Below are positions 1 to 64,000 of a DNA stretch of 64,000 nucleotides, in pieces. Every line of letters begins with the position of its first letter. The stretch's first letter is position 1. The stretch comes from Bosea sp. NBC_00550 (lineage in GTDB: Bacteria > Pseudomonadota > Alphaproteobacteria > Rhizobiales > Beijerinckiaceae): assembly GCF_026020075.1 (NCBI RefSeq), contig NZ_CP102772.1, forward strand, positions 4,926,501 through 4,990,500. Reading direction: 5' to 3'. The notes under the pieces are model-generated. The model saw only the letters and a program-made list of their open reading frames with translations. It made no database searches and was not told where the DNA came from. Made by a program: the position numbers and the translations under genes.

Positions 1-64
1 GAAGCCGCGGCCCGCACCGCAGCCCGCAGTCATCACCCCCATGGTCGCCGTCGCGACGGCTTGA
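1..64 (+). CDS. C-terminal tail of an upstream gene (partial)
   Basis: An open frame enters from the left edge and ends at a TGA at 62-64. The visible tail is about 20 residues and rich in Pro, Ala and Val. The phnE ATG follows 18 bases later, so the two would be co-transcribed. By analogy with phosphonate uptake operons the gene could be another transporter component (PhnC, PhnD or a first PhnE), but the tail carries no recognisable motif. The reading frame is seen; the identity is not. Confidence 0.4.
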   Translation, partial: KPRPAPQPAVITPMVAVATA

Positions 65-82
65 ACGAGACAGGATCCGGCC

Positions 83-886
83 ATGTCATTCGGTAGCTTG
101 CAACTCGTCATGCGTCCGCCCCAAGGCCGTTTCGGCTGGTGGGGCGTCGCGCTCGCATCCCTCGCGATCGTCGCCTTCCTCTGGTGGGCGGCGATCGGTT
201 CGCAGATCAACGCGACCAATCTCTGGAACGGAATCCCCTATATGTGGGACTTCCTGGTCCGGATGACGCCGCCCAATCCCGAGTTCCTCGAACGGCTCTG
301 GAAACCGGCCCTCGAAAGCCTGCAGGTCGCCGTCTGGGGCACCCTGCTCGGGGTCGTCCTGGCGCTGCCGATCTGCTTCTTCGCAGCGCGCAACCTGACC
401 CCGAGCCCGGCCGTCTTCCATGCGACGCGGCAATTGCTCAACTGCATGCGCGGCATCAACGAGATCATCCTGGCGCTGATCTTCGTGGCGGCTATCGGAT
501 TGGGCCCCTTCGCCGGCGTGCTCGCGCTCGCCATCCACGGTGCCGGCATGCTCGGCAAGTTCTTCGCCGAGGCGATGGAGGATATCGACGAAGGGCCGCT
601 GGAGGCCTTCCGCTCGGCCGGAGTCGGCCCGTTCCAGACCTTCTTCTTCGGCGTGTTGCCGCAGGTCCTGCCGACCTGGCTCGGCACCATCTTCTACCGG
701 CTGGAGACCAATGTCCGGCAGTCGACGGTGCTCGGCATGGTCGGCGCCGGCGGCATCGGCTTCGAGCTGGTATCCTCGATGAAGCTCTTCAAGTACCAGG
801 ACACCGCCACCTGCATCCTCGTCATCCTCGCGATGGTGCTGGTGGCCGACCTGGTCTCGTCTCGCGTCCGGGCGCTGATCCGCTGA
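83..886 (+). CDS. phnE: Phosphonate ABC transporter permease PhnE
   Basis: Inner-membrane permease, 267 aa, of a PhnCDE-type phosphonate importer. It has a first membrane segment near residues 20-40, further segments around 80-100, 125-150 and 235-260, and the binding-protein-dependent permease core in which residues around 165-185 (IDEGPLEAFRSAGVGPFQ) form the EAA-type loop that contacts the ATPase. The stretch VRQSTVLGMVGAGGIGFEL near 210-230 is characteristic of PhnE. The start is the ATG behind a weak AGGA. The partial gene upstream is probably in the same operon, and the gene ends just before a strong hairpin at 1029-1054. The PhnC and PhnD partners would lie left of the window. Confidence 0.9.
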   Translation: MSFGSLQLVMRPPQGRFGWWGVALASLAIVAFLWWAAIGSQINATNLWNGIPYMWDFLVRMTPPNPEFLERLWKPALESLQVAVWGTLLGVVLALPICFFAARNLTPSPAVFHATRQLLNCMRGINEIILALIFVAAIGLGPFAGVLALAIHGAGMLGKFFAEAMEDIDEGPLEAFRSAGVGPFQTFFFGVLPQVLPTWLGTIFYRLETNVRQSTVLGMVGAGGIGFELVSSMKLFKYQDTATCILVILAMVLVADLVSSRVRALIR

Positions 887-1028
887 CCGGCGCGGCAGGG
901 ATTTCGATCTGAGCCTGCATCCGAGGGTTGGGCGCAAGCGGGCGGACTTATGCCCGTCCGCAGTGCGACGGCCAGCCGCTGCTCGGGCCTCGTGATCGGA
1001 ATGAGCGGCAGCTTGCCGATCATGGCGC

Positions 1029-1054
1029 AAACCCGCTGCCGCCGCAGCGGGTTT
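1029..1054. terminator. Bidirectional hairpin terminator between phnE and lysR
   Basis: A perfect 11-bp stem (AAACCCGCTGC / GCAGCGGGTTT) with a 4-base loop lies between the convergent phnE (plus) and LysR gene (minus). T-rich ends on both strands fit a bidirectional intrinsic terminator. Confidence 0.8.
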
Positions 1055-1063
1055 GAACGTCGC

Positions 1064-1942
1064 CTAGACCCCATCGATGATTTGCGGGACCGTCTCGAAG
1101 AAGCTCCGGACCAGCGGGAGGCGCCGCCGCTCCGCCCGGCAGGCGACATATTCGCCGACGCTGAAATCGGCGCCCGTCAGGATCAGCCGCTTCAGATTCG
1201 GCTCGGGCCTGAACTCGGCTTCGAAGACGACACCGATGCCGAAGCCGGCCGCGACGGCCTCCCGGACGGCTTCGCGGGACTGCACTTCGAGCAGGTTCAT
1301 CGGCTTGACCCCGGCCATCGAAAGCCGGTTCTCGAAAACCTCCCGGGTGATGGATCCCCGCTCGCGCAGGACGATATCCTGGCCGGCAAAGGCCTCGATC
1401 GGGATGCTGTCGTGCCGCGCCAGCTCGTGATCCGCCGCGATGAACGCGACCAGATGATCCGATCGCAGCTTGATGCTGTAGATGCGCGGGTCGGAGTTCG
1501 GGCGGGCCGTTATGGCGACATCGGCCGCGAAATCCATGATCTGGTCGACCACTTCGGACGAGTTGCCGATGGTGAGGGAAAAGGTCAGGCCGGGGTAATT
1601 CGCGCGCATCCTGGCCAGGGCCGGCATGACATGCGTCGCGCTATCGGCCGCGATGCGCAGGTGACCGCGCTGCAGGGTTCGCGTGCCCGCCAGGAGCGCC
1701 TGCGCCTCGTCCTGCGCGGTGAACAGCCGTGCGGTAATCACGAAGAGGCTTTGGCCGAGCGGCGTCAGCCTGACGTGCCGCCCCATCCGGTCGAAAAGGC
1801 GCACGCCATACGCATCCTCGAGCGCCTTCACCTGCGCCGACAGCGTCGGCTGGCTGAGATTGCGGGCCTTTGCCGCGCCGGTGAAGCTCTCGGCTTCGGC
1901 CACGGCATGGAACGCGGCAAGGCCGGAATAACTGACGATCAT
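1064..1942 (-). CDS. LysR-family regulator, divergent from phnW
   Basis: Transcription regulator of 292 aa. The N-terminal winged helix-turn-helix (residues 1-60, with SFTGAAKARNLSQPTLSAQVKALE) is followed by a two-lobed LysR effector domain (about 88-290). It is divergent from phnW across a 108-base gap that holds a perfect inverted repeat with LysR T-N11-A geometry. The position points to control of the phnW-phnA-phnY operon, with AEP or a catabolite as inducer. Family assignment is secure; the effector is inference. A second LysR gene of similar type lies at 10806-11675. Confidence 0.88.
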   Translation of the reverse strand: MIVSYSGLAAFHAVAEAESFTGAAKARNLSQPTLSAQVKALEDAYGVRLFDRMGRHVRLTPLGQSLFVITARLFTAQDEAQALLAGTRTLQRGHLRIAADSATHVMPALARMRANYPGLTFSLTIGNSSEVVDQIMDFAADVAITARPNSDPRIYSIKLRSDHLVAFIAADHELARHDSIPIEAFAGQDIVLRERGSITREVFENRLSMAGVKPMNLLEVQSREAVREAVAAGFGIGVVFEAEFRPEPNLKRLILTGADFSVGEYVACRAERRRLPLVRSFFETVPQIIDGV

Positions 1943-1944
1943 TG

Positions 1945-1963
1945 CTATAGATCCTGTCTATAG
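1945..1963. promoter_or_regulatory. Putative LysR operator between lysR and phnW
   Basis: Perfect 7-bp inverted repeat CTATAGA-tcctg-TCTATAG directly upstream of the lysR start codon and about 90 bases before the phnW start. It contains the T-N11-A core of LysR sites. Binding is inferred. Confidence 0.6.
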
Positions 1964-2050
1964 ATGACATGCAAACGATGTATTGGACCTATGTCAAGGC
2001 GGCGTTCTAGCGTGGGCCATCCGCTGAAGAAACAAGAGCGAGACCGCGCC

Positions 2051-3196
2051 ATGGCCCAAGTCCGACGCCCCGCAACCTCCGAGACCGGCGATCCGCTGCT
2101 TCTGACGCCGGGGCCGCTGACGACCAGCAAGGCCATCAAGGAGGCGATGGTCCATGACTGGGGCTCCCGCGACGCCACATTCGTCGGAATCAACAAGGCC
2201 GTCATGGACGAGCTGCCCAAGGTCATCCATGGCGAAGCGGATTTCGTCACCGTGCCGATGCAGGGTTCGGGCACCTTCGCCGTCGAGGCGATGCTGACCA
2301 CTTTCGTGCCCCGTGACGGCAAGATCCTGGTCCTGATCAACGGCGCCTATGGCCAGCGCGCCAAGCGCATCCTGGAGATCGCGGGTCGCTCGGTGGTCGC
2401 TCATGAGACGGCCGAGGACACGCCGCCGGATCTGGCGGAGATCGACCGCATGCTGGTCACCGATACCGGCATCACCCATCTCTTCGCGGTTCACTGCGAG
2501 ACGACGAGCGGCATCCGAAACCCGATCGAGGCCATCGCGGCGCTGGCCAAGCGCCATGGCCGCCGGCTGCTGGTCGACTCGATGAGCGCCTTCGGAGCCC
2601 TGCCGCTCGACAGCCGCGAGATATATTTCGACGCGGTCGCGGCGTCGTCGAACAAGTGCATTCAGGGCGTGCCCGGGCTCGGCTTCGTCATCGCCCGCAA
2701 GAACGCCCTCGCCGAGACCCAGGGCAACGCCACCACGCTCGTGCTCGATCTTCACGACCAGCATGCCGGTTTCGAGCGCACCGGCCAGTACCGCTTCACC
2801 CCGCCGATCCACGTCATCGTCGCCTTCCACGCGGCGCTGCAGGAGTTCTGGGCCGAGGGCGGCGTTGCCGGGCGCGGCGAGCGCTATGCCGAGAACGCCC
2901 GCATCCTGATCGAAGGCATGGAGGGGCTCGGTTTCCGCACGCTGCTGCCGGCCGCGCGGCAGGCGCCGATCATCGTCACCTTCCACATGCCGGAGGACAA
3001 GCGCTTCGTCTTCCAGCGCTTCTACGACGCGCTGAAGGACGCCGGCTACGTGATCTATCCCGGCAAGCTCACTGTGGCCGACAGCTTCCGTATCGGCTGC
3101 ATCGGGGCGCTCGGCGCTCAGGACATGCGGGCCTTCGTCGCCACCGTGTCGGATGTGCTCGCCGAGATGGGCGTCGGCCTGAAGTCGGCCGCTTGA
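2051..3196 (+). CDS. phnW: 2-aminoethylphosphonate:pyruvate aminotransferase
   Basis: PLP enzyme (381 aa, class V fold) that transfers the amino group of 2-aminoethylphosphonate to pyruvate, giving phosphonoacetaldehyde and alanine. The N-terminal LLLTPGPLTTS motif and DWGSRD are typical of PhnW. The PLP lysine is K202 in SSNKCIQGVPG. The frame is open further upstream to 1964, but the ATG at 2051 matches the family N-terminus and has an AAGAGCGAG stretch before it. It begins the phnW-phnA-phnY operon; the phnA start follows 11 bases after its stop. The cluster contains phnY and phnA rather than a PhnX phosphonatase, so the product is oxidised rather than directly cleaved. Confidence 0.95.
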   Translation: MAQVRRPATSETGDPLLLTPGPLTTSKAIKEAMVHDWGSRDATFVGINKAVMDELPKVIHGEADFVTVPMQGSGTFAVEAMLTTFVPRDGKILVLINGAYGQRAKRILEIAGRSVVAHETAEDTPPDLAEIDRMLVTDTGITHLFAVHCETTSGIRNPIEAIAALAKRHGRRLLVDSMSAFGALPLDSREIYFDAVAASSNKCIQGVPGLGFVIARKNALAETQGNATTLVLDLHDQHAGFERTGQYRFTPPIHVIVAFHAALQEFWAEGGVAGRGERYAENARILIEGMEGLGFRTLLPAARQAPIIVTFHMPEDKRFVFQRFYDALKDAGYVIYPGKLTVADSFRIGCIGALGAQDMRAFVATVSDVLAEMGVGLKSAA

Positions 3197-3207
3197 GGGA
3201 GGTGATG

Positions 3208-4461
3208 ATGAACATGCATTCGAAGGTCGGATCGGATGTCGTCGCGAACGGCCGGGGCTATGCCCGCCCGCAGCGTCCGACAGTGGTGATCTGCATGGAC
3301 GGCTCGGAGCCGGCCTATATAGAGGCTGCCAGCGCGAAGGGGCTGACGCCCAACCTCGACCGGATCATGCGGACGGGCGCGAGCACGCATGCCTATTCGG
3401 TGATCCCGAGCTTCACCAACCCGAACAACCTCTCGATCATCACCGGCCGTCCGCCGGCGGTCCACGGCATCGCCGGAAACTTCTTCTACGACCGCGAGGC
3501 GAAGGAGGAGGTGATGATGAACGAGGCCCGCTTCCTGCGCGCGCCGACCATCCTCGCCGAGTTCCAGAAGTCTGGCCTCAAGGTCGCGATGGTCACCGCC
3601 AAGGACAAGCTGCGCACCTTGCTCGGCAAGGGCCTCGACTTCACGGCCGGCACCGCCATCGCCTTCTCCTCGGAGAAGGCCGACAAGGCCAACAAGGCCG
3701 AGAACGGCATCGAGAGCGTGCTCGACTTCGTCGGGATGCCCGTGCCGTCGGTCTATTCGGCCGATCTCTCGGAGTTCGTCTTCGCCGCCGGCGTCAAGCT
3801 GCTGGAGACCTTCAAGCCTGACCTGATGTACCTCTCGACCACCGACTATGTGCAGCATAAGGCGGCGCCCGGTTCGGAGATGGCTGATGCCTTCTACGCC
3901 ATGTTCGACGGTTATGTCGGCAGGCTCGACGCGCTCGGCTGCACGCTCGTGATCACAGCCGACCACGGCATGAACGACAAGCATCTGCCCAATGGCGAGC
4001 CGGACGTCGTCTACCTGCAGAGCCTGATGGATGAATGGTATGGCAAGGGCACGATGCGCGTGATCCTGCCGATCACCGACCCTTACGTGGTCCATCATGG
4101 CGCGCTCGGCTCCTTCGCCACGGTCTACCTGCCTGATGGCGCTGACCAGGTGGAGGTCGCGGCCCGCATCTCCGGCCTCGACGGCATCGCGCTGGCGGTG
4201 ACGTCCGCCGAGGCTTGCGAGCGCTTCGAACTGCCGGCCGACCGGATCGGCGATGTCGTAGTCGTCTCGACGCGACAGAAGGTCATCGGCACCTCGCCTG
4301 ACAGGCACGATCTCTCCGGCCTGACCGAGCCGCTGCGCTCGCATGGCGGCATCACCGAGCAGCGTGTGCCGATGATCGCCAACCGGCCGATCACCGTCCC
4401 CGAAGGACGGGTCCTGCGCAATTTCGACGTCTTCGACGTCGCCCTGAACCTGGTGAACTGA
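3208..4461 (+). CDS. phnA: Phosphonoacetate hydrolase
   Basis: Alkaline-phosphatase-superfamily, di-zinc C-P hydrolase (417 aa) that splits phosphonoacetate into acetate and phosphate. The expected residues are present: D31 (CMDGSEP), the nucleophile T70 (SFTNPNN), D213 and H217 (TTDYVQHK), D252-H253 (ADHG) and H379 (SHGG). GGGAGG at 3197-3202 precedes several in-frame starts (GTG 3202, ATG 3205, 3208, 3214). ATG 3208 is chosen for spacing, and the exact start is uncertain by a few residues. It is the last step of the PhnWYA route and releases phosphate without the C-P lyase. Confidence 0.95.
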
Positions 4462-4462
4462 G

Positions 4463-5914
4463 ATGAACGCGACGGTGAGGCCGCCGGTGCGGCGCGAGGC
4501 GATGCGCATCGCCGGCAAGCTGGTCACGACCGACGACATGCTCGAGGTCAAGAACCCCTATGACGACAGCGTGGTCGGGCTGATCCCGGCCGCCCGTCCC
4601 GAGCATGTGCGCGAGGCCTTCGCCCAGGCGAAGGCGTTCAAGCCGAAGCTGACCCGCTACGAGCGCCAGCAGATCCTGCAGAAGACGGCCGAATTGCTGC
4701 GCGACCGCAAGGAGCTGTTCGCCAAGCTGATCACGGCGGAAGCCGGCCTGTGCTGGAAGGATTCGCTCTATGAGGCCAGCCGTGCGTATGACGTCTGGTC
4801 CTTCGCGGCCCAACTCACCATCAAGGACGATGGCGAGATGTTCTCCTGCGACATCTCGCCGAACGGCAAGGCGCGCAAGATCTTCACCACGCGCCAGCCG
4901 CTGCTCGGCGTGATCTCGGCGATCACCCCGTTCAACCATCCGCTCAACATGGTCAGCCACAAGCTGGCCCCGGCAATCGCGACCAACAACCGCCTCGTGC
5001 TGAAGCCGACCGAGCTGACGCCGCTGACCGCATTGGCGCTAGCCGACGTGCTCTACGAGGCCGGCCTGCCGCCGGAGATGCTCTCGGTCGTCACCGGCAA
5101 CCCCTCGACCATGGGCGACGCGATGATCACCGATCCCGACGCCGACCTGGTGACCTTCACCGGCTCGGTCAGGGTCGGCAAGCACATCGCCGCCCATGCC
5201 GGCTACAAGCGCATCGTGCTGGAACTTGGCGGCAACGACCCGCTGATCGTCATGGAGGATGCCGACCTCGACAAGGCGGCCGAGCTCGCCGTCACCGGCG
5301 CGACCAAGAACTCGGGCCAGCGCTGCACCGCGGTCAAGCGCATCCTCGTCGTCGAGAGCGTCGCCGACGCCTTCTCCAAGCTGGTGGTCGAGAAGGCCAG
5401 GAAGCTGAAATGCGGCGACCCGATGGACCCCGAGACCGATGTCGGCTGCGTCATCAACGCCCGCTCGGCCACGCTTTTCCAGGCTCGCGTCGACGATGCG
5501 GTGAGCAAGGGCGCGCAGGTGCTCCACGGCGAGCGCGCGCAGGGTGCGCTGTTCCATCCGACGGTGGTCGACCACATTCCTTATGACTGCGAACTTGTGC
5601 ACGAAGAGACTTTCGGCCCGGTGATCCCGATCATCCGGGTGCCCGACGACATCGCGGAAGTCATCCGGATCTCGAACTCGACCGCCTATGGCCTGTCCTC
5701 CGGCGTCTGCACCAACCGCTTCGACTACATCCAGCGCTTCATCGCCGAGCTCGAGGTCGGCACGGTCAATGTCTGGGAAGTGCCGGGCTACCGGATCGAG
5801 ATGTCCCCGTTCGGCGGCATCAAGGATTCCGGCCTCGGCTACAAGGAAGGCGTCGTCGAAGCCATGAAGAGCTTCACCAACGTCAAGACCTGGTCCCAGC
5901 CCTGGACCGCCTGA
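4463..5914 (+). CDS. phnY: Phosphonoacetaldehyde dehydrogenase
   Basis: Aldehyde-dehydrogenase-family enzyme (483 aa) that oxidises phosphonoacetaldehyde to phosphonoacetate with NAD(P)+. The catalytic cysteine is C288 in [11 protein letters not shown], and the general base is E254 in LELGGNDP. The start lies one base after the phnA stop, so translation is probably coupled. The position between phnW/phnA and an AEP importer supports PhnY over a generic aldehyde dehydrogenase. A strong terminator follows at 5931. Confidence 0.95.
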
Positions 5915-5930
5915 AGGCGAAGAACGACCG

Positions 5931-5960
5931 AAGCCGGCGGCTCGACCCGCCGGCTTTTCC
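5931..5960 (+). terminator. Intrinsic terminator after phnY
   Basis: A 10-bp GC-rich stem (AAGCCGGCGG / CCGCCGGCTT) with a 6-base loop is followed by TT and a short pyrimidine run. It separates the phnWAY genes from the importer genes. Confidence 0.8.
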
Positions 5961-6023
5961 AAATCCAGGGGAATGAAGCGCCGGAAGAGTGCCCAAACTG
6001 AACGTAATGAGGGGATGAGAACA

Positions 6024-7043
6024 ATGAAGAGCTGGCTTGCTTCCTGTGTTATCGGCGCTTTCGCACTCGCACTTCCGGGCGCTGCGCAGGCACAAAAGAC
6101 GAAGGTGACGATCTACACCGCGCTGGAGAACGACCAGCTCGGGCCGTTCAAGGCTTCCATCGAGAAGGCCGTGCCCGACGCGGAAGTGGTCTGGGTTCGC
6201 GATTCCACCGGCGTCATCACGGCCCGTTTCCTGGCCGAGAAGGACAATCCGCGTTCCGACATGGTGATGGGCCTCGCCGCGTCGAGCCTGCTGATGTTCG
6301 AGAAGGCCGGCCTGCTCGAAACCTACAAGCCTGCCGGCGCCGATGCGCTGAAGCCGGTCTTCCGGGACGGCAACGCTCCCTACACGTGGACCGGCATGGA
6401 CGCCTATCTCGGCGTCGTCTGCTACAACACCGCCGAAGCCAAGGGCGTCGCGGTACCGAGCTCGTGGAAGGACCTGCTCAACCCGGCATTCAAGGGCAAG
6501 ATCGTGATGCCCCATCCGGCGTCCTCCGGCACCGGCTATCTGATGGTCGCGGGCTGGCTGCAGAGCATGGGCGAGGCCGAGGGCTGGAAGTTCATGGACG
6601 GGCTGCACGAGAACATCGCGGCCTATCTGCATTCGGGTTCGGCGCCCTGCGTCCAGGCGGCGCGCGGCGAGCGCACCATCGGCCTGGCTCTCGACATGCG
6701 CGGCGCCGCCGAGAAGACCAAGGGCGCGCCGATCGAGGTCGTGATCCCGAAAGAGGGCGTAGGCTGGGAGATGGAAGCGAGCGCCATCGTCAAGGGCTCG
6801 AAGAACCTCGCCGTCGCGAAGAAGATCGCCGACTGGTCGACGACCAAGCAAGCGAACGAGCTCTACTCGAAGACCTATGCCATCGTGGCTGCGCCGGGCG
6901 TCGAGAACAAGCCGACGAACTACCCCGCCAACGCCGAAGCCGGGATGATCAAGAACGACCTGTCCTGGATGGCGGATAATCGTGAGCGTGTGCTCGCCGA
7001 ATGGTCCAAGCGCTACGAATCCAAGGCCGCGCCAAAGAACTGA
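6024..7043 (+). CDS. phnS: 2-aminoethylphosphonate ABC transporter binding protein
   Basis: Periplasmic solute-binding protein of the iron/AEP (Fbp-like) type, 339 aa. It has a Sec signal peptide with cleavage after AQA near residue 22-23, then KTKVTIYTALENDQ, typical of AEP-binding proteins of phnY-linked clusters. The ATG at 6024 is preceded by GAGGGG at good spacing; another ATG at 6015 is possible. It is followed by the matching ATPase and double-length permease, which together form an importer distinct from PhnCDE. The gene symbol follows the PhnS naming of AEP importers. Confidence 0.85.
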   Translation: MKSWLASCVIGAFALALPGAAQAQKTKVTIYTALENDQLGPFKASIEKAVPDAEVVWVRDSTGVITARFLAEKDNPRSDMVMGLAASSLLMFEKAGLLETYKPAGADALKPVFRDGNAPYTWTGMDAYLGVVCYNTAEAKGVAVPSSWKDLLNPAFKGKIVMPHPASSGTGYLMVAGWLQSMGEAEGWKFMDGLHENIAAYLHSGSAPCVQAARGERTIGLALDMRGAAEKTKGAPIEVVIPKEGVGWEMEASAIVKGSKNLAVAKKIADWSTTKQANELYSKTYAIVAAPGVENKPTNYPANAEAGMIKNDLSWMADNRERVLAEWSKRYESKAAPKN

Positions 7044-7054
7044 AGGCTGCCAAA

Positions 7055-7085
7055 CCGCCCCGACCCGCTGAAGCGGGCGGGGCGG
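7055..7085 (+). terminator. GC-rich hairpin between binding protein and ATPase genes
   Basis: Inverted repeat CCGCCCC-ga-CCCGC-tgaa-GCGGG-c-GGGGCGG, with no T run after it. Such hairpins after binding-protein genes often protect the 3' end or attenuate transcription, allowing more binding protein than ATPase. That role is inferred. Confidence 0.55.
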
Positions 7086-7174
7086 TACGGCTTATGCAAG
7101 CGCGGGGGTGACGGACTCAAGCCCTTGCTGGCCCTCCAGGCATAGTGCCGGGCGTTCAGAGGAAGGTCTTTACG

Positions 7175-8262
<1,088 letters not shown>

Positions 8263-8266
<4 letters not shown>

Positions 8267-9978
8267 GCGACGCCGCTCGCCCGCTCGCCATGACCGCGCC
8301 GGCCGTGAAGGTGTCGCCGCCTCGCATCATCGAGCGTCAGGTCGCCGGGGCGCTGATCCTGGCGCTCTGTGCCGTGCTGGTCCTCATTATCGCCCTGCCG
8401 CTCTGGGCGCTGCTGTCCAAGAGCCTCGAGGATGTCGACGGCCGCTTCGTCGGGCTGGCGAACTTCGTCAGCTATGCGACGACGCCGACGCTGCTCTCCT
8501 CGCTCACTAACAGCCTGTTCGTTGCCAGCATAACCACGGCGATCGTGGTCCCCGTCGCCTTTCTCTATGCCTATGCCCTGCGGCGGAGCTGCATCCCCGG
8601 CAAGGGCCTGTTCTATGCCGCGGCGATGATCCCGGTCTTCGCGCCCTCGCTCCTGTCGGGCCTGGCGCTGATCTACATCTTCGGCAATCAGGGCATCCTC
8701 AAATCCTGGATGATGGGCGCCTCGCTCTACGGACCCGTCGGCATCATCGCCGCGGAGGCGCTCTACAGCTTTCCCCACGCCATGCTGATCCTCGTCACGG
8801 CGCTCGCATTGTCCGACGGGCGGCTGCGCGAGGCGGCCGAGGCGATGGGCACCACGCGCTGGCGGATCTTCCGCACGATCACCCTACCGGGTGCGCGCTA
8901 CGGCGTGATCAGCGCCGCGTTCGTGGTATTCACCCTCGTCATCACCGATTTCGGTATTCCCAAGGTTATCGGCGGGCAGTTCAGCGTGCTCGCGACGGAC
9001 GCCTATCGGCAGGTCGTCGGCCAGCAGAACTTCCCGATGGGCGCCGTCGTCGGCATCATCCTGCTGGTCCCGGCCGTGCTCGCCTTCTTCGCAGACCGCG
9101 TGGTCCAGCGGCGGCAGAGCGCAATGCTCTCGGCCCGGGCCGTGCCCTATGCGCCGCGCCCGGACCGGCGCCGGGACCTCACCTTGCTCGGTTTCGTCGC
9201 GGTGATGGCGCTCGCCATCGTCGGGCCCTATGCGATCGCGTTCTGGGGCTCCTTCGTCAAATACTGGCCCTACAACCTCTCGCTGACGCTGGGCAATTAC
9301 GACTTCGCGGCGGTGGAGCCCGACGGCTGGGCCACCTATGGCAACTCGCTGCTGCTCGCCTCGCTGACGGCGGTGATCGGCACGGCGCTGATCTTCACCG
9401 GCGCCTATCTGATCGAGAAGGTGAAGCTGTTCCCGCAATTGCGCGCCTTCGCCCAGTTCCTGGCGATGCTGCCGATGGCGGTGCCCGGCCTCGTGCTCGG
9501 CCTCGGCTACGTCTTCTTCTTCAACGCGAACTGGAACCCGCTCGGCTTTCTCTATGGGACGCTGACGATCCTCGTGATCAACACCATCGCGCATTTCTAC
9601 ACGGTGGGGCACATCACGGCGCTGACGAGCCTGAAGCAGCTCGACGGCGAGTTCGAGTCGGTCTCCGCCTCGCTGAAGGTGCCGTTCTGGTCGACCTTTC
9701 GACGGGTGACCGCGCCGATTTGCCTGCCGGCGATCCTCGACATCGCGGTCTATGTCTTCGTCAACGCCCTGACCACGGTCTCCGCCGTGATCTTCCTCTA
9801 TGGCGCGGATACCAAGCTCGCCTCGATCGCGATCGTGCATATGGACGAAGCCGGGGCGATGGCCTCCGCCGCTGGCATGGCGAGCGTCATCATGCTCACC
9901 GCCATCGCCGTCAAGCTCGCCCATGCCGGCCTCGACCGGCTTGTCTTCGGCCGCCTGCAGCGCTGGCGCGACCGCTAG
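8263..9978 (+). CDS. phnU: 2-aminoethylphosphonate ABC transporter permease, fused halves
   Basis: Permease of 571 aa containing two binding-protein-dependent permease domains in one chain, about residues 60-290 and 345-560, each with six predicted membrane segments. Each half has an EAA-type loop: REAAEAMGTTRWRIFRTI near 189-206, and DGEFESVSASLKVPFWSTFR near 462-481. The double-length form is characteristic of AEP importers next to phnY/phnA. It is coupled to the ATPase by a 4-base overlap. Gene naming for this fused form varies (PhnU/PhnV); the symbol is tentative. Confidence 0.85.
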
Positions 9979-10051
9979 CGGTGCCGGCGTGACAGGGCGG
10001 ACGGCGAGATAGATCCTTCGTTTTCTCGACTGTCCAGCTAAGGATCCAAAC

Positions 10052-10789
10052 ATGCGCCTTGGCGTCATCGCCGACATTCACGGAAACCTGCTGGCGCTTG
10101 AGGCCGTCCTTGCGAAGCTGGATGATCTCGGCGTCGACCGGATCGTCAATCTCGGCGACTGCGCCTCCGGCCCGCTCTGGCCGGCCGAAACCGTGGCGCT
10201 GCTCCGGTCGCGCGGGATGAGCCATGTCCGCGGCAATCATGATCGTGCCCTCGGTGCTCCATCGCCCGAGGGGCTCGGAGCGTCCGACGGTTTCGCATGG
10301 CGCGCGCTCGACGCCGATGCACGCAGCTGGCTCGCCGGGCTGCCCGTCGAGCTTAGGCTCGGAGAGGCATTCTGCTTTCATGCCGGCCCGGGCTGCGACG
10401 ACACTTATCTGATGGAGGAGGTCCGGGACGGCCGCCTCCTGCCGGCCCCGATCGCCACCATCGAGGAACGGCTGGCAGGGCAGGCGGCGCCCTTGATGCT
10501 CTGCGCCCACAGCCATCTCGCCCGCACGGTGCGGCTGGGCTCGGGAACCATCGTCCTCAACCCCGGCAGCGTCGGAAACCCGGCCTACCACTCGCTGGGG
10601 CCGGCCCATGTCGCCGAGAGCGGCATGCCCCATGCCCGTTGCGCCGTGGTCACGACCGGGGCGGGCATCGCGGCGGAACTGCATCTCGTCGGCTATGATT
10701 GGGAAAGGGCGGCGCGCCAGGCGGATGCGAACGGCCGCCGGGACTGGGCCTACGCCCTGCGGACGGGCCAGGCGCTGCCTGGGGGCTGA
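10052..10789 (+). CDS. Calcineurin-like metallophosphoesterase
   Basis: Protein of 245 aa of the YfcE/MJ0936-type phosphoesterase group. The metal-binding set is intact: D8 and H10 (ADIHGN), D36 (NLGD), N62-H63 (GNHD), H110 (FHAGP), and H153/H155 (CAHSH). It has no signal peptide, so it is cytosolic. It lies 73 bases after the AEP permease gene in the same direction, with AAGGATCC before the ATG, and is probably in the same operon. It could cleave a phosphodiester released or made during phosphonate use; the substrate is unknown. Confidence 0.85.
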   Translation: MRLGVIADIHGNLLALEAVLAKLDDLGVDRIVNLGDCASGPLWPAETVALLRSRGMSHVRGNHDRALGAPSPEGLGASDGFAWRALDADARSWLAGLPVELRLGEAFCFHAGPGCDDTYLMEEVRDGRLLPAPIATIEERLAGQAAPLMLCAHSHLARTVRLGSGTIVLNPGSVGNPAYHSLGPAHVAESGMPHARCAVVTTGAGIAAELHLVGYDWERAARQADANGRRDWAYALRTGQALPGG

Positions 10790-10805
10790 AACCGGCGCGG
10801 CGCCG

Positions 10806-11675
10806 TCAGGTCCGCGTCGCACGCGCCATGTCGAAGAACGCCTTGATGGTCTTGCTGTTGCGGCGCTCGTGCAGGCAGATCAACTTCTCCTGCATCGCGA
10901 GCGGAGGGCCGTCGAGCGGGAGCCGGACCAGCGCAGGATCGTCGTCGCCGAACTCGGCAGCCGACACGAAGCCTATGCCTCCACCCGCCGCGACGATCGC
11001 CCGCACGGCCTCCCGCCCTTCCGCTTCGACGGCGCAGTGCAATGCGACTCCGCGCTCCGCCGCGCGCTGCTCAAGCAGTTGGCGTGTGCGCGAGCCCGGC
11101 TCGCGCAGCACCAGCGGCCAGGCTTCGAGCTCTTCGAGCGAAAGGCTTTTCCGGCCGGCGGCCGGATGGCTGCGGGCGGCGAAGGCGATGATCGGCGAGA
11201 CGTTGAGCGGCAGCACCTCGAACGGCCTGTCATCGGCCAGCTCTCCGAGGACGCCGACCTCGGCATCGTAGCCGATCAGCGTATCGACGACGCTGCCGGT
11301 ATTGCCGCGCGAGATGCTGATCTGGATGCCCGGATGGCGCTCGCGGAACGCCGTCAGCACGTCGAGCACGTGATGGACGGAGTCGGCGACGATGCGCAGC
11401 GCGCCGGACCGCAGCGAGCGCTCTTCCTGCAACATGTCGAGCGCCTCGGCTTCCGCTCCGAACAGCCGGTGCGTCAGGGCCAGCAATCGCCGGCCGGCCG
11501 CCGTGAGCACGACCTGCCGGTGACTCCTGCTGAACAAGGCGACGTCGTACTCCTCCTCCAGCCGCCTGACCTGGTCGGAGATTGCCGGCTGCGTGAGGTG
11601 CAGGGCTTGCGCCGCCTTCGAGAAGCCGCCGGCCATCGCGACATGATGGAAGGCGCGGAGCTGGACGTAGCGCAT
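10806..11675 (-). CDS. LysR-family regulator linked to AEP catabolism
   Basis: Regulator of 289 aa with an N-terminal HTH (GGFSKAAQALHLTQPAISDQ, about residues 15-35) and a LysR effector domain. It resembles the LysR group associated with aminoethylphosphonate catabolism. The ATG at 11675 (MRYVQLRAF) fits the family; the frame is open 10 codons further. It is divergent from the PbfA-like gene, with an inverted repeat in the gap, and convergent with the metallophosphoesterase gene. A role controlling the pbfA-type operon is inferred from position. Confidence 0.85.
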   Translation of the reverse strand: MRYVQLRAFHHVAMAGGFSKAAQALHLTQPAISDQVRRLEEEYDVALFSRSHRQVVLTAAGRRLLALTHRLFGAEAEALDMLQEERSLRSGALRIVADSVHHVLDVLTAFRERHPGIQISISRGNTGSVVDTLIGYDAEVGVLGELADDRPFEVLPLNVSPIIAFAARSHPAAGRKSLSLEELEAWPLVLREPGSRTRQLLEQRAAERGVALHCAVEAEGREAVRAIVAAGGGIGFVSAAEFGDDDPALVRLPLDGPPLAMQEKLICLHERRNSKTIKAFFDMARATRT

Positions 11676-11718
11676 GGAAAATGTCCGGAAGCGATGTATC
11701 GTCAAAATTTATAATAGC

Positions 11719-11742
11719 ATCTGAATTAACGATTTTTCAGAT
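11719..11742. promoter_or_regulatory. Putative LysR operator upstream of the PbfA-like gene
   Basis: Perfect 7-bp inverted repeat ATCTGAA / TTCAGAT with a 10-base spacer in an AT-rich patch between the divergent lysR and PbfA-like genes. It contains T-N11-A geometry. Binding is inferred. Confidence 0.55.
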
Positions 11743-11804
11743 CGAAGGGAAATCGGCCATCTTCACCCTCGACCGGCCGCGAGAGCCGCGACAAGGGACA
11801 CGTC

Positions 11805-13166
11805 ATGCAGGCCGGAACCGCCACGATCATCCATACCGAAGGCGAGTCGAATACCTCTGTTGCGCGCAGCGGCTGGACGGCGGCCATCACCGATACCGGA
11901 ACGCGGGACCTGCTGGCGCGGGACGCGAACGCCTTCCTGCATCAGAGCCTGTCGAGCCCCTGCCTGACCGCCATCGCGAAGGCGGAGGGCATCTGGATCG
12001 AGGATACCAATGGCCGCCGCTACATGGATTTTCACGGCAACAGCGTCCACCATATCGGCTACGGGCATCCGCGCCTGAAAGAGGCGATCAAGGCGCAGCT
12101 CGATGCGCTGAGCTTCGCGCCGCGGCGCTTCACCTGCGAGCCGGCAGTCGAGCTCGCCGAGACGCTCGGGCGGCTGGCGCCGGGCAGTCTCGGCAAGGTG
12201 CTCTTCACCACCGGCGGCTCGGACGCGATCGAGGTGGCGCTGCGGCTCGCCCGCGCCGCGACCGGCCGGTTCAAGACGCTGTCCTTCTGGGATGCGTTCC
12301 ACGGCGCCGGCTTCGGAGCTTCCAGCGTCGGTGGCGAGGCGACCTTCCGCTCCGGCATCGCCGGCCCCCTCCTGCCGGGCGCCGAGCATGTCGCGCCCTG
12401 GGGCAGCCGCAACTGCGCCTATGGTCATGACAGCCTGGAGGAATCGGCCCGCGCCTGCGCCCGGATGATCTCCTATGTGCTGGCAAAGGAGGGCGATATT
12501 GCCGCGGTCGTCGCCGAGCCGATGCGCGCCACGCCGTCGCCGCCGGCACCCGGCTTCTGGAAAAGCGTGCGCGAGGCCTGCGACCGGCACGGCACGCTGC
12601 TGATCTTCGACGAAATCCCCACCGGGCTCGGCAAGACCGGGCGCTTCTTCGCCCATGAACATGACGAGGCCGAGCCCGACATGGTCGTCCTCGGCAAGGC
12701 GCTGGGCGGCGGCATCCTGCCGATTGCCGCCGTCATCGCCCGGCGCGAGCTCGATGTCGCCGGAGGCTACGCCATCGGCCACTACACCCATGAGAAGAAC
12801 CCGGTCACCACCCGCGCGGCCCTGACGACGATCAACATCATCCGTGAGGAGGGGCTGACGGAGCGGGCCGCGGAACTCGGCGCATATGCAATGGCGCGGC
12901 TGCGGGCTTTCGGTGAAGGCTGCCCGGCCGTCGGCGACGTTCGCGGGCGCGGGCTGCTGTTCGGCGTGGAACTCGTCTCCGACCGTAACGACTTCACGCC
13001 GGACAATGGCCTGGCCGAGCGCGCCTATTATCGCTGCCTCGAAGCCGGCCTGAGCTTCAAGATCAGCCAGGGCAACGTGCTGACCCTGTCCCCGCCGATG
13101 GTGATTACCCGCGCCGAGCTCGACTGGGCGCTCGGCATCGTCGAGCAGGCTATCCTGGCGGGCTGA
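11805..13166 (+). CDS. pbfA: PLP lyase, probable (R)-1-hydroxy-2-aminoethylphosphonate ammonia-lyase
   Basis: Class III aminotransferase-fold PLP protein, 453 aa, with PLP lysine K298 in VLGKALGGG and the FDEIPTGLGKTG segment. Several features match PbfA-type proteins of phosphonate clusters: an N-terminal block with TRDLLARDANAFLHQSLS, DFHGNSVHHIGYGHP, and FHGAGFG...SVGGEATFR. PbfA removes ammonia from (R)-1-hydroxy-2-aminoethylphosphonate to give phosphonoacetaldehyde, the substrate of the PhnY encoded 6 kb away. AAGGGA precedes the ATG. A transaminase with another substrate is the alternative. The PbfA assignment rests on remembered family features plus context. Confidence 0.68.
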   Translation: MQAGTATIIHTEGESNTSVARSGWTAAITDTGTRDLLARDANAFLHQSLSSPCLTAIAKAEGIWIEDTNGRRYMDFHGNSVHHIGYGHPRLKEAIKAQLDALSFAPRRFTCEPAVELAETLGRLAPGSLGKVLFTTGGSDAIEVALRLARAATGRFKTLSFWDAFHGAGFGASSVGGEATFRSGIAGPLLPGAEHVAPWGSRNCAYGHDSLEESARACARMISYVLAKEGDIAAVVAEPMRATPSPPAPGFWKSVREACDRHGTLLIFDEIPTGLGKTGRFFAHEHDEAEPDMVVLGKALGGGILPIAAVIARRELDVAGGYAIGHYTHEKNPVTTRAALTTINIIREEGLTERAAELGAYAMARLRAFGEGCPAVGDVRGRGLLFGVELVSDRNDFTPDNGLAERAYYRCLEAGLSFKISQGNVLTLSPPMVITRAELDWALGIVEQAILAG

Positions 13167-13171
13167 GGAGC

Positions 13172-14188
13172 ATGGCGATGAAGGCGGTCCGCACCGACCG
13201 GGAACTCGAATGCCCTGAGATCGACGAGGGCCTGCGCGCCCGCGGCGTCGAGCTCGTGACGCTGCCCGACGGCATATCCGAGGAGGCGTTGATCGCGGCG
13301 GTTGCCGACGCCGACCTGCTGCTGATGTGCTACACGCCGGTCACGGCCAGGGTGATCGCCGCGGCGAAGCGGCTGAAGGGAATCGTCAAATACGGCGTCG
13401 GCATCGACGCGATCGATATCCCCGCCGCGATCGCGCGGGGCATCCCCGTCGTCAACGTACCCGAATATGCCGAGGAGACGGTGGCCGAGGGCGCTTTCGC
13501 CCTGATGATCGCGCTGGCGAAGCGGATGCCGGCGATCAGCCGCGCCGTGCAGGAGGATGGCTGGGTCTGGCCGTCCGGGCGTTGGCTCGGCTGCGATCTC
13601 ACCGGCAAGACGCTTGGCATCGTAGGCGCAGGCAAGATCGGCAGCAGCATGGCCCGCATGGCGGGGCTGGGCTTCCGCGCCCGGGTACTCGGCTACGACC
13701 CGCACGTCGATGCGGCGGCCATGGCCATGCGGGGCATGGCGAAGGTCGACGATCTCCACACGATGCTGAGGCAATGCGATGTCGTTTCGCTGCATTGCGT
13801 CCTCAACGACGCGACGCGCCATCTTCTCGGCCGCGAAGAACTCGCCTGCCTCAGGCCCGGAGCTATTCTCGTCAATGTCTCGCGCGGCGGGCTGATCGAC
13901 GAAGCCGCTCTGGTCGAAACCGTCCTCGCCGGCCGTCTCGGCGGGGTCGGGCTCGACGTCTACGGCCAGGAGCCGCTCGCCCGGGAGGGGCATCCGCTCA
14001 GCCCGCTGTTCGGGCGCGACGACGTGATCCTGTTCCCGCACCTGACCTTCTTCACCGCCGAGGCAATGCAGCGATTGACGGAAGATACGCTCGCGCGCTG
14101 CTTCGAGATTCTCGATGGGCGCACGGTGCGGGTCCGCTCACGCGATCCGCGCCTGCTGGCTCAGGCGGGCAATATTGTCTTTGCCTGA
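13172..14188 (+). CDS. D-2-hydroxyacid dehydrogenase family protein
   Basis: NAD(P)-dependent dehydrogenase, 338 aa. It has a substrate-binding half, then a Rossmann domain with GIVGAGKIGSS (about residues 149-159), and the catalytic set Arg in NVSRGGL, Glu in YGQEP and His in FPHLTF. It starts 5 bases after the PbfA-like gene behind GAGGAG, so the two form a tight operon. The substrate could be a 2-hydroxy or 2-keto acid related to hydroxylated phosphonates; this is inference. Its 3' end overlaps the convergent folD remnant by about 50 bases. Confidence 0.82.
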   Translation: MAMKAVRTDRELECPEIDEGLRARGVELVTLPDGISEEALIAAVADADLLLMCYTPVTARVIAAAKRLKGIVKYGVGIDAIDIPAAIARGIPVVNVPEYAEETVAEGAFALMIALAKRMPAISRAVQEDGWVWPSGRWLGCDLTGKTLGIVGAGKIGSSMARMAGLGFRARVLGYDPHVDAAAMAMRGMAKVDDLHTMLRQCDVVSLHCVLNDATRHLLGREELACLRPGAILVNVSRGGLIDEAALVETVLAGRLGGVGLDVYGQEPLAREGHPLSPLFGRDDVILFPHLTFFTAEAMQRLTEDTLARCFEILDGRTVRVRSRDPRLLAQAGNIVFA

Positions 14189-15083
14189 ACCGTCGGCTGG
14201 CCGTCCGGGCATCGGGCGCGCAGCCGCGCTTGCTGCGATCCGCTCTGCCGCCGAGACCGTGTTGACCAGCAGCATGGTCACCGTCATCGGGCCGACGCCG
14301 CCGGGAACGGGCGTGATGTAGGACGCCTTGGCTCTGACGGCGTCGAAGTCGACATCGCCCTGCAGCTTGCCCTGCGGGTCGCGGTTGATGCCGACATCGA
14401 TCACGACGGCTCCGGTGCGGACCATCTGCGCTCCGATCAGCCCGGCGACGCCGGCCGCCACGACCAATATGTCTGCCAGGATGGTGTACTGAGCGAGATC
14501 GCGCGTCTTGGCGTGGCACACCGAGACGGTAGCGTCGCTCGCCATCATCATCAGCGCCATCGGCTTGCCGACGATGTTGCTGGCTCCGACGATCGTGACG
14601 TTGCGGCCCTCGACCGGAATCGCAGCGTGATCGAGCATGCGCATCACGCCCATAGGGCGTGCAGGGCGAGAAGACCGTCCTGCCGACGACGAGGCCGCCG
14701 ACATTGTAGAGATGGAAGCCGTCCACATCCTTGTCGACCGAGATCGCCCGCAGCACGGCGTGGATATCGTGATGGGGTGGCAGAGGGAGCTGGACGAGGA
14801 TGCCGTGAACATCGGCGGCAGCGTTCAGGCGCTCGATCTCGGCAATGAGCTCGTCGGCCGAAATTCCCGCATCGAATGCGACGAGCGTGGATTGGATGCC
14901 GATTTCGGCGCAGGCGCGGATCTTGTTCGCCACATAGACGCGCGAGGCGGCATTGTCGCCGACGAGGATCACCACCAGATGCGGGACAACGCCGGCTCTG
15001 GCGGCGAGCGCGGAGACCCGCGCGGCGGTTTCGGCACGGATGTCGCGCGCGATCTCGCGGCCGTCGAGGATCCTGGCGCTCAA
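14138..15083 (-). pseudogene. folD: Frameshifted folD (methylene-THF dehydrogenase/cyclohydrolase)
   Basis: FolD makes 10-formyl-THF from 5,10-methylene-THF. The first part starts at TTG 15083 behind GGAGG and reads through the family motif HGILVQLPLP and FSPCTPYG. The frame then breaks. The continuation, VMRMLDHAAI...VGASNIVGKPMA...DVGIN...TPVPGGVGPMT, lies in another frame and runs to a stop at 14138. The break sits at a run of three C (plus strand 14649-14651); removing one base restores CTPYGVMRML. Both halves are otherwise well conserved, so it is either a very recent mutation or a sequencing error. Confidence 0.85.
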
Positions 15084-15150
15084 GTGAACCTCCGATGGTG
15101 GATGGCACTGCGCTGCGGTCGGCGGCGAATTTCACCGGCACGCGCGGCTC

Positions 15151-16053
15151 CTAGCGGAAGATGACCGTGCGTCGGCCGGCCAGCATCACCCGCCGTTCGA
15201 TGTGCAGGCGTAGCGCACGCGCTAGGACCACGGCCTCGATGTCACGCCCGACGCTGACGAGATCGTCAGGCGCGAGCGAATGATCGGCGCGGGCGACGTC
15301 CTGGTCGATGATCGTGCCTTCGTCGAGATCGGGCGTCACGTAATGCGCCGTCGCCCCGATCAGCTTCACGCCGCGCTCATAAGCCTGATGGTAGGGCTTG
15401 GCGCCCTTGAAGCTCGGCAGGAACGAATGGTGGATGTTGATCGCCCGCCCGTCGAGCGCGCGGCAGAGGTCGTTGGACAGCACCTGCATGTAGCGGGCGA
15501 GCACGACCAGCGACGCCTCGGTCTGCGCGACGATCTGCAGCAGCTTTGCCTCCTGCTCCGCCTTGGTCGCCGCCGTGACGGGCAGGTGGTGGAACGGGAT
15601 GCCGTAGTTCTTCGCCAATGGCTCGAAATCGCGGTGGTTCGAGACGATCGCCGGAATCGTGATGTTGAGGTTCCCCGTCGCCTGGCGGAAGAGCAGGTCG
15701 TTCAGGCAATGGCCGAAGCGCGAGACCATCAGGACGACCCGCTGCGGGCGCGTTGCGTCGATGGCGTCCCAATTCATGCGGAAGGTGCCGGCGACGCCGT
15801 CGAATTCGCGCCGGAAGGCGGCCTCGTCGAAGCGCTCGCCCGCAGCAAAGGCGACGCGCATGAAGAAGCGGCCGTCGCGCGGATCGCTGAACTGCGCGCT
15901 CTCCAGGATGTTGCAGCCGTGCCGGTAGAGCACCCCGCTGACGGCGTGCACGATGCCGGGCCGGTCCTCGCAGGACAGGGTTAGGATACGGGCTGGCTTC
16001 TGCACGACGATGTCCCGGGGCATGGCGGGCGAGAGCGGCGTGAGATCGGTCAT
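15151..16053 (-). CDS. purU: Formyltetrahydrofolate deformylase
   Basis: PurU (300 aa) hydrolyses 10-formyl-THF to formate and THF. It has an N-terminal ACT domain (about residues 22-95, with CEDRPGIVHAVSGVLYRHG) and a formyltransferase domain. The catalytic signature includes NIHHSFLPSFKGA and the aspartate of TPDLDEGTIIDQDV. The ATG at 16053 overlaps the stop of the upstream dehydrogenase gene (ATGA), giving tight coupling. With folD downstream it would drain C1 units released by the demethylating dehydrogenase and regenerate free THF. Confidence 0.93.
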   Translation of the reverse strand: MTDLTPLSPAMPRDIVVQKPARILTLSCEDRPGIVHAVSGVLYRHGCNILESAQFSDPRDGRFFMRVAFAAGERFDEAAFRREFDGVAGTFRMNWDAIDATRPQRVVLMVSRFGHCLNDLLFRQATGNLNITIPAIVSNHRDFEPLAKNYGIPFHHLPVTAATKAEQEAKLLQIVAQTEASLVVLARYMQVLSNDLCRALDGRAINIHHSFLPSFKGAKPYHQAYERGVKLIGATAHYVTPDLDEGTIIDQDVARADHSLAPDDLVSVGRDIEAVVLARALRLHIERRVMLAGRRTVIFR

Positions 16054-18485
16054 GCCCGCGCTCCGCGTGCCGGCTTGCGATCGAGCGGCGCCGCAAGACT
16101 GGCGGTGACGGGTATTGCCGTGCCCGCGAGGTCGATCGCCCATTTGCGCGCGTTGAGCCAGGCCTGGTCGATCGGCCCATCGCTCTCGGCCCAGCCGAGC
16201 GCAACGATACCGTCGAGGGTCGCGCCGAACGCCGCCGAGGTGATCTCGCCGACCGGCTTGCCATCGGCCAGGATCGCCTCGCCGCCCCAGGCCATCTGGC
16301 CGTCCGGACGAGGGCCGACGAGTGCAATCAGCCGCTTGGTACGCGGCGCGGCGCGGGCGGCGACGAGAGCATCGCGGCCAAGGAAATCGCCCTTGTCCAG
16401 CTTCACGGCGAAGCCGAGACCGGCCTCGTAGGGATTGACGTCCGGCGTCAGCTCGCGGCCCCAGGCACGGAAGCCCTTCTCGATGCGCAGCGAGTCGACG
16501 GCATAGTATCCGACATCGACCAGGCCGAGATCGGCGCCGGCCTCGTGCAGCGCATCGTAGATGGCGGGCGCGAATTCGATGGGAACATAAAGTTCGAAGC
16601 CATCCCCCAGATAGGAGCGGCGGCAGGCCCAGCTTGTGGCATAGCCGATCGTGATCTGCCGGATCGCGTTGGCCGGGAAATCGGCGAGGTCGAAGGAGGC
16701 CGGCGAGACGCGGCGGAGTATCTCCCCGACCTTGGGGCCGGCGAGCGACAGCACGGCATAGGCCGAGGTCACATCCGTCAGCGTCACGCCCTCCGGGAGC
16801 TGGCGCCTGATCCAGTGCGCGTCGCGGGTCGCCTGGGCCGTGCCGGTCAGAAGGAGATAGGTGTCGGGCCCGATGCGGGCGGCGGTGAGATCGCTCTCGA
16901 AGGTGCCGCGCGCGTTGAGCAGGGCGGTGTAGACCGAGGTGCCCACCGGCACGGCGACATCGTTGGCCGCCAGCCGCTGCAGCGCAGCTTCGGCCTGCGG
17001 CCCCTGCAGCAGGAACTTGGCGAAGCTGCTCATGTCGACGAGCCCGGCCGCCTCGCGGCAGGCGCGATGCTCGGCCGCGACCGTATCAAACCAGTTCTGC
17101 TGCCCGAAGGAATAGCGGATCGTGCGCTCGTCCTCGTCGCGGGCAAAATAGTTCGCGCGTTCCCAGCCCATCTTGGATCCGAAGACGGCCCGCTTGGCCG
17201 CGAGGCGCTCATAGAGCGGCGAGCGCCGGAAGGGCCGGGCGGTATCGAGCTCGCGGTTCGGCCAGGGCATGGCGTAGTGGAGGCCGAGCGTCTCCTTGAT
17301 CCGGTCCTTCAGCCAGGCCGGGTTGTTGTTGAAATCGGCGAAGCGGCGGATGTCGACGGGCCAGAGATCGCTTGTCGCTTCGCCCTCGACGATCCATTCG
17401 GCGAGCGCCTTCCCGGCACCGCCGGCCGAGGCGATGCCCATCGAGTTGAAGCCGGCGCCGACATAGATGCCGGCGACCTCAGGGGCCTCGCCAAGAAGGA
17501 AGTTGTTGTCGGGCGTGAAGCTCTCGGGGCCGTTGAGGAACGTCTTGATCTCCGCCGTCTCCAGCGCCGGCACCCGCTGCAGCGCGTTCTCCATCAGGAT
17601 CGAGAACTGGTCCCAGTCATCCGGCAGGAGCTGGAATTCGAACGGATAGGGAATGCCGGCCATGCCCCAGGGCTTCGCATCCGGCTCGAAGCCGCCCATG
17701 ACGAGGCCGCCGACCTCCTCCTTGTAGTAGGTGTAGCCGTCGGGATCGCGCATCACCGGCAGGTCCGGCGTCACGCCCTCGATCTTGCCGGTGACGATGT
17801 ACATGTGCTCGGCCGAGTGCAGCGGCACCGACACGCCGCACATCTGCCCGACCGCACGCGACCATTGCCCGGCGCAGATGGCGAGGACCTCGCATTCGAC
17901 CCGGCCCTGGTCGGTGAGAACCGCCTTGACCCGCCCCTTCTCGGTCTCGACGCCAAGGACGCGCACGCCCTCCCGCACGATCGCGCCGCCTTTGCGCGCG
18001 CCGCGCGCCAGCGCCTGGGTGATGTCGGCCGGGTTCGCCTTGCCGTCGCCGGGGAGCCAGACGCCGCCGACGAGATCGTCGGTGCGCATCACAGGCCATT
18101 TGTCGCCGGCCTCCTTCGGGCTGAGCTCCTCGATGTCGACACCCTGCGCGCGCGCCGCCGAGATCGTCCGGCGCAATTGCGTCATGCGCTCGGGCGTGCG
18201 GGCGACGGAGACCGAGCCGCAGCGCTTCCAGCCGGTGGCGAGTTCGGTCTCCTGCTCCAGCGAGGCGTAGAGCTCGGTCGAGTAGCGGATCAGCCGCGTC
18301 ATGCTCGACTGGCTGCGCAACTGCCCGACAAGACCGGCCGCATGCCAGGTGGTGCCCGAGGACAGGCGCCCCTGCTCGAGCAGCAGCACGTCGCGCCAGC
18401 CGAGCTTGGTCAGGTGATAGGCGACCGAACAGCCGATGATGCCGCCGCCGATGATGACGACGCGAGATTGGGTGGGAATGGACAT
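16050..18485 (-). CDS. Dimethylglycine/sarcosine dehydrogenase-type FAD-GcvT protein
   Basis: Protein of 811 aa. It has an N-terminal DAO-type FAD domain (GGGIIGCS, residues 13-20), H48 in TTWHAAG at the site where FAD is covalently attached in dimethylglycine dehydrogenases, a central FAO_M linker around 370-425, and a C-terminal GcvT folate-binding module from about 430. It would oxidise N-methyl groups and pass the carbon to THF as 5,10-methylene-THF. GGAGG lies 5 bases before the ATG at 18485. It is co-transcribed with purU and folD. The substrate could be dimethylglycine, sarcosine or a related methylamine. Confidence 0.87.
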   Translation of the reverse strand: MSIPTQSRVVIIGGGIIGCSVAYHLTKLGWRDVLLLEQGRLSSGTTWHAAGLVGQLRSQSSMTRLIRYSTELYASLEQETELATGWKRCGSVSVARTPERMTQLRRTISAARAQGVDIEELSPKEAGDKWPVMRTDDLVGGVWLPGDGKANPADITQALARGARKGGAIVREGVRVLGVETEKGRVKAVLTDQGRVECEVLAICAGQWSRAVGQMCGVSVPLHSAEHMYIVTGKIEGVTPDLPVMRDPDGYTYYKEEVGGLVMGGFEPDAKPWGMAGIPYPFEFQLLPDDWDQFSILMENALQRVPALETAEIKTFLNGPESFTPDNNFLLGEAPEVAGIYVGAGFNSMGIASAGGAGKALAEWIVEGEATSDLWPVDIRRFADFNNNPAWLKDRIKETLGLHYAMPWPNRELDTARPFRRSPLYERLAAKRAVFGSKMGWERANYFARDEDERTIRYSFGQQNWFDTVAAEHRACREAAGLVDMSSFAKFLLQGPQAEAALQRLAANDVAVPVGTSVYTALLNARGTFESDLTAARIGPDTYLLLTGTAQATRDAHWIRRQLPEGVTLTDVTSAYAVLSLAGPKVGEILRRVSPASFDLADFPANAIRQITIGYATSWACRRSYLGDGFELYVPIEFAPAIYDALHEAGADLGLVDVGYYAVDSLRIEKGFRAWGRELTPDVNPYEAGLGFAVKLDKGDFLGRDALVAARAAPRTKRLIALVGPRPDGQMAWGGEAILADGKPVGEITSAAFGATLDGIVALGWAESDGPIDQAWLNARKWAIDLAGTAIPVTASLAAPLDRKPARGARA

Positions 18486-18558
18486 GAGGGCCTCCACGAT
18501 AGAGGCACGCTAATGCATCGAGTCACATAAAACAACAAAAACCACAAAAACGGGCAAA

Positions 18559-19329
18559 TTATCCAGCGAGCACGCGGACCCCGTTTTCGGCGAGCTTCGC
18601 GGCGATGGAATCGGGCGGAAGCCGGTCGACCAGCAACCCCGCGCAAGCCTCCTCGCCGGCGATCCGGCTGGGCAGGACAAGCCCGAACTTGCTGCTGTCG
18701 GCCATCAGGAAGCCCTGTTCGGCGGCGTTCAGCAGGGCGCTTCGGGTAGCGGCTCCGGCGCGGGTGTAGTCGGTGAGCCGCCCTTCCGCATCGACGCCGC
18801 CGACGCTGACGAAAGAGAGATCGGCCGAGAGGCGGGCGATCGCCCGCAGGGCCTCGGCGCCCGAGGTTGCATCCTCGTTGCGGTCGAACTCGCCGCCGAT
18901 CAGGAAGACCCGGGCGTCCGGCAAGCGGCTGATAAGGCGCGCATTCTCGAGCGACGTCGTGTGGACGATCAGCCGCTTGTGGTCCGAGCGCGCCAGCGCG
19001 CGCGCCACCGCTTCGGTCGTGGTGCCGGAATCGAGCAGGATCGTCATGCCGTCGCCCAGCATCGAGACCGCCACACTGGCGATCCGCTCCTTGCCCTCGC
19101 GGTTCACCGACCGGCGGCTGGCGAAGGATGCTTCCGAACGCTCGTTTCGAATGGCCCCGCCATGGACGACCGACAGCAGACCGTCCGCCGACAAGACCTT
19201 GAGGTCGCGCCGGATGGTCTCTCGCGAGACGTCGAGGGCCCGGGCCAGCTCCTCGACGGTGACGGATTCCAGCCTGTCGAGATTGTCGAGGATGGCGCGA
19301 TGCCGTCGCGCTGCGATGTCGCGTGTCAT
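18559..19329 (-). CDS. DeoR-family regulator
   Basis: Regulator of 256 aa with an N-terminal DeoR helix-turn-helix (VTVEELARALDVSRETIRRD, about residues 23-42) and a C-terminal sugar-isomerase-like sensor domain containing LDSGTTT. The ATG at 19329 (MTRDIAARR) fits the family; the frame extends 33 codons upstream without support. It lies 73 bases upstream of the dehydrogenase-purU-folD genes in the same direction and probably controls them. DeoR proteins usually sense phosphorylated sugars, so its link to one-carbon metabolism is unusual and inferred only from position. Confidence 0.85.
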   Translation of the reverse strand: MTRDIAARRHRAILDNLDRLESVTVEELARALDVSRETIRRDLKVLSADGLLSVVHGGAIRNERSEASFASRRSVNREGKERIASVAVSMLGDGMTILLDSGTTTEAVARALARSDHKRLIVHTTSLENARLISRLPDARVFLIGGEFDRNEDATSGAEALRAIARLSADLSFVSVGGVDAEGRLTDYTRAGAATRSALLNAAEQGFLMADSSKFGLVLPSRIAGEEACAGLLVDRLPPDSIAAKLAENGVRVLAG

Positions 19330-19665
19330 GGAAACGAGACCAGGGATCTTAGCCGACGGGGGAAACCCCGACTGCCTTATGTCGTTGGCGGGCCCTTGGC
19401 AATCGAACGACCATGGCGGGTGCAACACTGGTCTGGCGTGCGAAACCCGCTTCGGCTTTCAAAAGCCGCTCGCATCCGGAAGATCGGATATTCGGAAACA
19501 AGATGCTGATGTTGGAGGCCGATGCGTCGCCCGTCCATCGAACGCACCGCCGGTTGCGCTGCGTTCGAGGATCGGTTGCGCGATGAAATGCGCCCGGCCA
19601 CCTGTCCTTAGGCAGGACGCCGGACGACCCAATAGTGCGTCGCAGTCATCGTGAAGGATAGTGGC
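19330..19665. other. Intergenic stretch without a recognisable gene
   Basis: No supported ORF. It contains two small inverted repeats: CGGGG-gaaa-CCCCG near 19353-19366 and CGGCTTT-ca-AAAGCCG at 19453-19468. It must hold the promoter of the DeoR gene and the 3' end of the transcript from the M14 hydrolase operon. Confidence 0.5.
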
Positions 19666-20634
19666 TCAGCCCTGTAGGAGACTTCCGATATTCCCTACCA
19701 GCTGGCCCTTGGCAGCGAATGCGTGTTCGGTCTGACGCAAAATATAACCTGACGCCGGAGCTGCGATCTCCACTGCAACTGCCGATTGCCCCGCGGTCCG
19801 GTGCAATCGAGCGACGCATTGGCCCTTCTCGACCCGGTCCCCGAGCGCCACGCAATGCTCCACAAGGGCGGCAAACGGCGCCAGATACTGCCCTTCGGCG
19901 CCCGCAGTGAAATGCACCCCGGTAAACGCGGTCGGCTCCAGCTGCGGCTTGATCGCGCCGAAATCGGCCAGAGCGCGCAAGAGCCCTTCCTCCATGATCG
20001 CCAATTCCGCGGACTTCATCCGCCCGCCGCCACCCTCGACCTCGATCGAGGCGAGGCCGGCGAGCTTGGCAGCGCCGCAAGCCGTCTCGTCGATGCCGTC
20101 GACATGCTGGACGAAACGATAGCCCCAGGCCTCCATCAGCCGATTGAGCCGGGCATCGTCGACCACGCTTTTATCCGTCGCGAACCCGAACACCATCGGC
20201 ACAACCGAGACGTCGCCACCTCCGGCATGGACATCGATCAGCAGGTCGACGGCCGGAAAGAGGCGCTTCGTCACGAACGCGCAGAGCCGTTCCGTCGGCG
20301 TGCCGTCCTCCTTGCCGGGGAAGTAGCGGTTCATGTTCTGGCCGTCGAAGGGAGAGAGGCGCTTGCCCTTCTGCGCCGCCGGGAAGTTGAGCGAGGGAAT
20401 GATGATGACGCGTCCGGTGACGTCGGCCGGCTCCAGACGCTCGGCCAGCCGGCGCAGCACGATCTGGGCCTCGTATTCATCGCCATGGATGCCGCCGAGA
20501 AGCAGGACCGAAGGCCCTTCGCCATTGTTGATGCAGCAGAGGATTTCACCCTCGATCCCATCCAACGAACCCGCGACCGGGCCGAGATCGTAAACGGATT
20601 TGCCGGGGCGGGCGGCGTCGAAGTCGGTGAGCAT
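19666..20634 (-). CDS. Succinylglutamate desuccinylase/aspartoacylase-type M14 hydrolase
   Basis: Zinc hydrolase of 322 aa. The zinc ligands are seen as H50 and E53 (GGIHGDEYE) and H136 (IDVHAGG); R103 in NMNRYFPG is the usual carboxylate-binding Arg. The C-terminal domain is the beta-rich AstE/AspA type. It is the last gene of an operon encoding an Opp/Dpp-type importer and a DadA-type oxidase, so it may deacylate an imported N-acyl amino acid before oxidation. The ATG at 20634 was chosen over the longer frame because family similarity begins there. The substrate is unknown. Confidence 0.82.
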   Translation of the reverse strand: MLTDFDAARPGKSVYDLGPVAGSLDGIEGEILCCINNGEGPSVLLLGGIHGDEYEAQIVLRRLAERLEPADVTGRVIIIPSLNFPAAQKGKRLSPFDGQNMNRYFPGKEDGTPTERLCAFVTKRLFPAVDLLIDVHAGGGDVSVVPMVFGFATDKSVVDDARLNRLMEAWGYRFVQHVDGIDETACGAAKLAGLASIEVEGGGGRMKSAELAIMEEGLLRALADFGAIKPQLEPTAFTGVHFTAGAEGQYLAPFAALVEHCVALGDRVEKGQCVARLHRTAGQSAVAVEIAAPASGYILRQTEHAFAAKGQLVGNIGSLLQG

Positions 20635-20710
20635 GAAGTCCAATTCCTGTCCTGCGGGAGATGCGGACAGCGCCGCATCTCCCGGTCTGACGTTGACGAT
20701 GTGGGAAAGT

Positions 20711-21916
20711 TCAGGCCGCGGCGCGGCCGAGTGCGGCGGCCTTGAGCAGTTCGGCCGGCTTGTGGAAGCGCAACGGCGAGAACGGCTCAAGCGCTTCCGG
20801 CTTCTCGCCCGTCTTGATCCAATCGGCGAACAGCTTGGTGAAGCCGAGCGAGATCGCGAAACCATGGCCCGACCAGCCATAGCCATAGATCAGATTCGAC
20901 ACCGCCTCCGCCTGCCCGATCAGCGGAATCTGATCGACGGCGACGGTCTCCACCCGCGATGCATCGACACTCAGGAAACTGGAATTGTCGATGAAGGGCA
21001 GCGTGTGAAGCGCGTCGGTGACGTTCTGCGTCATCGAGCTCAGCGAGCCCTTCCACAGCCCTTCCGGCGTGTAGCCGACATGCGCTCCGCCCGAGAGCAT
21101 GATCACGCCGTCGGGAAGCTGCTTCACGGCGAGCCGGCGATGCGCGTGGGAGAGCAGATGGTTGACCGTCTTGTTCAGCGGGTTCGAAACGAAATGCATC
21201 TGCGGCATGAGGTTCCAGACCGGGCCGAGTTCATGCGGCTTCAGAACCGGCTTCAGCAGGGCCTCGGCACCGGCATTGGCGACCACGACCAGCCGCGAGC
21301 CGACGGGAATCGTCTCCCCACTCGCGAGCTTCACGGCCGTTGCGATGCCGCGCGTCTGCACGATCTCGGCGACCTTGGCGCCCGTGCGGATGACGGCACC
21401 AGCCTTGGCGGCCTCCTTGGCGAACTGGCGCGTGGCAACGGTGTGGTCGCCGACGCCGTCATGGGGGCACCAGATCGCGCCCAGGATGCCGGGCGCGAGC
21501 TCTGGCTCGCGCGCCAGCGTCTCATCGCGCGAAAGAACTTCGGATGGCGAGCCCAGGCTCGACTGGGCAGCCGCCGTCGCCTCCATGCGCCCGCGCACCT
21601 CGTGCTCGCGATGGCCGTAGGACACGTCATAGATCTTGAGACCGCCGACGCGCCGATAGCCGACTCCGCCCTCGAACTTCGCCTGATAATCCGCCCAGAG
21701 CTGCTGGGCGATGGCGCAGACCGGCAACTCGCGCAGATCGCGACCATTGGCGCGCACGCCGCGCTCGCCAGGGCCGCCCGAGGCGCCACCGGCGATCTCG
21801 CCAGCCTCGAGCAGGGTGACGCTGCGGCCGGATTTCGCGAGCTGGTAGGCCAGGCTCGTCCCGTAGATGCCGCCGCCGACGATGACGACCTCGGAGGCGC
21901 TATGATGATCGGACAT
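20711..21916 (-). CDS. DadA-type FAD-dependent oxidoreductase
   Basis: DAO-fold flavoprotein, 401 aa. The N-terminal dinucleotide site is VVIVGGGIYGTSLAYQLA (about residues 10-27), and the C-terminal FAD-binding part contains YGYGWSGHGFAISLG. It has no signal peptide and is likely a cytosolic amine or D-/imino-acid oxidase or dehydrogenase. It lies between the ABC transporter ATPase gene and the M14 hydrolase gene in one operon, so it probably oxidises the imported compound. The ATG at 21916 (MSDHHS) starts just before the conserved FAD motif. Confidence 0.82.
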   Translation of the reverse strand: MSDHHSASEVVIVGGGIYGTSLAYQLAKSGRSVTLLEAGEIAGGASGGPGERGVRANGRDLRELPVCAIAQQLWADYQAKFEGGVGYRRVGGLKIYDVSYGHREHEVRGRMEATAAAQSSLGSPSEVLSRDETLAREPELAPGILGAIWCPHDGVGDHTVATRQFAKEAAKAGAVIRTGAKVAEIVQTRGIATAVKLASGETIPVGSRLVVVANAGAEALLKPVLKPHELGPVWNLMPQMHFVSNPLNKTVNHLLSHAHRRLAVKQLPDGVIMLSGGAHVGYTPEGLWKGSLSSMTQNVTDALHTLPFIDNSSFLSVDASRVETVAVDQIPLIGQAEAVSNLIYGYGWSGHGFAISLGFTKLFADWIKTGEKPEALEPFSPLRFHKPAELLKAAALGRAAA

Positions 21917-21935
21917 CGATCCTATCCTTCGTCTT

Positions 21936-23033
21936 TCAGCTATCTTGGATATGAGGGCGTTGATCCGCGAAATGGCAGCTCGCGGCACTGCGGCCCCCGG
22001 GCGCAGGGTGGAGGGCAGGGGTGTCTTCTACGCAGATGCGTGGCAGGAGTCCGTCCGGAGTAGCCACGCTCGGCAGCCCCTCGGCGGCACGCTGCCTGGC
22101 GAGCGGGCAGCGCGTGTGGAAACTGCAGCCGCTCGGGATGGCGAGTGGACTCGGGATCGAGCCTTCCAGCATGGCGAGCGATTGGCCCCGACCCGACGGC
22201 GTTGCGGGCGCGGCGATTGCCATGAGGCTGCGCGTGTAGGGATGACGCGGCGCGCCGCAGACCTCCTCGACATCGCCCTGTTCGACGAAGCGGCCGAGAT
22301 ACATGACCCCGACCGCATCGGCCATGTGGGCAACCAGGGCGAGGTCGTGAGTGATGACGATGTAGGTCAGGGCGAGCCGCGCCTGGAGCTCTGCGAGCAG
22401 GTTGATGATCTGCGCCTGGACCGAGACGTCGAGCGCGCTCACCGGTTCGTCCAGGACGAGGATGTCAGGCTCGCAGATGATGGCGCGGGCGATGGCGACG
22501 CGCTGACGCTGACCACCAGACAATTCATGCGGATAGCGGGCGAGATGCGCCGCATTCAGCCCCACCATCGCGATGACGGCGTTGATGCGTTCGGACCGGG
22601 CGACACGTTCGCGGTGCAGGCCATGCACGGTCAACGCCTCCGCAAGCGTGTCGGACACGGTCATCCGGGGATCGAGCGACGCGCGCGGGTCCTGCAGCAC
22701 CAGTTGAACCTTGCGCCGAAGCGCGCGCAGGCCCGGCTTGTCGAGGCTCGAGAGACGCGTGCCATCGACGACGACCTCACCGGCGGTCGGCCTCAGCAAT
22801 CCGACGATCAACCGAGCGAGCGAACTCTTGCCGGAACCCGATTCCCCCACGATGGCGAAACAGCTTCCCCGTCGGACGCTGAAAGACACGCCGTCGACAG
22901 CGCGCACCACCGGCGCCGCGACACGGCTCAGAATCGCCTTCCGGCCACCAAAATGCCGGCTGACGCCGTCGACAACGACGACGTCGTCGACCTCGGCGGC
23001 CGGGCGGCGCGGCGGGCGGACAGCCGCGTTCAT
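21936..23033 (-). CDS. Opp/Dpp-type ABC transporter ATPase (OppF-like)
   Basis: ATPase of 365 aa with Walker [10 protein letters not shown], signature LSGGQRQR, Walker B ILVLDEP and the C-terminal OppF-type extension with Cys-containing SGCSFHTRCPLA. The ATG at 23033 overlaps the stop of the fused permease-ATPase gene by 4 bases. It pairs with the ATPase domain of that fusion to form the ATPase heterodimer of a peptide/opine-class importer. Confidence 0.9.
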   Translation of the reverse strand: MNAAVRPPRRPAAEVDDVVVVDGVSRHFGGRKAILSRVAAPVVRAVDGVSFSVRRGSCFAIVGESGSGKSSLARLIVGLLRPTAGEVVVDGTRLSSLDKPGLRALRRKVQLVLQDPRASLDPRMTVSDTLAEALTVHGLHRERVARSERINAVIAMVGLNAAHLARYPHELSGGQRQRVAIARAIICEPDILVLDEPVSALDVSVQAQIINLLAELQARLALTYIVITHDLALVAHMADAVGVMYLGRFVEQGDVEEVCGAPRHPYTRSLMAIAAPATPSGRGQSLAMLEGSIPSPLAIPSGCSFHTRCPLARQRAAEGLPSVATPDGLLPRICVEDTPALHPAPGGRSAASCHFADQRPHIQDS

Positions 23034-25000
23034 TGCAGGCCCTCCTCGGCGAAAGCGCAAGCGACGATCCGGCCCGCCAATGGACGCGGCTCCGGCTCCT
23101 GGCCCGCGCATGCGGGCCGCCCCTGTGTGCGCGGGCAGCGCGGACGGAAGGTGCAGCCATCGGGAAAGCGGCCGACCAGCGGCGGCTCGCCGGGAATGCT
23201 GCGCAGGGGTTGGCCACGGCTCTCGCCGCTGCCCGGAGCAGAGGTGCGCAGCGCCACTGTGTAAGGGTGCAGCGGCCGCTCCAGCATGGTTGCGACTTCG
23301 CCGCTCTCGACGATGCGGCCGGCGTACATCACGGCCACGTCGTCGGCGAAGCGAGCGACGAGGCCAAGATCGTGCGTGACCAGCAGCACGGCCATCCCGC
23401 GTTGCGCCTGGATCTCGCGCAGCAGGACGAGAATCTGCTGCTGGATCGTGACGTCCAGCGCACTGGTGGGCTCGTCGGCGAGCAGAACCTGCGGGTCCTG
23501 GGCAAGCGCGATCGCGATAACGATGCGTTGCTTCATGCCGCCCGAGAACTGATGCGGGTACATGTCGAGACGCCGCTCGGGATCGGCGATCTTGACGTCC
23601 TTCAACAGCGCGATGCAGCGCTGCCTGACGGTTTGCTCATCGAGACGCGTTCCCGTGCGCACCGCTTCGGCGAGCTGGTCCCCGATCGTCAGCACCGGGT
23701 TCAGCGCGCTCGCCGCGTCCTGGAAGACGACACCGATCTTGAGTCGTCGCAATTCGCGCAACGCCTTGGCGGAAAGTCCGAGCGTCGGCTCGCCACCGAG
23801 GCTGATGCTGCCTTGGGTGATCGCGATCTCCTGCGGATTGGCGAGGGTGCCGATCGCACGCAGCAAAGTCGATTTGCCGGAGCCGGATTCGCCGACCAGC
23901 GCGAGCGTCCGGCCGGATTGGATCGCCAGGTCGACGCCGCGAACGACGTCGAGCAACCCGTCGCCGGTCCGGAACGCCATGCGCAGGGCCTTGACGGAAA
24001 CAGCGCTCTCATCGGCTGCAGGCTTGTCGCGGATGATGCTGGGTGCCGCGGCAGGTCGGCGGCGCAGGAACGCGAACAGGGGCGCCCGGCGGCCGCTCCG
24101 CCGGCTGGTCGGGTCGTAGATCACGCGCAGCGCCTCGCCGAGAAGATTGAAGGCGAGCGCCGAGACGGCGAGGAACAGCCCCGGAAAAGTCGCCAGATAA
24201 GGGTGGCTGCGAATGTAGGAACGGCTTTCGCCGAGCATCGTGCCCCATTCCGGGAAAGGCGGCTGCGTGCCGAGCCCGAGAAATCCGAGGCCCGAGGCCG
24301 AGAGCAAGGTCGATGCGAAGAGCAGCGTCGAGAGCGTCAACAGCGTGCCGGCGATGTTCGGCAGCACATGGCGCAGAATGATGCGCATCGGACTCGCACC
24401 AAGGGCCGCGGAGCCCTCGATATAGGGCTCGGCCAGGATGCTGAGCGTCACGGCGCGGGCCGTACGTGCGAAGACGGGGATCGAGACCACGCCAACCGCG
24501 ATGATCACGTTCTGCGTGTTGGCGCCGAGTATCGCCACGACCGCCAGCGCGAAGACGATGTCGGGAAAGCTCAGCATGATGTCGATGACGCGCATCAGCA
24601 GTGCCTCGATCCAGCCGCGCCGCCAGGCCGCGAGGATGCCGAGCGGCACGCCGATGAGGAACGCGACGGTAACGCCGCCGACGCCGATACCGAGCGTCGC
24701 GCGCGCTCCGATCAGCACACGGCTGAAGACGTCCCGCCCGAGCTGGTCCGTGCCGAACCAATGCGCTGCAGAAGGCGGGCGAAGCGTCTGCGCGAAGTTC
24801 TGGCGGAAAGCATCCTGCGGAGCCAGCATGGGCCCGAAGATCGCGAGCAGCAGATAAAGCACGACCAATGTCAGGCCGATCGCGCCCTTTGGCTGGGCGA
24901 GGATGCGCCGCAACAACGTCCAATGCGGGCGTGGCGCGAGCGCCGCAGGGGCCGGGGGACGGTGGAGGGCGGCAGGCGCCATGTCCTGGACCACGCTCAT
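23030..25000 (-). CDS. Fused permease-ATPase of an Opp/Dpp-type importer
   Basis: Single chain of 656 aa. Residues about 30-300 are a DppC-type permease with WFGTDQLGRDVFSR (81-94) and an EAA-type loop (195-215). Residues about 335-656 are a DppD-type ATPase with Walker [10 protein letters not shown] (370-378), FSGGMKQR, Walker B LLADEP and the DGCTFRPRCP extension. In most operons these are two genes. It overlaps the permease gene upstream and the ATPase gene downstream by 4 bases each. The linker (about 300-335) shows no frameshift, so the fusion is genuine. Confidence 0.9.
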   Translation of the reverse strand: MSVVQDMAPAALHRPPAPAALAPRPHWTLLRRILAQPKGAIGLTLVVLYLLLAIFGPMLAPQDAFRQNFAQTLRPPSAAHWFGTDQLGRDVFSRVLIGARATLGIGVGGVTVAFLIGVPLGILAAWRRGWIEALLMRVIDIMLSFPDIVFALAVVAILGANTQNVIIAVGVVSIPVFARTARAVTLSILAEPYIEGSAALGASPMRIILRHVLPNIAGTLLTLSTLLFASTLLSASGLGFLGLGTQPPFPEWGTMLGESRSYIRSHPYLATFPGLFLAVSALAFNLLGEALRVIYDPTSRRSGRRAPLFAFLRRRPAAAPSIIRDKPAADESAVSVKALRMAFRTGDGLLDVVRGVDLAIQSGRTLALVGESGSGKSTLLRAIGTLANPQEIAITQGSISLGGEPTLGLSAKALRELRRLKIGVVFQDAASALNPVLTIGDQLAEAVRTGTRLDEQTVRQRCIALLKDVKIADPERRLDMYPHQFSGGMKQRIVIAIALAQDPQVLLADEPTSALDVTIQQQILVLLREIQAQRGMAVLLVTHDLGLVARFADDVAVMYAGRIVESGEVATMLERPLHPYTVALRTSAPGSGESRGQPLRSIPGEPPLVGRFPDGCTFRPRCPRTQGRPACAGQEPEPRPLAGRIVACAFAEEGLQ

Positions 25001-25923
25001 GCCGGCCTCTCTTGCTCACGCGTGCGCGGGTCGAGCCATTGCGTCAGCAGGTCGGTGACGAGGTTGATGAGGACGAAGAAGACCGCGAACATCAGGATCG
25101 CGTACTGTATGACCGGATAGTCCGCGCGCGACACCGCATCGACGAGCAGCCGCCCGACGCCGGGGATGCCGAAGACGGTTTCGGTCACGACCGAGCCGCC
25201 GAGCATGCCGCCGAACTGCACGCCGGCGACGCTGACCGCCGCGATCAGCGAATTGCGCAGCGCGTGGGCGAGCACGACACGGGTTTCGCTCAGCCCCTTG
25301 GCGCGGGCCGTATCGAGATAGTCCTTGCCCATCGCCTCGGTCAGGCTCGCCGCGACAAGGCGACTGAACATGGCGGCGGGGCGTGTGGCGATCACGAGGA
25401 TCGGCAGGACGAAATGCGCGGGCGTCGAGGCTCCGGCTGCCGGCAGCCAGCCGAGATTGACCGCGAACAGCCAGATGCAGAGCAGCCCGAGCCAGTAGAT
25501 CGGCATCGAGATGCCGGCGAGCGTCAGCACGGTGATCGCCGCATCCGCCGCCCCGCCCGGACGCATGGCGCTGACGATGCCGGCGAGCGTGCCGACGAGG
25601 ACACCGATCGCCAGGCCGCCGATCGAGACGATCAGCGTGTTGGGCAAACGCTCCGCCAGCTCGACGACGACCGGGCGATGGGTGCGGAAGGAGGTCGCGG
25701 CAGCCGGATCCCAGATGCCGCGGATGAAATGCCCGTAGCGTGTGAGCAGCGGCTCGTTGAGACCGAGGAACTTGCGAATGCTCTCGATCTCTTCGTTCGA
25801 CGCGGTCGGCCCGGCAAGGATCTGCGCCGGGTCGCCCGGAATGAGGTCAACGAAGAAAAAGACGAGCAGCGAGACCGCAAACAGCGTCGGCAGCGCTCCG
25901 CCCAGGCGTCTGAGGACGAACAT
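24997..25923 (-). CDS. Opp/Dpp-type ABC transporter permease (DppB-like)
   Basis: Permease of 308 aa with an N-terminal membrane segment (LFAVSLLVFFFVDLIPGDPA) and the family's IPGDPAQIL motif, an EAA-type loop near DYLDTARAKGLSETRVVLAHALRN, and five further membrane segments. GGAGG precedes the ATG at 25923. It is the second gene of the operon, after the binding protein, and overlaps the fused permease-ATPase gene. Confidence 0.9.
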   Translation of the reverse strand: MFVLRRLGGALPTLFAVSLLVFFFVDLIPGDPAQILAGPTASNEEIESIRKFLGLNEPLLTRYGHFIRGIWDPAAATSFRTHRPVVVELAERLPNTLIVSIGGLAIGVLVGTLAGIVSAMRPGGAADAAITVLTLAGISMPIYWLGLLCIWLFAVNLGWLPAAGASTPAHFVLPILVIATRPAAMFSRLVAASLTEAMGKDYLDTARAKGLSETRVVLAHALRNSLIAAVSVAGVQFGGMLGGSVVTETVFGIPGVGRLLVDAVSRADYPVIQYAILMFAVFFVLINLVTDLLTQWLDPRTREQERPA

Positions 25924-25945
25924 CGTTCCGCCTCCGCTTCCGGCG

Positions 25946-27478
25946 CTACTTGAGGGTGACCTTGTCGAAGACCAGCGTTTCGTTGGGCTGGACGGCGAAG
26001 CCCTGCACGCGGTTCGCCACGCCGATCGCCTGGGTTTGGTACCAGAGGAAGAGGAAGGGCTGATCCTTCCACACGATCTCCTGGATCTCCCCGTAGATCT
26101 CCTTCTGTTTGGCCGGGTCGGTCGCAGCGCGGCCTTCCTTCAGAAGCCCGTCCACGCGCGGATTGGAATAGCCCGTGCGGTTGGCGCCGACGCCGGTGAA
26201 GAAGAGCCGATAGAGCGTGTAGTCCATCCCCGCCGTGGCGCGCCCGACCATGCCCATGTTGTCCGTGCGCTGCGCGGGCTCCATGCCGACGACCTTGGTC
26301 CAGGTGCCGCGATCAACGACAAGCGGCGTCGCCTTGATGCCGACATTCCCTAAGGACCCCGCCAGCGCCTGGCAGACCTGGACGTCCTTGATGTAGCGCC
26401 CGGTCGGACAGGTGAAGCTGAGCGCGAGCTGGCCCGGCTTGTAGCCGGCCTCCGCCAGCAGCTTCTTTGCGCCTTCGGGATCGAACTGGAGCAAGGGGAA
26501 GGTCTTGCGCAATTCATCCTGCGTGCCCGGGCCGACCATGCCGACCGATGGCGTGCCCAGCCCGCCCAGAACGCCCTTGGCGATGCCGTCGCGATCAATC
26601 GCGAGGTTCAGAGCCTTCCGGACCTTCGCATCGGCGAGCGGACCGCGCAGGACCATCTCCATGTTGACGGAGAACATGCTCGGCGGCGTCACGACCTTCG
26701 CGCTCTTCAGAGCGTTGATCGCGTCGATCGACTCCGGCGGCACACGCTCGACGATGTCGGCCGCGCCGGTTTCCATCAAAGCCATGCGCGAGCCGTCTTC
26801 GGGCACGACGCTGAAGTCGATCGCTTTGAGCGTCGCGGGATAGTCGCCCGCATATTTCGGGTTCGGCACGAGCCTGAAACCTTCGCCGCCGACGAAGCGC
26901 TCCACCATGTACGGACCGGAGCCGACCGGCTTGCGGCCGTACTCGGCCCCCATCTCCTTGAGCGCCTTGACGTTGACGATGCTCGCTGCCGTGTTGGCGA
27001 GCAGCATCAGGATATGGCCGTTGGGTTCGGCGAGATGAAACTCGACGGTGTCTTCCCCGACGGCCTTGATCGTGCCGAGCGAAGCGTAAAGGCCGCGATA
27101 GATCGAGCCCGTCTTCTCGTCCAGCATGCGATTGAAGCTGGCGGCGACGGCCTCGGCATTCAGCGGATCGCCGTTGCTGAAGGTCCTGCCGGGCTTGATC
27201 TTGACGGTGAACACCTTGCCGTCGGGCGAGAAGGACGAGTCGGTGGCCAGGCTCTTCTGGACGTTGTTCTGCGGGTCGAGCCGATAGAGCCCTTCGAGCA
27301 CGGCCAGGTCGACCGCGTTGCCCACGGGAAGATCGTTGAAGGCGGGATCGAAGGTCGCGGGATCGGCACCCACCGCCACGCGCAAGACGCCCGCAGGCTG
27401 GGCGAAGGCTTGCACGGCGGCCAGAGACAGACCGGCAACGAGTGCCGCCACGGTGGAGGAATGACGAAGGCTGCGCAT
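25946..27478 (-). CDS. Opp/Dpp-type solute-binding protein
   Basis: Family 5 extracellular solute-binding protein, 510 aa. A Sec signal peptide ends near AFAQ (residue about 27); the mature start VLRVAVGADPATFDPAF and LKIKPGRTF-like core segments are typical. Lobe order is canonical, with the second lobe beginning after KKLLAEAGYKPG near residue 340. It is the first gene of the importer-oxidase-deacylase operon and divergent from a LysR gene. The ligand is unknown: a peptide, opine or N-acyl amino acid is plausible. Confidence 0.9.
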   Translation of the reverse strand: MRSLRHSSTVAALVAGLSLAAVQAFAQPAGVLRVAVGADPATFDPAFNDLPVGNAVDLAVLEGLYRLDPQNNVQKSLATDSSFSPDGKVFTVKIKPGRTFSNGDPLNAEAVAASFNRMLDEKTGSIYRGLYASLGTIKAVGEDTVEFHLAEPNGHILMLLANTAASIVNVKALKEMGAEYGRKPVGSGPYMVERFVGGEGFRLVPNPKYAGDYPATLKAIDFSVVPEDGSRMALMETGAADIVERVPPESIDAINALKSAKVVTPPSMFSVNMEMVLRGPLADAKVRKALNLAIDRDGIAKGVLGGLGTPSVGMVGPGTQDELRKTFPLLQFDPEGAKKLLAEAGYKPGQLALSFTCPTGRYIKDVQVCQALAGSLGNVGIKATPLVVDRGTWTKVVGMEPAQRTDNMGMVGRATAGMDYTLYRLFFTGVGANRTGYSNPRVDGLLKEGRAATDPAKQKEIYGEIQEIVWKDQPFLFLWYQTQAIGVANRVQGFAVQPNETLVFDKVTLK

Positions 27479-27649
27479 GTTCTGCTGTTCCCCAAGCTGG
27501 CAATTTCGGCGGTCGCGCGAGTGTGGGCGAACGGCTAGGCGTCCACCGCTTTCACGATGCGAAGTCAGTCTTTGGTTTCTTGGTCGCCTTCCTGCTCATC
27601 CTGTCGAGATACGGATGGCGGCGACGAAAGCCAGCAGATCACAGCTTTT

Positions 27650-27692
27650 GATCTATCTCAAATTCATAAATTTACGATCTATATGAATTGAG
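27650..27692. promoter_or_regulatory. Putative LysR operator region with repeated GATCTAT
   Basis: The gap between the divergent binding-protein and LysR genes carries GATCTATCTCAA (27650-27661) and GATCTATATGAA (27676-27687). It also has an inverted repeat CTCAAATTCAT / ATGAATTGAG (27657-27692, one-base bulge). The same 12-mer family recurs upstream of the permease at 29809. Confidence 0.6.
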
Positions 27693-27705
27693 GTTATGCT
27701 CTCCC

Positions 27706-28602
27706 ATGCATTACCGCCAGGTCGAAGTCTTCAAGGCCATCATGGATTCCGGCTCGATCACCGAGGCGGCCAACATCCTCCACATCTCCCAGCCGGCGGT
27801 CAGCAAGGCTCTCAAGCTGCTGGAGGCCGAACTCGGCCTGCGCCTCTTCGCCCGCACGACCAAGGGCATCGCAGCTACCGAGGAGGCTCGCCTGCTCTAT
27901 ACCGAGGTTGAGCGAACCTATTTTGGCATGCAGAACCTGTCGCGTTTCGCCGCCAGCCTTGGAGACCGCAAGCAGGGCCGTATCGTCGTCAGCACGATCC
28001 CCGCGCTCGGCATCGGCTGGCTTCCAGCGATGGTCGCCCGTTTCTCTGCAGCGCATCCGGACGTGGCGATCACGCTGCATTCGAGCAATTCGGTTGATGC
28101 CGCGCGCCTGGTCGGAAGCGGCGAGATCGATCTCGGCATCGCCCAGCTCCGAAGTGAGGAATACAACCTCTCCCGGCGCAAGCTCTTCGATCTCGAAGGC
28201 ATCATCGCGCTGCCCGAGGGACATCCGCTCGCGCGCAAGCCTGCCATCGAGGCCCACGACCTCGATGGCGAGACGATCGTCGCCCTCGGTCCGGACGACG
28301 AATTCCGCCGCAAACTGACCCAGGCCCTCGAAACGGCGGGCCAGCACCCGCGGACCATCATCGATGCGAGTCTCGGCCTTACGGTCTGTGCACTTGTCGC
28401 CGCCGGATGCGGAGTCGGCATCGTCGACAGCGAGGCCGCCCGAGAACGCGACAATCGCGGCCTTGTATTTCGCAGCTTCCGGCCTGCTATACGCGTCCCG
28501 ATCTTCCTTTTCCGCCAGCGCGGCCGGCCCACCAGCAGGCTCGTCGAGGCCTTCAGCGCCGGACTCAAGCCTCCGCCGCCTTTCTCCAATGCTCCGGTCT
28601 AG
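27706..28602 (+). CDS. LysR-family regulator, divergent from importer operon
   Basis: Regulator of 298 aa; HTH segment SGSITEAANILHISQPAVSKALKLLE near residues 15-40, then the effector domain to the end with a proline-rich tail. The ATG at 27706 (MHYRQVEVF) fits the family, though a TTG at 27688 keeps the frame open. It most likely controls the divergent importer-oxidase-deacylase operon. Shared motifs upstream of the operon at 29809 suggest it may act there too. Confidence 0.87.
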   Translation: MHYRQVEVFKAIMDSGSITEAANILHISQPAVSKALKLLEAELGLRLFARTTKGIAATEEARLLYTEVERTYFGMQNLSRFAASLGDRKQGRIVVSTIPALGIGWLPAMVARFSAAHPDVAITLHSSNSVDAARLVGSGEIDLGIAQLRSEEYNLSRRKLFDLEGIIALPEGHPLARKPAIEAHDLDGETIVALGPDDEFRRKLTQALETAGQHPRTIIDASLGLTVCALVAAGCGVGIVDSEAARERDNRGLVFRSFRPAIRVPIFLFRQRGRPTSRLVEAFSAGLKPPPPFSNAPV

Positions 28603-28698
28603 GTCATCGCATTGCGAGACGGCCGCGAATATTCACTGCGCCGAACCGCCTAATCCTGATCACAAATACGCGGCGGACGCATTCCTGCGAGGGGACGG

Positions 28699-29604
28699 AT
28701 GGCGATAAATCTCAGGCACGTCGAACTCTTCCGCCACATCATGCGCTTCGGCACGCTGACCCAGGCAGCCGAGATGATGTCCGTTTCGCAGCCCGCCGCC
28801 AGCAAGATGCTGTACCAACTCGAACGCGGCACCGGCATCATCCTTTTCCAGCGGACGAAAGGACGGCTCAAGCCGACGCGGGATGGCGAATTGTATTTCG
28901 CCGAGGTTCAGCGGACCTGGGAAAGCGTCGAGCGTCTCGAGCGGATGACGAAGGACATCCGCGAGCTCCAATTCGGACGTCTCAATCTCGGCGTCATGCC
29001 GATGCTGGCCGGGACGATCGTGCCGCCCTTGCTGACGCGCTTCTGCCGGAAGCACGAAAAGACGGCGGTCAAGCTGCATTCGCGCAGCTCCGATCGCATT
29101 ATCGAATGGGCCATCGCCGGGCAGATCGATCTCGGTATCACCGAGCATTCCACCCCGCATCCGAACGTGATCTGCCGCATGATCGCGCGCATTCCCAATG
29201 CCTGCGTCTTCCCCGACGGCCATCGTCTGGCGAGCCGGGAGAGAATCCGGCCGGAGGACCTCGACGGCGAAAGCTTCGTATCGATCGGGTCGGCCGACCG
29301 CCGCGCAGCAATCGAGAAGGTGTTCGAGCAAGCAGGCATCCTGCCGCGCATGTTCATCGATGCGCCGATGGCCAACGTCGCTTGCGCGATGGTGGCTAGC
29401 GGAGCCGGGATTGCCCTCGTCGACGAGGTCAATGCGCAGCAATTCGTCGGCCGAGGCCTCGTCGTGAGGCCTTTCGCTCCGGAGATCTTTTCGCCCGTCT
29501 GGCATGTGCGCCCCAACAGCCTGATCAGCTCCTCCCTGGCCGAGGCGCTGATGCGGGACATCGAGGACGAATTCGAGCGGCTCGGCTATCGCGTCGATCC
29601 ATGA
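28699..29604 (+). CDS. LysR-family regulator upstream of opine-type operon
   Basis: Regulator of 301 aa; HTH segment FGTLTQAAEMMSVSQPAASKMLYQLE near residues 17-42, effector domain after it. GAGGGG precedes the ATG. It lies in the same direction as, and 204 bases upstream of, the importer operon beginning at 29809, and is similar in architecture to the LysR gene just before it. It is the natural candidate regulator of that operon. Confidence 0.87.
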   Translation: MAINLRHVELFRHIMRFGTLTQAAEMMSVSQPAASKMLYQLERGTGIILFQRTKGRLKPTRDGELYFAEVQRTWESVERLERMTKDIRELQFGRLNLGVMPMLAGTIVPPLLTRFCRKHEKTAVKLHSRSSDRIIEWAIAGQIDLGITEHSTPHPNVICRMIARIPNACVFPDGHRLASRERIRPEDLDGESFVSIGSADRRAAIEKVFEQAGILPRMFIDAPMANVACAMVASGAGIALVDEVNAQQFVGRGLVVRPFAPEIFSPVWHVRPNSLISSSLAEALMRDIEDEFERLGYRVDP

Positions 29605-29706
29605 GGTGCATGGCCGCGGCGCCGGCGGAGATCATAACCTCAGGGAATGAACTGGCAAAATCATATTCTTTGACGCCCTGATTTTGCGTCCATACGCTGA
29701 CCTTCA

Positions 29707-29783
29707 TTGACATAGATCAAATAAACCGACCCGGTTTTGGGCGTGCCGAACAGCATGTCTGGAACACAGGAGATCTATGTCAA
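29707..29783. promoter_or_regulatory. Inverted 12-bp repeat upstream of importer operon
   Basis: TTGACATAGATC at 29707-29718 and its exact reverse complement GATCTATGTCAA at 29772-29783, 53 bases apart, in an AT-rich gap. Each arm is followed by a similar AAATAAAC stretch. Two operator half-sites that could support DNA looping by a LysR tetramer are a plausible reading. Confidence 0.6.
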
Positions 29784-29808
29784 AAATAAACTGAGGGTGT
29801 TGTTCCGG

Positions 29809-30777
29809 ATGCGAATCGCCGTCTTTCTAGCGAGAAGGCTGATCTTTGCGATCTTGCTGATGCTCGGAGTCAGCGCGGCGATCTTCTTCCTGGTCAACGC
29901 CATCGGCAATCCGATCGAGTTGATGATGGCCGAGACGCCGGGCATGACTGGCGAGGTGATCGAGCGGATGAAGGCCTATTACGGGCTCGACCATCCCCCG
30001 CTCACCCGCTACCTGCTCTGGCTCGGGCGGCTGGCGCGCCTCGATTTCGGCACCAGCATCGTCTACAACCAGCCCGTCGGATCGCTGATCCTGACGTGGG
30101 GCTGGGAAACGCTAAAGATCCAGCTACCCGCGATCCTGATCGCTCTCGCTGTCGCAATTCTCTTCGGAATCACGGCCGCGCGCCGCCAGCATTCGCGCTC
30201 GGATTTCGCGGTGATGGGCACCGCGCTGCTCGGCCAATCACTGCCGGCCTTTTTCCTCGGCATCCTGCTGATCTTCGTCTTCTCGTACACGCTCGACTGG
30301 CTGCCTAGCTACGGCGCCTATTCGACGCGAAACCCGCTGTGGGGCAGCCCCGTGTTCGATGCGCTCTGGCACATGGTGCTGCCAGTGGCGATGCTGACAT
30401 TCTTCAACACCGCGACGCTGACGCTGCTGATGCGTTCCAACATGGTGGACGTGTTGAAGAGCGACTTCATCGCGGCAATGCGCGCCAGCGGCATTCCCGA
30501 ACGACGCGTCATCTTCGTTCATGCGCTGCGTGCGGCCTTCATCCCGATGCTGACCTATCTCGGTCTGCTGATCGGCCTGATGCTCGGCACGGCGCCGGTA
30601 ACCGAATCCGTCTTCACCTGGCCCGGGCTCGGCTACCTCTACATCTCGGCGATCCACCAGCTCGACTACCCCGTGATCATGGGCGCGAGCGCGGTCATCG
30701 CCTTCATGCTGATCTGCACGACGCTGCTGACGGACGTCATCTACGTCCTCATCGATCCCCGCATCAGCCTGGAGTGA
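29809..30777 (+). CDS. Opp/Dpp-type ABC transporter permease (DppB-like)
   Basis: Permease of about 322 aa with an N-terminal membrane segment (RLIFAILLMLGVSAAIFFLV), a periplasmic region with KAYYGLDHPPLTRY, an EAA-type loop near DFIAAMRASGIPERRVIFVHALR, and ending in VYVLIDPRI. The start is uncertain: ATG 29809 fits the family, but ATG 29755 and 29737 are in frame. It is the first gene of the plus-strand importer operon. Confidence 0.87.
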   Translation: MRIAVFLARRLIFAILLMLGVSAAIFFLVNAIGNPIELMMAETPGMTGEVIERMKAYYGLDHPPLTRYLLWLGRLARLDFGTSIVYNQPVGSLILTWGWETLKIQLPAILIALAVAILFGITAARRQHSRSDFAVMGTALLGQSLPAFFLGILLIFVFSYTLDWLPSYGAYSTRNPLWGSPVFDALWHMVLPVAMLTFFNTATLTLLMRSNMVDVLKSDFIAAMRASGIPERRVIFVHALRAAFIPMLTYLGLLIGLMLGTAPVTESVFTWPGLGYLYISAIHQLDYPVIMGASAVIAFMLICTTLLTDVIYVLIDPRISLE

Positions 30778-30782
30778 GCTGC

Positions 30783-31727
30783 GTGACCGACCAGACGATC
30801 ACGAGTCAGCCGCCTGTCGCGAAGTGCATCGCCAAGCCGGCCAAGGGCATCTGGCGACAGGGTTGGCAGCGCTTCAGCAGAAGTCGCACCGGCATGCTGG
30901 GGCTGGTTCTCGTGATGCTTGTCATCGCAACCGCCGTCGTCGGCCCGTTCCTCGCACCCTTCGATCCGCAGGACCAGAGCCCGATGATCGACCCCGGCGC
31001 CAAGGCACCGCCCAGCTGGACGCATCTGCTCGGGACCGATCGCATGGGCTACGATGTGCTGAGCCGCCTGATCTACGGCGCCCCGACAGCTCTCGCGGTC
31101 GGCCTCGGCGCCATGTCGATCGCCTCATTGATCGGCGTGCTGGTTGGTGGATTCGCCGGCTATCGTGGGGGCACGACGGATGAAGTGCTGATGCGCTTCA
31201 CCGACTTCTTCCTGGTCATCCCGGTCTTCGTGGTCATTCTTGCGGTGGTGCGGCTGCTCGGGGTCACGGTCGTCAACACGCCGCTCGAGAGCGTGCCCTA
31301 TCTCAACCTGAGCGTGATCATCCTGCTGATCGGCGTCTTTTCCTGGGCGCCGATCGCACGGATGACCCGCGCGGAATTCCTGCGGCTCAAGAACCAGGAG
31401 TTCGTCGAGGCGGCGCGATGCATCGGCGCGACATCCGGTGACATCCTGTTCCGCCATATCCTGCCCAATGCCTTGCCTTCGCTTGTCGTCATCATCGCGC
31501 TTGGCATCGGCGGCGCCGTGCTGTCGGAGGCGATGATCGGCTTCCTCGGCTTCGGGGATCCGGCCGCCGTGAGCTGGGGCCAGCTTCTCTACTTCAACTA
31601 CGAGGCTTTGAAGGTCGCGCCCTGGGCCTCGCTCAGCCCCGGTGCGGCGATCTTCCTCACCGTTCTCGGATTCAATCTCCTGGCTGACGGCCTGACCGAC
31701 GCCTTCAACCCGCGGGCGAAAAGCTGA
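30783..31727 (+). CDS. Opp/Dpp-type ABC transporter permease (DppC-like)
   Basis: Permease of 314 aa with HLLGTDRMGYDVLSRLIYG and an EAA-type loop (QEFVEAARCIGATSGDILFRH). A GTG start at 30783 behind GGAG is chosen, because the first in-frame ATG falls inside the first membrane segment. It starts 5 bases after the preceding permease gene and ends on the TGATG shared with the ATPase gene. Confidence 0.88.
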   Translation: MTDQTITSQPPVAKCIAKPAKGIWRQGWQRFSRSRTGMLGLVLVMLVIATAVVGPFLAPFDPQDQSPMIDPGAKAPPSWTHLLGTDRMGYDVLSRLIYGAPTALAVGLGAMSIASLIGVLVGGFAGYRGGTTDEVLMRFTDFFLVIPVFVVILAVVRLLGVTVVNTPLESVPYLNLSVIILLIGVFSWAPIARMTRAEFLRLKNQEFVEAARCIGATSGDILFRHILPNALPSLVVIIALGIGGAVLSEAMIGFLGFGDPAAVSWGQLLYFNYEALKVAPWASLSPGAAIFLTVLGFNLLADGLTDAFNPRAKS

Positions 31728-32809
31728 TGACGAGCCTCGCTGCCGAAAGACAGGCTGAAGCCGCTTCGCCGGGACGGTCCGAAGCTGCAAAAACACCGGC
31801 GCCGGTGCTCGTCTCCGTCGAAAACCTGCGTATCCAGTTCCCGCCCTGGAGCGCGCCGGTGCGGATCGTCGACGACGTCAGCTACCAGGTTCGTGCCGGC
31901 GAAACGATGGGCATCGTCGGCGAGTCCGGCAGCGGCAAGACGCTCTCCAGCCTGGCGATTCTCAACCTGCTTCCGCCTCCAGGGCGGATCGCGGGCGGGC
32001 GCATCGTCTTCGAAGGCGAGGATCTGGCGGCCAAGTCGCAGCGAGAGATGCAGAAGCTGCGTGGCCGGCGCCTGGCCATGATCTTCCAGAACCCCGGCTA
32101 TTCGCTCAACCCGCTGTTGACGGTCGGCGCCCAGCTCGCGGAGATCTTGAAGGTCCACGAAAAGCTGCCGCGTGCTGTTGCACTCCAACGGGTAGAGGAG
32201 CTGTTCCGCCTCGTCGGAATCACCGATCCGGGCCCGCGCCTGTCGCAATATCCGCACGAGATGAGCGGAGGCATGAAGCAGCGGGTCTGCATCGCACGTG
32301 CGCTGCTGTGCAATCCGGCTCTGGTGTTGGCCGACGAGCCGACGACCGCCCTCGACGTCACCATCCAGGCGCAGATCCTCGATCTGCTCGAGGAGCTGAA
32401 GCAGCGCCTGGGCATGTCGATGATCTTCGTCACGCACGACATGGGCGTGGTCGCGCGCATCGCCGATCACATCACCGTGATGTATGCGGGGCAGGTCTGC
32501 GAGACCGGCGACAAGCACGCCGTTTTCGCCCGCCCGTCCCACCCCTATACGCAGGCCTTGCTCGCCTCGACGCCGCGGATCGACAAGCGCTACGCCATCG
32601 ACGCCGCGGGGCGCCGCGAAAGGCTACCGACAGTCGGCCTCGCTGCGACTCCGGGGCAAACGCTCAGCGGCGGCTGCCGTTTCGCCGGTCGCTGCCCGGA
32701 AGCGATGCCGGAATGCTCCCGTCTCGTGCCACAGGCCGCGGCGATCGAGTCCGGCCGCGTCGTCCACTGCCTGAAGCGCGGCAGCACGGGGGTGCCCGGC
32801 CATGGTTGA
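31727..32809 (+). CDS. Opp/Dpp-type ABC transporter ATPase (DppD-like)
   Basis: ATPase of 360 aa: Walker A GESGSGKT, signature MSGGMKQR, Walker B LVLADEP, switch His in FVTHDMG, and the OppD-type extension SGGCRFAGRCPEAMPEC with cysteines. Its stop overlaps the next ATPase start by 8 bases. It forms a heterodimer with that partner. Confidence 0.9.
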   Translation: MTSLAAERQAEAASPGRSEAAKTPAPVLVSVENLRIQFPPWSAPVRIVDDVSYQVRAGETMGIVGESGSGKTLSSLAILNLLPPPGRIAGGRIVFEGEDLAAKSQREMQKLRGRRLAMIFQNPGYSLNPLLTVGAQLAEILKVHEKLPRAVALQRVEELFRLVGITDPGPRLSQYPHEMSGGMKQRVCIARALLCNPALVLADEPTTALDVTIQAQILDLLEELKQRLGMSMIFVTHDMGVVARIADHITVMYAGQVCETGDKHAVFARPSHPYTQALLASTPRIDKRYAIDAAGRRERLPTVGLAATPGQTLSGGCRFAGRCPEAMPECSRLVPQAAAIESGRVVHCLKRGSTGVPGHG

Positions 32810-33836
32810 GACCTTGATCGAACCGATGGCCGAAGCGCGTCAGCGGGTCGCGCAAAAGCCGCTTCTCAGCGTCGACGGGCTGGTGAAAAGCTACCCGCTG
32901 CATCGGCGAGGGCTCTTCCGCCAGAAGGTCACGGGCGAGATTCGTGCCGTCAACGACATCAGCTTCGACCTCGGCATCGGCGAGACGCTGAGCATCGTCG
33001 GTGAGAGCGGTTGCGGCAAGACGACGGCCGCACGCTCGATCCTGCATCTGGTCGCGCCGACATCCGGGTCGATCCGTCTCGGCGACACCGATGTATGCGA
33101 GACGTTCGGCCGGGATCGCCGGCCTGATGTCCTCGCGCTACGCCGGCAGATGCAATATGTTTTCCAGGATCCCTATCTCTCGCTCAATCCGCGCTGGAGC
33201 GTCCGGCAGATTCTCTCCGAGCCGCTGCGGGTCCATAGCCTTCTGCCGCAGTCGCAATGGGAGAGCGCGGTCGACGCCCTGCTGGAGCGCGTCGGCCTTC
33301 CGGCTGAGCATGCCGACCGCTATCCGCACGAATTTTCCGGCGGCCAGCGCCAGCGCATCGGCATCGCCCGCGCACTGGCGGTCGAGCCGCGTCTATTGAT
33401 CTGCGACGAACCGGTTTCCTCGCTCGATGTCTCGGTGCGTGCCCAGATCCTCAACCTTCTGGCCGAACTGCAGGAGGAGCTGAAGCTCTCCTATCTCTAC
33501 ATCTCTCACGATCTGAGCTCGGTACGCTTCCTGAGCAACCGCATTGCCGTGATGTATCTCGGCAATCTGGTCGAGGTCGGAGACGTCGACGAGATCTTCG
33601 CGCGTCCGCGCCATCACTATACCGCTGCCCTCATCTCGGCGATCCCGGTGCCGGATCCGGTACGGCAGAAGCCACGCGACGCGATCAGCGGCGAAATCCC
33701 CAGTGTCGTGAAACGCCCGCCCGGCTGCGTCTTCCATACCCGCTGCCCGGCTGCCTTGCCGGTCTGCTCCCAGCAGGTTCCGCCGCTGTCCGCGCCGGAC
33801 GGCACCCACGCCTTTGCTTGCCACAATCCGCGCTGA
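32802..33836 (+). CDS. Opp/Dpp-type ABC transporter ATPase (DppF-like)
   Basis: ATPase of 344 aa: Walker A GESGCGKTT, signature FSGGQRQR, Walker B LLICDEP, switch His in YISHDLS, and the terminal PPGCVFHTRCPAA extension. The start overlaps the preceding ATPase gene. It completes the importer together with the binding protein encoded after the next gene. Confidence 0.9.
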   Translation: MVETLIEPMAEARQRVAQKPLLSVDGLVKSYPLHRRGLFRQKVTGEIRAVNDISFDLGIGETLSIVGESGCGKTTAARSILHLVAPTSGSIRLGDTDVCETFGRDRRPDVLALRRQMQYVFQDPYLSLNPRWSVRQILSEPLRVHSLLPQSQWESAVDALLERVGLPAEHADRYPHEFSGGQRQRIGIARALAVEPRLLICDEPVSSLDVSVRAQILNLLAELQEELKLSYLYISHDLSSVRFLSNRIAVMYLGNLVEVGDVDEIFARPRHHYTAALISAIPVPDPVRQKPRDAISGEIPSVVKRPPGCVFHTRCPAALPVCSQQVPPLSAPDGTHAFACHNPR

Positions 33837-33861
33837 ACGCGGACCACCACAGGACCATGCC

Positions 33862-34974
33862 ATGATGAACGTCATCGTCGTCGGAGCCGGAATCGTCGGC
33901 AGCTCGGTTGCCTATCGCATCGCGCAAGGCGGCGCGAAGGTCACGGTGCTGGAGGCTGACCGCATCGGCGGCGGTACCTCCGGCGTCAGCTTCGCCTGGA
34001 CGAATTCCAACAATAAGACGCCGCGTCCCTATCACGACCTCAACGTCGCCGGCATGCGTGCCCATGCCGCGCTGAAGGAGGAATTCGGTGCGACGCCGTG
34101 GTTCCATCAGAGCGGCAGTCTCGAATGGCGCGTCGATCCGGCAGATGTCGCGGCGCAAGCCGAAAAGGTCGTGCGGCTGCTCGAATGGGGCTACGACGTC
34201 CAGATTATCGACAAGAAGCGGCTCGGCGAGCTGGAGCCCGAGATTGCGCTGGACGCTGTCCCTGATGCCGCGCAGATCGTCTTCTGCCCTGAGGAGGGCT
34301 GGGTCGACCCGGTTCTCTATGCCGGCACGATGCTGCGAGCCGCACGCCAGCGCTACGGCGCCGCCATCAGGACAGGGGTCAGGATTACCGGCCTGGAGAC
34401 GCGCAACGGCCGTGTGATCGGCGCGCGAGACGATAGCGGCGCGCTCCATGAAGCCGATCTGGTCATCAACTGCACCGGGCGCTGGTCGAACGAGACGGTC
34501 AGCCAGACCGTGCCGAACATTCCGCTGGCGCCCACGGTCGGTTTCCTGGTCTTCACCCCGCCGGTCGGCGTCGAGCTGCGGCGGCCGTTCCATGCCCCCG
34601 ATGTCGATGTTCGTCCGGACGGCGCCGGCCGGCTGATGGTGCGCAAGGACTCGCTCGACGACCGCTTCGCGGCGCTCGAAAGCCGCACGCCGGACTGCGA
34701 GGAGGCCCGGATCGCCATGGAAAGCGCCGCTGAAATCCTGCCGGGCCTGAAAGGCGTCAAGGCAGAGGCGGTGCGGACGACGGTGCGGCCGATTCCGGCA
34801 GACGGGCTCTCGACCGTCGGGCCGGCGCGCGGTGTCGATGGCTATTACGTGGTCGTGACCCATAGCGGCGTCACGCTTTCGCCCTTCCTAGCGCAGGCCG
34901 TGGCGGACGAGGTGCTGCACGGGCGCCAGAGAGCCGAACTCGACCAGTTCCGCCCGGCGCGCTTCCAGGCCTGA
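33862..34974 (+). CDS. DAO-type FAD-dependent oxidoreductase (copy 1)
   Basis: Flavoprotein of 370 aa with the FAD motif VIVVGAGIVGSSVAYRIA and a C-terminal THSGVTLSP FAD-binding signature. It is a close paralog of the protein encoded at 37971-39074; both share GGGTSG-SFAWTNS-NK and NIPLAPTVGFLVFTPP. No signal peptide. The operon setting with an importer and an opine-dehydrogenase-like enzyme suggests oxidative cleavage of an imported secondary amine, imino acid or D-amino acid. ATG 33862 or 33865 may be used. Confidence 0.84.
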   Translation: MMNVIVVGAGIVGSSVAYRIAQGGAKVTVLEADRIGGGTSGVSFAWTNSNNKTPRPYHDLNVAGMRAHAALKEEFGATPWFHQSGSLEWRVDPADVAAQAEKVVRLLEWGYDVQIIDKKRLGELEPEIALDAVPDAAQIVFCPEEGWVDPVLYAGTMLRAARQRYGAAIRTGVRITGLETRNGRVIGARDDSGALHEADLVINCTGRWSNETVSQTVPNIPLAPTVGFLVFTPPVGVELRRPFHAPDVDVRPDGAGRLMVRKDSLDDRFAALESRTPDCEEARIAMESAAEILPGLKGVKAEAVRTTVRPIPADGLSTVGPARGVDGYYVVVTHSGVTLSPFLAQAVADEVLHGRQRAELDQFRPARFQA

Positions 34975-35021
34975 AGACACCGGGGCTCCGGTTTCCAATC
35001 ACACAAAAGAAGGGGAAAGCG

Positions 35022-36764
35022 ATGACTGAGAAATCGACGCGACGTGATGTTCTCAAATGGACCGGGGCCGGAGCGGCGGCGCTCGCGGCTGGCGGGCTGC
35101 CGGAGCCTGCCTTGGCCAAGCCGCCCTTCTTCAAGCTCTATCTGATGATCTTCAACAACCTGCAGTCGCGCATGATCTGGACCGACCTGATCGGCAAGCA
35201 GTTTGCGCGGCTCGGCATCGACGTCAACGCCAGCTACCAGCCTCCTTCCGTCGTGATCGCCAGGCGCGCAAACGACAGCGGCAAGACCCATGTCGAAGGC
35301 GGCTTCGACATGTATTCCGAGAGAATCTACTATAGTGGCTTGTCCCCGAGCCCCGAAACGCTGTTTCACAGCAAGAACATTCCGCCCAACGGACAGAATT
35401 ATTATCGCGTCGCGGACAAGCAGATCGACGAGTCGATTGAGAGATATTCTCGCGCCGTGACGGCGGAAGACCGCAAGGCGGCGATGAATGCGTTCGTGAA
35501 GCGCTGGTACGAGATCGAGCCGCTCCATATGGTCTTCTATCCGGAGGAGGTGATCATCACCAACCCCAAGCTGAAGGGCCTGGAATCGACGACCTACAAC
35601 CCGGTCTTCTATCCGCGCCCCGAGGACTGGACGATCGAGGGCGCCACCGGCGACGTCACCGCCACTTTCGCATCCTGGCAGCCGCCGAGCCAGCTCATCC
35701 CGATGTATGGCAGCGGCTACAACGAGGCCAACATCTTCGGCCCCGCCTACAACGCGCTGATGGAATACGACAGCTGGGCCAACAAGAAGCTGGTTCCGGC
35801 ACTGGCGGAATCGGTCAAGGGCTCGGAAGACGGCAAGACCTGGGTGCTGAGCCTGCGCAAGGGCGTGAAGTGGCATTCCGGCGAGGAGTTCACGGCCGAA
35901 GACGTGAAGTTCACCTGGGATACCATCATCGATAAGGCCTATGCGAGCCTGTTCCAGGCGCCGCTCAGCACGGTGATGGGCTCGTCGGACGCATACAAGA
36001 TCACCGGCACCCACGAGATCACGGTCACGCTGCCGCAGCCGAACGCGATGTTCCTCGACTTCCTGATGCCGGTCATCGCGATCATGCCGAAGCATGCCTA
36101 CAAGGGCCTGAAGCCGGAGGAGCTGCGTGGCCATGTAATCAGCACCTGGCTGGGCACCTTCCCGGTTAAGACCTCAGACGGCAAGGTCTTCGAAGCCAAA
36201 GGCGCCGTCGGCACCGGGCCGTGGATCCCGCAGGGTTTCGATCCTTCCCGCAAGGCCTACAAATACAGCAGGAACGAGAACTACTGGAAAAAGACCGAAG
36301 GCAACGTCAAGACCTTCTATGTCGTCAACATCCAGGGTGCGGATGCCCTGCTCAGCGCCATCAAATCCGGCGCCATCGATGCTCACGACCCGATGTATGA
36401 CGTCGGCGGCCTGCTCGACACGGTCGATGCGTCCTGGGGCAAGGTCAATCGCTTCGACTCGTTCAAGTGGATGCAGACCTGCCTCAACATGGACCATCCG
36501 GTGTTCGGAACCGGTGTGGAGACGCCGCTCGGCAAGCAGGATCCCAGCCGCGCTGCCGAGGCCGCCGTGTATGTCCGCAAGGCGATGAGCCACATGATCC
36601 CGCGCGAGCAGATCATCAAGAACGTGGTCTCGGGGTTCGGCAAACCAGGCACGGTGCCAATGCCCTTCACCTCCGAATACTACGATCATGATGCGCTGAA
36701 GCCGATCTCCTACGACTTCAACCTGGCCAAGCAGTATATGGAAAAGGCCGGCTACAAGTATTGA
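35022..36764 (+). CDS. Solute-binding protein with circularly permuted lobe order
   Basis: Family 5-type binding protein, 580 aa. A Tat-type signal (TRRDVLKW, cleavage near ALA-K33) is followed by residues about 33-206, which resemble the C-terminal lobe of this family (adaptor helix MIWTDLIGKQFARLGIDV, then ADKQIDESIERYS...RWYEIEPLHMVFYP). Residues about 208-580 then carry what is normally the N-terminal part (LVPALAESVKGSEDGKTWVLSLRKGVKWHSG), and the protein ends at LAKQYMEKAGYKY, where the canonical second lobe would begin. AAAGAAGGGGAAAG precedes the ATG. It is the binding protein of this operon's importer; the ligand is unknown. Confidence 0.82.
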   Translation: MTEKSTRRDVLKWTGAGAAALAAGGLPEPALAKPPFFKLYLMIFNNLQSRMIWTDLIGKQFARLGIDVNASYQPPSVVIARRANDSGKTHVEGGFDMYSERIYYSGLSPSPETLFHSKNIPPNGQNYYRVADKQIDESIERYSRAVTAEDRKAAMNAFVKRWYEIEPLHMVFYPEEVIITNPKLKGLESTTYNPVFYPRPEDWTIEGATGDVTATFASWQPPSQLIPMYGSGYNEANIFGPAYNALMEYDSWANKKLVPALAESVKGSEDGKTWVLSLRKGVKWHSGEEFTAEDVKFTWDTIIDKAYASLFQAPLSTVMGSSDAYKITGTHEITVTLPQPNAMFLDFLMPVIAIMPKHAYKGLKPEELRGHVISTWLGTFPVKTSDGKVFEAKGAVGTGPWIPQGFDPSRKAYKYSRNENYWKKTEGNVKTFYVVNIQGADALLSAIKSGAIDAHDPMYDVGGLLDTVDASWGKVNRFDSFKWMQTCLNMDHPVFGTGVETPLGKQDPSRAAEAAVYVRKAMSHMIPREQIIKNVVSGFGKPGTVPMPFTSEYYDHDALKPISYDFNLAKQYMEKAGYKY

Positions 36765-36846
36765 CGCCAGCGGCGTCCAGCAGGCAGGCCGGACATTGAT
36801 GCCCGGCCTGCCCCGAAACCACCAACAACTCCCAAGGATCAGGACG

Positions 36847-37935
36847 ATGCGTGTCGCAGTGCTCGGTGCGGGCTCGATTGCCTATGGCAATGCCGCTCTT
36901 CTTTCTTCTCTCGGCCACGAGCCGGTTCTGTGGTCGCCGTCCGGCAAGAGCGGCCAGAGCATCGCCAAGGGCGAAGCGCTGACCGCGACGGGCAGCCTGT
37001 CCGGCAGCTTCAAGGTCGCCATGGCCGCGAGCGCGGCCGAGGCTGTAGCCGGTGCCGGCGCCGTGCTCTTCGCCCTGCCGGCGAACGGCCACCGCAAGGC
37101 CATGGACGCCGCGGCCGCCCATCTCGTCTCCGGGCAGGTCGTCATCATCAGCTCCCATACGTCGTTCAGCGGTCTCTACATAGCGCGCAGGATCGCCGAG
37201 CGCGGCCTGGACGTACCCGTCGTCGTCTGGGGAACGACCGTGACCGCGGGCCGCAGAACCGGCGATGCCAGCGTCAACGTTTCGACGATCCGCTCGAAGG
37301 TCGACATCGCCACAATCCCCGTCTCGGCTTCCGAGCGCGGCATGAAAACCTGCCAGGAGCTGTTCGGCGATCGTTTCGTCCAACGCGACGACGCGCTTGC
37401 GATCTCGCTGTCGAATCTCAATCCGCAGAACCATCTCGGCATCGCGTTGTGCAACTTCACGCGCATGGAGCATGGCGAGACCTGGGGCCAGAACGAAAAC
37501 AACACCGATTCCGTCGGCCGCCTCCTCGAAGCCCTCGACGCTGAGCGCCTCGCGATTGCGGAGGCCGCAGGCTACAAGGTGCGCACCATTCGCGAGCACT
37601 ATAACCTCTCCTTCCATGTCGAGCCCGGCCCCGTGGGCGAGATGGCCCGTCAGCTTGCCGCGCGCGGCAATGGCGGCAACGGGCCCAGCAACATCGATAC
37701 GCGCTATGTCCTGGAAGACGCACCCTTCGGCCTGCATCCGACAGTCCTTCTCGGCAAGATGGCTGGCCGCCCCGCGACGCTGCATCAAGCCGGCGTCGAC
37801 ATCTTCTCGGCGCTCTACGGCAGGGATTTCGCGGCGGAGAACGACCTGCTCGCCGATATCGGCCTGGAAGACATGTCGCTGGGCGATCTGAAATCGCTTG
37901 TCCGCGATGGCTGGACCAGCAAGCGCGCGGCCTGA
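36847..37935 (+). CDS. Opine/octopine dehydrogenase-like NAD(P) enzyme
   Basis: Protein of 362 aa with an N-terminal Rossmann domain (VAVLGAGSIAYGNAALL, residues about 3-19) and a C-terminal octopine/nopaline-dehydrogenase-type helical domain. NPQNH (about 192-196) places a His where opine dehydrogenases have their catalytic His. Such enzymes reductively condense amino acids with keto acids, or run the reverse. In an importer operon it probably works on an imported opine-like secondary amine. The ATG at 36847 starts the Rossmann motif; 17 further codons upstream are open but not family-like. Confidence 0.8.
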   Translation: MRVAVLGAGSIAYGNAALLSSLGHEPVLWSPSGKSGQSIAKGEALTATGSLSGSFKVAMAASAAEAVAGAGAVLFALPANGHRKAMDAAAAHLVSGQVVIISSHTSFSGLYIARRIAERGLDVPVVVWGTTVTAGRRTGDASVNVSTIRSKVDIATIPVSASERGMKTCQELFGDRFVQRDDALAISLSNLNPQNHLGIALCNFTRMEHGETWGQNENNTDSVGRLLEALDAERLAIAEAAGYKVRTIREHYNLSFHVEPGPVGEMARQLAARGNGGNGPSNIDTRYVLEDAPFGLHPTVLLGKMAGRPATLHQAGVDIFSALYGRDFAAENDLLADIGLEDMSLGDLKSLVRDGWTSKRAA

Positions 37936-37970
37936 GGGCCGACCGCGGCATTCTTGAACGGATAGGGATC

Positions 37971-39074
37971 ATGACTGAGATCATTGTAGTCGGTGCCGGC
38001 GTCCTCGGGACGTCGGTCGCCTATCGGCTCGCGCGCGCCGGCGCCAAGGTCACCGTGCTGGAAGCGACCCGCGTCGGCGGGGGCACGTCGGGCATTTCCT
38101 TCGCGTGGACGAACTCCAGCAACAAGTCGCCGCGCGCCTATCACGACCTCAACGTCGCCGGCATGAAGGCGCACGCCGCCCTGAAAGACGAATTCGGCGC
38201 GACGCCCTGGTGGCATGGCGGTGGCCGTGTCGAATGGAGAGCTGAACCGGAGCAGGCTGCCCTTAAAGCCAAGGTCGAGCGTTTGCAGAGCTGGGATTAT
38301 GCGGTCGAGTGGATCGATCGCAAGCAGTTGCTCGAACTGGAGCCGGACATCGCGCCCGAGGCGATCGGCGATGCGCCGATCGCCTGGTGCCCGAATGATG
38401 GCTGGCTCGATCCCGTGGTCTATGCCCACGCGATGATGAGCGCTGCCCGGCGGCACGGCGCAACCCTGCGCACCCAGACGAGGATTTCCGGTTTGATCGT
38501 CGAGAGCGGCAAGGTTAAGGGCGTGCGCAGCGAAGGTGGCGAAAGCTTTTATGCCGATCTCGTTGTGAACTGCACCGGCCGTTGGTCGAACGACACCATC
38601 GGCTCGGACCTCCCGAACATACCGCTGGCACCGACCGTTGGCTTTCTCGTTTTCACCCCGCCCGTACCAGCGAGCATCCAACGTGTCGTCGCATCACCGG
38701 TCTGCGATTTTCGCCCGGATGGAGCCGGTCGTTTGATGCTGCACTGGGGCGCTGCCGATGCGACCGTCACGCCCGAGATCGGGGTCAACCCCGGAATGGA
38801 ACAGGCCGCGGATCTCGTCGATCGCCTCACCCGCATCCTGCCGGGCATCGCACCCGTGAAGCCGGAAGCTGCGCGCGTTACTGTGAGGCCGATTCCGAAG
38901 GACGGCCTGTCAGCCATCGGACCCGTCCCGGGCGTGGAGAACTATTACGTCATGGTGACGCATAGCGGTGCGACGCTCTCCCCCGCGCTCGGCGCCATGG
39001 CCGCAGACGAAATCATCAACGCCACAGAGCGGCCCGAACTCGAGAGCTTCCGGCCCGCCCGCTTCTTTGCCTAG
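37971..39074 (+). CDS. DAO-type FAD-dependent oxidoreductase (copy 2)
   Basis: Flavoprotein of 367 aa, FAD motif IIVVGAGVLGTSVAYRLA, C-terminal THSGATLSP. It is a clear paralog of the protein at 33862-34974 along the whole length, so a duplication within the operon is likely. Divergence in the middle (about residues 80-130 and 240-290) may reflect different substrates, for example the two products or stereoisomers of one opine. It is the last gene of the operon. Confidence 0.83.
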   Translation: MTEIIVVGAGVLGTSVAYRLARAGAKVTVLEATRVGGGTSGISFAWTNSSNKSPRAYHDLNVAGMKAHAALKDEFGATPWWHGGGRVEWRAEPEQAALKAKVERLQSWDYAVEWIDRKQLLELEPDIAPEAIGDAPIAWCPNDGWLDPVVYAHAMMSAARRHGATLRTQTRISGLIVESGKVKGVRSEGGESFYADLVVNCTGRWSNDTIGSDLPNIPLAPTVGFLVFTPPVPASIQRVVASPVCDFRPDGAGRLMLHWGAADATVTPEIGVNPGMEQAADLVDRLTRILPGIAPVKPEAARVTVRPIPKDGLSAIGPVPGVENYYVMVTHSGATLSPALGAMAADEIINATERPELESFRPARFFA

Positions 39075-39640
39075 ACCCGACGGGTTTTCGACAAGGCTGG
39101 CGTAGAGCGCGACGGTTGCGTGCGCTCTGCGCCAAACTTCTTTCGGGGAGACGCGGCCGGTGAAGAATGCCTTGCGACTGGCGGGCTCTGAACGCCGAGA
39201 TGAGGAGCGGCCTGGCATCGGATTTGAGCAGGAGGTCGCGCCCCGCCTCCACGTCACGAGCCAGCATTGCAAGATGATGAGGATTTCGCCCCCCACAGGA
39301 CGCGCCGAATCTGCCTCCTGACCCCGCCGCGCTCCGGCGGCCAACTTTCGGGTGATGAGCCGGAATCCGCTCATGGCGCGAGGCTGAACGATCGGCAGAT
39401 TCGGGCCGAGCGTCGCAACCGGACAAATGGGGTACCTCGTCAGTTCAACGCCTGCCCCGATGCGCGACTTCTAGACTTGGCTGATCTGCGCTCAGGTTTA
39501 TCGGCAGGAGGCGGATTCGAACGCTCGTCGACTGGCCGGATGTAGATGCCGTTCCCCGACTCTTGGAGCACCAGCTTGCCCCCGGCCCAGCGTGTCGCCG
39601 GGCAGTCCCCGGGGCCGCCGACCGAATAGGCACCCGTTAA
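39075..39640. other. 566-base intergenic stretch, no supported gene
   Basis: Short ORFs occur on both strands (for example 39267-39545 plus and 39440-39772 minus) but none has a ribosome-binding site, recognisable family or clear coding bias. The stretch marks the border between the opine-type operon and the envelope-protein genes. It may contain remnants of decayed genes. Confidence 0.45.
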
Positions 39641-41455
39641 ATGCGCAATACGATCGACAGTGCACGAAACGTTGAGAAAGCAGTCGTCGTCGAGGGCACT
39701 GCGGGCTTGGCTGGCGGTGACGTGCACTGGGCTCGCGACTGGGTCGAGGACAACAGGCGGATAGCGCGCCATCAGGCCGAGGCTTCGGCGGGTAACAGCG
39801 CCCGACAGGCGGCGGGCGCTAGCCGCGGCTTCTCAAGCAAACACGCCCGTAAGGCCGGGCAGCCGGCGGCGGGGTGGGGTCATGGCGTCGCCTTTCTCGG
39901 CGGTGCCGCTGCAGCAATGGTCGTGGCGGTGCTTCTTGCCCCGGGAGACATCGAAAGATCCGGCTCCGCGAAGGGCAGCGCACAACGCAGTACGAGCGCT
40001 ATCCGGTTGCCGAGTCGCAGCTCCGATATCGCCATCGCGTCGAGCCTGCGAGCCGGCGCCGATCATGCGGACACGCCAGCGCAGGGAAGATCCACTGAAC
40101 AGGTGCCGGAGATCGCGAAGCTGCCGCAGCCGGACGCGCAACAACTCTGGAACGCACAGCGCGTCGGAATGGAGCAGGAACTGACCGAAGCCCGACGCAC
40201 CATCAACATGCTGGACGCGCGCATGCGGAATGCGGCAGCAGACAGTGAATCGTCTCTGGCGCAGGAACGCGAGAAAGCGGCGGCTCTGATGCAAGAGGCG
40301 GCTGCCGCGCGACAGGGCCTGGCTGCACTGACGGCGCAACAGCAGCAGGCGAGCGCCGAGGAGCGCGGCCGCGGAGCCGGTCTGGCGAGCGAGCTGGCGG
40401 CAGCACGGCGAGACATCGAATTGAAGACGGCACAGCTGCGCAAAGCCAATGAAGAGGCGGAGCGATTCAAGCAGGCCGAAGCCGCAAAGGGCGCCGTGGC
40501 GCTCGAACAGGAGCGACAGAAGACGGCGGCGCTCGCCGACGTCGCAACAGCGCGCAAGGACCTGAACGCGACCAAAGAGCAGCAGCGCCAATCGCTTGAA
40601 GAGGAACGGGCGCGAAGCGCCGGATTGGCGAGCCAGCTGGCAACGGCGCAGCGTGCGATCGAGACGCAGACGGCACAGCTACGCAAAGCCGGCGACGAAA
40701 CGGAGCGGTTCAAGCAAGCCGAGGCCGCAAAGGGCGCATCTGCGCTCGAACAGGAGCGACAGAAGGCCGCAGCCCTCGCCGAGGTTGCGGCAGCGCGCAA
40801 GGACCTGAACACGGCGCGGGAGCAGCAGCGCCAGGCGCTCGAAGAGGAACGCGCGCGAAGCGCGGGACTGGGCCAACAATTGGCGACCGCGCAGCGTGCG
40901 ACCGAAGCGCAGACGGCTCAGTCTCGTAGTGCCGGTGAGGAATCCGGCAAACTCAGGCAGGCAAGCGAGAGGACGATCGCGGAACTGCGGCAGGCCCTGC
41001 AGTCGGAACGCGAACGGATCGCCGTCATGGCCGTGGAACTCGCGGCCGCTGCGCCCGTCATCGCTCTCGCTGAAGCGCCCGCAGCTGTCGCGCAAGTCAA
41101 CCAGGCGCCCGAACCGCCAATGGCGGCGCCGGTCGTCGTGGCGGTCGCGCCTGTGCAAGCTGCGGCTTCGGATGTGCAAGGCAACCCGGAAGCGACGCGG
41201 TTGATCGCGCGGGCGAGCGCGTTGCTCGGTCAGGGCGATATCGGATCTGCGCGGGCCGTGCTCGAACGTGCGGCGGAAACGGGCAGCGCTCGGGCGAGCT
41301 TCATGCTCGCCGAGACATATGATCCCGGCATCCTGTCGGCCTGGGGCACCTATGGCACGCGCGGCGAAGTGACGAGGGCGCGCGAGCTTTATGCAAAGGC
41401 GCAGGCTGGGGGGATTCAAGAGGCCAAGCAACGCGCCGACGCACTGCTTCGATAG
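39641..41455 (+). CDS. Membrane-anchored coiled-coil protein with Sel1-like C-terminus
   Basis: Protein of up to 604 aa. A short cytosolic N-terminus is followed by one membrane segment (about residues 82-100, GVAFLGGAAAAMVVAVLLA). A long Ala/Glu/Gln/Arg-rich coiled coil (about 165-455) contains three tandem 81-residue repeats, then a Pro/Ala-rich linker and a C-terminal pair of Sel1/TPR-like helices (about 515-604). Function unknown; the layout suggests a periplasmic scaffold anchored in the inner membrane. The start is uncertain: no good ribosome site precedes 39641, and a GTG at 39719 is possible. A TAXI-type binding-protein gene follows 65 bases later. Confidence 0.72.
   Translation: MRNTIDSARNVEKAVVVEGTAGLAGGDVHWARDWVEDNRRIARHQAEASAGNSARQAAGASRGFSSKHARKAGQPAAGWGHGVAFLGGAAAAMVVAVLLAPGDIERSGSAKGSAQRSTSAIRLPSRSSDIAIASSLRAGADHADTPAQGRSTEQVPEIAKLPQPDAQQLWNAQRVGMEQELTEARRTINMLDARMRNAAADSESSLAQEREKAAALMQEAAAARQGLAALTAQQQQASAEERGRGAGLASELAAARRDIELKTAQLRKANEEAERFKQAEAAKGAVALEQERQKTAALADVATARKDLNATKEQQRQSLEEERARSAGLASQLATAQRAIETQTAQLRKAGDETERFKQAEAAKGASALEQERQKAAALAEVAAARKDLNTAREQQRQALEEERARSAGLGQQLATAQRATEAQTAQSRSAGEESGKLRQASERTIAELRQALQSERERIAVMAVELAAAAPVIALAEAPAAVAQVNQAPEPPMAAPVVVAVAPVQAAASDVQGNPEATRLIARASALLGQGDIGSARAVLERAAETGSARASFMLAETYDPGILSAWGTYGTRGEVTRARELYAKAQAGGIQEAKQRADALLR
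40187..40915 (+). repeat. Three tandem 243-bp repeats inside the coiled-coil gene
   Basis: Units at 40187-40429 (diverged), 40430-40672 and 40673-40915 each encode 81 residues; a fourth partial unit starts at 40916. Units 2 and 3 share AQLRKA, ERFKQAEAAKGA, ALEQERQK, ARKDLN and EEERARSAGL at the same offsets. Confidence 0.85.
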
Positions 41456-41520
41456 GCGCTCCCGCAGAGCGATGGACGCCGGCTGCGGGATTATTCGCGA
41501 ATTTGGAAGGGAAGACGAGG

Positions 41521-42561
41521 ATGAACCTGCTCCCGATACGGCGCCTGCTCCTGCTGATCGCATGCGCTGCGCTCGCTCCGGTCTTCGTGCCGACCCATTC
41601 GCAGGCGCAGCCATCACAGGTCAGCGCCCAGAGCACAGCCTCACCGCGCCGGACGCGTCCGCCCGAAACGGAGCAGGAGAAGACCAATGCCTGGACGGTC
41701 GGCCTCGCCGCAGGCCTGCTGGAGGGCGCGCCGCTTCGCCTGGGCGCCGAGATGGCTCGCGTCGTCGATGACGGGCCGAATCTGCATGTCCTGCCGATCG
41801 TCACGCGCGGTGCCACGGAAAACCTGAACTCGCTGCTGTATCTGCGCGGCATCGATACGGCGATCATCAACTCCGACGCGCTGGAAGAGTACAAGATTCA
41901 GGTCCCCCAGATCCGGCGCAAGATCACTTACCTGCTCAATCTGTTTCCGTCGGAGCTGCATGTTTTCGTTCGGCCCGAGATTCAAAGCCTGCAGGATCTC
42001 GCGGGGAAGAAAGTCAATTTCAACACCCGTGGAACCGCCGCCGCCTATTCGGGGCCGCTGATCTTCAGTCGCCTCGGCATCAATGCGGAGCAGACCTTCA
42101 TTCCCCATCAGGTCGCGCTCGAGCAGATGCGCAAGGGCGAGATGGCGGCTGTCGTTTTCATCACATCCAAGCCGGTGGACGCGTTCGTGCGCGGGCGCTT
42201 CGAGCCCGGCTTCAAGTTTCTCCCCGTCAAATACGACAGCAAATTCGAGGATTACTACCTGCCGGCGGTGCTCGAAGCGGGCGAATACCCCGGCCTGATC
42301 AAGCCTGGAGAACGCGTGCCGACGATTGCGGTGCCGACTGCGCTGGTCGCGTTCAACTGGCCGGCGCAGACCAACCGCCATGATCGCGTGGCCCGCTTCG
42401 TCGATATCCTGTTCAGCCGCATCGGGAAGCTGCAGGAGCCGGGTTTCGACGAGAAATGGAAGTCGATCAATCTGGCTGCGACGGTCCCGGGGCTCGACCG
42501 CTTCGCGGCGGCTCAGGAATGGCTGGATCGCCAGGGATCTGCACCGCGAGTGTCTCGATGA
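41521..42561 (+). CDS. TAXI-family TRAP-type solute-binding protein
   Basis: Periplasmic protein of 346 aa with a Sec signal peptide (LLLLIACAALAPVFVPTHSQA). Features typical of TAXI proteins include TVGLAAGLLEGAPLRLGAEMARVV, ENLNSLLYLRGIDTAIINSD and DLAGKKVNFNTRGTAA. GGAAGGGA precedes the ATG. No TRAP permease gene (DctM/DctQ) is present nearby, so it may serve a distant permease or act as a sensor. It overlaps the next gene by 4 bases (ATGA). Confidence 0.85.
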   Translation: MNLLPIRRLLLLIACAALAPVFVPTHSQAQPSQVSAQSTASPRRTRPPETEQEKTNAWTVGLAAGLLEGAPLRLGAEMARVVDDGPNLHVLPIVTRGATENLNSLLYLRGIDTAIINSDALEEYKIQVPQIRRKITYLLNLFPSELHVFVRPEIQSLQDLAGKKVNFNTRGTAAAYSGPLIFSRLGINAEQTFIPHQVALEQMRKGEMAAVVFITSKPVDAFVRGRFEPGFKFLPVKYDSKFEDYYLPAVLEAGEYPGLIKPGERVPTIAVPTALVAFNWPAQTNRHDRVARFVDILFSRIGKLQEPGFDEKWKSINLAATVPGLDRFAAAQEWLDRQGSAPRVSR

Positions 42562-43085
42562 AAGGGATTGCGCTGGTCGCCGCCTTCGAGATTGCGAGCC
42601 GGATCGCCCTGGCGCAGGGAGCGGCCGAGTTGGCGGGCGGTGGTGACTGGATCATCAGCGAAACCACCTCACCAGTGAACTATACGCCGATGGTCACGGC
42701 GACGACATCGTCCAGCGTTGGTTCCGGGTCTCCGATGCAGCTTTCCATTTACTGCCGCGGGGGCCGAACGGAGATGGTCGTGACGGGACCAGCCATCTCC
42801 GGCAGCGGCGCCGATTACGTTTTGTCCTACGGCCTCAATGACGGTCAGCTCGTGCAGGTTGCGGCGGGGCCGCCATTGTTTGGAACCGGCGCCGCATTCA
42901 AGGGCGATGTCGCAAGGCTGCTGCTCTCCCTTCCCGATGAGGGGGGCATGGCCATCCGCCTCTCGACACCTCAAGGGGCCGCCTATGACGGGCGCTTTTC
43001 TCTCAAAGGACTGAAGGCGGCCAGGGACAGGGTCGCCACGGCCTGCAAATGGCCGAACGCTATGTCCGGAGCACGTCGCGAATAG
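42558..43085 (+). CDS. Secreted protein of unknown function
   Basis: Protein of 175 aa. A short hydrophobic N-terminus (MKGIALVAAFEIASRIALAQG) looks like a signal peptide; the mature part (WIISETTSPVNYTP...LSIYCRGGRTEM...ACKW) is beta-rich with two cysteines. The pattern of a W-x-S start, a strand ending in a Cys and a terminal Cys resembles small periplasmic proteins of the IalB/VasI kind, but I cannot assign it. The start overlaps the TAXI gene stop (ATGA), indicating coupled translation. Confidence 0.68.
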   Translation: MKGIALVAAFEIASRIALAQGAAELAGGGDWIISETTSPVNYTPMVTATTSSSVGSGSPMQLSIYCRGGRTEMVVTGPAISGSGADYVLSYGLNDGQLVQVAAGPPLFGTGAAFKGDVARLLLSLPDEGGMAIRLSTPQGAAYDGRFSLKGLKAARDRVATACKWPNAMSGARRE

Positions 43086-43110
43086 TCCTCGAACTCAAAG
43101 GCGGATTACA

Positions 43111-43617
43111 ATGACAACCAGGATTCGAGCCATTATCGGAGCTGCTCTTGCGGGCGGACTGGGCCTCCTCGTCGCCGTGTCGCCGTCGGCGGCGCAAGAC
43201 AAGAAGCCCATGCCGGTTCCGACAGCCAAGCTGCAGGCGGCCGACAAGAAGCCGCATCACCTCATCCTGCAGGTGAATACGAACGAAGCCGGGATGATGA
43301 ATCTCGCGCTCAACAATGCGACCAATGTCGCGCAATATTACCAGGACCTCGGCGAGAAAGTGGAGATCGAAGTCGTCACCTTCGGGCCTGGCCTCCACAT
43401 GCTGCGGGATGACACGTCACCGGTGAAGGCACGGATCAAGGCGATTGCGGCGAGCACATCCGCGATCTCCTTCAAAGCCTGCGGAAATACCCAGGCCGGC
43501 ATGAGCAAGGCCGAGAACAAGGACATTGCCCTCATTCCGGAGGCAGCAGTGGTGAAATCCGGCGTCGTGCGCGTCATGGAGTTGCAGGAGAAAGGCTGGA
43601 CCTATGTCAGGCCGTGA
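43111..43617 (+). CDS. Periplasmic DsrE-family protein
   Basis: Protein of 168 aa with a Sec signal peptide (cleavage near SAAQD). The remainder resembles the DsrE/DsrF-like fold: HLILQVNTNE, MNLALNNATNVAQYYQDLG, EIEVVTFGPGLHML and a C-terminal CGNTQ segment with a single conserved Cys in ISFKACGNTQ. DsrE-like proteins can carry sulfur on such a cysteine. It follows the secreted unknown protein by 25 bases and is probably the last gene of this group. Confidence 0.8.
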   Translation: MTTRIRAIIGAALAGGLGLLVAVSPSAAQDKKPMPVPTAKLQAADKKPHHLILQVNTNEAGMMNLALNNATNVAQYYQDLGEKVEIEVVTFGPGLHMLRDDTSPVKARIKAIAASTSAISFKACGNTQAGMSKAENKDIALIPEAAVVKSGVVRVMELQEKGWTYVRP

Positions 43618-43746
43618 CTGACACGGGTCCGCGACTTTCTGGCGCCAGGCGTGTTTCCCCTGCCGATCGCTTGAAGCCCACAGTCCTTCGGCCGGAGGGG
43701 TTTGAAAGGGCGTCGGCAGGTTCAGTGTTTCAGGCAAGACGAGCAG

Positions 43747-45426
43747 CTACAGCCGAGGAACCGCTTCGAGGAGGCGGCGCGTATAGGCGTGTTTAGGCGC
43801 GCTGAACACGTCTTCGGCTGGGCCGGTCTCGACGATGACGCCGTCCTTCATCACCGCGATGCGGTCGCTCATATGGCGGATCACGCCGAGGTCATGCGAA
43901 ATGAAGAGCATCGCCAGCCCGAGCCGGTGCTGAAGCGAGATCAGCAGGTCGAGCACCTGCGCCTGCGTCGTGACATCGAGCGCGGAAACGGGTTCGTCGC
44001 AGATCAGCAGATCGGGCTCGCTGGCCAGCGCCTGCGCGATCGAGACGCGCTGCCGCTGGCCGCCCGACAATGTGGTCGGCCGCCGGCCGAGGATATCCGG
44101 CGGCAGATTGACCAGCCGAACCAGCTCCTGCACGCGCTCCGCTCGCTCGGCCTTGCCAAGGCCGGTGTGAAGGCGAAGCGGCTGCTCGATGATCCGCTGG
44201 ACGGTATAGCGCGGGTCGAAGGAATTCAGCGGGTCCTGGACGATCGTCTGGATGTGCCGGCGCAAAGGGCGACGCAGGCGTTCGGATGGCTGGCTCCAAG
44301 GAAGCCCGCGAAAGAGGACTTCACCCTCATCCGGCCTGCGCAACGCGAGCGCGACCTTGCCGATCGTCGTCTTGCCGGAGCCCGATTCCCCCACGATGCC
44401 GAGGGTTTCGCCCCGGTAGACTTCAAGCGAGACACCATTCGCGGCATGGGTCACGCCGCGATCCGGGCGTGCGAAGCTGACCGCGATGTCGTGCATGGCG
44501 AGGATGGGTTCCAGGCGGTCGGGCTGCGCCTTGACCGGCCGCAGGCCGGGCGCGGACAGCCAGCGGCCTCGCGTCGCCGCGCCCGGCACGGCCGATAACA
44601 GGCGTTGCGTGTATTCATGACGCGGGTTCCGGAGAACCTCGCCGGCCGGGCCGGTTTCGACCAGCTCGCCGTTCTGCATCACGGCGATCCTGTCGGCGAG
44701 CTGTGCCGCCACCGCCAGATCATGCGTGATGAGCAGGATGCCGTGCCCGGCCTTGGCGAGCCCGCCGAACACCGTCAGAATCTGCTGCTGGACAGTGACA
44801 TCCAGCGCGGTTGTCGGCTCATCCGCGATGAGCAGGCGCGGGCGGGCGGCCAATGCGGAGGCGATGAGCGCTCGCTGCCGCAGCCCACCGGAGAGCTCGT
44901 GCGGATACTGCGCGGCACGCATCGCCGGATCGGGGACGCCGACGCGAGCAAGCAGGGTTTCGACCTCCTTGCCGACCTCGCTTCGCGGGACCAGCGCGTG
45001 GGTCAGGATCGGCTCGCCGACCTCTCGCCCGACCGTGCGAAGGGGATCGAGCGAGACGAGCGCATCCTGCAGCACGAAACCGATCTCCCGGCCGCGAATC
45101 CCGGACCACTGGCGTTCTGTGAGACCGAGCAACTCGACGGATTCGCCGCCATGGCGCGAGAGGCGCAGCGCTTCGGCGCTCACCTGCGCTCCCGGTCCCG
45201 CCAGGCCGACGAGCGCGCGTGCGGTCACCGATTTTCCCGAGCCGGATTCGCCGACGATGGCGAGGATTTCGCCTGAGCCGACGGCAAAGGAGATGCCCCG
45301 CACGACCTCCGTCGGTCCGTGCCTGCCGGGGAAGGCTATGCGCAGGCCCTCGACTTCGATGATGGTTGGTCGAGAAGCCGGTGCTGCCGCGGTCAAGTCT
45401 TGCCGCCCTGCGAGCTGGACGTTCAC
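43747..45426 (-). CDS. Double ABC ATPase of an Opp/Dpp-type importer
   Basis: Single chain of 559 aa with two ATPase domains. The first (about 20-270) has [17 protein letters not shown] and LLIADEP; the second (about 305-559) has [17 protein letters not shown] and LLICDEP. The start is GTG 45424-45426, sharing bases with the permease stop. The frame extends further upstream only as an artefact of the permease gene. It is the last gene of the riboswitch-preceded operon. Confidence 0.9.
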
Positions 45427-46289
45427 GGCACGTCTCCCTGTGACAACAGGAGCTGCAGGCGACGCCCCAGGATCGTGATCGCGATGACCGACGCTGCGAC
45501 GACGGTTGCCGGGAGGAAGCTGACCCAGGGAGCGATGTCGAGGAAGTTGCGGCCATCGGCCAGAAGCGCCCCCCACTCGGCGGCCGGAGGCACCACGCCG
45601 AGGCCGATGAAGCTCAGGGCCGAGGCCGACAGCACGGCGTTGCCGACGCCGATGGTCGCGAGGACGACGAGCGGCCTGACGGCGTTGGGAACGACATGAC
45701 GGGCGATGATCGCCTGCGTCGGTTCGCCGAGCGCCACGGCATGCTCGATGTAGCCGGATTGCCAGACGCGGAGCACCTGCGAGCGCACCAGCCTCGCATA
45801 GCCCGCGATGCTGGAAAGCCCTACGGCGAGCAGGGTGTTCGTGGGGCCTCGGCCGAGCACAGCGATGATCAGCAGGGCGAGCAGGATTTCCGGAAAGGCG
45901 AGCAGGATGTCGATCAGCCGCACCAGTAGGCGCTGCAGTCCGGGCGGTGCGAGACCCGCCGCCGTCCCCAGCAGCACGCCCCCCGCGCAGCCGATGAGCG
46001 TCGCGCCGATGCCGATGCCCAGGGACTGCGAGGTGCCGTAGACCACGCGAGTGAAGACGTCGCGGCCGAGCTGATCGGTTCCGAACCAGTGCGCGAGGCC
46101 GGGTGGCAGCAGGATCGCATCCGTATCGACCGCATCGGGCGCCAGCGACGTGAACCAGTGCGGCGCGCCGGCGGCGGCCAGAAGAAGCAGGACGAAGGCG
46201 AGCGGGACGAGCAGCCCCGGCGCGCGCCACGGATTCCCGGCACGCCTGCCGCCGCGGGTGCGGGCGGTGATATCGAGAACCTCGCTCAT
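45423..46289 (-). CDS. Opp/Dpp-type ABC transporter permease (DppC-like)
   Basis: Permease of 288 aa: HWFGTDQLGRDVFTRVVYG after the first membrane segment, EAA-type loop GYIEHAVALGEPTQAIIARHVVPN, and C-terminal membrane segments. The ATG at 46289 overlaps the upstream permease stop by 4 bases. Confidence 0.9.
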   Translation of the reverse strand: MSEVLDITARTRGGRRAGNPWRAPGLLVPLAFVLLLLAAAGAPHWFTSLAPDAVDTDAILLPPGLAHWFGTDQLGRDVFTRVVYGTSQSLGIGIGATLIGCAGGVLLGTAAGLAPPGLQRLLVRLIDILLAFPEILLALLIIAVLGRGPTNTLLAVGLSSIAGYARLVRSQVLRVWQSGYIEHAVALGEPTQAIIARHVVPNAVRPLVVLATIGVGNAVLSASALSFIGLGVVPPAAEWGALLADGRNFLDIAPWVSFLPATVVAASVIAITILGRRLQLLLSQGDVP

Positions 46290-47236
46290 CGCGTCGCCCT
46301 CCGCAGGCGCGGATCGATCAGCAGATAGAGCGCATCGACGAGCAGGTTGATCAGCACCGAGACGAGAGCCGACAGCATCACCAGCCCGAGCAGGAGCGGC
46401 ATGTCGCGCGTCTTGATCGCCTGCAAGGTGATCTGGCCGATGCCGGACCGTCCGAACACGGTCTCGGTCAGGATCGAGCCGGCCAGAACACCGGCGAAGA
46501 GCGTGCCGGTGAGCGTCGAGACCGCGAGCGCGGCATGCCGCAGCGCATGACGCAGGCGCAGCTGCGTTTCGCTGACGCCGCGTGTCCGGACGGTCAAGGC
46601 GAAGGGTTGCAGGAGCGCTTCCTCCAGCCCGTCCCGCAAGACCTGGCTCAGCAGCGCCGCGAGGGGCAGGCTGAGCGCGACGGCGGGCAGAACCAGGGCA
46701 TGGATGCCCTCTCCGCCGATGATCGGGAACCAGCCGAGATAGAAGCTGAAGACCGTCAACAGCAGAAGGCCGACCCAATAGACCGGCGTGCTCAGCACGG
46801 CGAGCTCCAGGCCGGCAAGAAGGGTCCGCAGGCCCTTGCGCCGCCCGGCTGTAGCCAGGGCGTTGACGAAGGCGAGGCCGAGAGCCAGCGCCATCGCCGT
46901 GCCCGCGAGCTGTACCGTCGGCCCGGCCGCCTCGCTGACGACGTCCACGACGGGCTGCCGGTATTGATAGCTCTGGCCGAAATCGCCGAGCAGCGCATGG
47001 CCGATATAGCGCGCATATTGCACCGCCAATGGCTGATCGAGCCCGAATTGTTGGATCAGCGCCTCGCGCTCGGCCGCGTCGACGATGTTCTCGCCTCCGG
47101 TGAGAACCGCGACGGGATCGCCGGGAATCGCCTTGACCGCCACGAAGGTGATCGTGGCCGCGCCCCAGAGCACGGCGACGACCACCCCAAGGCGCCTCAG
47201 CCCGACGGGCAAGACCTTACGGAGCCAGCCAGGCAT
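46286..47236 (-). CDS. Opp/Dpp-type ABC transporter permease (DppB-like)
   Basis: Permease of 316 aa: N-terminal membrane segment followed by KAIPGDPVAVLTGG, QFGLDQPLAVQYARYIG, and a C-terminal ALYLLIDPRL. The ATG at 47236 lies 20 bases inside the upstream binding-protein gene, so the two are coupled. No unusual residues seen. Confidence 0.9.
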   Translation of the reverse strand: MPGWLRKVLPVGLRRLGVVVAVLWGAATITFVAVKAIPGDPVAVLTGGENIVDAAEREALIQQFGLDQPLAVQYARYIGHALLGDFGQSYQYRQPVVDVVSEAAGPTVQLAGTAMALALGLAFVNALATAGRRKGLRTLLAGLELAVLSTPVYWVGLLLLTVFSFYLGWFPIIGGEGIHALVLPAVALSLPLAALLSQVLRDGLEEALLQPFALTVRTRGVSETQLRLRHALRHAALAVSTLTGTLFAGVLAGSILTETVFGRSGIGQITLQAIKTRDMPLLLGLVMLSALVSVLINLLVDALYLLIDPRLRRATR

Positions 47237-48890
47237 CGTAGAAGTTCGGCTTCGCGTTCGTTGCCCAGCTGATGCCTTGCAGCTTCTTCGAGGCGCCGAG
47301 CTGATAGGCGGCGACATAGAGCGGCACGGCATAGGCCTGGCCGATGATCTCGGCCTGCGCCTGGCCGTAGAGTCGCCGGCGCTCGTCGCCGGTGGCGCCG
47401 ATCGCCTTCGTCAGGATGTCGTCGAGGCTCTTCACGCGGGCGTTGTTGGAGCCATTCGGAGGAATATAGGCCGAATGGAAGACGGTCCGCAGGATGTCCG
47501 GCTCGGCGCGCACATAGTATAGCGAGGTGAGATCATAGTCGTTCGCCCCCGTGCGGGCCGTGTAGCCGCCGGCATCGACCGGATCGAGCTGCAGGTCGAA
47601 GCCCGCCTTCTTCACCGAGAACTGGACGGCCTGGGCCAGCGTCAGGTCCGAGGCGCCCCAAGCGGCCGCGTCGTAGACGAAACGGACGGCGAGCCGTTCT
47701 CCGCCCTTCGCGCGAATGCCTTCGGCATCCCTGGCGCTCCAGCCGGCCTCGTCGAGCAGCCTCGCGGCCTTCTGCGGGTCGAAGCCCCAGCCCGATGCGA
47801 TCTTCGGGTCGTGGTAGAGCGTCGAAGGGCCGAGGATATTGTCGGCCGCCTTCAGGCTGCCGAAGAAGGCGGCCTTGACCGCGGATGGCGCATCGACGGC
47901 GCTCTGGAAGGCCTGGCGGACGCGGGCATCGGCGAAAGGCCCCCGGCTCGTGTTGAGGAAAAGCGCGCGGTTCACGCCGGGGTTCTCCCGCGTCACGACC
48001 TGAAGGCGATTATCCGCCTGGACCGTTCGGAAATTGGCCGGCGGCACCTCGTCGATCGCTTGTGCCTGCCCGCTGCTGAGAGCGCCGAGGCGAACGGAGG
48101 ATTCGGGCAGATACCGGAACACGATGGCGTCGAGATGGGCCGGCCCCTGATGCGCCGCATAGCCGGGGCCCCAGTTGTAGTCGCCACGCTTGGTCAGCCG
48201 GCTGCCGCTGCCCTTGGTGAAGCTTTCGAGCAGGAACGGGCCTGAGCCGATGACGGTATTGGTCGTGCTCTTGGCATTGCGCAGATAGGTCGGCGACTGG
48301 ATGCCGAGATAGGGCAGGCTGAGCCCCTGCAAAAGTGGCGCGAAGGACTGCTTGTAGGAAATGACGAGGGTCCCGGAATCTGGGGCCGCGATGCTGTCGA
48401 CCGGCCCAAGCAGCGATTTCGCGTAGCTCGACGTGGTTTTGGGGTCGAGGATGCGGTCGAAGTTGAACTTCACCGCTTCGGCATCGAGCGGAGTGCCGTC
48501 GCTGAAGGTCACGCCGCGTCGCAGATGGAAGGTGTAGACGGTGTTGTCGGCGTTCACCTCCCAGCGTTCCGCCAGCCAGGGCGCGAAGCGATTATCCTCG
48601 GCCTGGCCGACAAGGGAGTCGACGAGATTGCGCGTGATGAGCGCCGTGATGGAGTTGCCCGTGATCGAGGGGTCGATGATCGCTGTGTCGCTCGCCAGGC
48701 CCACAGTCAGCGTACCACCAGCGACCGGCTTGCCTGCGGGCTGGTTGTCGGCGGCGAATGCCGGGCTGCCCGTCGCAAGCAGGGAAACGGCAACTGCCGC
48801 CGCAAGCAGGCGATGTACACGAGCAGGAGCGGCGTTATGAGGGGATGGGCGCCACGCGCGGCGGACAGTGTGGAGTTCGGCCTGATTCAT
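47217..48890 (-). CDS. Opp/Dpp-type solute-binding protein, SAM-riboswitch operon
   Basis: Family 5 binding protein, 557 aa; Sec signal peptide with a positively charged N-terminus and cleavage near AFA-A48; canonical lobe order (GGTLTVGLASDTAIIDPS at the mature N-terminus). GAAGG precedes the ATG. It is the first large gene downstream of a SAM-II-type riboswitch and the 33-codon ORF. Related in sequence style to the tandem binding proteins at 58002-61311 (FRYLPESSVRLGALSSGQ versus FLPESSVPTGALSSGQ). A sulfur-containing ligand is inferred from the riboswitch. Confidence 0.88.
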   Translation of the reverse strand: MNQAELHTVRRAWRPSPHNAAPARVHRLLAAAVAVSLLATGSPAFAADNQPAGKPVAGGTLTVGLASDTAIIDPSITGNSITALITRNLVDSLVGQAEDNRFAPWLAERWEVNADNTVYTFHLRRGVTFSDGTPLDAEAVKFNFDRILDPKTTSSYAKSLLGPVDSIAAPDSGTLVISYKQSFAPLLQGLSLPYLGIQSPTYLRNAKSTTNTVIGSGPFLLESFTKGSGSRLTKRGDYNWGPGYAAHQGPAHLDAIVFRYLPESSVRLGALSSGQAQAIDEVPPANFRTVQADNRLQVVTRENPGVNRALFLNTSRGPFADARVRQAFQSAVDAPSAVKAAFFGSLKAADNILGPSTLYHDPKIASGWGFDPQKAARLLDEAGWSARDAEGIRAKGGERLAVRFVYDAAAWGASDLTLAQAVQFSVKKAGFDLQLDPVDAGGYTARTGANDYDLTSLYYVRAEPDILRTVFHSAYIPPNGSNNARVKSLDDILTKAIGATGDERRRLYGQAQAEIIGQAYAVPLYVAAYQLGASKKLQGISWATNAKPNFYDAWLAP

Positions 48891-49007
48891 TGAGAAACCT
48901 TCAGATGAAAAGCAGCATCGGCGCGGGCCTGCGATGGCCGCGACCTTGAGCCTTTGGCGCGTTGAAAATCGGTGTTTGGTCGAAGCTGTGCCGGTGAGGT
49001 CGGCGGT

Positions 49008-49109
49008 CTACTTCCCGCCACGACGAGGCGTTTCGCCGGTGCGGGTCCAGTGCAGAAAAGCAGACAGGCGCAGCAGAGCGTGGACGATGAAATTGAAGGG
49101 CACAATCAT
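49008..49109 (-). CDS. Small 33-residue ORF downstream of SAM-II-type riboswitch
   Basis: ATG at 49109 with GAGGAAA six bases before it; stop TAG at 49008-49010. The peptide has a hydrophobic, possibly membrane-inserting first part (residues 1-21, MIVPFNFIVHALLRLSAFLHW) followed by a basic tail with RRGGK. It sits between the riboswitch terminator and the binding-protein gene, 117 bases before the latter. It could be a leader peptide or a small membrane protein; no homolog is recognised. Confidence 0.55.
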   Translation of the reverse strand: MIVPFNFIVHALLRLSAFLHWTRTGETPRRGGK

Positions 49110-49120
49110 GGGCTTTCCTC

Positions 49121-49152
49121 AAAATAAAAGGAGCCCACGGCTATGCTCGTGG
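49121..49152 (-). terminator. Intrinsic terminator of the riboswitch leader
   Basis: On the minus strand, CCACG-(loop)-CGTGG within 49135-49152 is followed by GCTCC and TTTTATTTT. It lies directly after the aptamer, suggesting control of transcription elongation. Confidence 0.7.
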
Positions 49153-49201
49153 TGCTTTTAGCATTGGTGACGCGGTGCAAGCTGCTCCAACAAATCCCGC
49201 G
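49153..49201 (-). promoter_or_regulatory. SAM-II-type riboswitch aptamer
   Basis: Minus-strand leader with the order of conserved blocks expected for SAM-II: P1 5' arm CGCGG (49201-49197), then GATTTG, then CTTGCA, P1 3' arm CCGCG (49175-49171), a short linker with ACCAAT and GCTAAAA (from 49162). AGCA in the loop can pair with TGCT for the pseudoknot. SAM-II elements are known from alphaproteobacterial methionine and sulfur genes; here it controls a peptide-type importer operon. Identified from a remembered consensus, not a covariance search. Confidence 0.72.
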
Positions 49202-49262
49202 AACGTCATGGTCGGAACCACGGCGATATCAGTAATAATCGTTTGGTGACGGCGCTCCGTCA

Positions 49263-49290
49263 ATCGAATGGCTTTTCAAATACATTCGAT
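49263..49290. promoter_or_regulatory. Inverted repeat upstream of the riboswitch operon
   Basis: Perfect 8-bp arms ATCGAATG / CATTCGAT with a 12-base spacer, in the gap between the LLM gene end and the riboswitch. No T run follows on the minus strand, so an operator is likelier than a terminator. Confidence 0.45.
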
Positions 49291-49383
49291 CGCAAGCAAA
49301 AATCCGCTTCGGCCGGGCTCCGGGACGGAATGTTCGACCCGCGCGGCTTTACCGGGAGCTATTCGGCGCGATGCGCCGCGCCG

Positions 49384-50715
49384 CTACCGCCCGGCGAAGA
49401 AGCGGTTGGCCGGGCGTGGAAGGCCGAGATGGTCGCGGAGCGTGGGACCGGTGTACTCGGTCCGGAACAGCCCCCGCCGCTGCAGTTCCGGAACGACCTT
49501 ATCGACGAAATCGTCGAGCCCTGCCGGCAGGTAAGGGAACATCACGTTGAAGCCATCGCTGCCGCGTTCCACCAGCCACTCCTCCATGGCATCCGCGATG
49601 GTCTTCGGCGTGCCGACGAAGGCGAGCCCGCCATAGCCGCCGAGGCGCTGGGCGAGCTGGCGCACCGTCAGGTTCTCGTCGCGTGCGAGTGCGATGGTGC
49701 GCTCGCGGCCGCTCTTGCTCGCATTGGTGTCGGGAATTTCGGGCAGCGGCAGATCGGGATCGAAGCCCGAGGCGTCATGGCCCAGCGCGATCGACAGCGA
49801 GGCGATGGCGCTGTCGTAATGGACGAAGGAATCGAGCAGCGCCCGTTTCTCGCGGGCCTCATCGACACTGTCGCCGACAACGACGAGGACGCCCGGAAGG
49901 ATCTTGAGATGGTCGGGGTTGCGTCCGAACTTCGCCATCCGTCCCTTGACGTCGGCGTAGAAGGCCTGCCCCTCGGCCAGCGTGCGATGTGCCGCGAAGA
50001 CCGCCTCCGCCGTCTCGGCTGCGAGCTGGCGTCCGGCCTCCGAGGCTCCGGCCTGGACGATGACCGGCCAGCCCTGCACGGGCCTCGCTATGTTGAGCGG
50101 GCCGCGCACCGAGAGATGCGGGCCCGTATGGTCGAGCACATGCATCTTGTCGGGGTCGAAATAGAGGCCGCTGTCGCTGTCGCGGATGAAGGCGTCGTCG
50201 GCGAAGGAATCCCACAGGCCGGTGACGACGTCGTAGAACTCGCGCGCCCGGTCATAGCGTTCGCCATGCTCCCGATGCTCGGTGAGGCCGAAATTGAGGG
50301 CGGCATCGGGATTCGAGGTCGTGACGATGTTCCAGCCGGCGCGCCCGCCACTGATATGGTCGAGCGAGGCGAAACGCCGGGCAACGTGATAGGGCGCGTC
50401 GAAGGTGGTCGAGGCGGTGGCGACGAGGCCGATGCGCTCTGTCACGCCGGCGAGCGCCGAAAGCAGCGTGAACGGCTCGAACGAGGTGACCGTATGACTG
50501 CGCTTCAGCGCCTCGACCGGCATGTTCAGCACCGCAAGGTGGTCGGCCATGAAGAAGGCGTCGAACTTGCCGGCTTCGAGCTTCCGGGCGAAGCGCTTGA
50601 GGTGCCCGAAATTGAAGTTGGCATCCGGAAAGGCGCCGGGATAGCGCCAGGCGCCGGTGTGGATGCTGACCGGGCGCATGAAGGCGCCGAGATGAAGCTG
50701 GCGGGGGGACGTCAT
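49384..50715 (-). CDS. LLM flavin monooxygenase, NtaA/SnaA/DszA-like (1)
   Basis: FMNH2-dependent luciferase-like monooxygenase, 443 aa. The group's typical segments are seen: FDAFFMADHLAVL, GLVATASTTFDAPYHVARRFASLDHISGGRAGWNIVTT, and QAGASEAGRQLAAETAEAVF. Such enzymes use reduced flavin from a partner reductase (one is encoded at 51796-52338) to cleave C-S or C-N bonds in organosulfur compounds or chelators. ATG 50715 fits the family start. Substrate unknown. Confidence 0.88.
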   Translation of the reverse strand: MTSPRQLHLGAFMRPVSIHTGAWRYPGAFPDANFNFGHLKRFARKLEAGKFDAFFMADHLAVLNMPVEALKRSHTVTSFEPFTLLSALAGVTERIGLVATASTTFDAPYHVARRFASLDHISGGRAGWNIVTTSNPDAALNFGLTEHREHGERYDRAREFYDVVTGLWDSFADDAFIRDSDSGLYFDPDKMHVLDHTGPHLSVRGPLNIARPVQGWPVIVQAGASEAGRQLAAETAEAVFAAHRTLAEGQAFYADVKGRMAKFGRNPDHLKILPGVLVVVGDSVDEAREKRALLDSFVHYDSAIASLSIALGHDASGFDPDLPLPEIPDTNASKSGRERTIALARDENLTVRQLAQRLGGYGGLAFVGTPKTIADAMEEWLVERGSDGFNVMFPYLPAGLDDFVDKVVPELQRRGLFRTEYTGPTLRDHLGLPRPANRFFAGR

Positions 50716-50965
50716 GGGGAACCCTGCTGGCAAGCCATAGCAAAACGCCCCGCTCAGCTAAGCGTCAGCGGAGCCGCGCGCCATGCTCAGGGGTCAGAAA
50801 ACGATAATCCGTGCGAACCCCGAGCTGTTCGGAGAAGGACCGTCTCCCGAGGCTGTCTTCAGGAGCAAGCGGTTGCCAGGCGAGTGTTTGGTTGCCGGTT
50901 AGGAGTTGCCGGTTCATTCCAAGGAGGGCGTCGGTCGGTATCCTGCATCTTCCTAGCGGGCAGCT

Positions 50966-51556
50966 TCAATGCAATCGGGATGTGGTGCCCGAGCGACCGA
51001 CACGGTGCTCCGGCGCGATGCTCCCGCGACGCCAGAGAAGCTGGTCGAGCAAGCGCAGCCCCTCGGCCCAGTTGCCATGGCCGCTGGCGACGTTGATGTG
51101 TCCGGCGTTCCCGAGATCGACAAAGGCGGCGTCCCACATGTTCGCGATGATCCGCGCGCGATCGATCGCCATGTAGGGGTCCGTTCGGCTGGCCACGACA
51201 ATCGCCGGGAACTGAAACGGCACGTCCGGCAGGGGGCCGAACGAGGTGATGCCCTGAACCCTCGAGATTCTCAGTTCGGGATCCGCCGGGGCCACCACCA
51301 AAGCACCGCCAATTGGAAGATCGGGATAGCGGGCTGCCAGGTGAGCGATGAGCGTCGAACCAAGGCTATGCCCGACGAGGACGGCGCCGGGGCGCCGCAT
51401 CACATGCCGATGGATCGCGCTGATCCATGCTTCCAGATCCGGCGCATGCCAGTCCTTCTGTTGAACACGCTCGGCCCGGTCGATTTCGGTTGCCCATCGG
51501 CTTTGCCAATGAGCGGGCTCGGAATCGTGGAGGCCTGGAACGATGAGGACTGACAT
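50966..51556 (-). CDS. RBBP9/YdeN-family alpha/beta hydrolase
   Basis: Small serine hydrolase of 196 aa. The catalytic set is visible: nucleophile in GHSLGS, Asp in ASRTDPYM, His in GHINVASG. The N-terminus MSVLIVPGLHDSEPAHWQSRW is typical of the family. It lies between LLM and flavin-reductase genes of the sulfur-type island, and similar hydrolases occur in such clusters; its substrate there is not known to me. Gaps of about 250 bases on both sides suggest its own promoter. Confidence 0.85.
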   Translation of the reverse strand: MSVLIVPGLHDSEPAHWQSRWATEIDRAERVQQKDWHAPDLEAWISAIHRHVMRRPGAVLVGHSLGSTLIAHLAARYPDLPIGGALVVAPADPELRISRVQGITSFGPLPDVPFQFPAIVVASRTDPYMAIDRARIIANMWDAAFVDLGNAGHINVASGHGNWAEGLRLLDQLLWRRGSIAPEHRVGRSGTTSRLH

Positions 51557-51795
51557 GGGGCTGCTCCCTCGTGCAGCCCTGATGATCTGCCTGTTGGCTT
51601 CGTTCGGTCAATGAAACGGATTGGCAAATTTGGACTGATTTAGAGGACGGTCCTCTGCCGGGGCGACGGTTTCAAGAACAGCCGCCTTCGCCGGCAGTGT
51701 CTCGCGGACGGAGTCCGGGGCCAAGCGCGCGCTGGCTTTGCATGGAACAATCAGCGGTTCGCCTTCGAAATCTCTCTCGCGCGAATCGGTGCGCC

Positions 51796-52338
51796 TCAGA
51801 TACCGGCGCCGTACTGCAAGCTCTCGTCGAGCTTGCCATAGAGGCCTCGCCAATAGAGCAGGGCGCCCTCATCCTGCGCGTGCCGGATCGCCTTGATGCG
51901 GCCGATGAGGATGGTGTGCGAATGCCGCTCGATCGCTTCCTCGGTTTCGCAATCGAGCACCGCAAGGGCGCCGTCGAGCGTCGGCGCGCCGGTTGCCAAG
52001 CGAGCCCAGTCGCCTTCTTCGAAGCGCGCCTCGCCCTTGAAGCCACCACGCCCGGCGAAACGATCCGCGATGCTCTGGTGCCGGGCCGCGAGCACGTTGA
52101 TCGCGAAGTGGCCGGCGGCTTCGATCGTCGGCCAGGCTGAGGCGTTGCGGTTGACGCAGACGATGACGGTGGGCGGGTCGGCGGACAGCGCCGTCAGCGA
52201 AGTGGCGGTCAAACCTGCACGGCGCCGATCATGGCTCGCGGTGATGACGCTCACGGCGCCCGCGACATTTCTCATCACGGCCTTGAACGCATCGGCGTGA
52301 ATGTCGCGCGCCGCGATAGGCGAAGCTTGTTGGTTCAT
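51796..52338 (-). CDS. Flavin reductase (DIM6/NTAB family)
   Basis: FMN-binding reductase domain protein of 180 aa, with TASHDRRRAGLTATSLTALSADPPTVIVCVNRNAS and FAINVLAARH, typical of NAD(P)H:flavin reductases that partner with LLM monooxygenases. It would supply FMNH2 to the four LLM enzymes nearby. The operator-like repeat at 52406-52422 lies about 70 bases upstream of its ATG, and the Rrf2 gene is immediately upstream in the same direction. Confidence 0.88.
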   Translation of the reverse strand: MNQQASPIAARDIHADAFKAVMRNVAGAVSVITASHDRRRAGLTATSLTALSADPPTVIVCVNRNASAWPTIEAAGHFAINVLAARHQSIADRFAGRGGFKGEARFEEGDWARLATGAPTLDGALAVLDCETEEAIERHSHTILIGRIKAIRHAQDEGALLYWRGLYGKLDESLQYGAGI

Positions 52339-52405
52339 CCGTCACCGCATTCTTTGTGCGGCTCCGAATGCCGCAGGAATTTGTTAAGCGGCGAGGGTTC
52401 TATTG

Positions 52406-52422
52406 TCTATATAATTAGTAGA
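52406..52422. promoter_or_regulatory. Putative Rrf2 operator upstream of flavin reductase gene
   Basis: TCTATATAATTAGTAGA, an imperfect palindrome, lies between the Rrf2 gene stop and the flavin-reductase start. A near-identical site (TCTATAGAATTAATAGA) lies at 62383-62399 upstream of the LLM-importer operon. The shared site suggests one regulator for both. Confidence 0.55.
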
Positions 52423-52425
52423 TAA

Positions 52426-52887
52426 TTAGATTGCGTAGTCAGCCTGAAGCGGCCTGCTCGTCATCGACCGCTGAACCAGATCGGCGATCGTTGTCGTATC
52501 GACGACGCCTGCGATGGCATCGCGGACGTCGCTCATGACCGAGCGAACAGGGCAGGAGTCAATGTCGCCGCAATCTTCACAGGCGCGAAAGGCAGAGCGG
52601 CTGGCGCAGGCGATCGGCGCGATCGGCCCCTCCAAGGCGCGGATCACGGCCCCGACCTTGATCGAGCGAGCCGGCTTGGCGAGCGCGTAGCCGCCGCCCG
52701 GCCCCTTCTTGCTGCGCAGCATGCCGGCATTGCGCAGATCGAGCAGGATGGCGTCGAGGAACTTCTTAGGGATGTTGTTCTTCAGGGCGACGTCGGCGAC
52801 CTGCGCGGTTTCGCCGGCTTCCAGCCGGGCGAGATGCACGATCGCCTTGAGACCGTATTTCCCCTTGTTGGTCAGCACCTGATCCAC
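52426..52887 (-). CDS. Rrf2-family regulator with four cysteines
   Basis: Regulator of 153 aa with an N-terminal winged helix (KYGLKAIVHLARLE...VALKNNIPKKFLDAILLDLRNAGML) and wing residues KKGPGGGYALAKP. Cysteines C94, C103, C106 and C112 could hold an iron-sulfur cluster, as in IscR/NsrR-like members, but with different spacing. It lies next to a flavin reductase and four LLM monooxygenases, so control by sulfur or cysteine status is plausible. That role is inferred from context. Confidence 0.87.
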   Translation of the reverse strand: MDQVLTNKGKYGLKAIVHLARLEAGETAQVADVALKNNIPKKFLDAILLDLRNAGMLRSKKGPGGGYALAKPARSIKVGAVIRALEGPIAPIACASRSAFRACEDCGDIDSCPVRSVMSDVRDAIAGVVDTTTIADLVQRSMTSRPLQADYAI

Positions 52888-53029
52888 CCATGCGTTGAAT
52901 GTATACTTTCTCTATCAAGCTTTGGGCTATTAGCAACATCTTCTCCGCAATGGTGGATGCGGGGAATAATGATCTCGGCGGCAGGAGAGAAATGGAACGG
53001 GCAGATGGTGCCCGTTCCAAGAGACGGCT

Positions 53030-54355
53030 TCAGGCGCTGCGAGCGATCGAAGGGGCAGCTGAATTCGATGCCACGGGCGGCAGCTGAAGGTTGGAGCGGA
53101 AGTCGCCTCCGACATAGTCGGTGTCGATCAGCGCGCGGCGGCGCAGCTCGGGCAGCAGGCCGTTGAGCAGCAGGTCTTCCTGATCGGGGTTGCCGAGGCC
53201 GTGCAGGGTGAGGACATCCAGCACGCCCGCCCGGAAGCGTTCTTCGATCGCATCGGCCAACTGTTCGGGCGTTCCCGCGACGGACCAGTGACCGGTCTCC
53301 TGCGCTTCGATGATGAGCTCGCGCAGCGTCAGCCCCTGCTTGGCATAACGGCTGAAGATTTCCACGCGCCCGCGCCGCCGGTTGGTGCTCGTCACCTCCG
53401 GCAGGAGGCTGTCGGGCAGGGGTTTGTCCAGCGGCAGCCCGGACAGGTCGACATCGCCTCCGAGCATGTCGGCAAGCTTGAGGCGTCCCAGTTCGTAGTC
53501 GATGCGCTCATGCTTTTCCTTCAGGCGCCGGGCGACGTCCGCATCGGATTCCCCGATGACCGAATGGAACGAGTTCATCACGAAGGGCAGGCTGTCGCCG
53601 CGTCCGAAGCTTGCAGCCCGGCGGCGCAGCTCGGTCACGAAGGCGATCGCGCCCTCCAGCTTCGGCTGCGAGGTGTAGACGACCTCGGCATAGCGAGCCC
53701 CGACATTGATGCCGGCTTCGGATTGGCCGGCCTGAAACTGCACCGGGCGCCCCTGCGGCAGCGGCGGCACGTTCAACGGTCCCTGGACGCTGAAATGCCG
53801 GCCCCGGTAGTCGATGCGATGGAATTTCGTCGGGTCGAGCGTGATCGCTCCGGAGGCCTTGCGCGCGAAGGCGTCCCGCTCATTCGCATCATAGAGCGCG
53901 TTGACGATCTCGATGAACTCCGCGGCGCGCGCATAGCGATCTTCCGGGCTGAGCAGCGCCTCGCCGAAATTCTCCTCGCCGACCGAGGAGGTCACGGCGT
54001 TCCAGGCGGCGCGGCCGCCGCTGGCGTGGTCCAGCGTGCCGATCAGGCGTGCCAGATTGTAAGGGTGGTGAAACGTCGTCGAGACCGTCGCCACGAGGCC
54101 GATCCGCGACGTCACCTGGCTGAGCGCGGCGAGCGCAATGATCGGGTCCTGCACTCCGGCGGTTCCGGCGAGGCCGGCGGGGTCGATCTGCAGCAGGTCG
54201 GCCGTGAAGAGACCGGTGATCTTCTCGGCCTCCGCCCTGCGAGCGAATTCGACGGCTCGCTTCGCCCCTGCCGCCGGATCGGCATCGTTCGAAGCCGTGA
54301 TGACATTGGAGGCCCCCATCAGGGTCTTGAGGCGGCGGCGAGGGGCGGACGACAT
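53030..54355 (-). CDS. LLM flavin monooxygenase, NtaA/SnaA/DszA-like (2)
   Basis: Luciferase-like monooxygenase, 441 aa. It has FTADLLQID, GLVATVSTTFHHPYNLARLIGTLDHASGGRAAWNAVTS and QAGQSEAGINVGARYAEVVY, like the enzyme at 49384-50715 but clearly distinct. It is the last gene of the minus-strand operon that starts with the LLM gene at 62339, 46 bases after the double ATPase gene. Imported substrate would be cleaved by this enzyme with reduced flavin. Substrate unknown. Confidence 0.88.
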   Translation of the reverse strand: MSSAPRRRLKTLMGASNVITASNDADPAAGAKRAVEFARRAEAEKITGLFTADLLQIDPAGLAGTAGVQDPIIALAALSQVTSRIGLVATVSTTFHHPYNLARLIGTLDHASGGRAAWNAVTSSVGEENFGEALLSPEDRYARAAEFIEIVNALYDANERDAFARKASGAITLDPTKFHRIDYRGRHFSVQGPLNVPPLPQGRPVQFQAGQSEAGINVGARYAEVVYTSQPKLEGAIAFVTELRRRAASFGRGDSLPFVMNSFHSVIGESDADVARRLKEKHERIDYELGRLKLADMLGGDVDLSGLPLDKPLPDSLLPEVTSTNRRRGRVEIFSRYAKQGLTLRELIIEAQETGHWSVAGTPEQLADAIEERFRAGVLDVLTLHGLGNPDQEDLLLNGLLPELRRRALIDTDYVGGDFRSNLQLPPVASNSAAPSIARSA

Positions 54356-54401
54356 GGGGAACTCCTTCTCTTGGGTCTATCGTTGAGCGGTTGCGTCGAG
54401 C

Positions 54402-56057
54402 TCAGGAGAGAGTGGACACGGCATCGAGCAGGGCGCGCGTGTAGCTGTGGCTCGGCTGCGCGAAGACCGTCTCGACCGCGCCGGCCTCGACGATCCGGCC
54501 GTCCTTCATCACCAGGACACGATCCGTCAGATGGTGGATGACGCCGAGATCGTGGGAGATGAAGAGCAGGGCGGTGCCCGATGCCGCCTGCAGCTCGGCC
54601 AGCAGATCGAGCACCTGCGCCTGCACGGAGACGTCGAGCGCGCTGACCGGCTCGTCGGCGATCAACAGTTTCGGACGCGGGGCAAAGGCGCGCGCGATCG
54701 CGACGCGCTGGCGCTGTCCGCCGGAAAGCTCGCGCGGATAACGGTCGAGGAAGGCGGACCCCAGGCGTACGGCGTCGAGAACCTCGACGACGCGCCGGCG
54801 TCGGTCGCGGCCGAAGATGCCGACCGTATCGAGGCTTTCGCCGACGATCTTCTCGACGGTGTAGCGCGGATCGAAGGAACTCAGCGCGTCCTGCGCGATC
54901 AGCTGCATGCTGGCGCGCCGCGAACGGCGCTCGGCCTCGCTGCGATGGCTCCAGGGCTGGCCGTCGACGAGAACCGCCCCACTATCGGGCTCGACGAGCC
55001 CGAGCACGATCTTCGCCACGGTGGTCTTGCCCGAGCCGGACTCGCCGACGATGCCCAGGGCCTCGCCGGCAGCCAGATCGAAGGAGACGTTGTTGACCGC
55101 GAAGGCGCCGCTCGGACCACCATAGCGCTTGACGAGATTGCTGGCCGCGAGCACGCGCTGAGCCGGGTCGATGCGCTTCGGCGGCAGCGGAATGCGTTGG
55201 CGCTCTGCTGGCGATTGCGGGGAGGGAGTGCCGGTTTCTGCCGGCGAGGCCGGCGATAATCGAAAGCCTCGGGAACCAGCGGAAGGCACGGCATCGAGCA
55301 GCTGCCGCGTATAAGGATGTACCGGCTGGGTGAGAATCTGGTGCGTCGGTCCTTCCTCGACGATGCGGCCCTGCTTCATCACCAGGACGCGGTCGGCGAG
55401 GCGCGACACGACGGCGAGGTCGTGGCTGATCAGCAGCAGCGTGTGCCCGGCCTGCTTCCGCTCCGCCAGCAGGTCGAGAATCTGCTTCTGCACGGTCGCG
55501 TCCAGCGCCGTGGTGGGCTCGTCGGCGATCAGCAGGGACGGCTGCCGGGCGATGGCCGTGGCGATCAGCGCCCGCTGCCGCAGCCCGCCTGAAAGCTGGT
55601 GAGGATATTGCGGCAGGCGCCGCTCAGGATCGGGAATGCCGACCGAGCGCAGCAGGGCACGGCTCTCGTCGCGGATGTCGCGGCGCCTGAACACGCCCGG
55701 ACTGCCGAAGGCGTCCGCGAGCTGTTGGGAGACCTTGCGCAGCGGGTCAAGCGAGACGAGCGCATCCTGCAGGACGAAGCCGATCGTCTCGCCGCGCAGG
55801 CGCCGCCAGTCGCGCTCGCGAAAGCCGACCACGCCGCCGCCGGCAATGTCGAAGCGGCTGGCGCCGATGACGGCGCCGGGGCCGGAGAGCCCGATCAGCG
55901 CGCGGGCCGTCACCGACTTGCCCGAACCGGACTCGCCGACCAGAGCGACCGTCTCGCCCGGATGGATCGTCAGGTCGATGCCATGAACGAAGCGATTCTC
56001 TTCCCGGCCGTGACGGAAGGCGATGGTGAGGTCTCGGATCTCGACGAGCGGTGTCAT
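54402..56057 (-). CDS. Double ABC ATPase of an Opp/Dpp-type importer (second operon)
   Basis: Single chain of 551 aa with two ATPase domains: the first (about 1-255) has [17 protein letters not shown] and LLIADEP; the second (about 305-551) has [17 protein letters not shown] and LLIADEP. Same architecture as the gene at 43747-45426, so the two operons share ancestry. ATG 56057 overlaps the permease stop by 4 bases. Confidence 0.9.
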   Translation of the reverse strand: MTPLVEIRDLTIAFRHGREENRFVHGIDLTIHPGETVALVGESGSGKSVTARALIGLSGPGAVIGASRFDIAGGGVVGFRERDWRRLRGETIGFVLQDALVSLDPLRKVSQQLADAFGSPGVFRRRDIRDESRALLRSVGIPDPERRLPQYPHQLSGGLRQRALIATAIARQPSLLIADEPTTALDATVQKQILDLLAERKQAGHTLLLISHDLAVVSRLADRVLVMKQGRIVEEGPTHQILTQPVHPYTRQLLDAVPSAGSRGFRLSPASPAETGTPSPQSPAERQRIPLPPKRIDPAQRVLAASNLVKRYGGPSGAFAVNNVSFDLAAGEALGIVGESGSGKTTVAKIVLGLVEPDSGAVLVDGQPWSHRSEAERRSRRASMQLIAQDALSSFDPRYTVEKIVGESLDTVGIFGRDRRRRVVEVLDAVRLGSAFLDRYPRELSGGQRQRVAIARAFAPRPKLLIADEPVSALDVSVQAQVLDLLAELQAASGTALLFISHDLGVIHHLTDRVLVMKDGRIVEAGAVETVFAQPSHSYTRALLDAVSTLS

Positions 56058-56926
56058 CCTGCCCTCCTGCCTTCGAAGGCGGCCTGCCAGCGCCGCCCGA
56101 GGACGCTGATCGCGATGACATTCAGAGTGATGGCGAGGCCGGGCCAGACCCCGATCCACCAGGCGACCCGCAGGTAGTTGCGCGCCTCCGCCAGCATCGC
56201 CCCCCATTCCGGCGCCGGCGGCTGCGGGCCCATGCCGAGGAAGCTGAGGCCGGCGGCGCCGATGATCGCGGTGCCGAGGCCGATAGTGGCGAGGATCGGC
56301 ACCTGCGCGACGGCATGCGGCAACACATGGCGCAGCACGAGGACCGTTCTGCTGAGGCCGAAGGTCCTGGCCTGCTCGACATAGCCGCTTCTGGCGATGA
56401 CGAAGGTCTGCGCGCGGACGACGCGGGCAAAGCGCGGGATGAAGGCGACCCCGAGCGCGAAGATCAGGTTGGTCGTGCCGGGCCCGGTGAAGGAGATCAG
56501 CACCAGCGCCAGCAACAGGTCCGGAAAGGCCGAGACCACATCGAGAAAGCGGGTGATGATCTCGTCGACGAGGCCGCGGGACAGGCCGGCGAGGAGGCCG
56601 AGGGCAGAGCCGACCGTCGCGGCGAGGGCGACGGCGCTGACGCCGATCAGGATCGAATAGCGCGCGCCGTGGACGACGCGCGAGAAGACATCCCGCCCGA
56701 GATGATCGGTGCCGAACCAATGCTCCCATGAAGGAGGAAGCTGCGCTTGCAGCGGATCCGCGGCGATGGGGTCGGCCATGGCCAGAAGCGCCGGCCAGAA
56801 GGTCGCGACGGCGACGAAGGTCAGGAAGAGACCAGCCAGGCCGATACCGGGATTTGACGAAAGGAAGCCCAGTAACGAGCGGCGGCGCTCGGCTTCGCCC
56901 TCCACAGATGCCGGAAGCGCGCTCAT
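56054..56926 (-). CDS. Opp/Dpp-type ABC transporter permease (DppC-like, second operon)
   Basis: Permease of 290 aa: EHWFGTDHLGRDVFSRVVHG, EAA-type loop GYVEQARTFGLSRTVLVLRHVLPH, C-terminal membrane segment. Coupled by 4-base overlaps to both neighbours. Confidence 0.9.
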   Translation of the reverse strand: MSALPASVEGEAERRRSLLGFLSSNPGIGLAGLFLTFVAVATFWPALLAMADPIAADPLQAQLPPSWEHWFGTDHLGRDVFSRVVHGARYSILIGVSAVALAATVGSALGLLAGLSRGLVDEIITRFLDVVSAFPDLLLALVLISFTGPGTTNLIFALGVAFIPRFARVVRAQTFVIARSGYVEQARTFGLSRTVLVLRHVLPHAVAQVPILATIGLGTAIIGAAGLSFLGMGPQPPAPEWGAMLAEARNYLRVAWWIGVWPGLAITLNVIAISVLGRRWQAAFEGRRAG

Positions 56927-57939
56927 CGGGCGCTCTCCCGGCTCTCGTCACGCAGGCGGGGGTCGAGCAGCAGATAGAGCACGTCCACCAGCGTGCTCAG
57001 CGTCACATAGGTGAAGGCGGAGAGGATCGCGACGGCCAGCACCACCGGCATGTCGTGGCCGAGGACGGCCTCGACGGTGATGCGGCCGAGCCCTGGCCGG
57101 CCGAACACCGACTCCGTGATGACGGCGCCCGACAAAAGGCTGCCGACCAGCCAGCCCGTCAGCGTCACGGCGGGCAAGGCCGCGTGGCGCAGCCCGTGCC
57201 GCAGCCGCAGCACGAGGCCGCTCGTGCCCCAGCTGCGGACGGTCAGCGCGAACGGCTCCTCGAGCGCGCGCTCCAGCCCTTGCCGCAGCACCTGTCCCAC
57301 CACCGCTCCCAGCGGCAGCCCGAGCGACAGCGCGGGCAGCACCAGCGCCGAGAAGCTTCTGTCGCCCGATACGGGAAAGAGCTTGAGCGTGAAGGAAAAG
57401 AGATAGAGCAAGAGGATGCCGAGCCAGAAAGATGGCGTCGAAACAAGCGTCAGCTCCAGTGCGCCGGCGACGCTGCGTGGAATGCGCCGGCCGGCCGTCA
57501 GGACCGCGCTCACCACCGCGAACACGATCGCGACGACGAGCGCGGCCGCGGTCAGCTTCAATGTCGGCAGGATCTGCGAAAGCACGAGCTGCGAGACATC
57601 GGTCTGGAGGATGTAGGAGCGCCCGAAATCGCCGTGGAGGATACGCGTGAGATAGCTGAGATACTGCGACAGCAACGGCTCATCGAGGCCCCATTCGGCG
57701 CGGATCGCCGCTTCCACTTCGGGCGTGCGCAACTGCTCGCCGATCAGCAGGCTGACGATGTCGCCCGGCGCCAGATGCAGGCTGACGAAGCTCAACGTCA
57801 CGGCGGCCCAGAGCACGAGCAGGCCGGAACCGACCCGGCCCGCGATCTGCGCCGTCAGGCCGTTGCGCCGCAGCCGGAACGGGCGGGATGCGCCAAGGGC
57901 GGGCGCGGGGTTGATGGCCGAGGTATTATGGGAATCCAT
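56923..57939 (-). CDS. Opp/Dpp-type ABC transporter permease (DppB-like, second operon)
   Basis: Permease of 338 aa with a cytosolic N-terminal extension of about 30 residues, first membrane segment, HLAPGDIVSLLIG, ILHGDFGRSY, and C-terminal VLYLLLDPRL. The ATG at 57939 follows the binding-protein gene by 62 bases. Confidence 0.9.
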   Translation of the reverse strand: MDSHNTSAINPAPALGASRPFRLRRNGLTAQIAGRVGSGLLVLWAAVTLSFVSLHLAPGDIVSLLIGEQLRTPEVEAAIRAEWGLDEPLLSQYLSYLTRILHGDFGRSYILQTDVSQLVLSQILPTLKLTAAALVVAIVFAVVSAVLTAGRRIPRSVAGALELTLVSTPSFWLGILLLYLFSFTLKLFPVSGDRSFSALVLPALSLGLPLGAVVGQVLRQGLERALEEPFALTVRSWGTSGLVLRLRHGLRHAALPAVTLTGWLVGSLLSGAVITESVFGRPGLGRITVEAVLGHDMPVVLAVAILSAFTYVTLSTLVDVLYLLLDPRLRDESRESAR

Positions 57940-58001
57940 GCTCTTCCGTTCCTGCGATCATCGGCCGGCATGCACCGGCCGAAGAGGAGTCGAGAGATCG
58001 G

Positions 58002-59624
58002 CTATTCGCTGCGCCAGAGGTCGTAGGCGCTCTCGGGCATCTGCTTGAACGGACGGAAACCGATACCCTTGACGTAGCTCGCCGCCGCGACCTGATCCTC
58101 CGGCTCGTAGAGCGGCAGGGCATAGGCCTGGTCGAGGATCGCGAAGCGCTGCAGCCTGGCGTAGAGCTCGAAGCGCTTCTTGTGATCGAGCGTCGAGGCG
58201 GCTTCCTTCAGCCACTGCGACAGTTCCGGCGCGGCCGCACGGCTGTAATTGATCGAGCCACCCCGATCGACCGGCAGATAGTGATACTCGATGTCGATGG
58301 CGTCGGTCGGCGTGTTGGAATTGGCGATCGATCCGAACTGACCGGTCTTGCGCCGCTCCGTGTAGGTGCCGGCGTCGACGAAGACGATGGCGAGATCGAT
58401 GCCGGCATTCTGCCGTGCCTGCGCCTGCAATGCCTGCAGCAACACGTCGCGCTGGTCGCGCACGGTCGCCTGGGCCTGCACGACTTCGATCGTCAGCCGT
58501 TTTCCATCCTTCGTGCGGAAACCCTGCGGGTCGCGGCTGGTCCAGCCGGCCTCGTCGAGCAATTGGTTGGCGCGTTTCGGATCGGCGCCGTAGCTCTTCT
58601 CGATGGTCTTGTCGTAGAACTGCGTATCGACGGGCGAGGTGATGCCCCAGGCTCGGGTGCGCTCGCCGCGATAGACCGATTTCAGGACGCCATCGACGTC
58701 GATGGCGGCGATCAGGGCCTTGCGGACCCTGACATCCTCGGTCGGTCCCCAGGTGACATTGAGGAACAGCGAATAGGGCGTGCCGGTGTTGAGCGCCGTC
58801 TGGTAGCTGAAATCGGCATGGCCCTTGAACAGGCCGGCATCGTTGCCCGAGACGCCCTCGATCACATCAACCTGACCGGAGCTGAGGGCGCCCGTGGGCA
58901 CCGACGATTCCGGCAGGAAGCGATAGGTGACCTCGTCGAGATAGGCGGGTCCCTGATGGCCTGCATTGGCGGGCGCCCAGTTATAGTCGGGATTCCTGGC
59001 GAACCGGATTTCCTGCCCCTTCGCATAGCGCTTCAGGATGAAGGGGCCGGTCCCGGCGATCTCCGGCCCGCCTGATTTGAGCTGACCGGATGCGAAGGCG
59101 CCGGGCGAGAGGAGTTCGAGCCCGGCCGCGTAGTCGAGAAAGGGCGCGTAGACCCGGTCGAGCGTGAAGGAGACGGTGCGCTCGTCTGGTGTCTTGATGT
59201 CGATGATGCGGGCGACGGGGCCGGCGCTCACGCTCCCGGAATAGGTCGCGTCCTTCAGCCTGGCGAAGTTCGTCGCGACGGCGGCGGCATTGAACGCCTG
59301 GCCGTCCGTGAATGTCACGCCGTCGCGCAGCCTGAACGTGTAGGTCCGCCCGTCCTCGGAAATATCGTAGTCGGTCGCGAGCCAGGGCACATAGCCGCCC
59401 TCAGCGGTGCGAGCGAGCAGCGATTCATAGGCGTTGCGCAGCAGGAGCTTGGTCTTGTCCTGTCCGTTCAGCTGCGGGTTGAGCGTGGCGGGCTCGGTCT
59501 CGACACCCCAGGTCAGCTTGCCGCCGCTGACGGGCTTCCTGTCGCTCGCCAGGGCGGGCGCGCAAAGGGCAGTCGCCGCCAGGAGCACGGCGCCCAGGCT
59601 CAGAAAATGCCTGCGTACGAGCAT
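58002..59624 (-). CDS. Opp/Dpp-type solute-binding protein (tandem copy B)
   Basis: Family 5 binding protein, 540 aa. N-terminus with RRHFLSLGAVLL, possible Tat or Sec signal, cleavage near ALA-S. Mature start GGKLTWGVETEPATLNPQLNGQ. It is closely similar along its length to the adjacent copy at 59680-61311, including YNWAPANAGHQGPAYLD and VDVIEGVSGNDAGLF. GGAG precedes the ATG. The start at 59624 is chosen at the signal peptide; the open frame upstream belongs to another frame's shadow. Confidence 0.88.
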   Translation of the reverse strand: MLVRRHFLSLGAVLLAATALCAPALASDRKPVSGGKLTWGVETEPATLNPQLNGQDKTKLLLRNAYESLLARTAEGGYVPWLATDYDISEDGRTYTFRLRDGVTFTDGQAFNAAAVATNFARLKDATYSGSVSAGPVARIIDIKTPDERTVSFTLDRVYAPFLDYAAGLELLSPGAFASGQLKSGGPEIAGTGPFILKRYAKGQEIRFARNPDYNWAPANAGHQGPAYLDEVTYRFLPESSVPTGALSSGQVDVIEGVSGNDAGLFKGHADFSYQTALNTGTPYSLFLNVTWGPTEDVRVRKALIAAIDVDGVLKSVYRGERTRAWGITSPVDTQFYDKTIEKSYGADPKRANQLLDEAGWTSRDPQGFRTKDGKRLTIEVVQAQATVRDQRDVLLQALQAQARQNAGIDLAIVFVDAGTYTERRKTGQFGSIANSNTPTDAIDIEYHYLPVDRGGSINYSRAAAPELSQWLKEAASTLDHKKRFELYARLQRFAILDQAYALPLYEPEDQVAAASYVKGIGFRPFKQMPESAYDLWRSE

Positions 59625-59679
59625 TGCAGTTCTATCTCCGTATCGATCGGCGGCGAGCGCGGGTTTCGGCAATGCGGGC

Positions 59680-61311
59680 TCAGCCCTGCAGCCAGATGTC
59701 GTAGGCGTTCTCTGGAAGGCGCTTGAACGGGCGGAAACCCACGCCCTTGACCCGCGCGGAAGCCGCGATCTGATCGTCGGGCACATAGAGCGGCAGGCCG
59801 TAAGCCTGCTCCAGCAGGGCGAAACGCTGGAGGCGAGCGTAGATTTCGAAGCGCTTCTTCGCGTCGAGCGTCGAGGCCGCTTCGTCAAGCCATGCCGATA
59901 TCTCGGGGGCTTCGGTGCGGCTGTAGTTGATCGAGCCGCCCTTATCGCGGGGCAGGTAGTGGAAATAGATCGTGACGCCGTTTTCCTGCGTCGTGGTCGA
60001 GTTCGGGATGATGCCGTACTGGCCGTCGTTCTGCCGGGTCGTGTAGGTGCCGGCGTCGACATAGCGCAGCACCAGGTCGAGCCCGGCATTCTGTCGCGCC
60101 TGGGCCTGCACGGCCTGAAGCAGGATGTCGCGCTGGTCGCGCAACGTCGCCTGCGACTGGACGATCTCGATCGTCAGGCGCTTGCCGTTCTTCGTGCGGA
60201 AGCCCTCCGCATCGCGGCTGTTCCAGCCGGCCTCGTCGAGCAGCTGGTTCGCGCGCTTCGGGTCGAAGCCATAGCTGCCTTCGATGCTGCGGTCGTAGAA
60301 ATCGGTGTCGGCCGGGGTGAGGATGCCCCAGGCGCGCTGGCGTTCGCCGCGATAGACGGAGCGGATGACCCGCTCGACATCGACGGCGGCGAGGACGGCC
60401 TGCCGGACCCGGACATCCTCGCTCGGTCCCTGGGCCACGTTCAGGTAGAGCGTGTAGGGCGTGCCGGTATTGAGCGCGCTTTGATACGTGAATTCGGGAT
60501 TGTCCTTGAACAGCCCGGCGTCGTTGCCGGATATGCCCTCGATCACGTCGACCTGGCCCGAGGTCAGCGCGCCGGTCCGCACTGCGGCTTCGGGCAGGAA
60601 CCGGTAGGTGACGCTGTCGAGATAGGCGGGCCCCTGATGCCCGGCATTGGCCGGCGCCCAGTTATAGGCGGGGTTCCTGACGAAACGGATCTCCTGGCCC
60701 TTCACATAGCGCTCGATCCTGAAGGGGCCTGTTCCGGCGATCTCCGACCCGCCGGCCTTGAGCTGCGCCGAAGCAAATGATTTCGGCGACAGGATCTCGA
60801 TCCCCGCCGCGCCGTCGAGGAAGGGGGCGTAGACCCGGCTGAGCTTCAGGACGAGCGTGCGGGCGTCGACGGCGATGGCCTCGGAGACATGCGAGACATG
60901 GCCGGCGCTGATGCTGCCCGAATAGGTCGGTTCCTTCAGCTTGGCGAAGTTCAGGGCGACGGCGGCGGCATCCAGCTTCTCGCCATCGTGGAACGTCACG
61001 TCGTCCCTGAGCGTGAAGGTGTAGGTCCTGCCGTCTTCCGAGATGGCGTAGTCCTTCGCCAGCCAGGGCACGTAGCCGCCATCCGGCGTGCGGGCGAGCA
61101 GCGTCTCATAGGCGTTGCGCAGGACGAGCTTGGCCTTCGCCTGGCCGTTGAGATGGGGGTTGAGGGTGCTGGGCTCGGTCTCCACCCCCCAGGTCAGGGA
61201 GCCGCCCCTGACCGGCGCTCCCTTTGTCTGCGCGCTGGCCTGACGCAGGCCGGTGGCCGCCGACAGGGCTGCCGCTCCCGCCCCGCCCAGAAGCGTTCTT
61301 CTCGTGACCAT
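59680..61311 (-). CDS. Opp/Dpp-type solute-binding protein (tandem copy A)
   Basis: Family 5 binding protein, 543 aa, with a Tat-type signal (MVTRRTLLGGAGAAALS, cleavage near ASA-Q). Mature start GGSLTWGVETEPSTLNPHLNGQ. Tandem paralog of the next gene; both precede a single set of permeases and ATPases, so they probably deliver different ligands to one importer. It lies 23 bases after the LLM gene in the operon. Confidence 0.88.
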   Translation of the reverse strand: MVTRRTLLGGAGAAALSAATGLRQASAQTKGAPVRGGSLTWGVETEPSTLNPHLNGQAKAKLVLRNAYETLLARTPDGGYVPWLAKDYAISEDGRTYTFTLRDDVTFHDGEKLDAAAVALNFAKLKEPTYSGSISAGHVSHVSEAIAVDARTLVLKLSRVYAPFLDGAAGIEILSPKSFASAQLKAGGSEIAGTGPFRIERYVKGQEIRFVRNPAYNWAPANAGHQGPAYLDSVTYRFLPEAAVRTGALTSGQVDVIEGISGNDAGLFKDNPEFTYQSALNTGTPYTLYLNVAQGPSEDVRVRQAVLAAVDVERVIRSVYRGERQRAWGILTPADTDFYDRSIEGSYGFDPKRANQLLDEAGWNSRDAEGFRTKNGKRLTIEIVQSQATLRDQRDILLQAVQAQARQNAGLDLVLRYVDAGTYTTRQNDGQYGIIPNSTTTQENGVTIYFHYLPRDKGGSINYSRTEAPEISAWLDEAASTLDAKKRFEIYARLQRFALLEQAYGLPLYVPDDQIAASARVKGVGFRPFKRLPENAYDIWLQG

Positions 61312-61334
61312 GGCGTCGTTCCTTTTTTGCAGCG

Positions 61335-62339
61335 TCAGGCGGCGAGGGAGGCTTGGGCCGCGGCCGCCAGCAGTTCGATCGTCTTCAGGCGCCAGGCGCC
61401 TTCGGTGACGGGGCAATCGACGATGAACTCGTCGATGCCGAAAGCCCGGTGCAAACGCTGCAACCCGGCATGGACCTGCGCCGGCGCGCCGCGCAGGAGG
61501 AGCGAGCTGCGCTCCTCGATGCGGTATTGCCGAGAGCCCGTTTGCCGGACGTATTCGAGGGCCTGCTCCCGGCTGGTGACGTTGACGCCCTGGCCGTTCT
61601 CTATGTCGACGCGGAAGCGGCGCGTGTCGGGCGCCAGACTCTGGGCCAGATCATCCGTTTCGGCCGTGACGACACCTACGGCCAGCAACACCGAGGTGCC
61701 GCCGGCATCGCGATAGGCCGCAACGGCTTCGCCGATGGCGGCTTCGTCGCCGTGGATATGGCCGGGATAGACGAAGCTCCAGCCGAGACGGGCCGCGAGC
61801 CTCGCGCTTTCGCTGCTCGCACCGAGCAGAAAGCGTTCCGCAGGCTGCGCCGGCGCCGGAAAGGCGGCGAGCTGGTTGCCGGCATCGCTGCCGTCATGAT
61901 GTTCGCGAAGGAAGCGGTCGAGCTCGGTGAGCTGCGCTTCGAAACCGGGCTTGCGGGCGGGGTCGTAGGCGCCCTGCAAGGCGTGGGTCGAGAGCGGCAT
62001 GCCGCCGGGCGCCTTGCCGATGCCGATGTCGACGCGGCCGGGCGCCAGCGCGGCCAGGAGGTTGAAGTTCTCGGCCACCTTGTAGGCGCTGTAGTGCTGG
62101 AGCATCACGCCGCCGGAGCCGATCCTGATGCGGTTGGTATGCGCCAGCAGAAAGCTGATCAGCACCTCCGGAGACGAGCTCGCCAGCTTCGCAGAGTTGT
62201 GATGCTCGGCCACCCAGAAGCGGGCGAAACCCAGCTCCTCCGCCGTTTTTGCCAGCAGAAGCGTCCGCGAAAGCGCTTCGCCGGCGGCCTCCTTCGCCTG
62301 CAGGGGACTCTTGTCGAGGAAGCTCAGTTTGTAGGGCAT
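61335..62339 (-). CDS. LLM flavin oxidoreductase, MsnO8-like (3)
   Basis: Single-component-size luciferase-like protein of 334 aa. FLDKSPL at the start, ELGFARFWVAEHHNS, RIRIGSGGVMLQHYSAYKVAENF and PGRVDIGIGKAPGG are typical of the MsnO8-like LLM group. It is the first gene of the operon running down to 53030, behind the putative Rrf2 site at 62383-62399. ATG 62339 fits the family; 24 codons upstream are open but AT-rich and contain the operator. Substrate unknown. Confidence 0.88.
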   Translation of the reverse strand: MPYKLSFLDKSPLQAKEAAGEALSRTLLLAKTAEELGFARFWVAEHHNSAKLASSSPEVLISFLLAHTNRIRIGSGGVMLQHYSAYKVAENFNLLAALAPGRVDIGIGKAPGGMPLSTHALQGAYDPARKPGFEAQLTELDRFLREHHDGSDAGNQLAAFPAPAQPAERFLLGASSESARLAARLGWSFVYPGHIHGDEAAIGEAVAAYRDAGGTSVLLAVGVVTAETDDLAQSLAPDTRRFRVDIENGQGVNVTSREQALEYVRQTGSRQYRIEERSSLLLRGAPAQVHAGLQRLHRAFGIDEFIVDCPVTEGAWRLKTIELLAAAAQASLAA

Positions 62340-62382
62340 CCGTGCTCGCCGGCGGCATTGACAGTCGGTAATGTTCGAATAG

Positions 62383-62399
62383 TCTATAGAATTAATAGA
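62383..62399. promoter_or_regulatory. Putative Rrf2 operator upstream of LLM-importer operon
   Basis: TCTATAGAATTAATAGA, with 5-bp arms TCTAT / ATAGA, lies between the divergent LLM (minus) and GNAT (plus) genes. It matches the site at 52406-52422 at 15 of 17 positions and may control both directions. Confidence 0.55.
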
Positions 62400-62455
62400 T
62401 TGATTGATCAAGCGGCGTCGGACCTGGGCTCGCTGCGGTGACTTCGGAGAATGCT

Positions 62456-63082
62456 ATGGCTGACCTGTTCGTGCGGTCGTCACCCCTGGACCCCGCCGCG
62501 GAGGCGCTTCTGGAGGGGCTCGTTGCGGAGTATGACGGGCGATATGGCCCGGCGAGCCGACCCGGTGGCGCCCGCTCCGAGATATTGCGCTACCCGCCAG
62601 AAGCTTTCGCGCCCCCGTTCGGCAACTTTCTGCTTTTGCAGCGCGATGGCGAAACGATCGCGGGCGGGGCGTTCATGAGCCATGACGACGAGACGGCGGA
62701 GTTCAAGCGCATATGGACGCGCCCGGACCTTCGGCGCCAAGGGCTCGCTCGGCAGATTGTGCTGGCGCTCGAGGAGAGTGCCGGGGAGCTCGGCTATACC
62801 CGGGCCTACCTGACCACCGGCTTCCGGCAGCCCGAAGCGTCAGCGTTGTACATCGCCCTCGGCTATCGGCCGCTCTTCGACACGGCCGTGGATCCGACGC
62901 TCTACCGCTCCTTGCCCTTCGAGAAGCATATCGGCGCAAAGGCGGGACAGGTCGGCACCTATCCGATCTATGCGCCCGCTGCATCCCTGGAAGAAGCGAC
63001 GAAGCGGGTCGCAGCGATCAAGGCCGAGCAAGAGGCGAAGGTGTCCTACCGGCTCGCGACCTATCGGGCTTCGGCGGCTTAA
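62456..63082 (+). CDS. GNAT-family acetyltransferase
   Basis: Protein of 208 aa with the acetyl-CoA-binding motif RPDLRRQGLARQIV (about residues 89-102) and GGAFMSHDDETAEFKRIW before it. The C-terminal part after about 150 extends beyond the usual GNAT domain. GGAG precedes the ATG. It is divergent from the LLM-importer operon and followed by another LLM gene, so it may acetylate an intermediate or detoxify a product of sulfur-compound cleavage; that is inference. Confidence 0.83.
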   Translation: MADLFVRSSPLDPAAEALLEGLVAEYDGRYGPASRPGGARSEILRYPPEAFAPPFGNFLLLQRDGETIAGGAFMSHDDETAEFKRIWTRPDLRRQGLARQIVLALEESAGELGYTRAYLTTGFRQPEASALYIALGYRPLFDTAVDPTLYRSLPFEKHIGAKAGQVGTYPIYAPAASLEEATKRVAAIKAEQEAKVSYRLATYRASAA

Positions 63083-63100
63083 GCAGATCGGAATGTGACG

Positions 63101-64000
63101 ATGACGCAGAAACCTCCCTTGTTGCTCGGTCTCGGATTGGATGCCGGCGCCCATCGCGAAGCAGACCGGCCCGACTGGCGCGAGTTCTGGAACGACCTCA
63201 TCGCGCGGCTCGATGGGGTCGCGGAATTCCTGACTTTGGAAGATGGCTTTGCCCGTCCCGGCGACGACGGTCTCGACGCGCTCCTTCTGGCCAATTGGCT
63301 TGCGCCCCGAAGCCGCGAGATCGGCATCATTGCGGGAGCGCCGATAAACTTCGTCGAGCCTTTCCACGTCTCGACGGCGATCGCCACGCTGGACTATGTG
63401 AGCGACGGCAGGGCCGGGCTTCTGGCCCAGCGCTTCGACGAGAAGCGCAGCCTCGAGGCCAGCAGCGCGATCGGCACGCTGAAGGGCTTTCCAACTGTCG
63501 ACCAGTCGTCGCTGGACCGCGACGCGCTGGACGCCGTGGATGTCGTCAGGCGGCTCTGGGACAGCTGGGAGGTCGACGCGGTCATTCGCGACACGGAAAG
63601 CCAGCGCTTCGTCGATGGCGCGAAGCTCCACTACATCGACTTCCAAAGCGCCGAGTTCCGCGTGCTCGGCCCGTCGATCACGCCGAGGCCGCCCCAGGGC
63701 CAGCCTGTCGTCGCGGTAAGCTGGACGGCGGAAACGGATCCGGCCTTCGCGCGCGCCGCCGACGTGGTCTTCGTGTCGGCCAAGGGCGATTTTGCCGAAA
63801 CGGTCGCGAAGCTTCGCAACAGCGATGCGGTGAAGGGACCTGTCGTCATCGCCGATATAGGGATCGGTCCAGATCGGAGCGCCGCCGAGGATCTGGTCGC
63901 CGCCGCCGCGATCGCAAGCTCGAGCGGAGCCCAAGGTGTCCGCCTCGTTCTGTCCCATCCCCACTCGCAGATTGAGCGTGTCATCGGCACGCTGGTGCCA
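63101..64000 (+). CDS. LLM flavin oxidoreductase (4), cut by window edge
   Basis: The frame is open from ATG 63101 to the right edge (300 codons, no stop). The visible part starts PPLLLGLGLDAGAHREA and contains FVEPFHVSTAIATLDYVSDGRAGLLAQRF, typical of luciferase-like monooxygenases, then VDVVRRLWDSWEVDAV and VVAVSWTAETDPAFARAADVVF. It starts 18 bases after the GNAT gene and is likely co-transcribed. A GTG two codons earlier is an alternative start. The C-terminus lies outside the window. Confidence 0.85.
   Translation, partial: MTQKPPLLLGLGLDAGAHREADRPDWREFWNDLIARLDGVAEFLTLEDGFARPGDDGLDALLLANWLAPRSREIGIIAGAPINFVEPFHVSTAIATLDYVSDGRAGLLAQRFDEKRSLEASSAIGTLKGFPTVDQSSLDRDALDAVDVVRRLWDSWEVDAVIRDTESQRFVDGAKLHYIDFQSAEFRVLGPSITPRPPQGQPVVAVSWTAETDPAFARAADVVFVSAKGDFAETVAKLRNSDAVKGPVVIADIGIGPDRSAAEDLVAAAAIASSSGAQGVRLVLSHPHSQIERVIGTLVP

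Follow-up and report, generated by a model that had tools for sequence, protein, structure and literature searches.

Does the solute-binding protein encoded at 35022-36764 of the window (the whole stretch of Bosea sp. NBC_00550 DNA that was analysed, 64,000 nucleotides) carry its two lobes in a rotated order? An earlier note had assigned this protein, as a natural circular permutation, to family 5, which ranks among the large families of receptors that serve bacterial importers. We found that canonical profiles, reverse matches and relatives all support this core claim. The best explanation is that the gene encodes the periplasmic receptor of an Opp/Dpp-type importer with a circularly permuted cluster C flytrap, a reading to which we give a probability of roughly 0.92.

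The gene, its export signal and its operon

The reading frame was intact, from the ATG at 35022 to the TGA at 36762-36764, and its swapped order is common to 18 relatives, in agreement with the earlier description of an intact gene. The signal at the N-terminus exceeded the cut-offs of both Pfam TAT_signal (22.9 versus 22.7 bits) and TIGR01409 (21.6 versus 16.7 bits), confirming the proposed Tat type, and by this signal criterion the protein is predicted to be Tat-exported. The features of the locus are collected in Table 1.

Table 1. Coordinates of the binding-protein gene, its parts and the neighbouring operon genes in the window
Feature	Position	Strand	Basis
LysR-type regulator, upstream of operon	27688..28602	+	PF03466, PF00126
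Importer permease B (Opp/Dpp type)	29737..30777	+	PF00528; Opp2B/Opp4B under cut-offs
Importer permease C, start not fixed	30669..31727	+	PF00528 and OppC_N
Importer ATPase D	31727..32809	+	ORF, named from sequence; conserved beside binding protein
Importer ATPase F	32802..33836	+	ORF, named from sequence; conserved beside binding protein
DAO-family FAD oxidoreductase 1	33859..34974	+	PF01266, E 2.7e-56
Ribosome-binding-site-like AAGGGGAAAG, purine-rich, upstream of ATG	35010..35019	+	read directly
Circularly permuted family-5 (cluster C) solute-binding protein, 580 aa	35022..36764	+	
Tat signal peptide, about residues 1-31, RRDVLK motif	35022..35114	+	Pfam TAT_signal, TIGR01409
Residues 33-175, lobe 2 second part, canonically C-terminal, here N-terminal	35118..35546	+	canonical profiles from residue 42/48; weak Pfam
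Residues 176-177, putative equivalent of second hinge crossing (MppA 507-508)	35547..35552	+	profile mapping; predicted strand 169-180
Residues 178-205, canonical C-terminal tail of lobe 1	35553..35636	+	36-row profile to residue 205 = position 534/536
Residues 206-476, lobe 1 from canonical N-terminus on	35637..36449	+	
Residues 477-478, putative equivalent of first hinge crossing (MppA 286-287)	36450..36455	+	profile mapping; predicted strand 474-479
Residues 479-580, lobe 2 first part, terminal AGYKY; canonical proteins go on	36456..36761	+	A3 to 361; model residue 580 = AppA 346/504
Opine dehydrogenase family protein; ORF from TTG 36796, ATG 36847	36847..37935	+	PF02317, E 3.8e-30
DAO-family FAD oxidoreductase 2	37971..39074	+	PF01266, E 3.5e-59

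The operon proved to be a complete importer operon, as had been claimed, with two permeases recognised by Pfam (BPD_transp_1) and two Opp-type ATPases named from sequence, the gene set that accompanies a receptor of the Opp/Dpp/Nik type; no second family-5 gene was found in it. Both permeases and both ATPases adjoin the binding protein in the loci of 16 of the 18 relatives; in L015 the importer genes are encoded on the other strand, L024 is truncated where its locus stops, and L021 is without them. The stretch 27688-29604 probably holds a second, tandem LysR-type regulator before the importer operon, with weak similarity in neighbouring loci. Three further canonical family-5 binding proteins were observed on the minus strand at 47217-61416; those at 58002-60089 and 59680-61416 are 72-73% identical in aligned columns, and their longest ORFs overlap.

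The neighbouring enzymes offered a hint of the cargo. The opine dehydrogenase homologue of the window matched N-(1-D-carboxylethyl)-L-norvaline dehydrogenase (PDB 1bg6, E 2.2e-31). Of the 18 relatives' loci, some of them truncated, 8 encode such a homologue and 8 encode a DAO oxidase (at least 47%). The next gene encoded an NtaA/DmoA-type monooxygenase above cut-off in all five loci scanned for it (L017, L024, L027, L042 and L043); L018 had a luciferase-like monooxygenase, and in L019 the one tested ORF further downstream was a hydroxyacid dehydrogenase. Breakdown of EDTA and NTA proceeds through an FMNH2-dependent monooxygenase and an iminodiacetate oxidase, according to the excerpted text of PMC7312458. 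Because of these neighbours and this route, our best guess is that the ligand of the window's subfamily may be an opine or an aminopolycarboxylate, which would be oxidised inside the cell by the neighbouring enzymes after import. Several distant permuted members adjoin peptidase or hydantoinase-like genes, and cargo therefore probably varies across the subclass.

Order of the parts along the chain

The window protein scored 197.4 bits against Pfam SBP_bac_5 (PF00496, 368 positions; gathering cut-off 32.4), with residues 256-579 on profile positions 1-279. Its N-terminal segment (about residues 33-206), scanned alone, aligned to positions 292-354 at E 0.096, under the gathering score, and NCBIfam gave no match to it. 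The canonical binding protein at 25946-27478 on the minus strand was collinear with the same Pfam profile (73-394 on 2-331). When the segment was compared with this protein by hhalign, the probability was 22% (E 0.00097; aligned control residues 431-496). NikA (2noo), the best PDB sequence, had no significant second stretch matching the segment, and 43 of the 44 matches to the window protein in its own genome began at query residue 208 or later. Library and single-sequence searches thus pick up at most a faint signal from the segment.

Profiles built from canonical proteins detected it clearly. A profile of 11 such proteins (A3, 535 positions) placed residues 42-192 on positions 378-521 and residues 207-579 on positions 38-361, so that the normal N-terminal part lies downstream of the segment, as the earlier note had read it; the protein ends at AGYKY. 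DppA, MppA and the protein at 25946-27478 each gave one collinear match to A3, and the use of the last as an in-window control was thus well founded with both Pfam and A3. The segment scored 58.4 bits against A3, compared with 9.0 for the best of 2000 shuffles and -5.0 for the reversed segment; by part, A3 gave 54 bits to the segment and 178 to the remainder. As the segment itself had led to three of the A3 rows (L035-L037), the test was also run with a 36-row canonical profile (536 positions) from which they were left out. This profile placed residues 48-205 on 384-534 (i-E 1.8e-12) and 213-579 on 45-366 (i-E 1.8e-58), scored the segment on its own at 46.7 bits, against a maximum of 4.4 in 2000 shuffles, and returned the swapped order in all 19 proteins of alignment A6. 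The bit scores and shuffles carry more weight than the E-values, because the latter refer to small home-made sets.

The relationship was also seen in the reverse direction. On L035, a canonical protein, a profile of the permuted family (A1) gave rotated matches (211-336 on 61-180, 512-575 on 317-379 and 44-185 on 405-538), and it was likewise rotated on the in-window control and on MppA. A segment-only profile (A2) found matches at E <= 1e-8 in four of 385 alphaproteobacterial genomes; one was the window's own, and the other three were canonical proteins matched near their C-terminal ends (E 7.7e-11 to 3.9e-9). Among E. coli proteins, A2 matched the end of MppA (390-524, i-E 6.6e-5), and its match to DppA was not significant (i-E 0.26). 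The order of canonical cluster C proteins, namely lobe 1, a contiguous lobe 2 and a C-terminal tail of lobe 1, was thus found rotated, and the separate alignment of the two parts to family-5 profiles, which the earlier note had put forward as a check, gave matches to both. At the level of sequence, this family-5 (cluster C) binding protein is thus shown to be circularly permuted, and the rotated order to be conserved and broadly distributed.

Structure prediction was in keeping with this. A first AlphaFold2 model from 19 permuted rows only was not usable (pLDDT 51.3, pTM 0.56). A second model, from alignment A5, was one compact protein (pLDDT 81.4, pTM 0.83), and one compact fold is predicted for the window protein. 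The A5 rows were selected so that 14 canonical C-terminal halves and 5 N-terminal parts mostly met their proposed homologous parts; because this choice favoured permutation homology, the model is supporting and not independent. Another alignment (A4), in which all canonical halves were mixed, was discarded because the C-terminal halves landed at the wrong end. With permuted rows only, MAFFT (--auto and --localpair) placed 14 of 14 canonical C-terminal halves mostly on residues 33-209, and --retree 2 placed them less cleanly (73-129 residues within 33-209); once canonical N-terminal parts were added, none of the 14 fell there. In a fold search with the model, residues 206-580 corresponded to the first two-thirds of cluster C chains. 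Among the best 50 rows, residues below 202 stayed outside the alignments, as expected for a permutation because the aligner is sequential, and the search is no test of those residues.

Relatives and the number of origins

A search for other proteins with the same order, also called for by the earlier note, returned both close relatives and distant members. Scanning genome contigs with the window protein gave 23 loci, 18 of which (L011-L028) cover the query in permuted order, collinear with the window protein and 58-91% identical; their hosts are Bosea, Microvirga, Acetobacteraceae and allies, Reyranella and some less precisely named records, a Desulfobacterales MAG among them. The other five match only inside residues 221-579; four are canonical by profile order, and in the fifth (L029) an insertion prevents classification. 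In the Desulfobacterales MAG (L021), the permuted protein groups with alphaproteobacterial ones, importer genes are absent beside it and a masked stretch lies upstream; transfer or MAG contamination may account for this.

Plasmid records extended the range to Neorhizobium (62% identity), Salipiger (57%) and the archaeon Halorussus (25%), the last in a single collinear match over residues 106-580. Further plasmid searches used the Halorussus and then the Neorhizobium galegae protein as query. Among 457 plasmid records matched at E <= 1e-20, there were 48 whose matches span 80% or more of the permuted query, in 47 cases as one piece, and these 48 include Neorhizobium, Nitratireductor, Microvirga, Roseomonas, Ketogulonicigenium, Maritalea and many haloarchaea. 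Twelve plasmid loci were examined (L041 and L044-L054), and 11 were permuted. The Nitratireductor plasmid record NZ_CP029209.1 (L044) has at least two places that match most of the permuted query, at 248607 and 518880, and that at 248607 is permuted. In the Rhizobium plasmid locus L054 (5956-8514), two tandem incomplete family-5 copies lie in canonical order in one frame, the sort of arrangement able to yield a permutation. Two haloarchaeal permuted proteins, L041 (8485-10455) and L052 (5962-7887), run about 40 residues beyond the AGY helix; a search of the haloarchaeal C-termini for a leftover duplicate was negative, the canonical profile halting at 373 in L041, and the two tails, into which that profile does not reach, may be either leftover lobe 2 sequence or new.

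By profile order, 32 of 66 ORFs in a first set were permuted, 31 canonical (collinear) and 3 unclassified, and in a second set of 29 the numbers were 12, 16 and 1; neither 32/66 nor 12/29 is a prevalence, the loci having come mostly from searches with permuted queries or their relatives. The first set left out ORFs below 380 codons and five loci taken as copies (L001, L009, L034, L010 and L040), and the 11 proteins of A3 belong to its 31 canonical ORFs. Within the family to which the window belongs, the close form occurred in 2 of 298 genomes. When A1 was run on 398 genomes of the phylum, with at most three candidates scored in each, only the window's own protein matched at E <= 1e-22. The broader profile A6 matched both halves in at least 13 of 385 alphaproteobacterial genomes, a lower bound, because no genome contributed more than three scored candidates and the list of matches was cut. 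A scan of viral contigs with the permuted profile found no relative, and a profile search of the PDB found no junction-spanning sequence among the best 60 of 117. Together these proteins form a conserved permuted family-5 subclass that is not an accident and is apparently undescribed.

We then considered how often the permutation arose. When a tree was built from the larger part (63 rows, 317 columns), two strong groups of permuted proteins emerged, of 21 rows (100/100) and 11 rows (99/98), which were joined in 54% of bootstraps; the larger part alone is compatible with one or two origins. In a tree of both parts (53 rows, 460 columns, ten rows, mostly near-copies, having been removed), they came together as a single clade with support of 94/82 (not starred), recovered in 95% of 200 bootstraps, the bootstrap being not fully settled. 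The cuts in most members of both groups lie in the same profile stretch, at about positions 361-386, and many members of the second group retain more of the loop at the C-terminus. From these sequences a single origin is favoured, though not proven. We think it rather probable that one ancient permutation founded a subclass, 'cluster Cc', common to Alphaproteobacteria and haloarchaea, in which hinge and cleft were kept and the exported or membrane-anchored N-terminus moved from lobe 1 to lobe 2; such an event could, for example, have been a tandem duplication of the gene, after which the outer halves were lost.

It is possible, but on balance unlikely, that two lineages were permuted independently at the same loop, one being the subfamily of the window protein and the other the broader group from Alphaproteobacteria and haloarchaea. 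The low joint support of two individually strong groups on the larger part fits such a history, as do their C-termini, which read ...AGYKY and similar in the window's group and a longer ...AGY plus GKLHYPG in much of the other; the single clade of the both-parts tree and the shared stretch of the cuts argue against it. Somewhat more doubtful still is a chimera, in which one family-5 protein supplied its C-terminal half and a different one, joined on behind it, the N-terminal two-thirds, giving an identical fold from parts of different ancestry. The two parts are unequally conserved (the 54 and 178 bits of A3), and the authors of the TpMglB-2 study raised the same possibility for their protein in the excerpted text of PMC4990184. 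Against this, the permuted proteins were held in one clade better with both parts than with the larger part alone, and the added segment therefore does not pull them apart.

Two other readings fare far worse than the permutation. That the segment is an unrelated extra domain on a truncated canonical protein, the outcome against which the earlier note had set its claim, is very improbable: its Pfam match is poor, and DUF5996 reached E 0.032, but the canonical-profile scores stand far above both shuffle maxima, and the permuted-family and segment-only profiles matched canonical proteins in return. An assembly error, frameshift or decaying gene is hardly credible, with no supporting sign found, a clear start and stop, 18 relatives sharing the part order and numerous invariant residues, and the same order in plasmid records described as complete.

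Position of the ends and comparison with known receptors

To place the new ends, the profile mapping was referred to MppA of E. coli, in which one lobe comprises residues 288-506 and the hinges are 286-287 and 507-508 (excerpted text of PMC6022919). Residue 579 of the window protein maps to MppA 374, within lobe 2. The cut thus falls just past MppA 374-375, about 87 residues beyond the first hinge and in a variable loop, and the proposal that the new termini lie at the lobe junction did not hold. The related claim that residues 33-206 represent the C-terminal lobe was correct as to family-5 C-terminal sequence, but the segment is not exactly one lobe: about 33-175 belong to lobe 2, 176-177 are the putative hinge equivalent and 178-205 are the tail of lobe 1, whose end merges into the canonical N-terminus at about residues 206-212.

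We infer the following path for the chain. It would start in lobe 2, cross to lobe 1, run through the whole of it and cross back to end in lobe 2; lobe 1 would be one continuous stretch (about 178-476), and lobe 2 would be split (33-175 and 479-580). The canonical C-terminus would lead straight into the canonical N-terminus within lobe 1, and the new ends would open in a lobe 2 loop right after the 'AKxxxExAGY' helix. Equivalents of both hinge crossings, at 176-177 and 477-478, are putative, coming from profile mapping and predicted strands only. With both apparently kept, ordinary flytrap closure is therefore expected, and the suggestion of changed hinge motion or ligand access found no support; closure on the ligand and docking would be like those of ordinary relatives. 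What would be altered is the start of the chain, the exported N-terminus departing from lobe 2 and not from lobe 1. Haloarchaeal members have lipid-anchor-like motifs near the N-terminus (LSGC and LAGC, read by eye), and this anchor-like end would likewise depart from lobe 2, as would the Tat end in the window protein.

Among those listed, the family and structure matches of the window protein were to family 5 or cluster C. Both of its parts are homologous to those of the canonical cluster C proteins AppA, DppA, OppA, MppA and NikA, which serve the same importer type and to whose two hinge crossings it has putative equivalents; unlike them, it has a rotated chain with its ends in lobe 2, lobe 1 continuous and lobe 2 split. 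EppA, the EDTA-binding protein of Chelativorans, is also of cluster C and perhaps has similar cargo, degraded by a flavin monooxygenase and an iminodiacetate oxidase; unlike the window protein it has a contiguous Domain III, and 'permut' is absent from the main text of that paper (PMC7312458). Natural permutation in an importer receptor is likewise known from TpMglB-2 (Tp0684), a glucose-binding protein of cluster B ('Cluster Bc'). Its permutation occurs in several lineages, reorders the N lobe and requires a fourth cross-over (excerpted text of PMC4990184). It belongs to another binding-protein class and has an extra crossing, whereas the window protein keeps the usual two putative crossings. 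Glycine-betaine binders are a third case of natural permutation, and they are a different class of binding proteins from family 5. For these proteins (2B4L, 1R9L and 1SW1), the excerpted text of PMC2395249 describes, by structure comparison, a permutation relative to molybdate-binding proteins and CysB. Among the open-licence papers listed, we found natural permutation in such other classes only, and none in family 5 or cluster C.

Half-length profile matches, together with annotations as 'ABC transporter substrate-binding protein', conceal the rearrangement, and in permuted proteins the transfer of binding-site residues by DppA or NikA numbering will fail to find them. The natural cut also indicates a cut point for engineered sensors of family 5 or cluster C. 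With a conserved subclass of this kind, nature would have tested whether the position of the chain ends, and of the export signal or anchor, bears on folding, closure and docking; if the reading is true, the subclass reveals what in an importer receptor depends on the anchor site.
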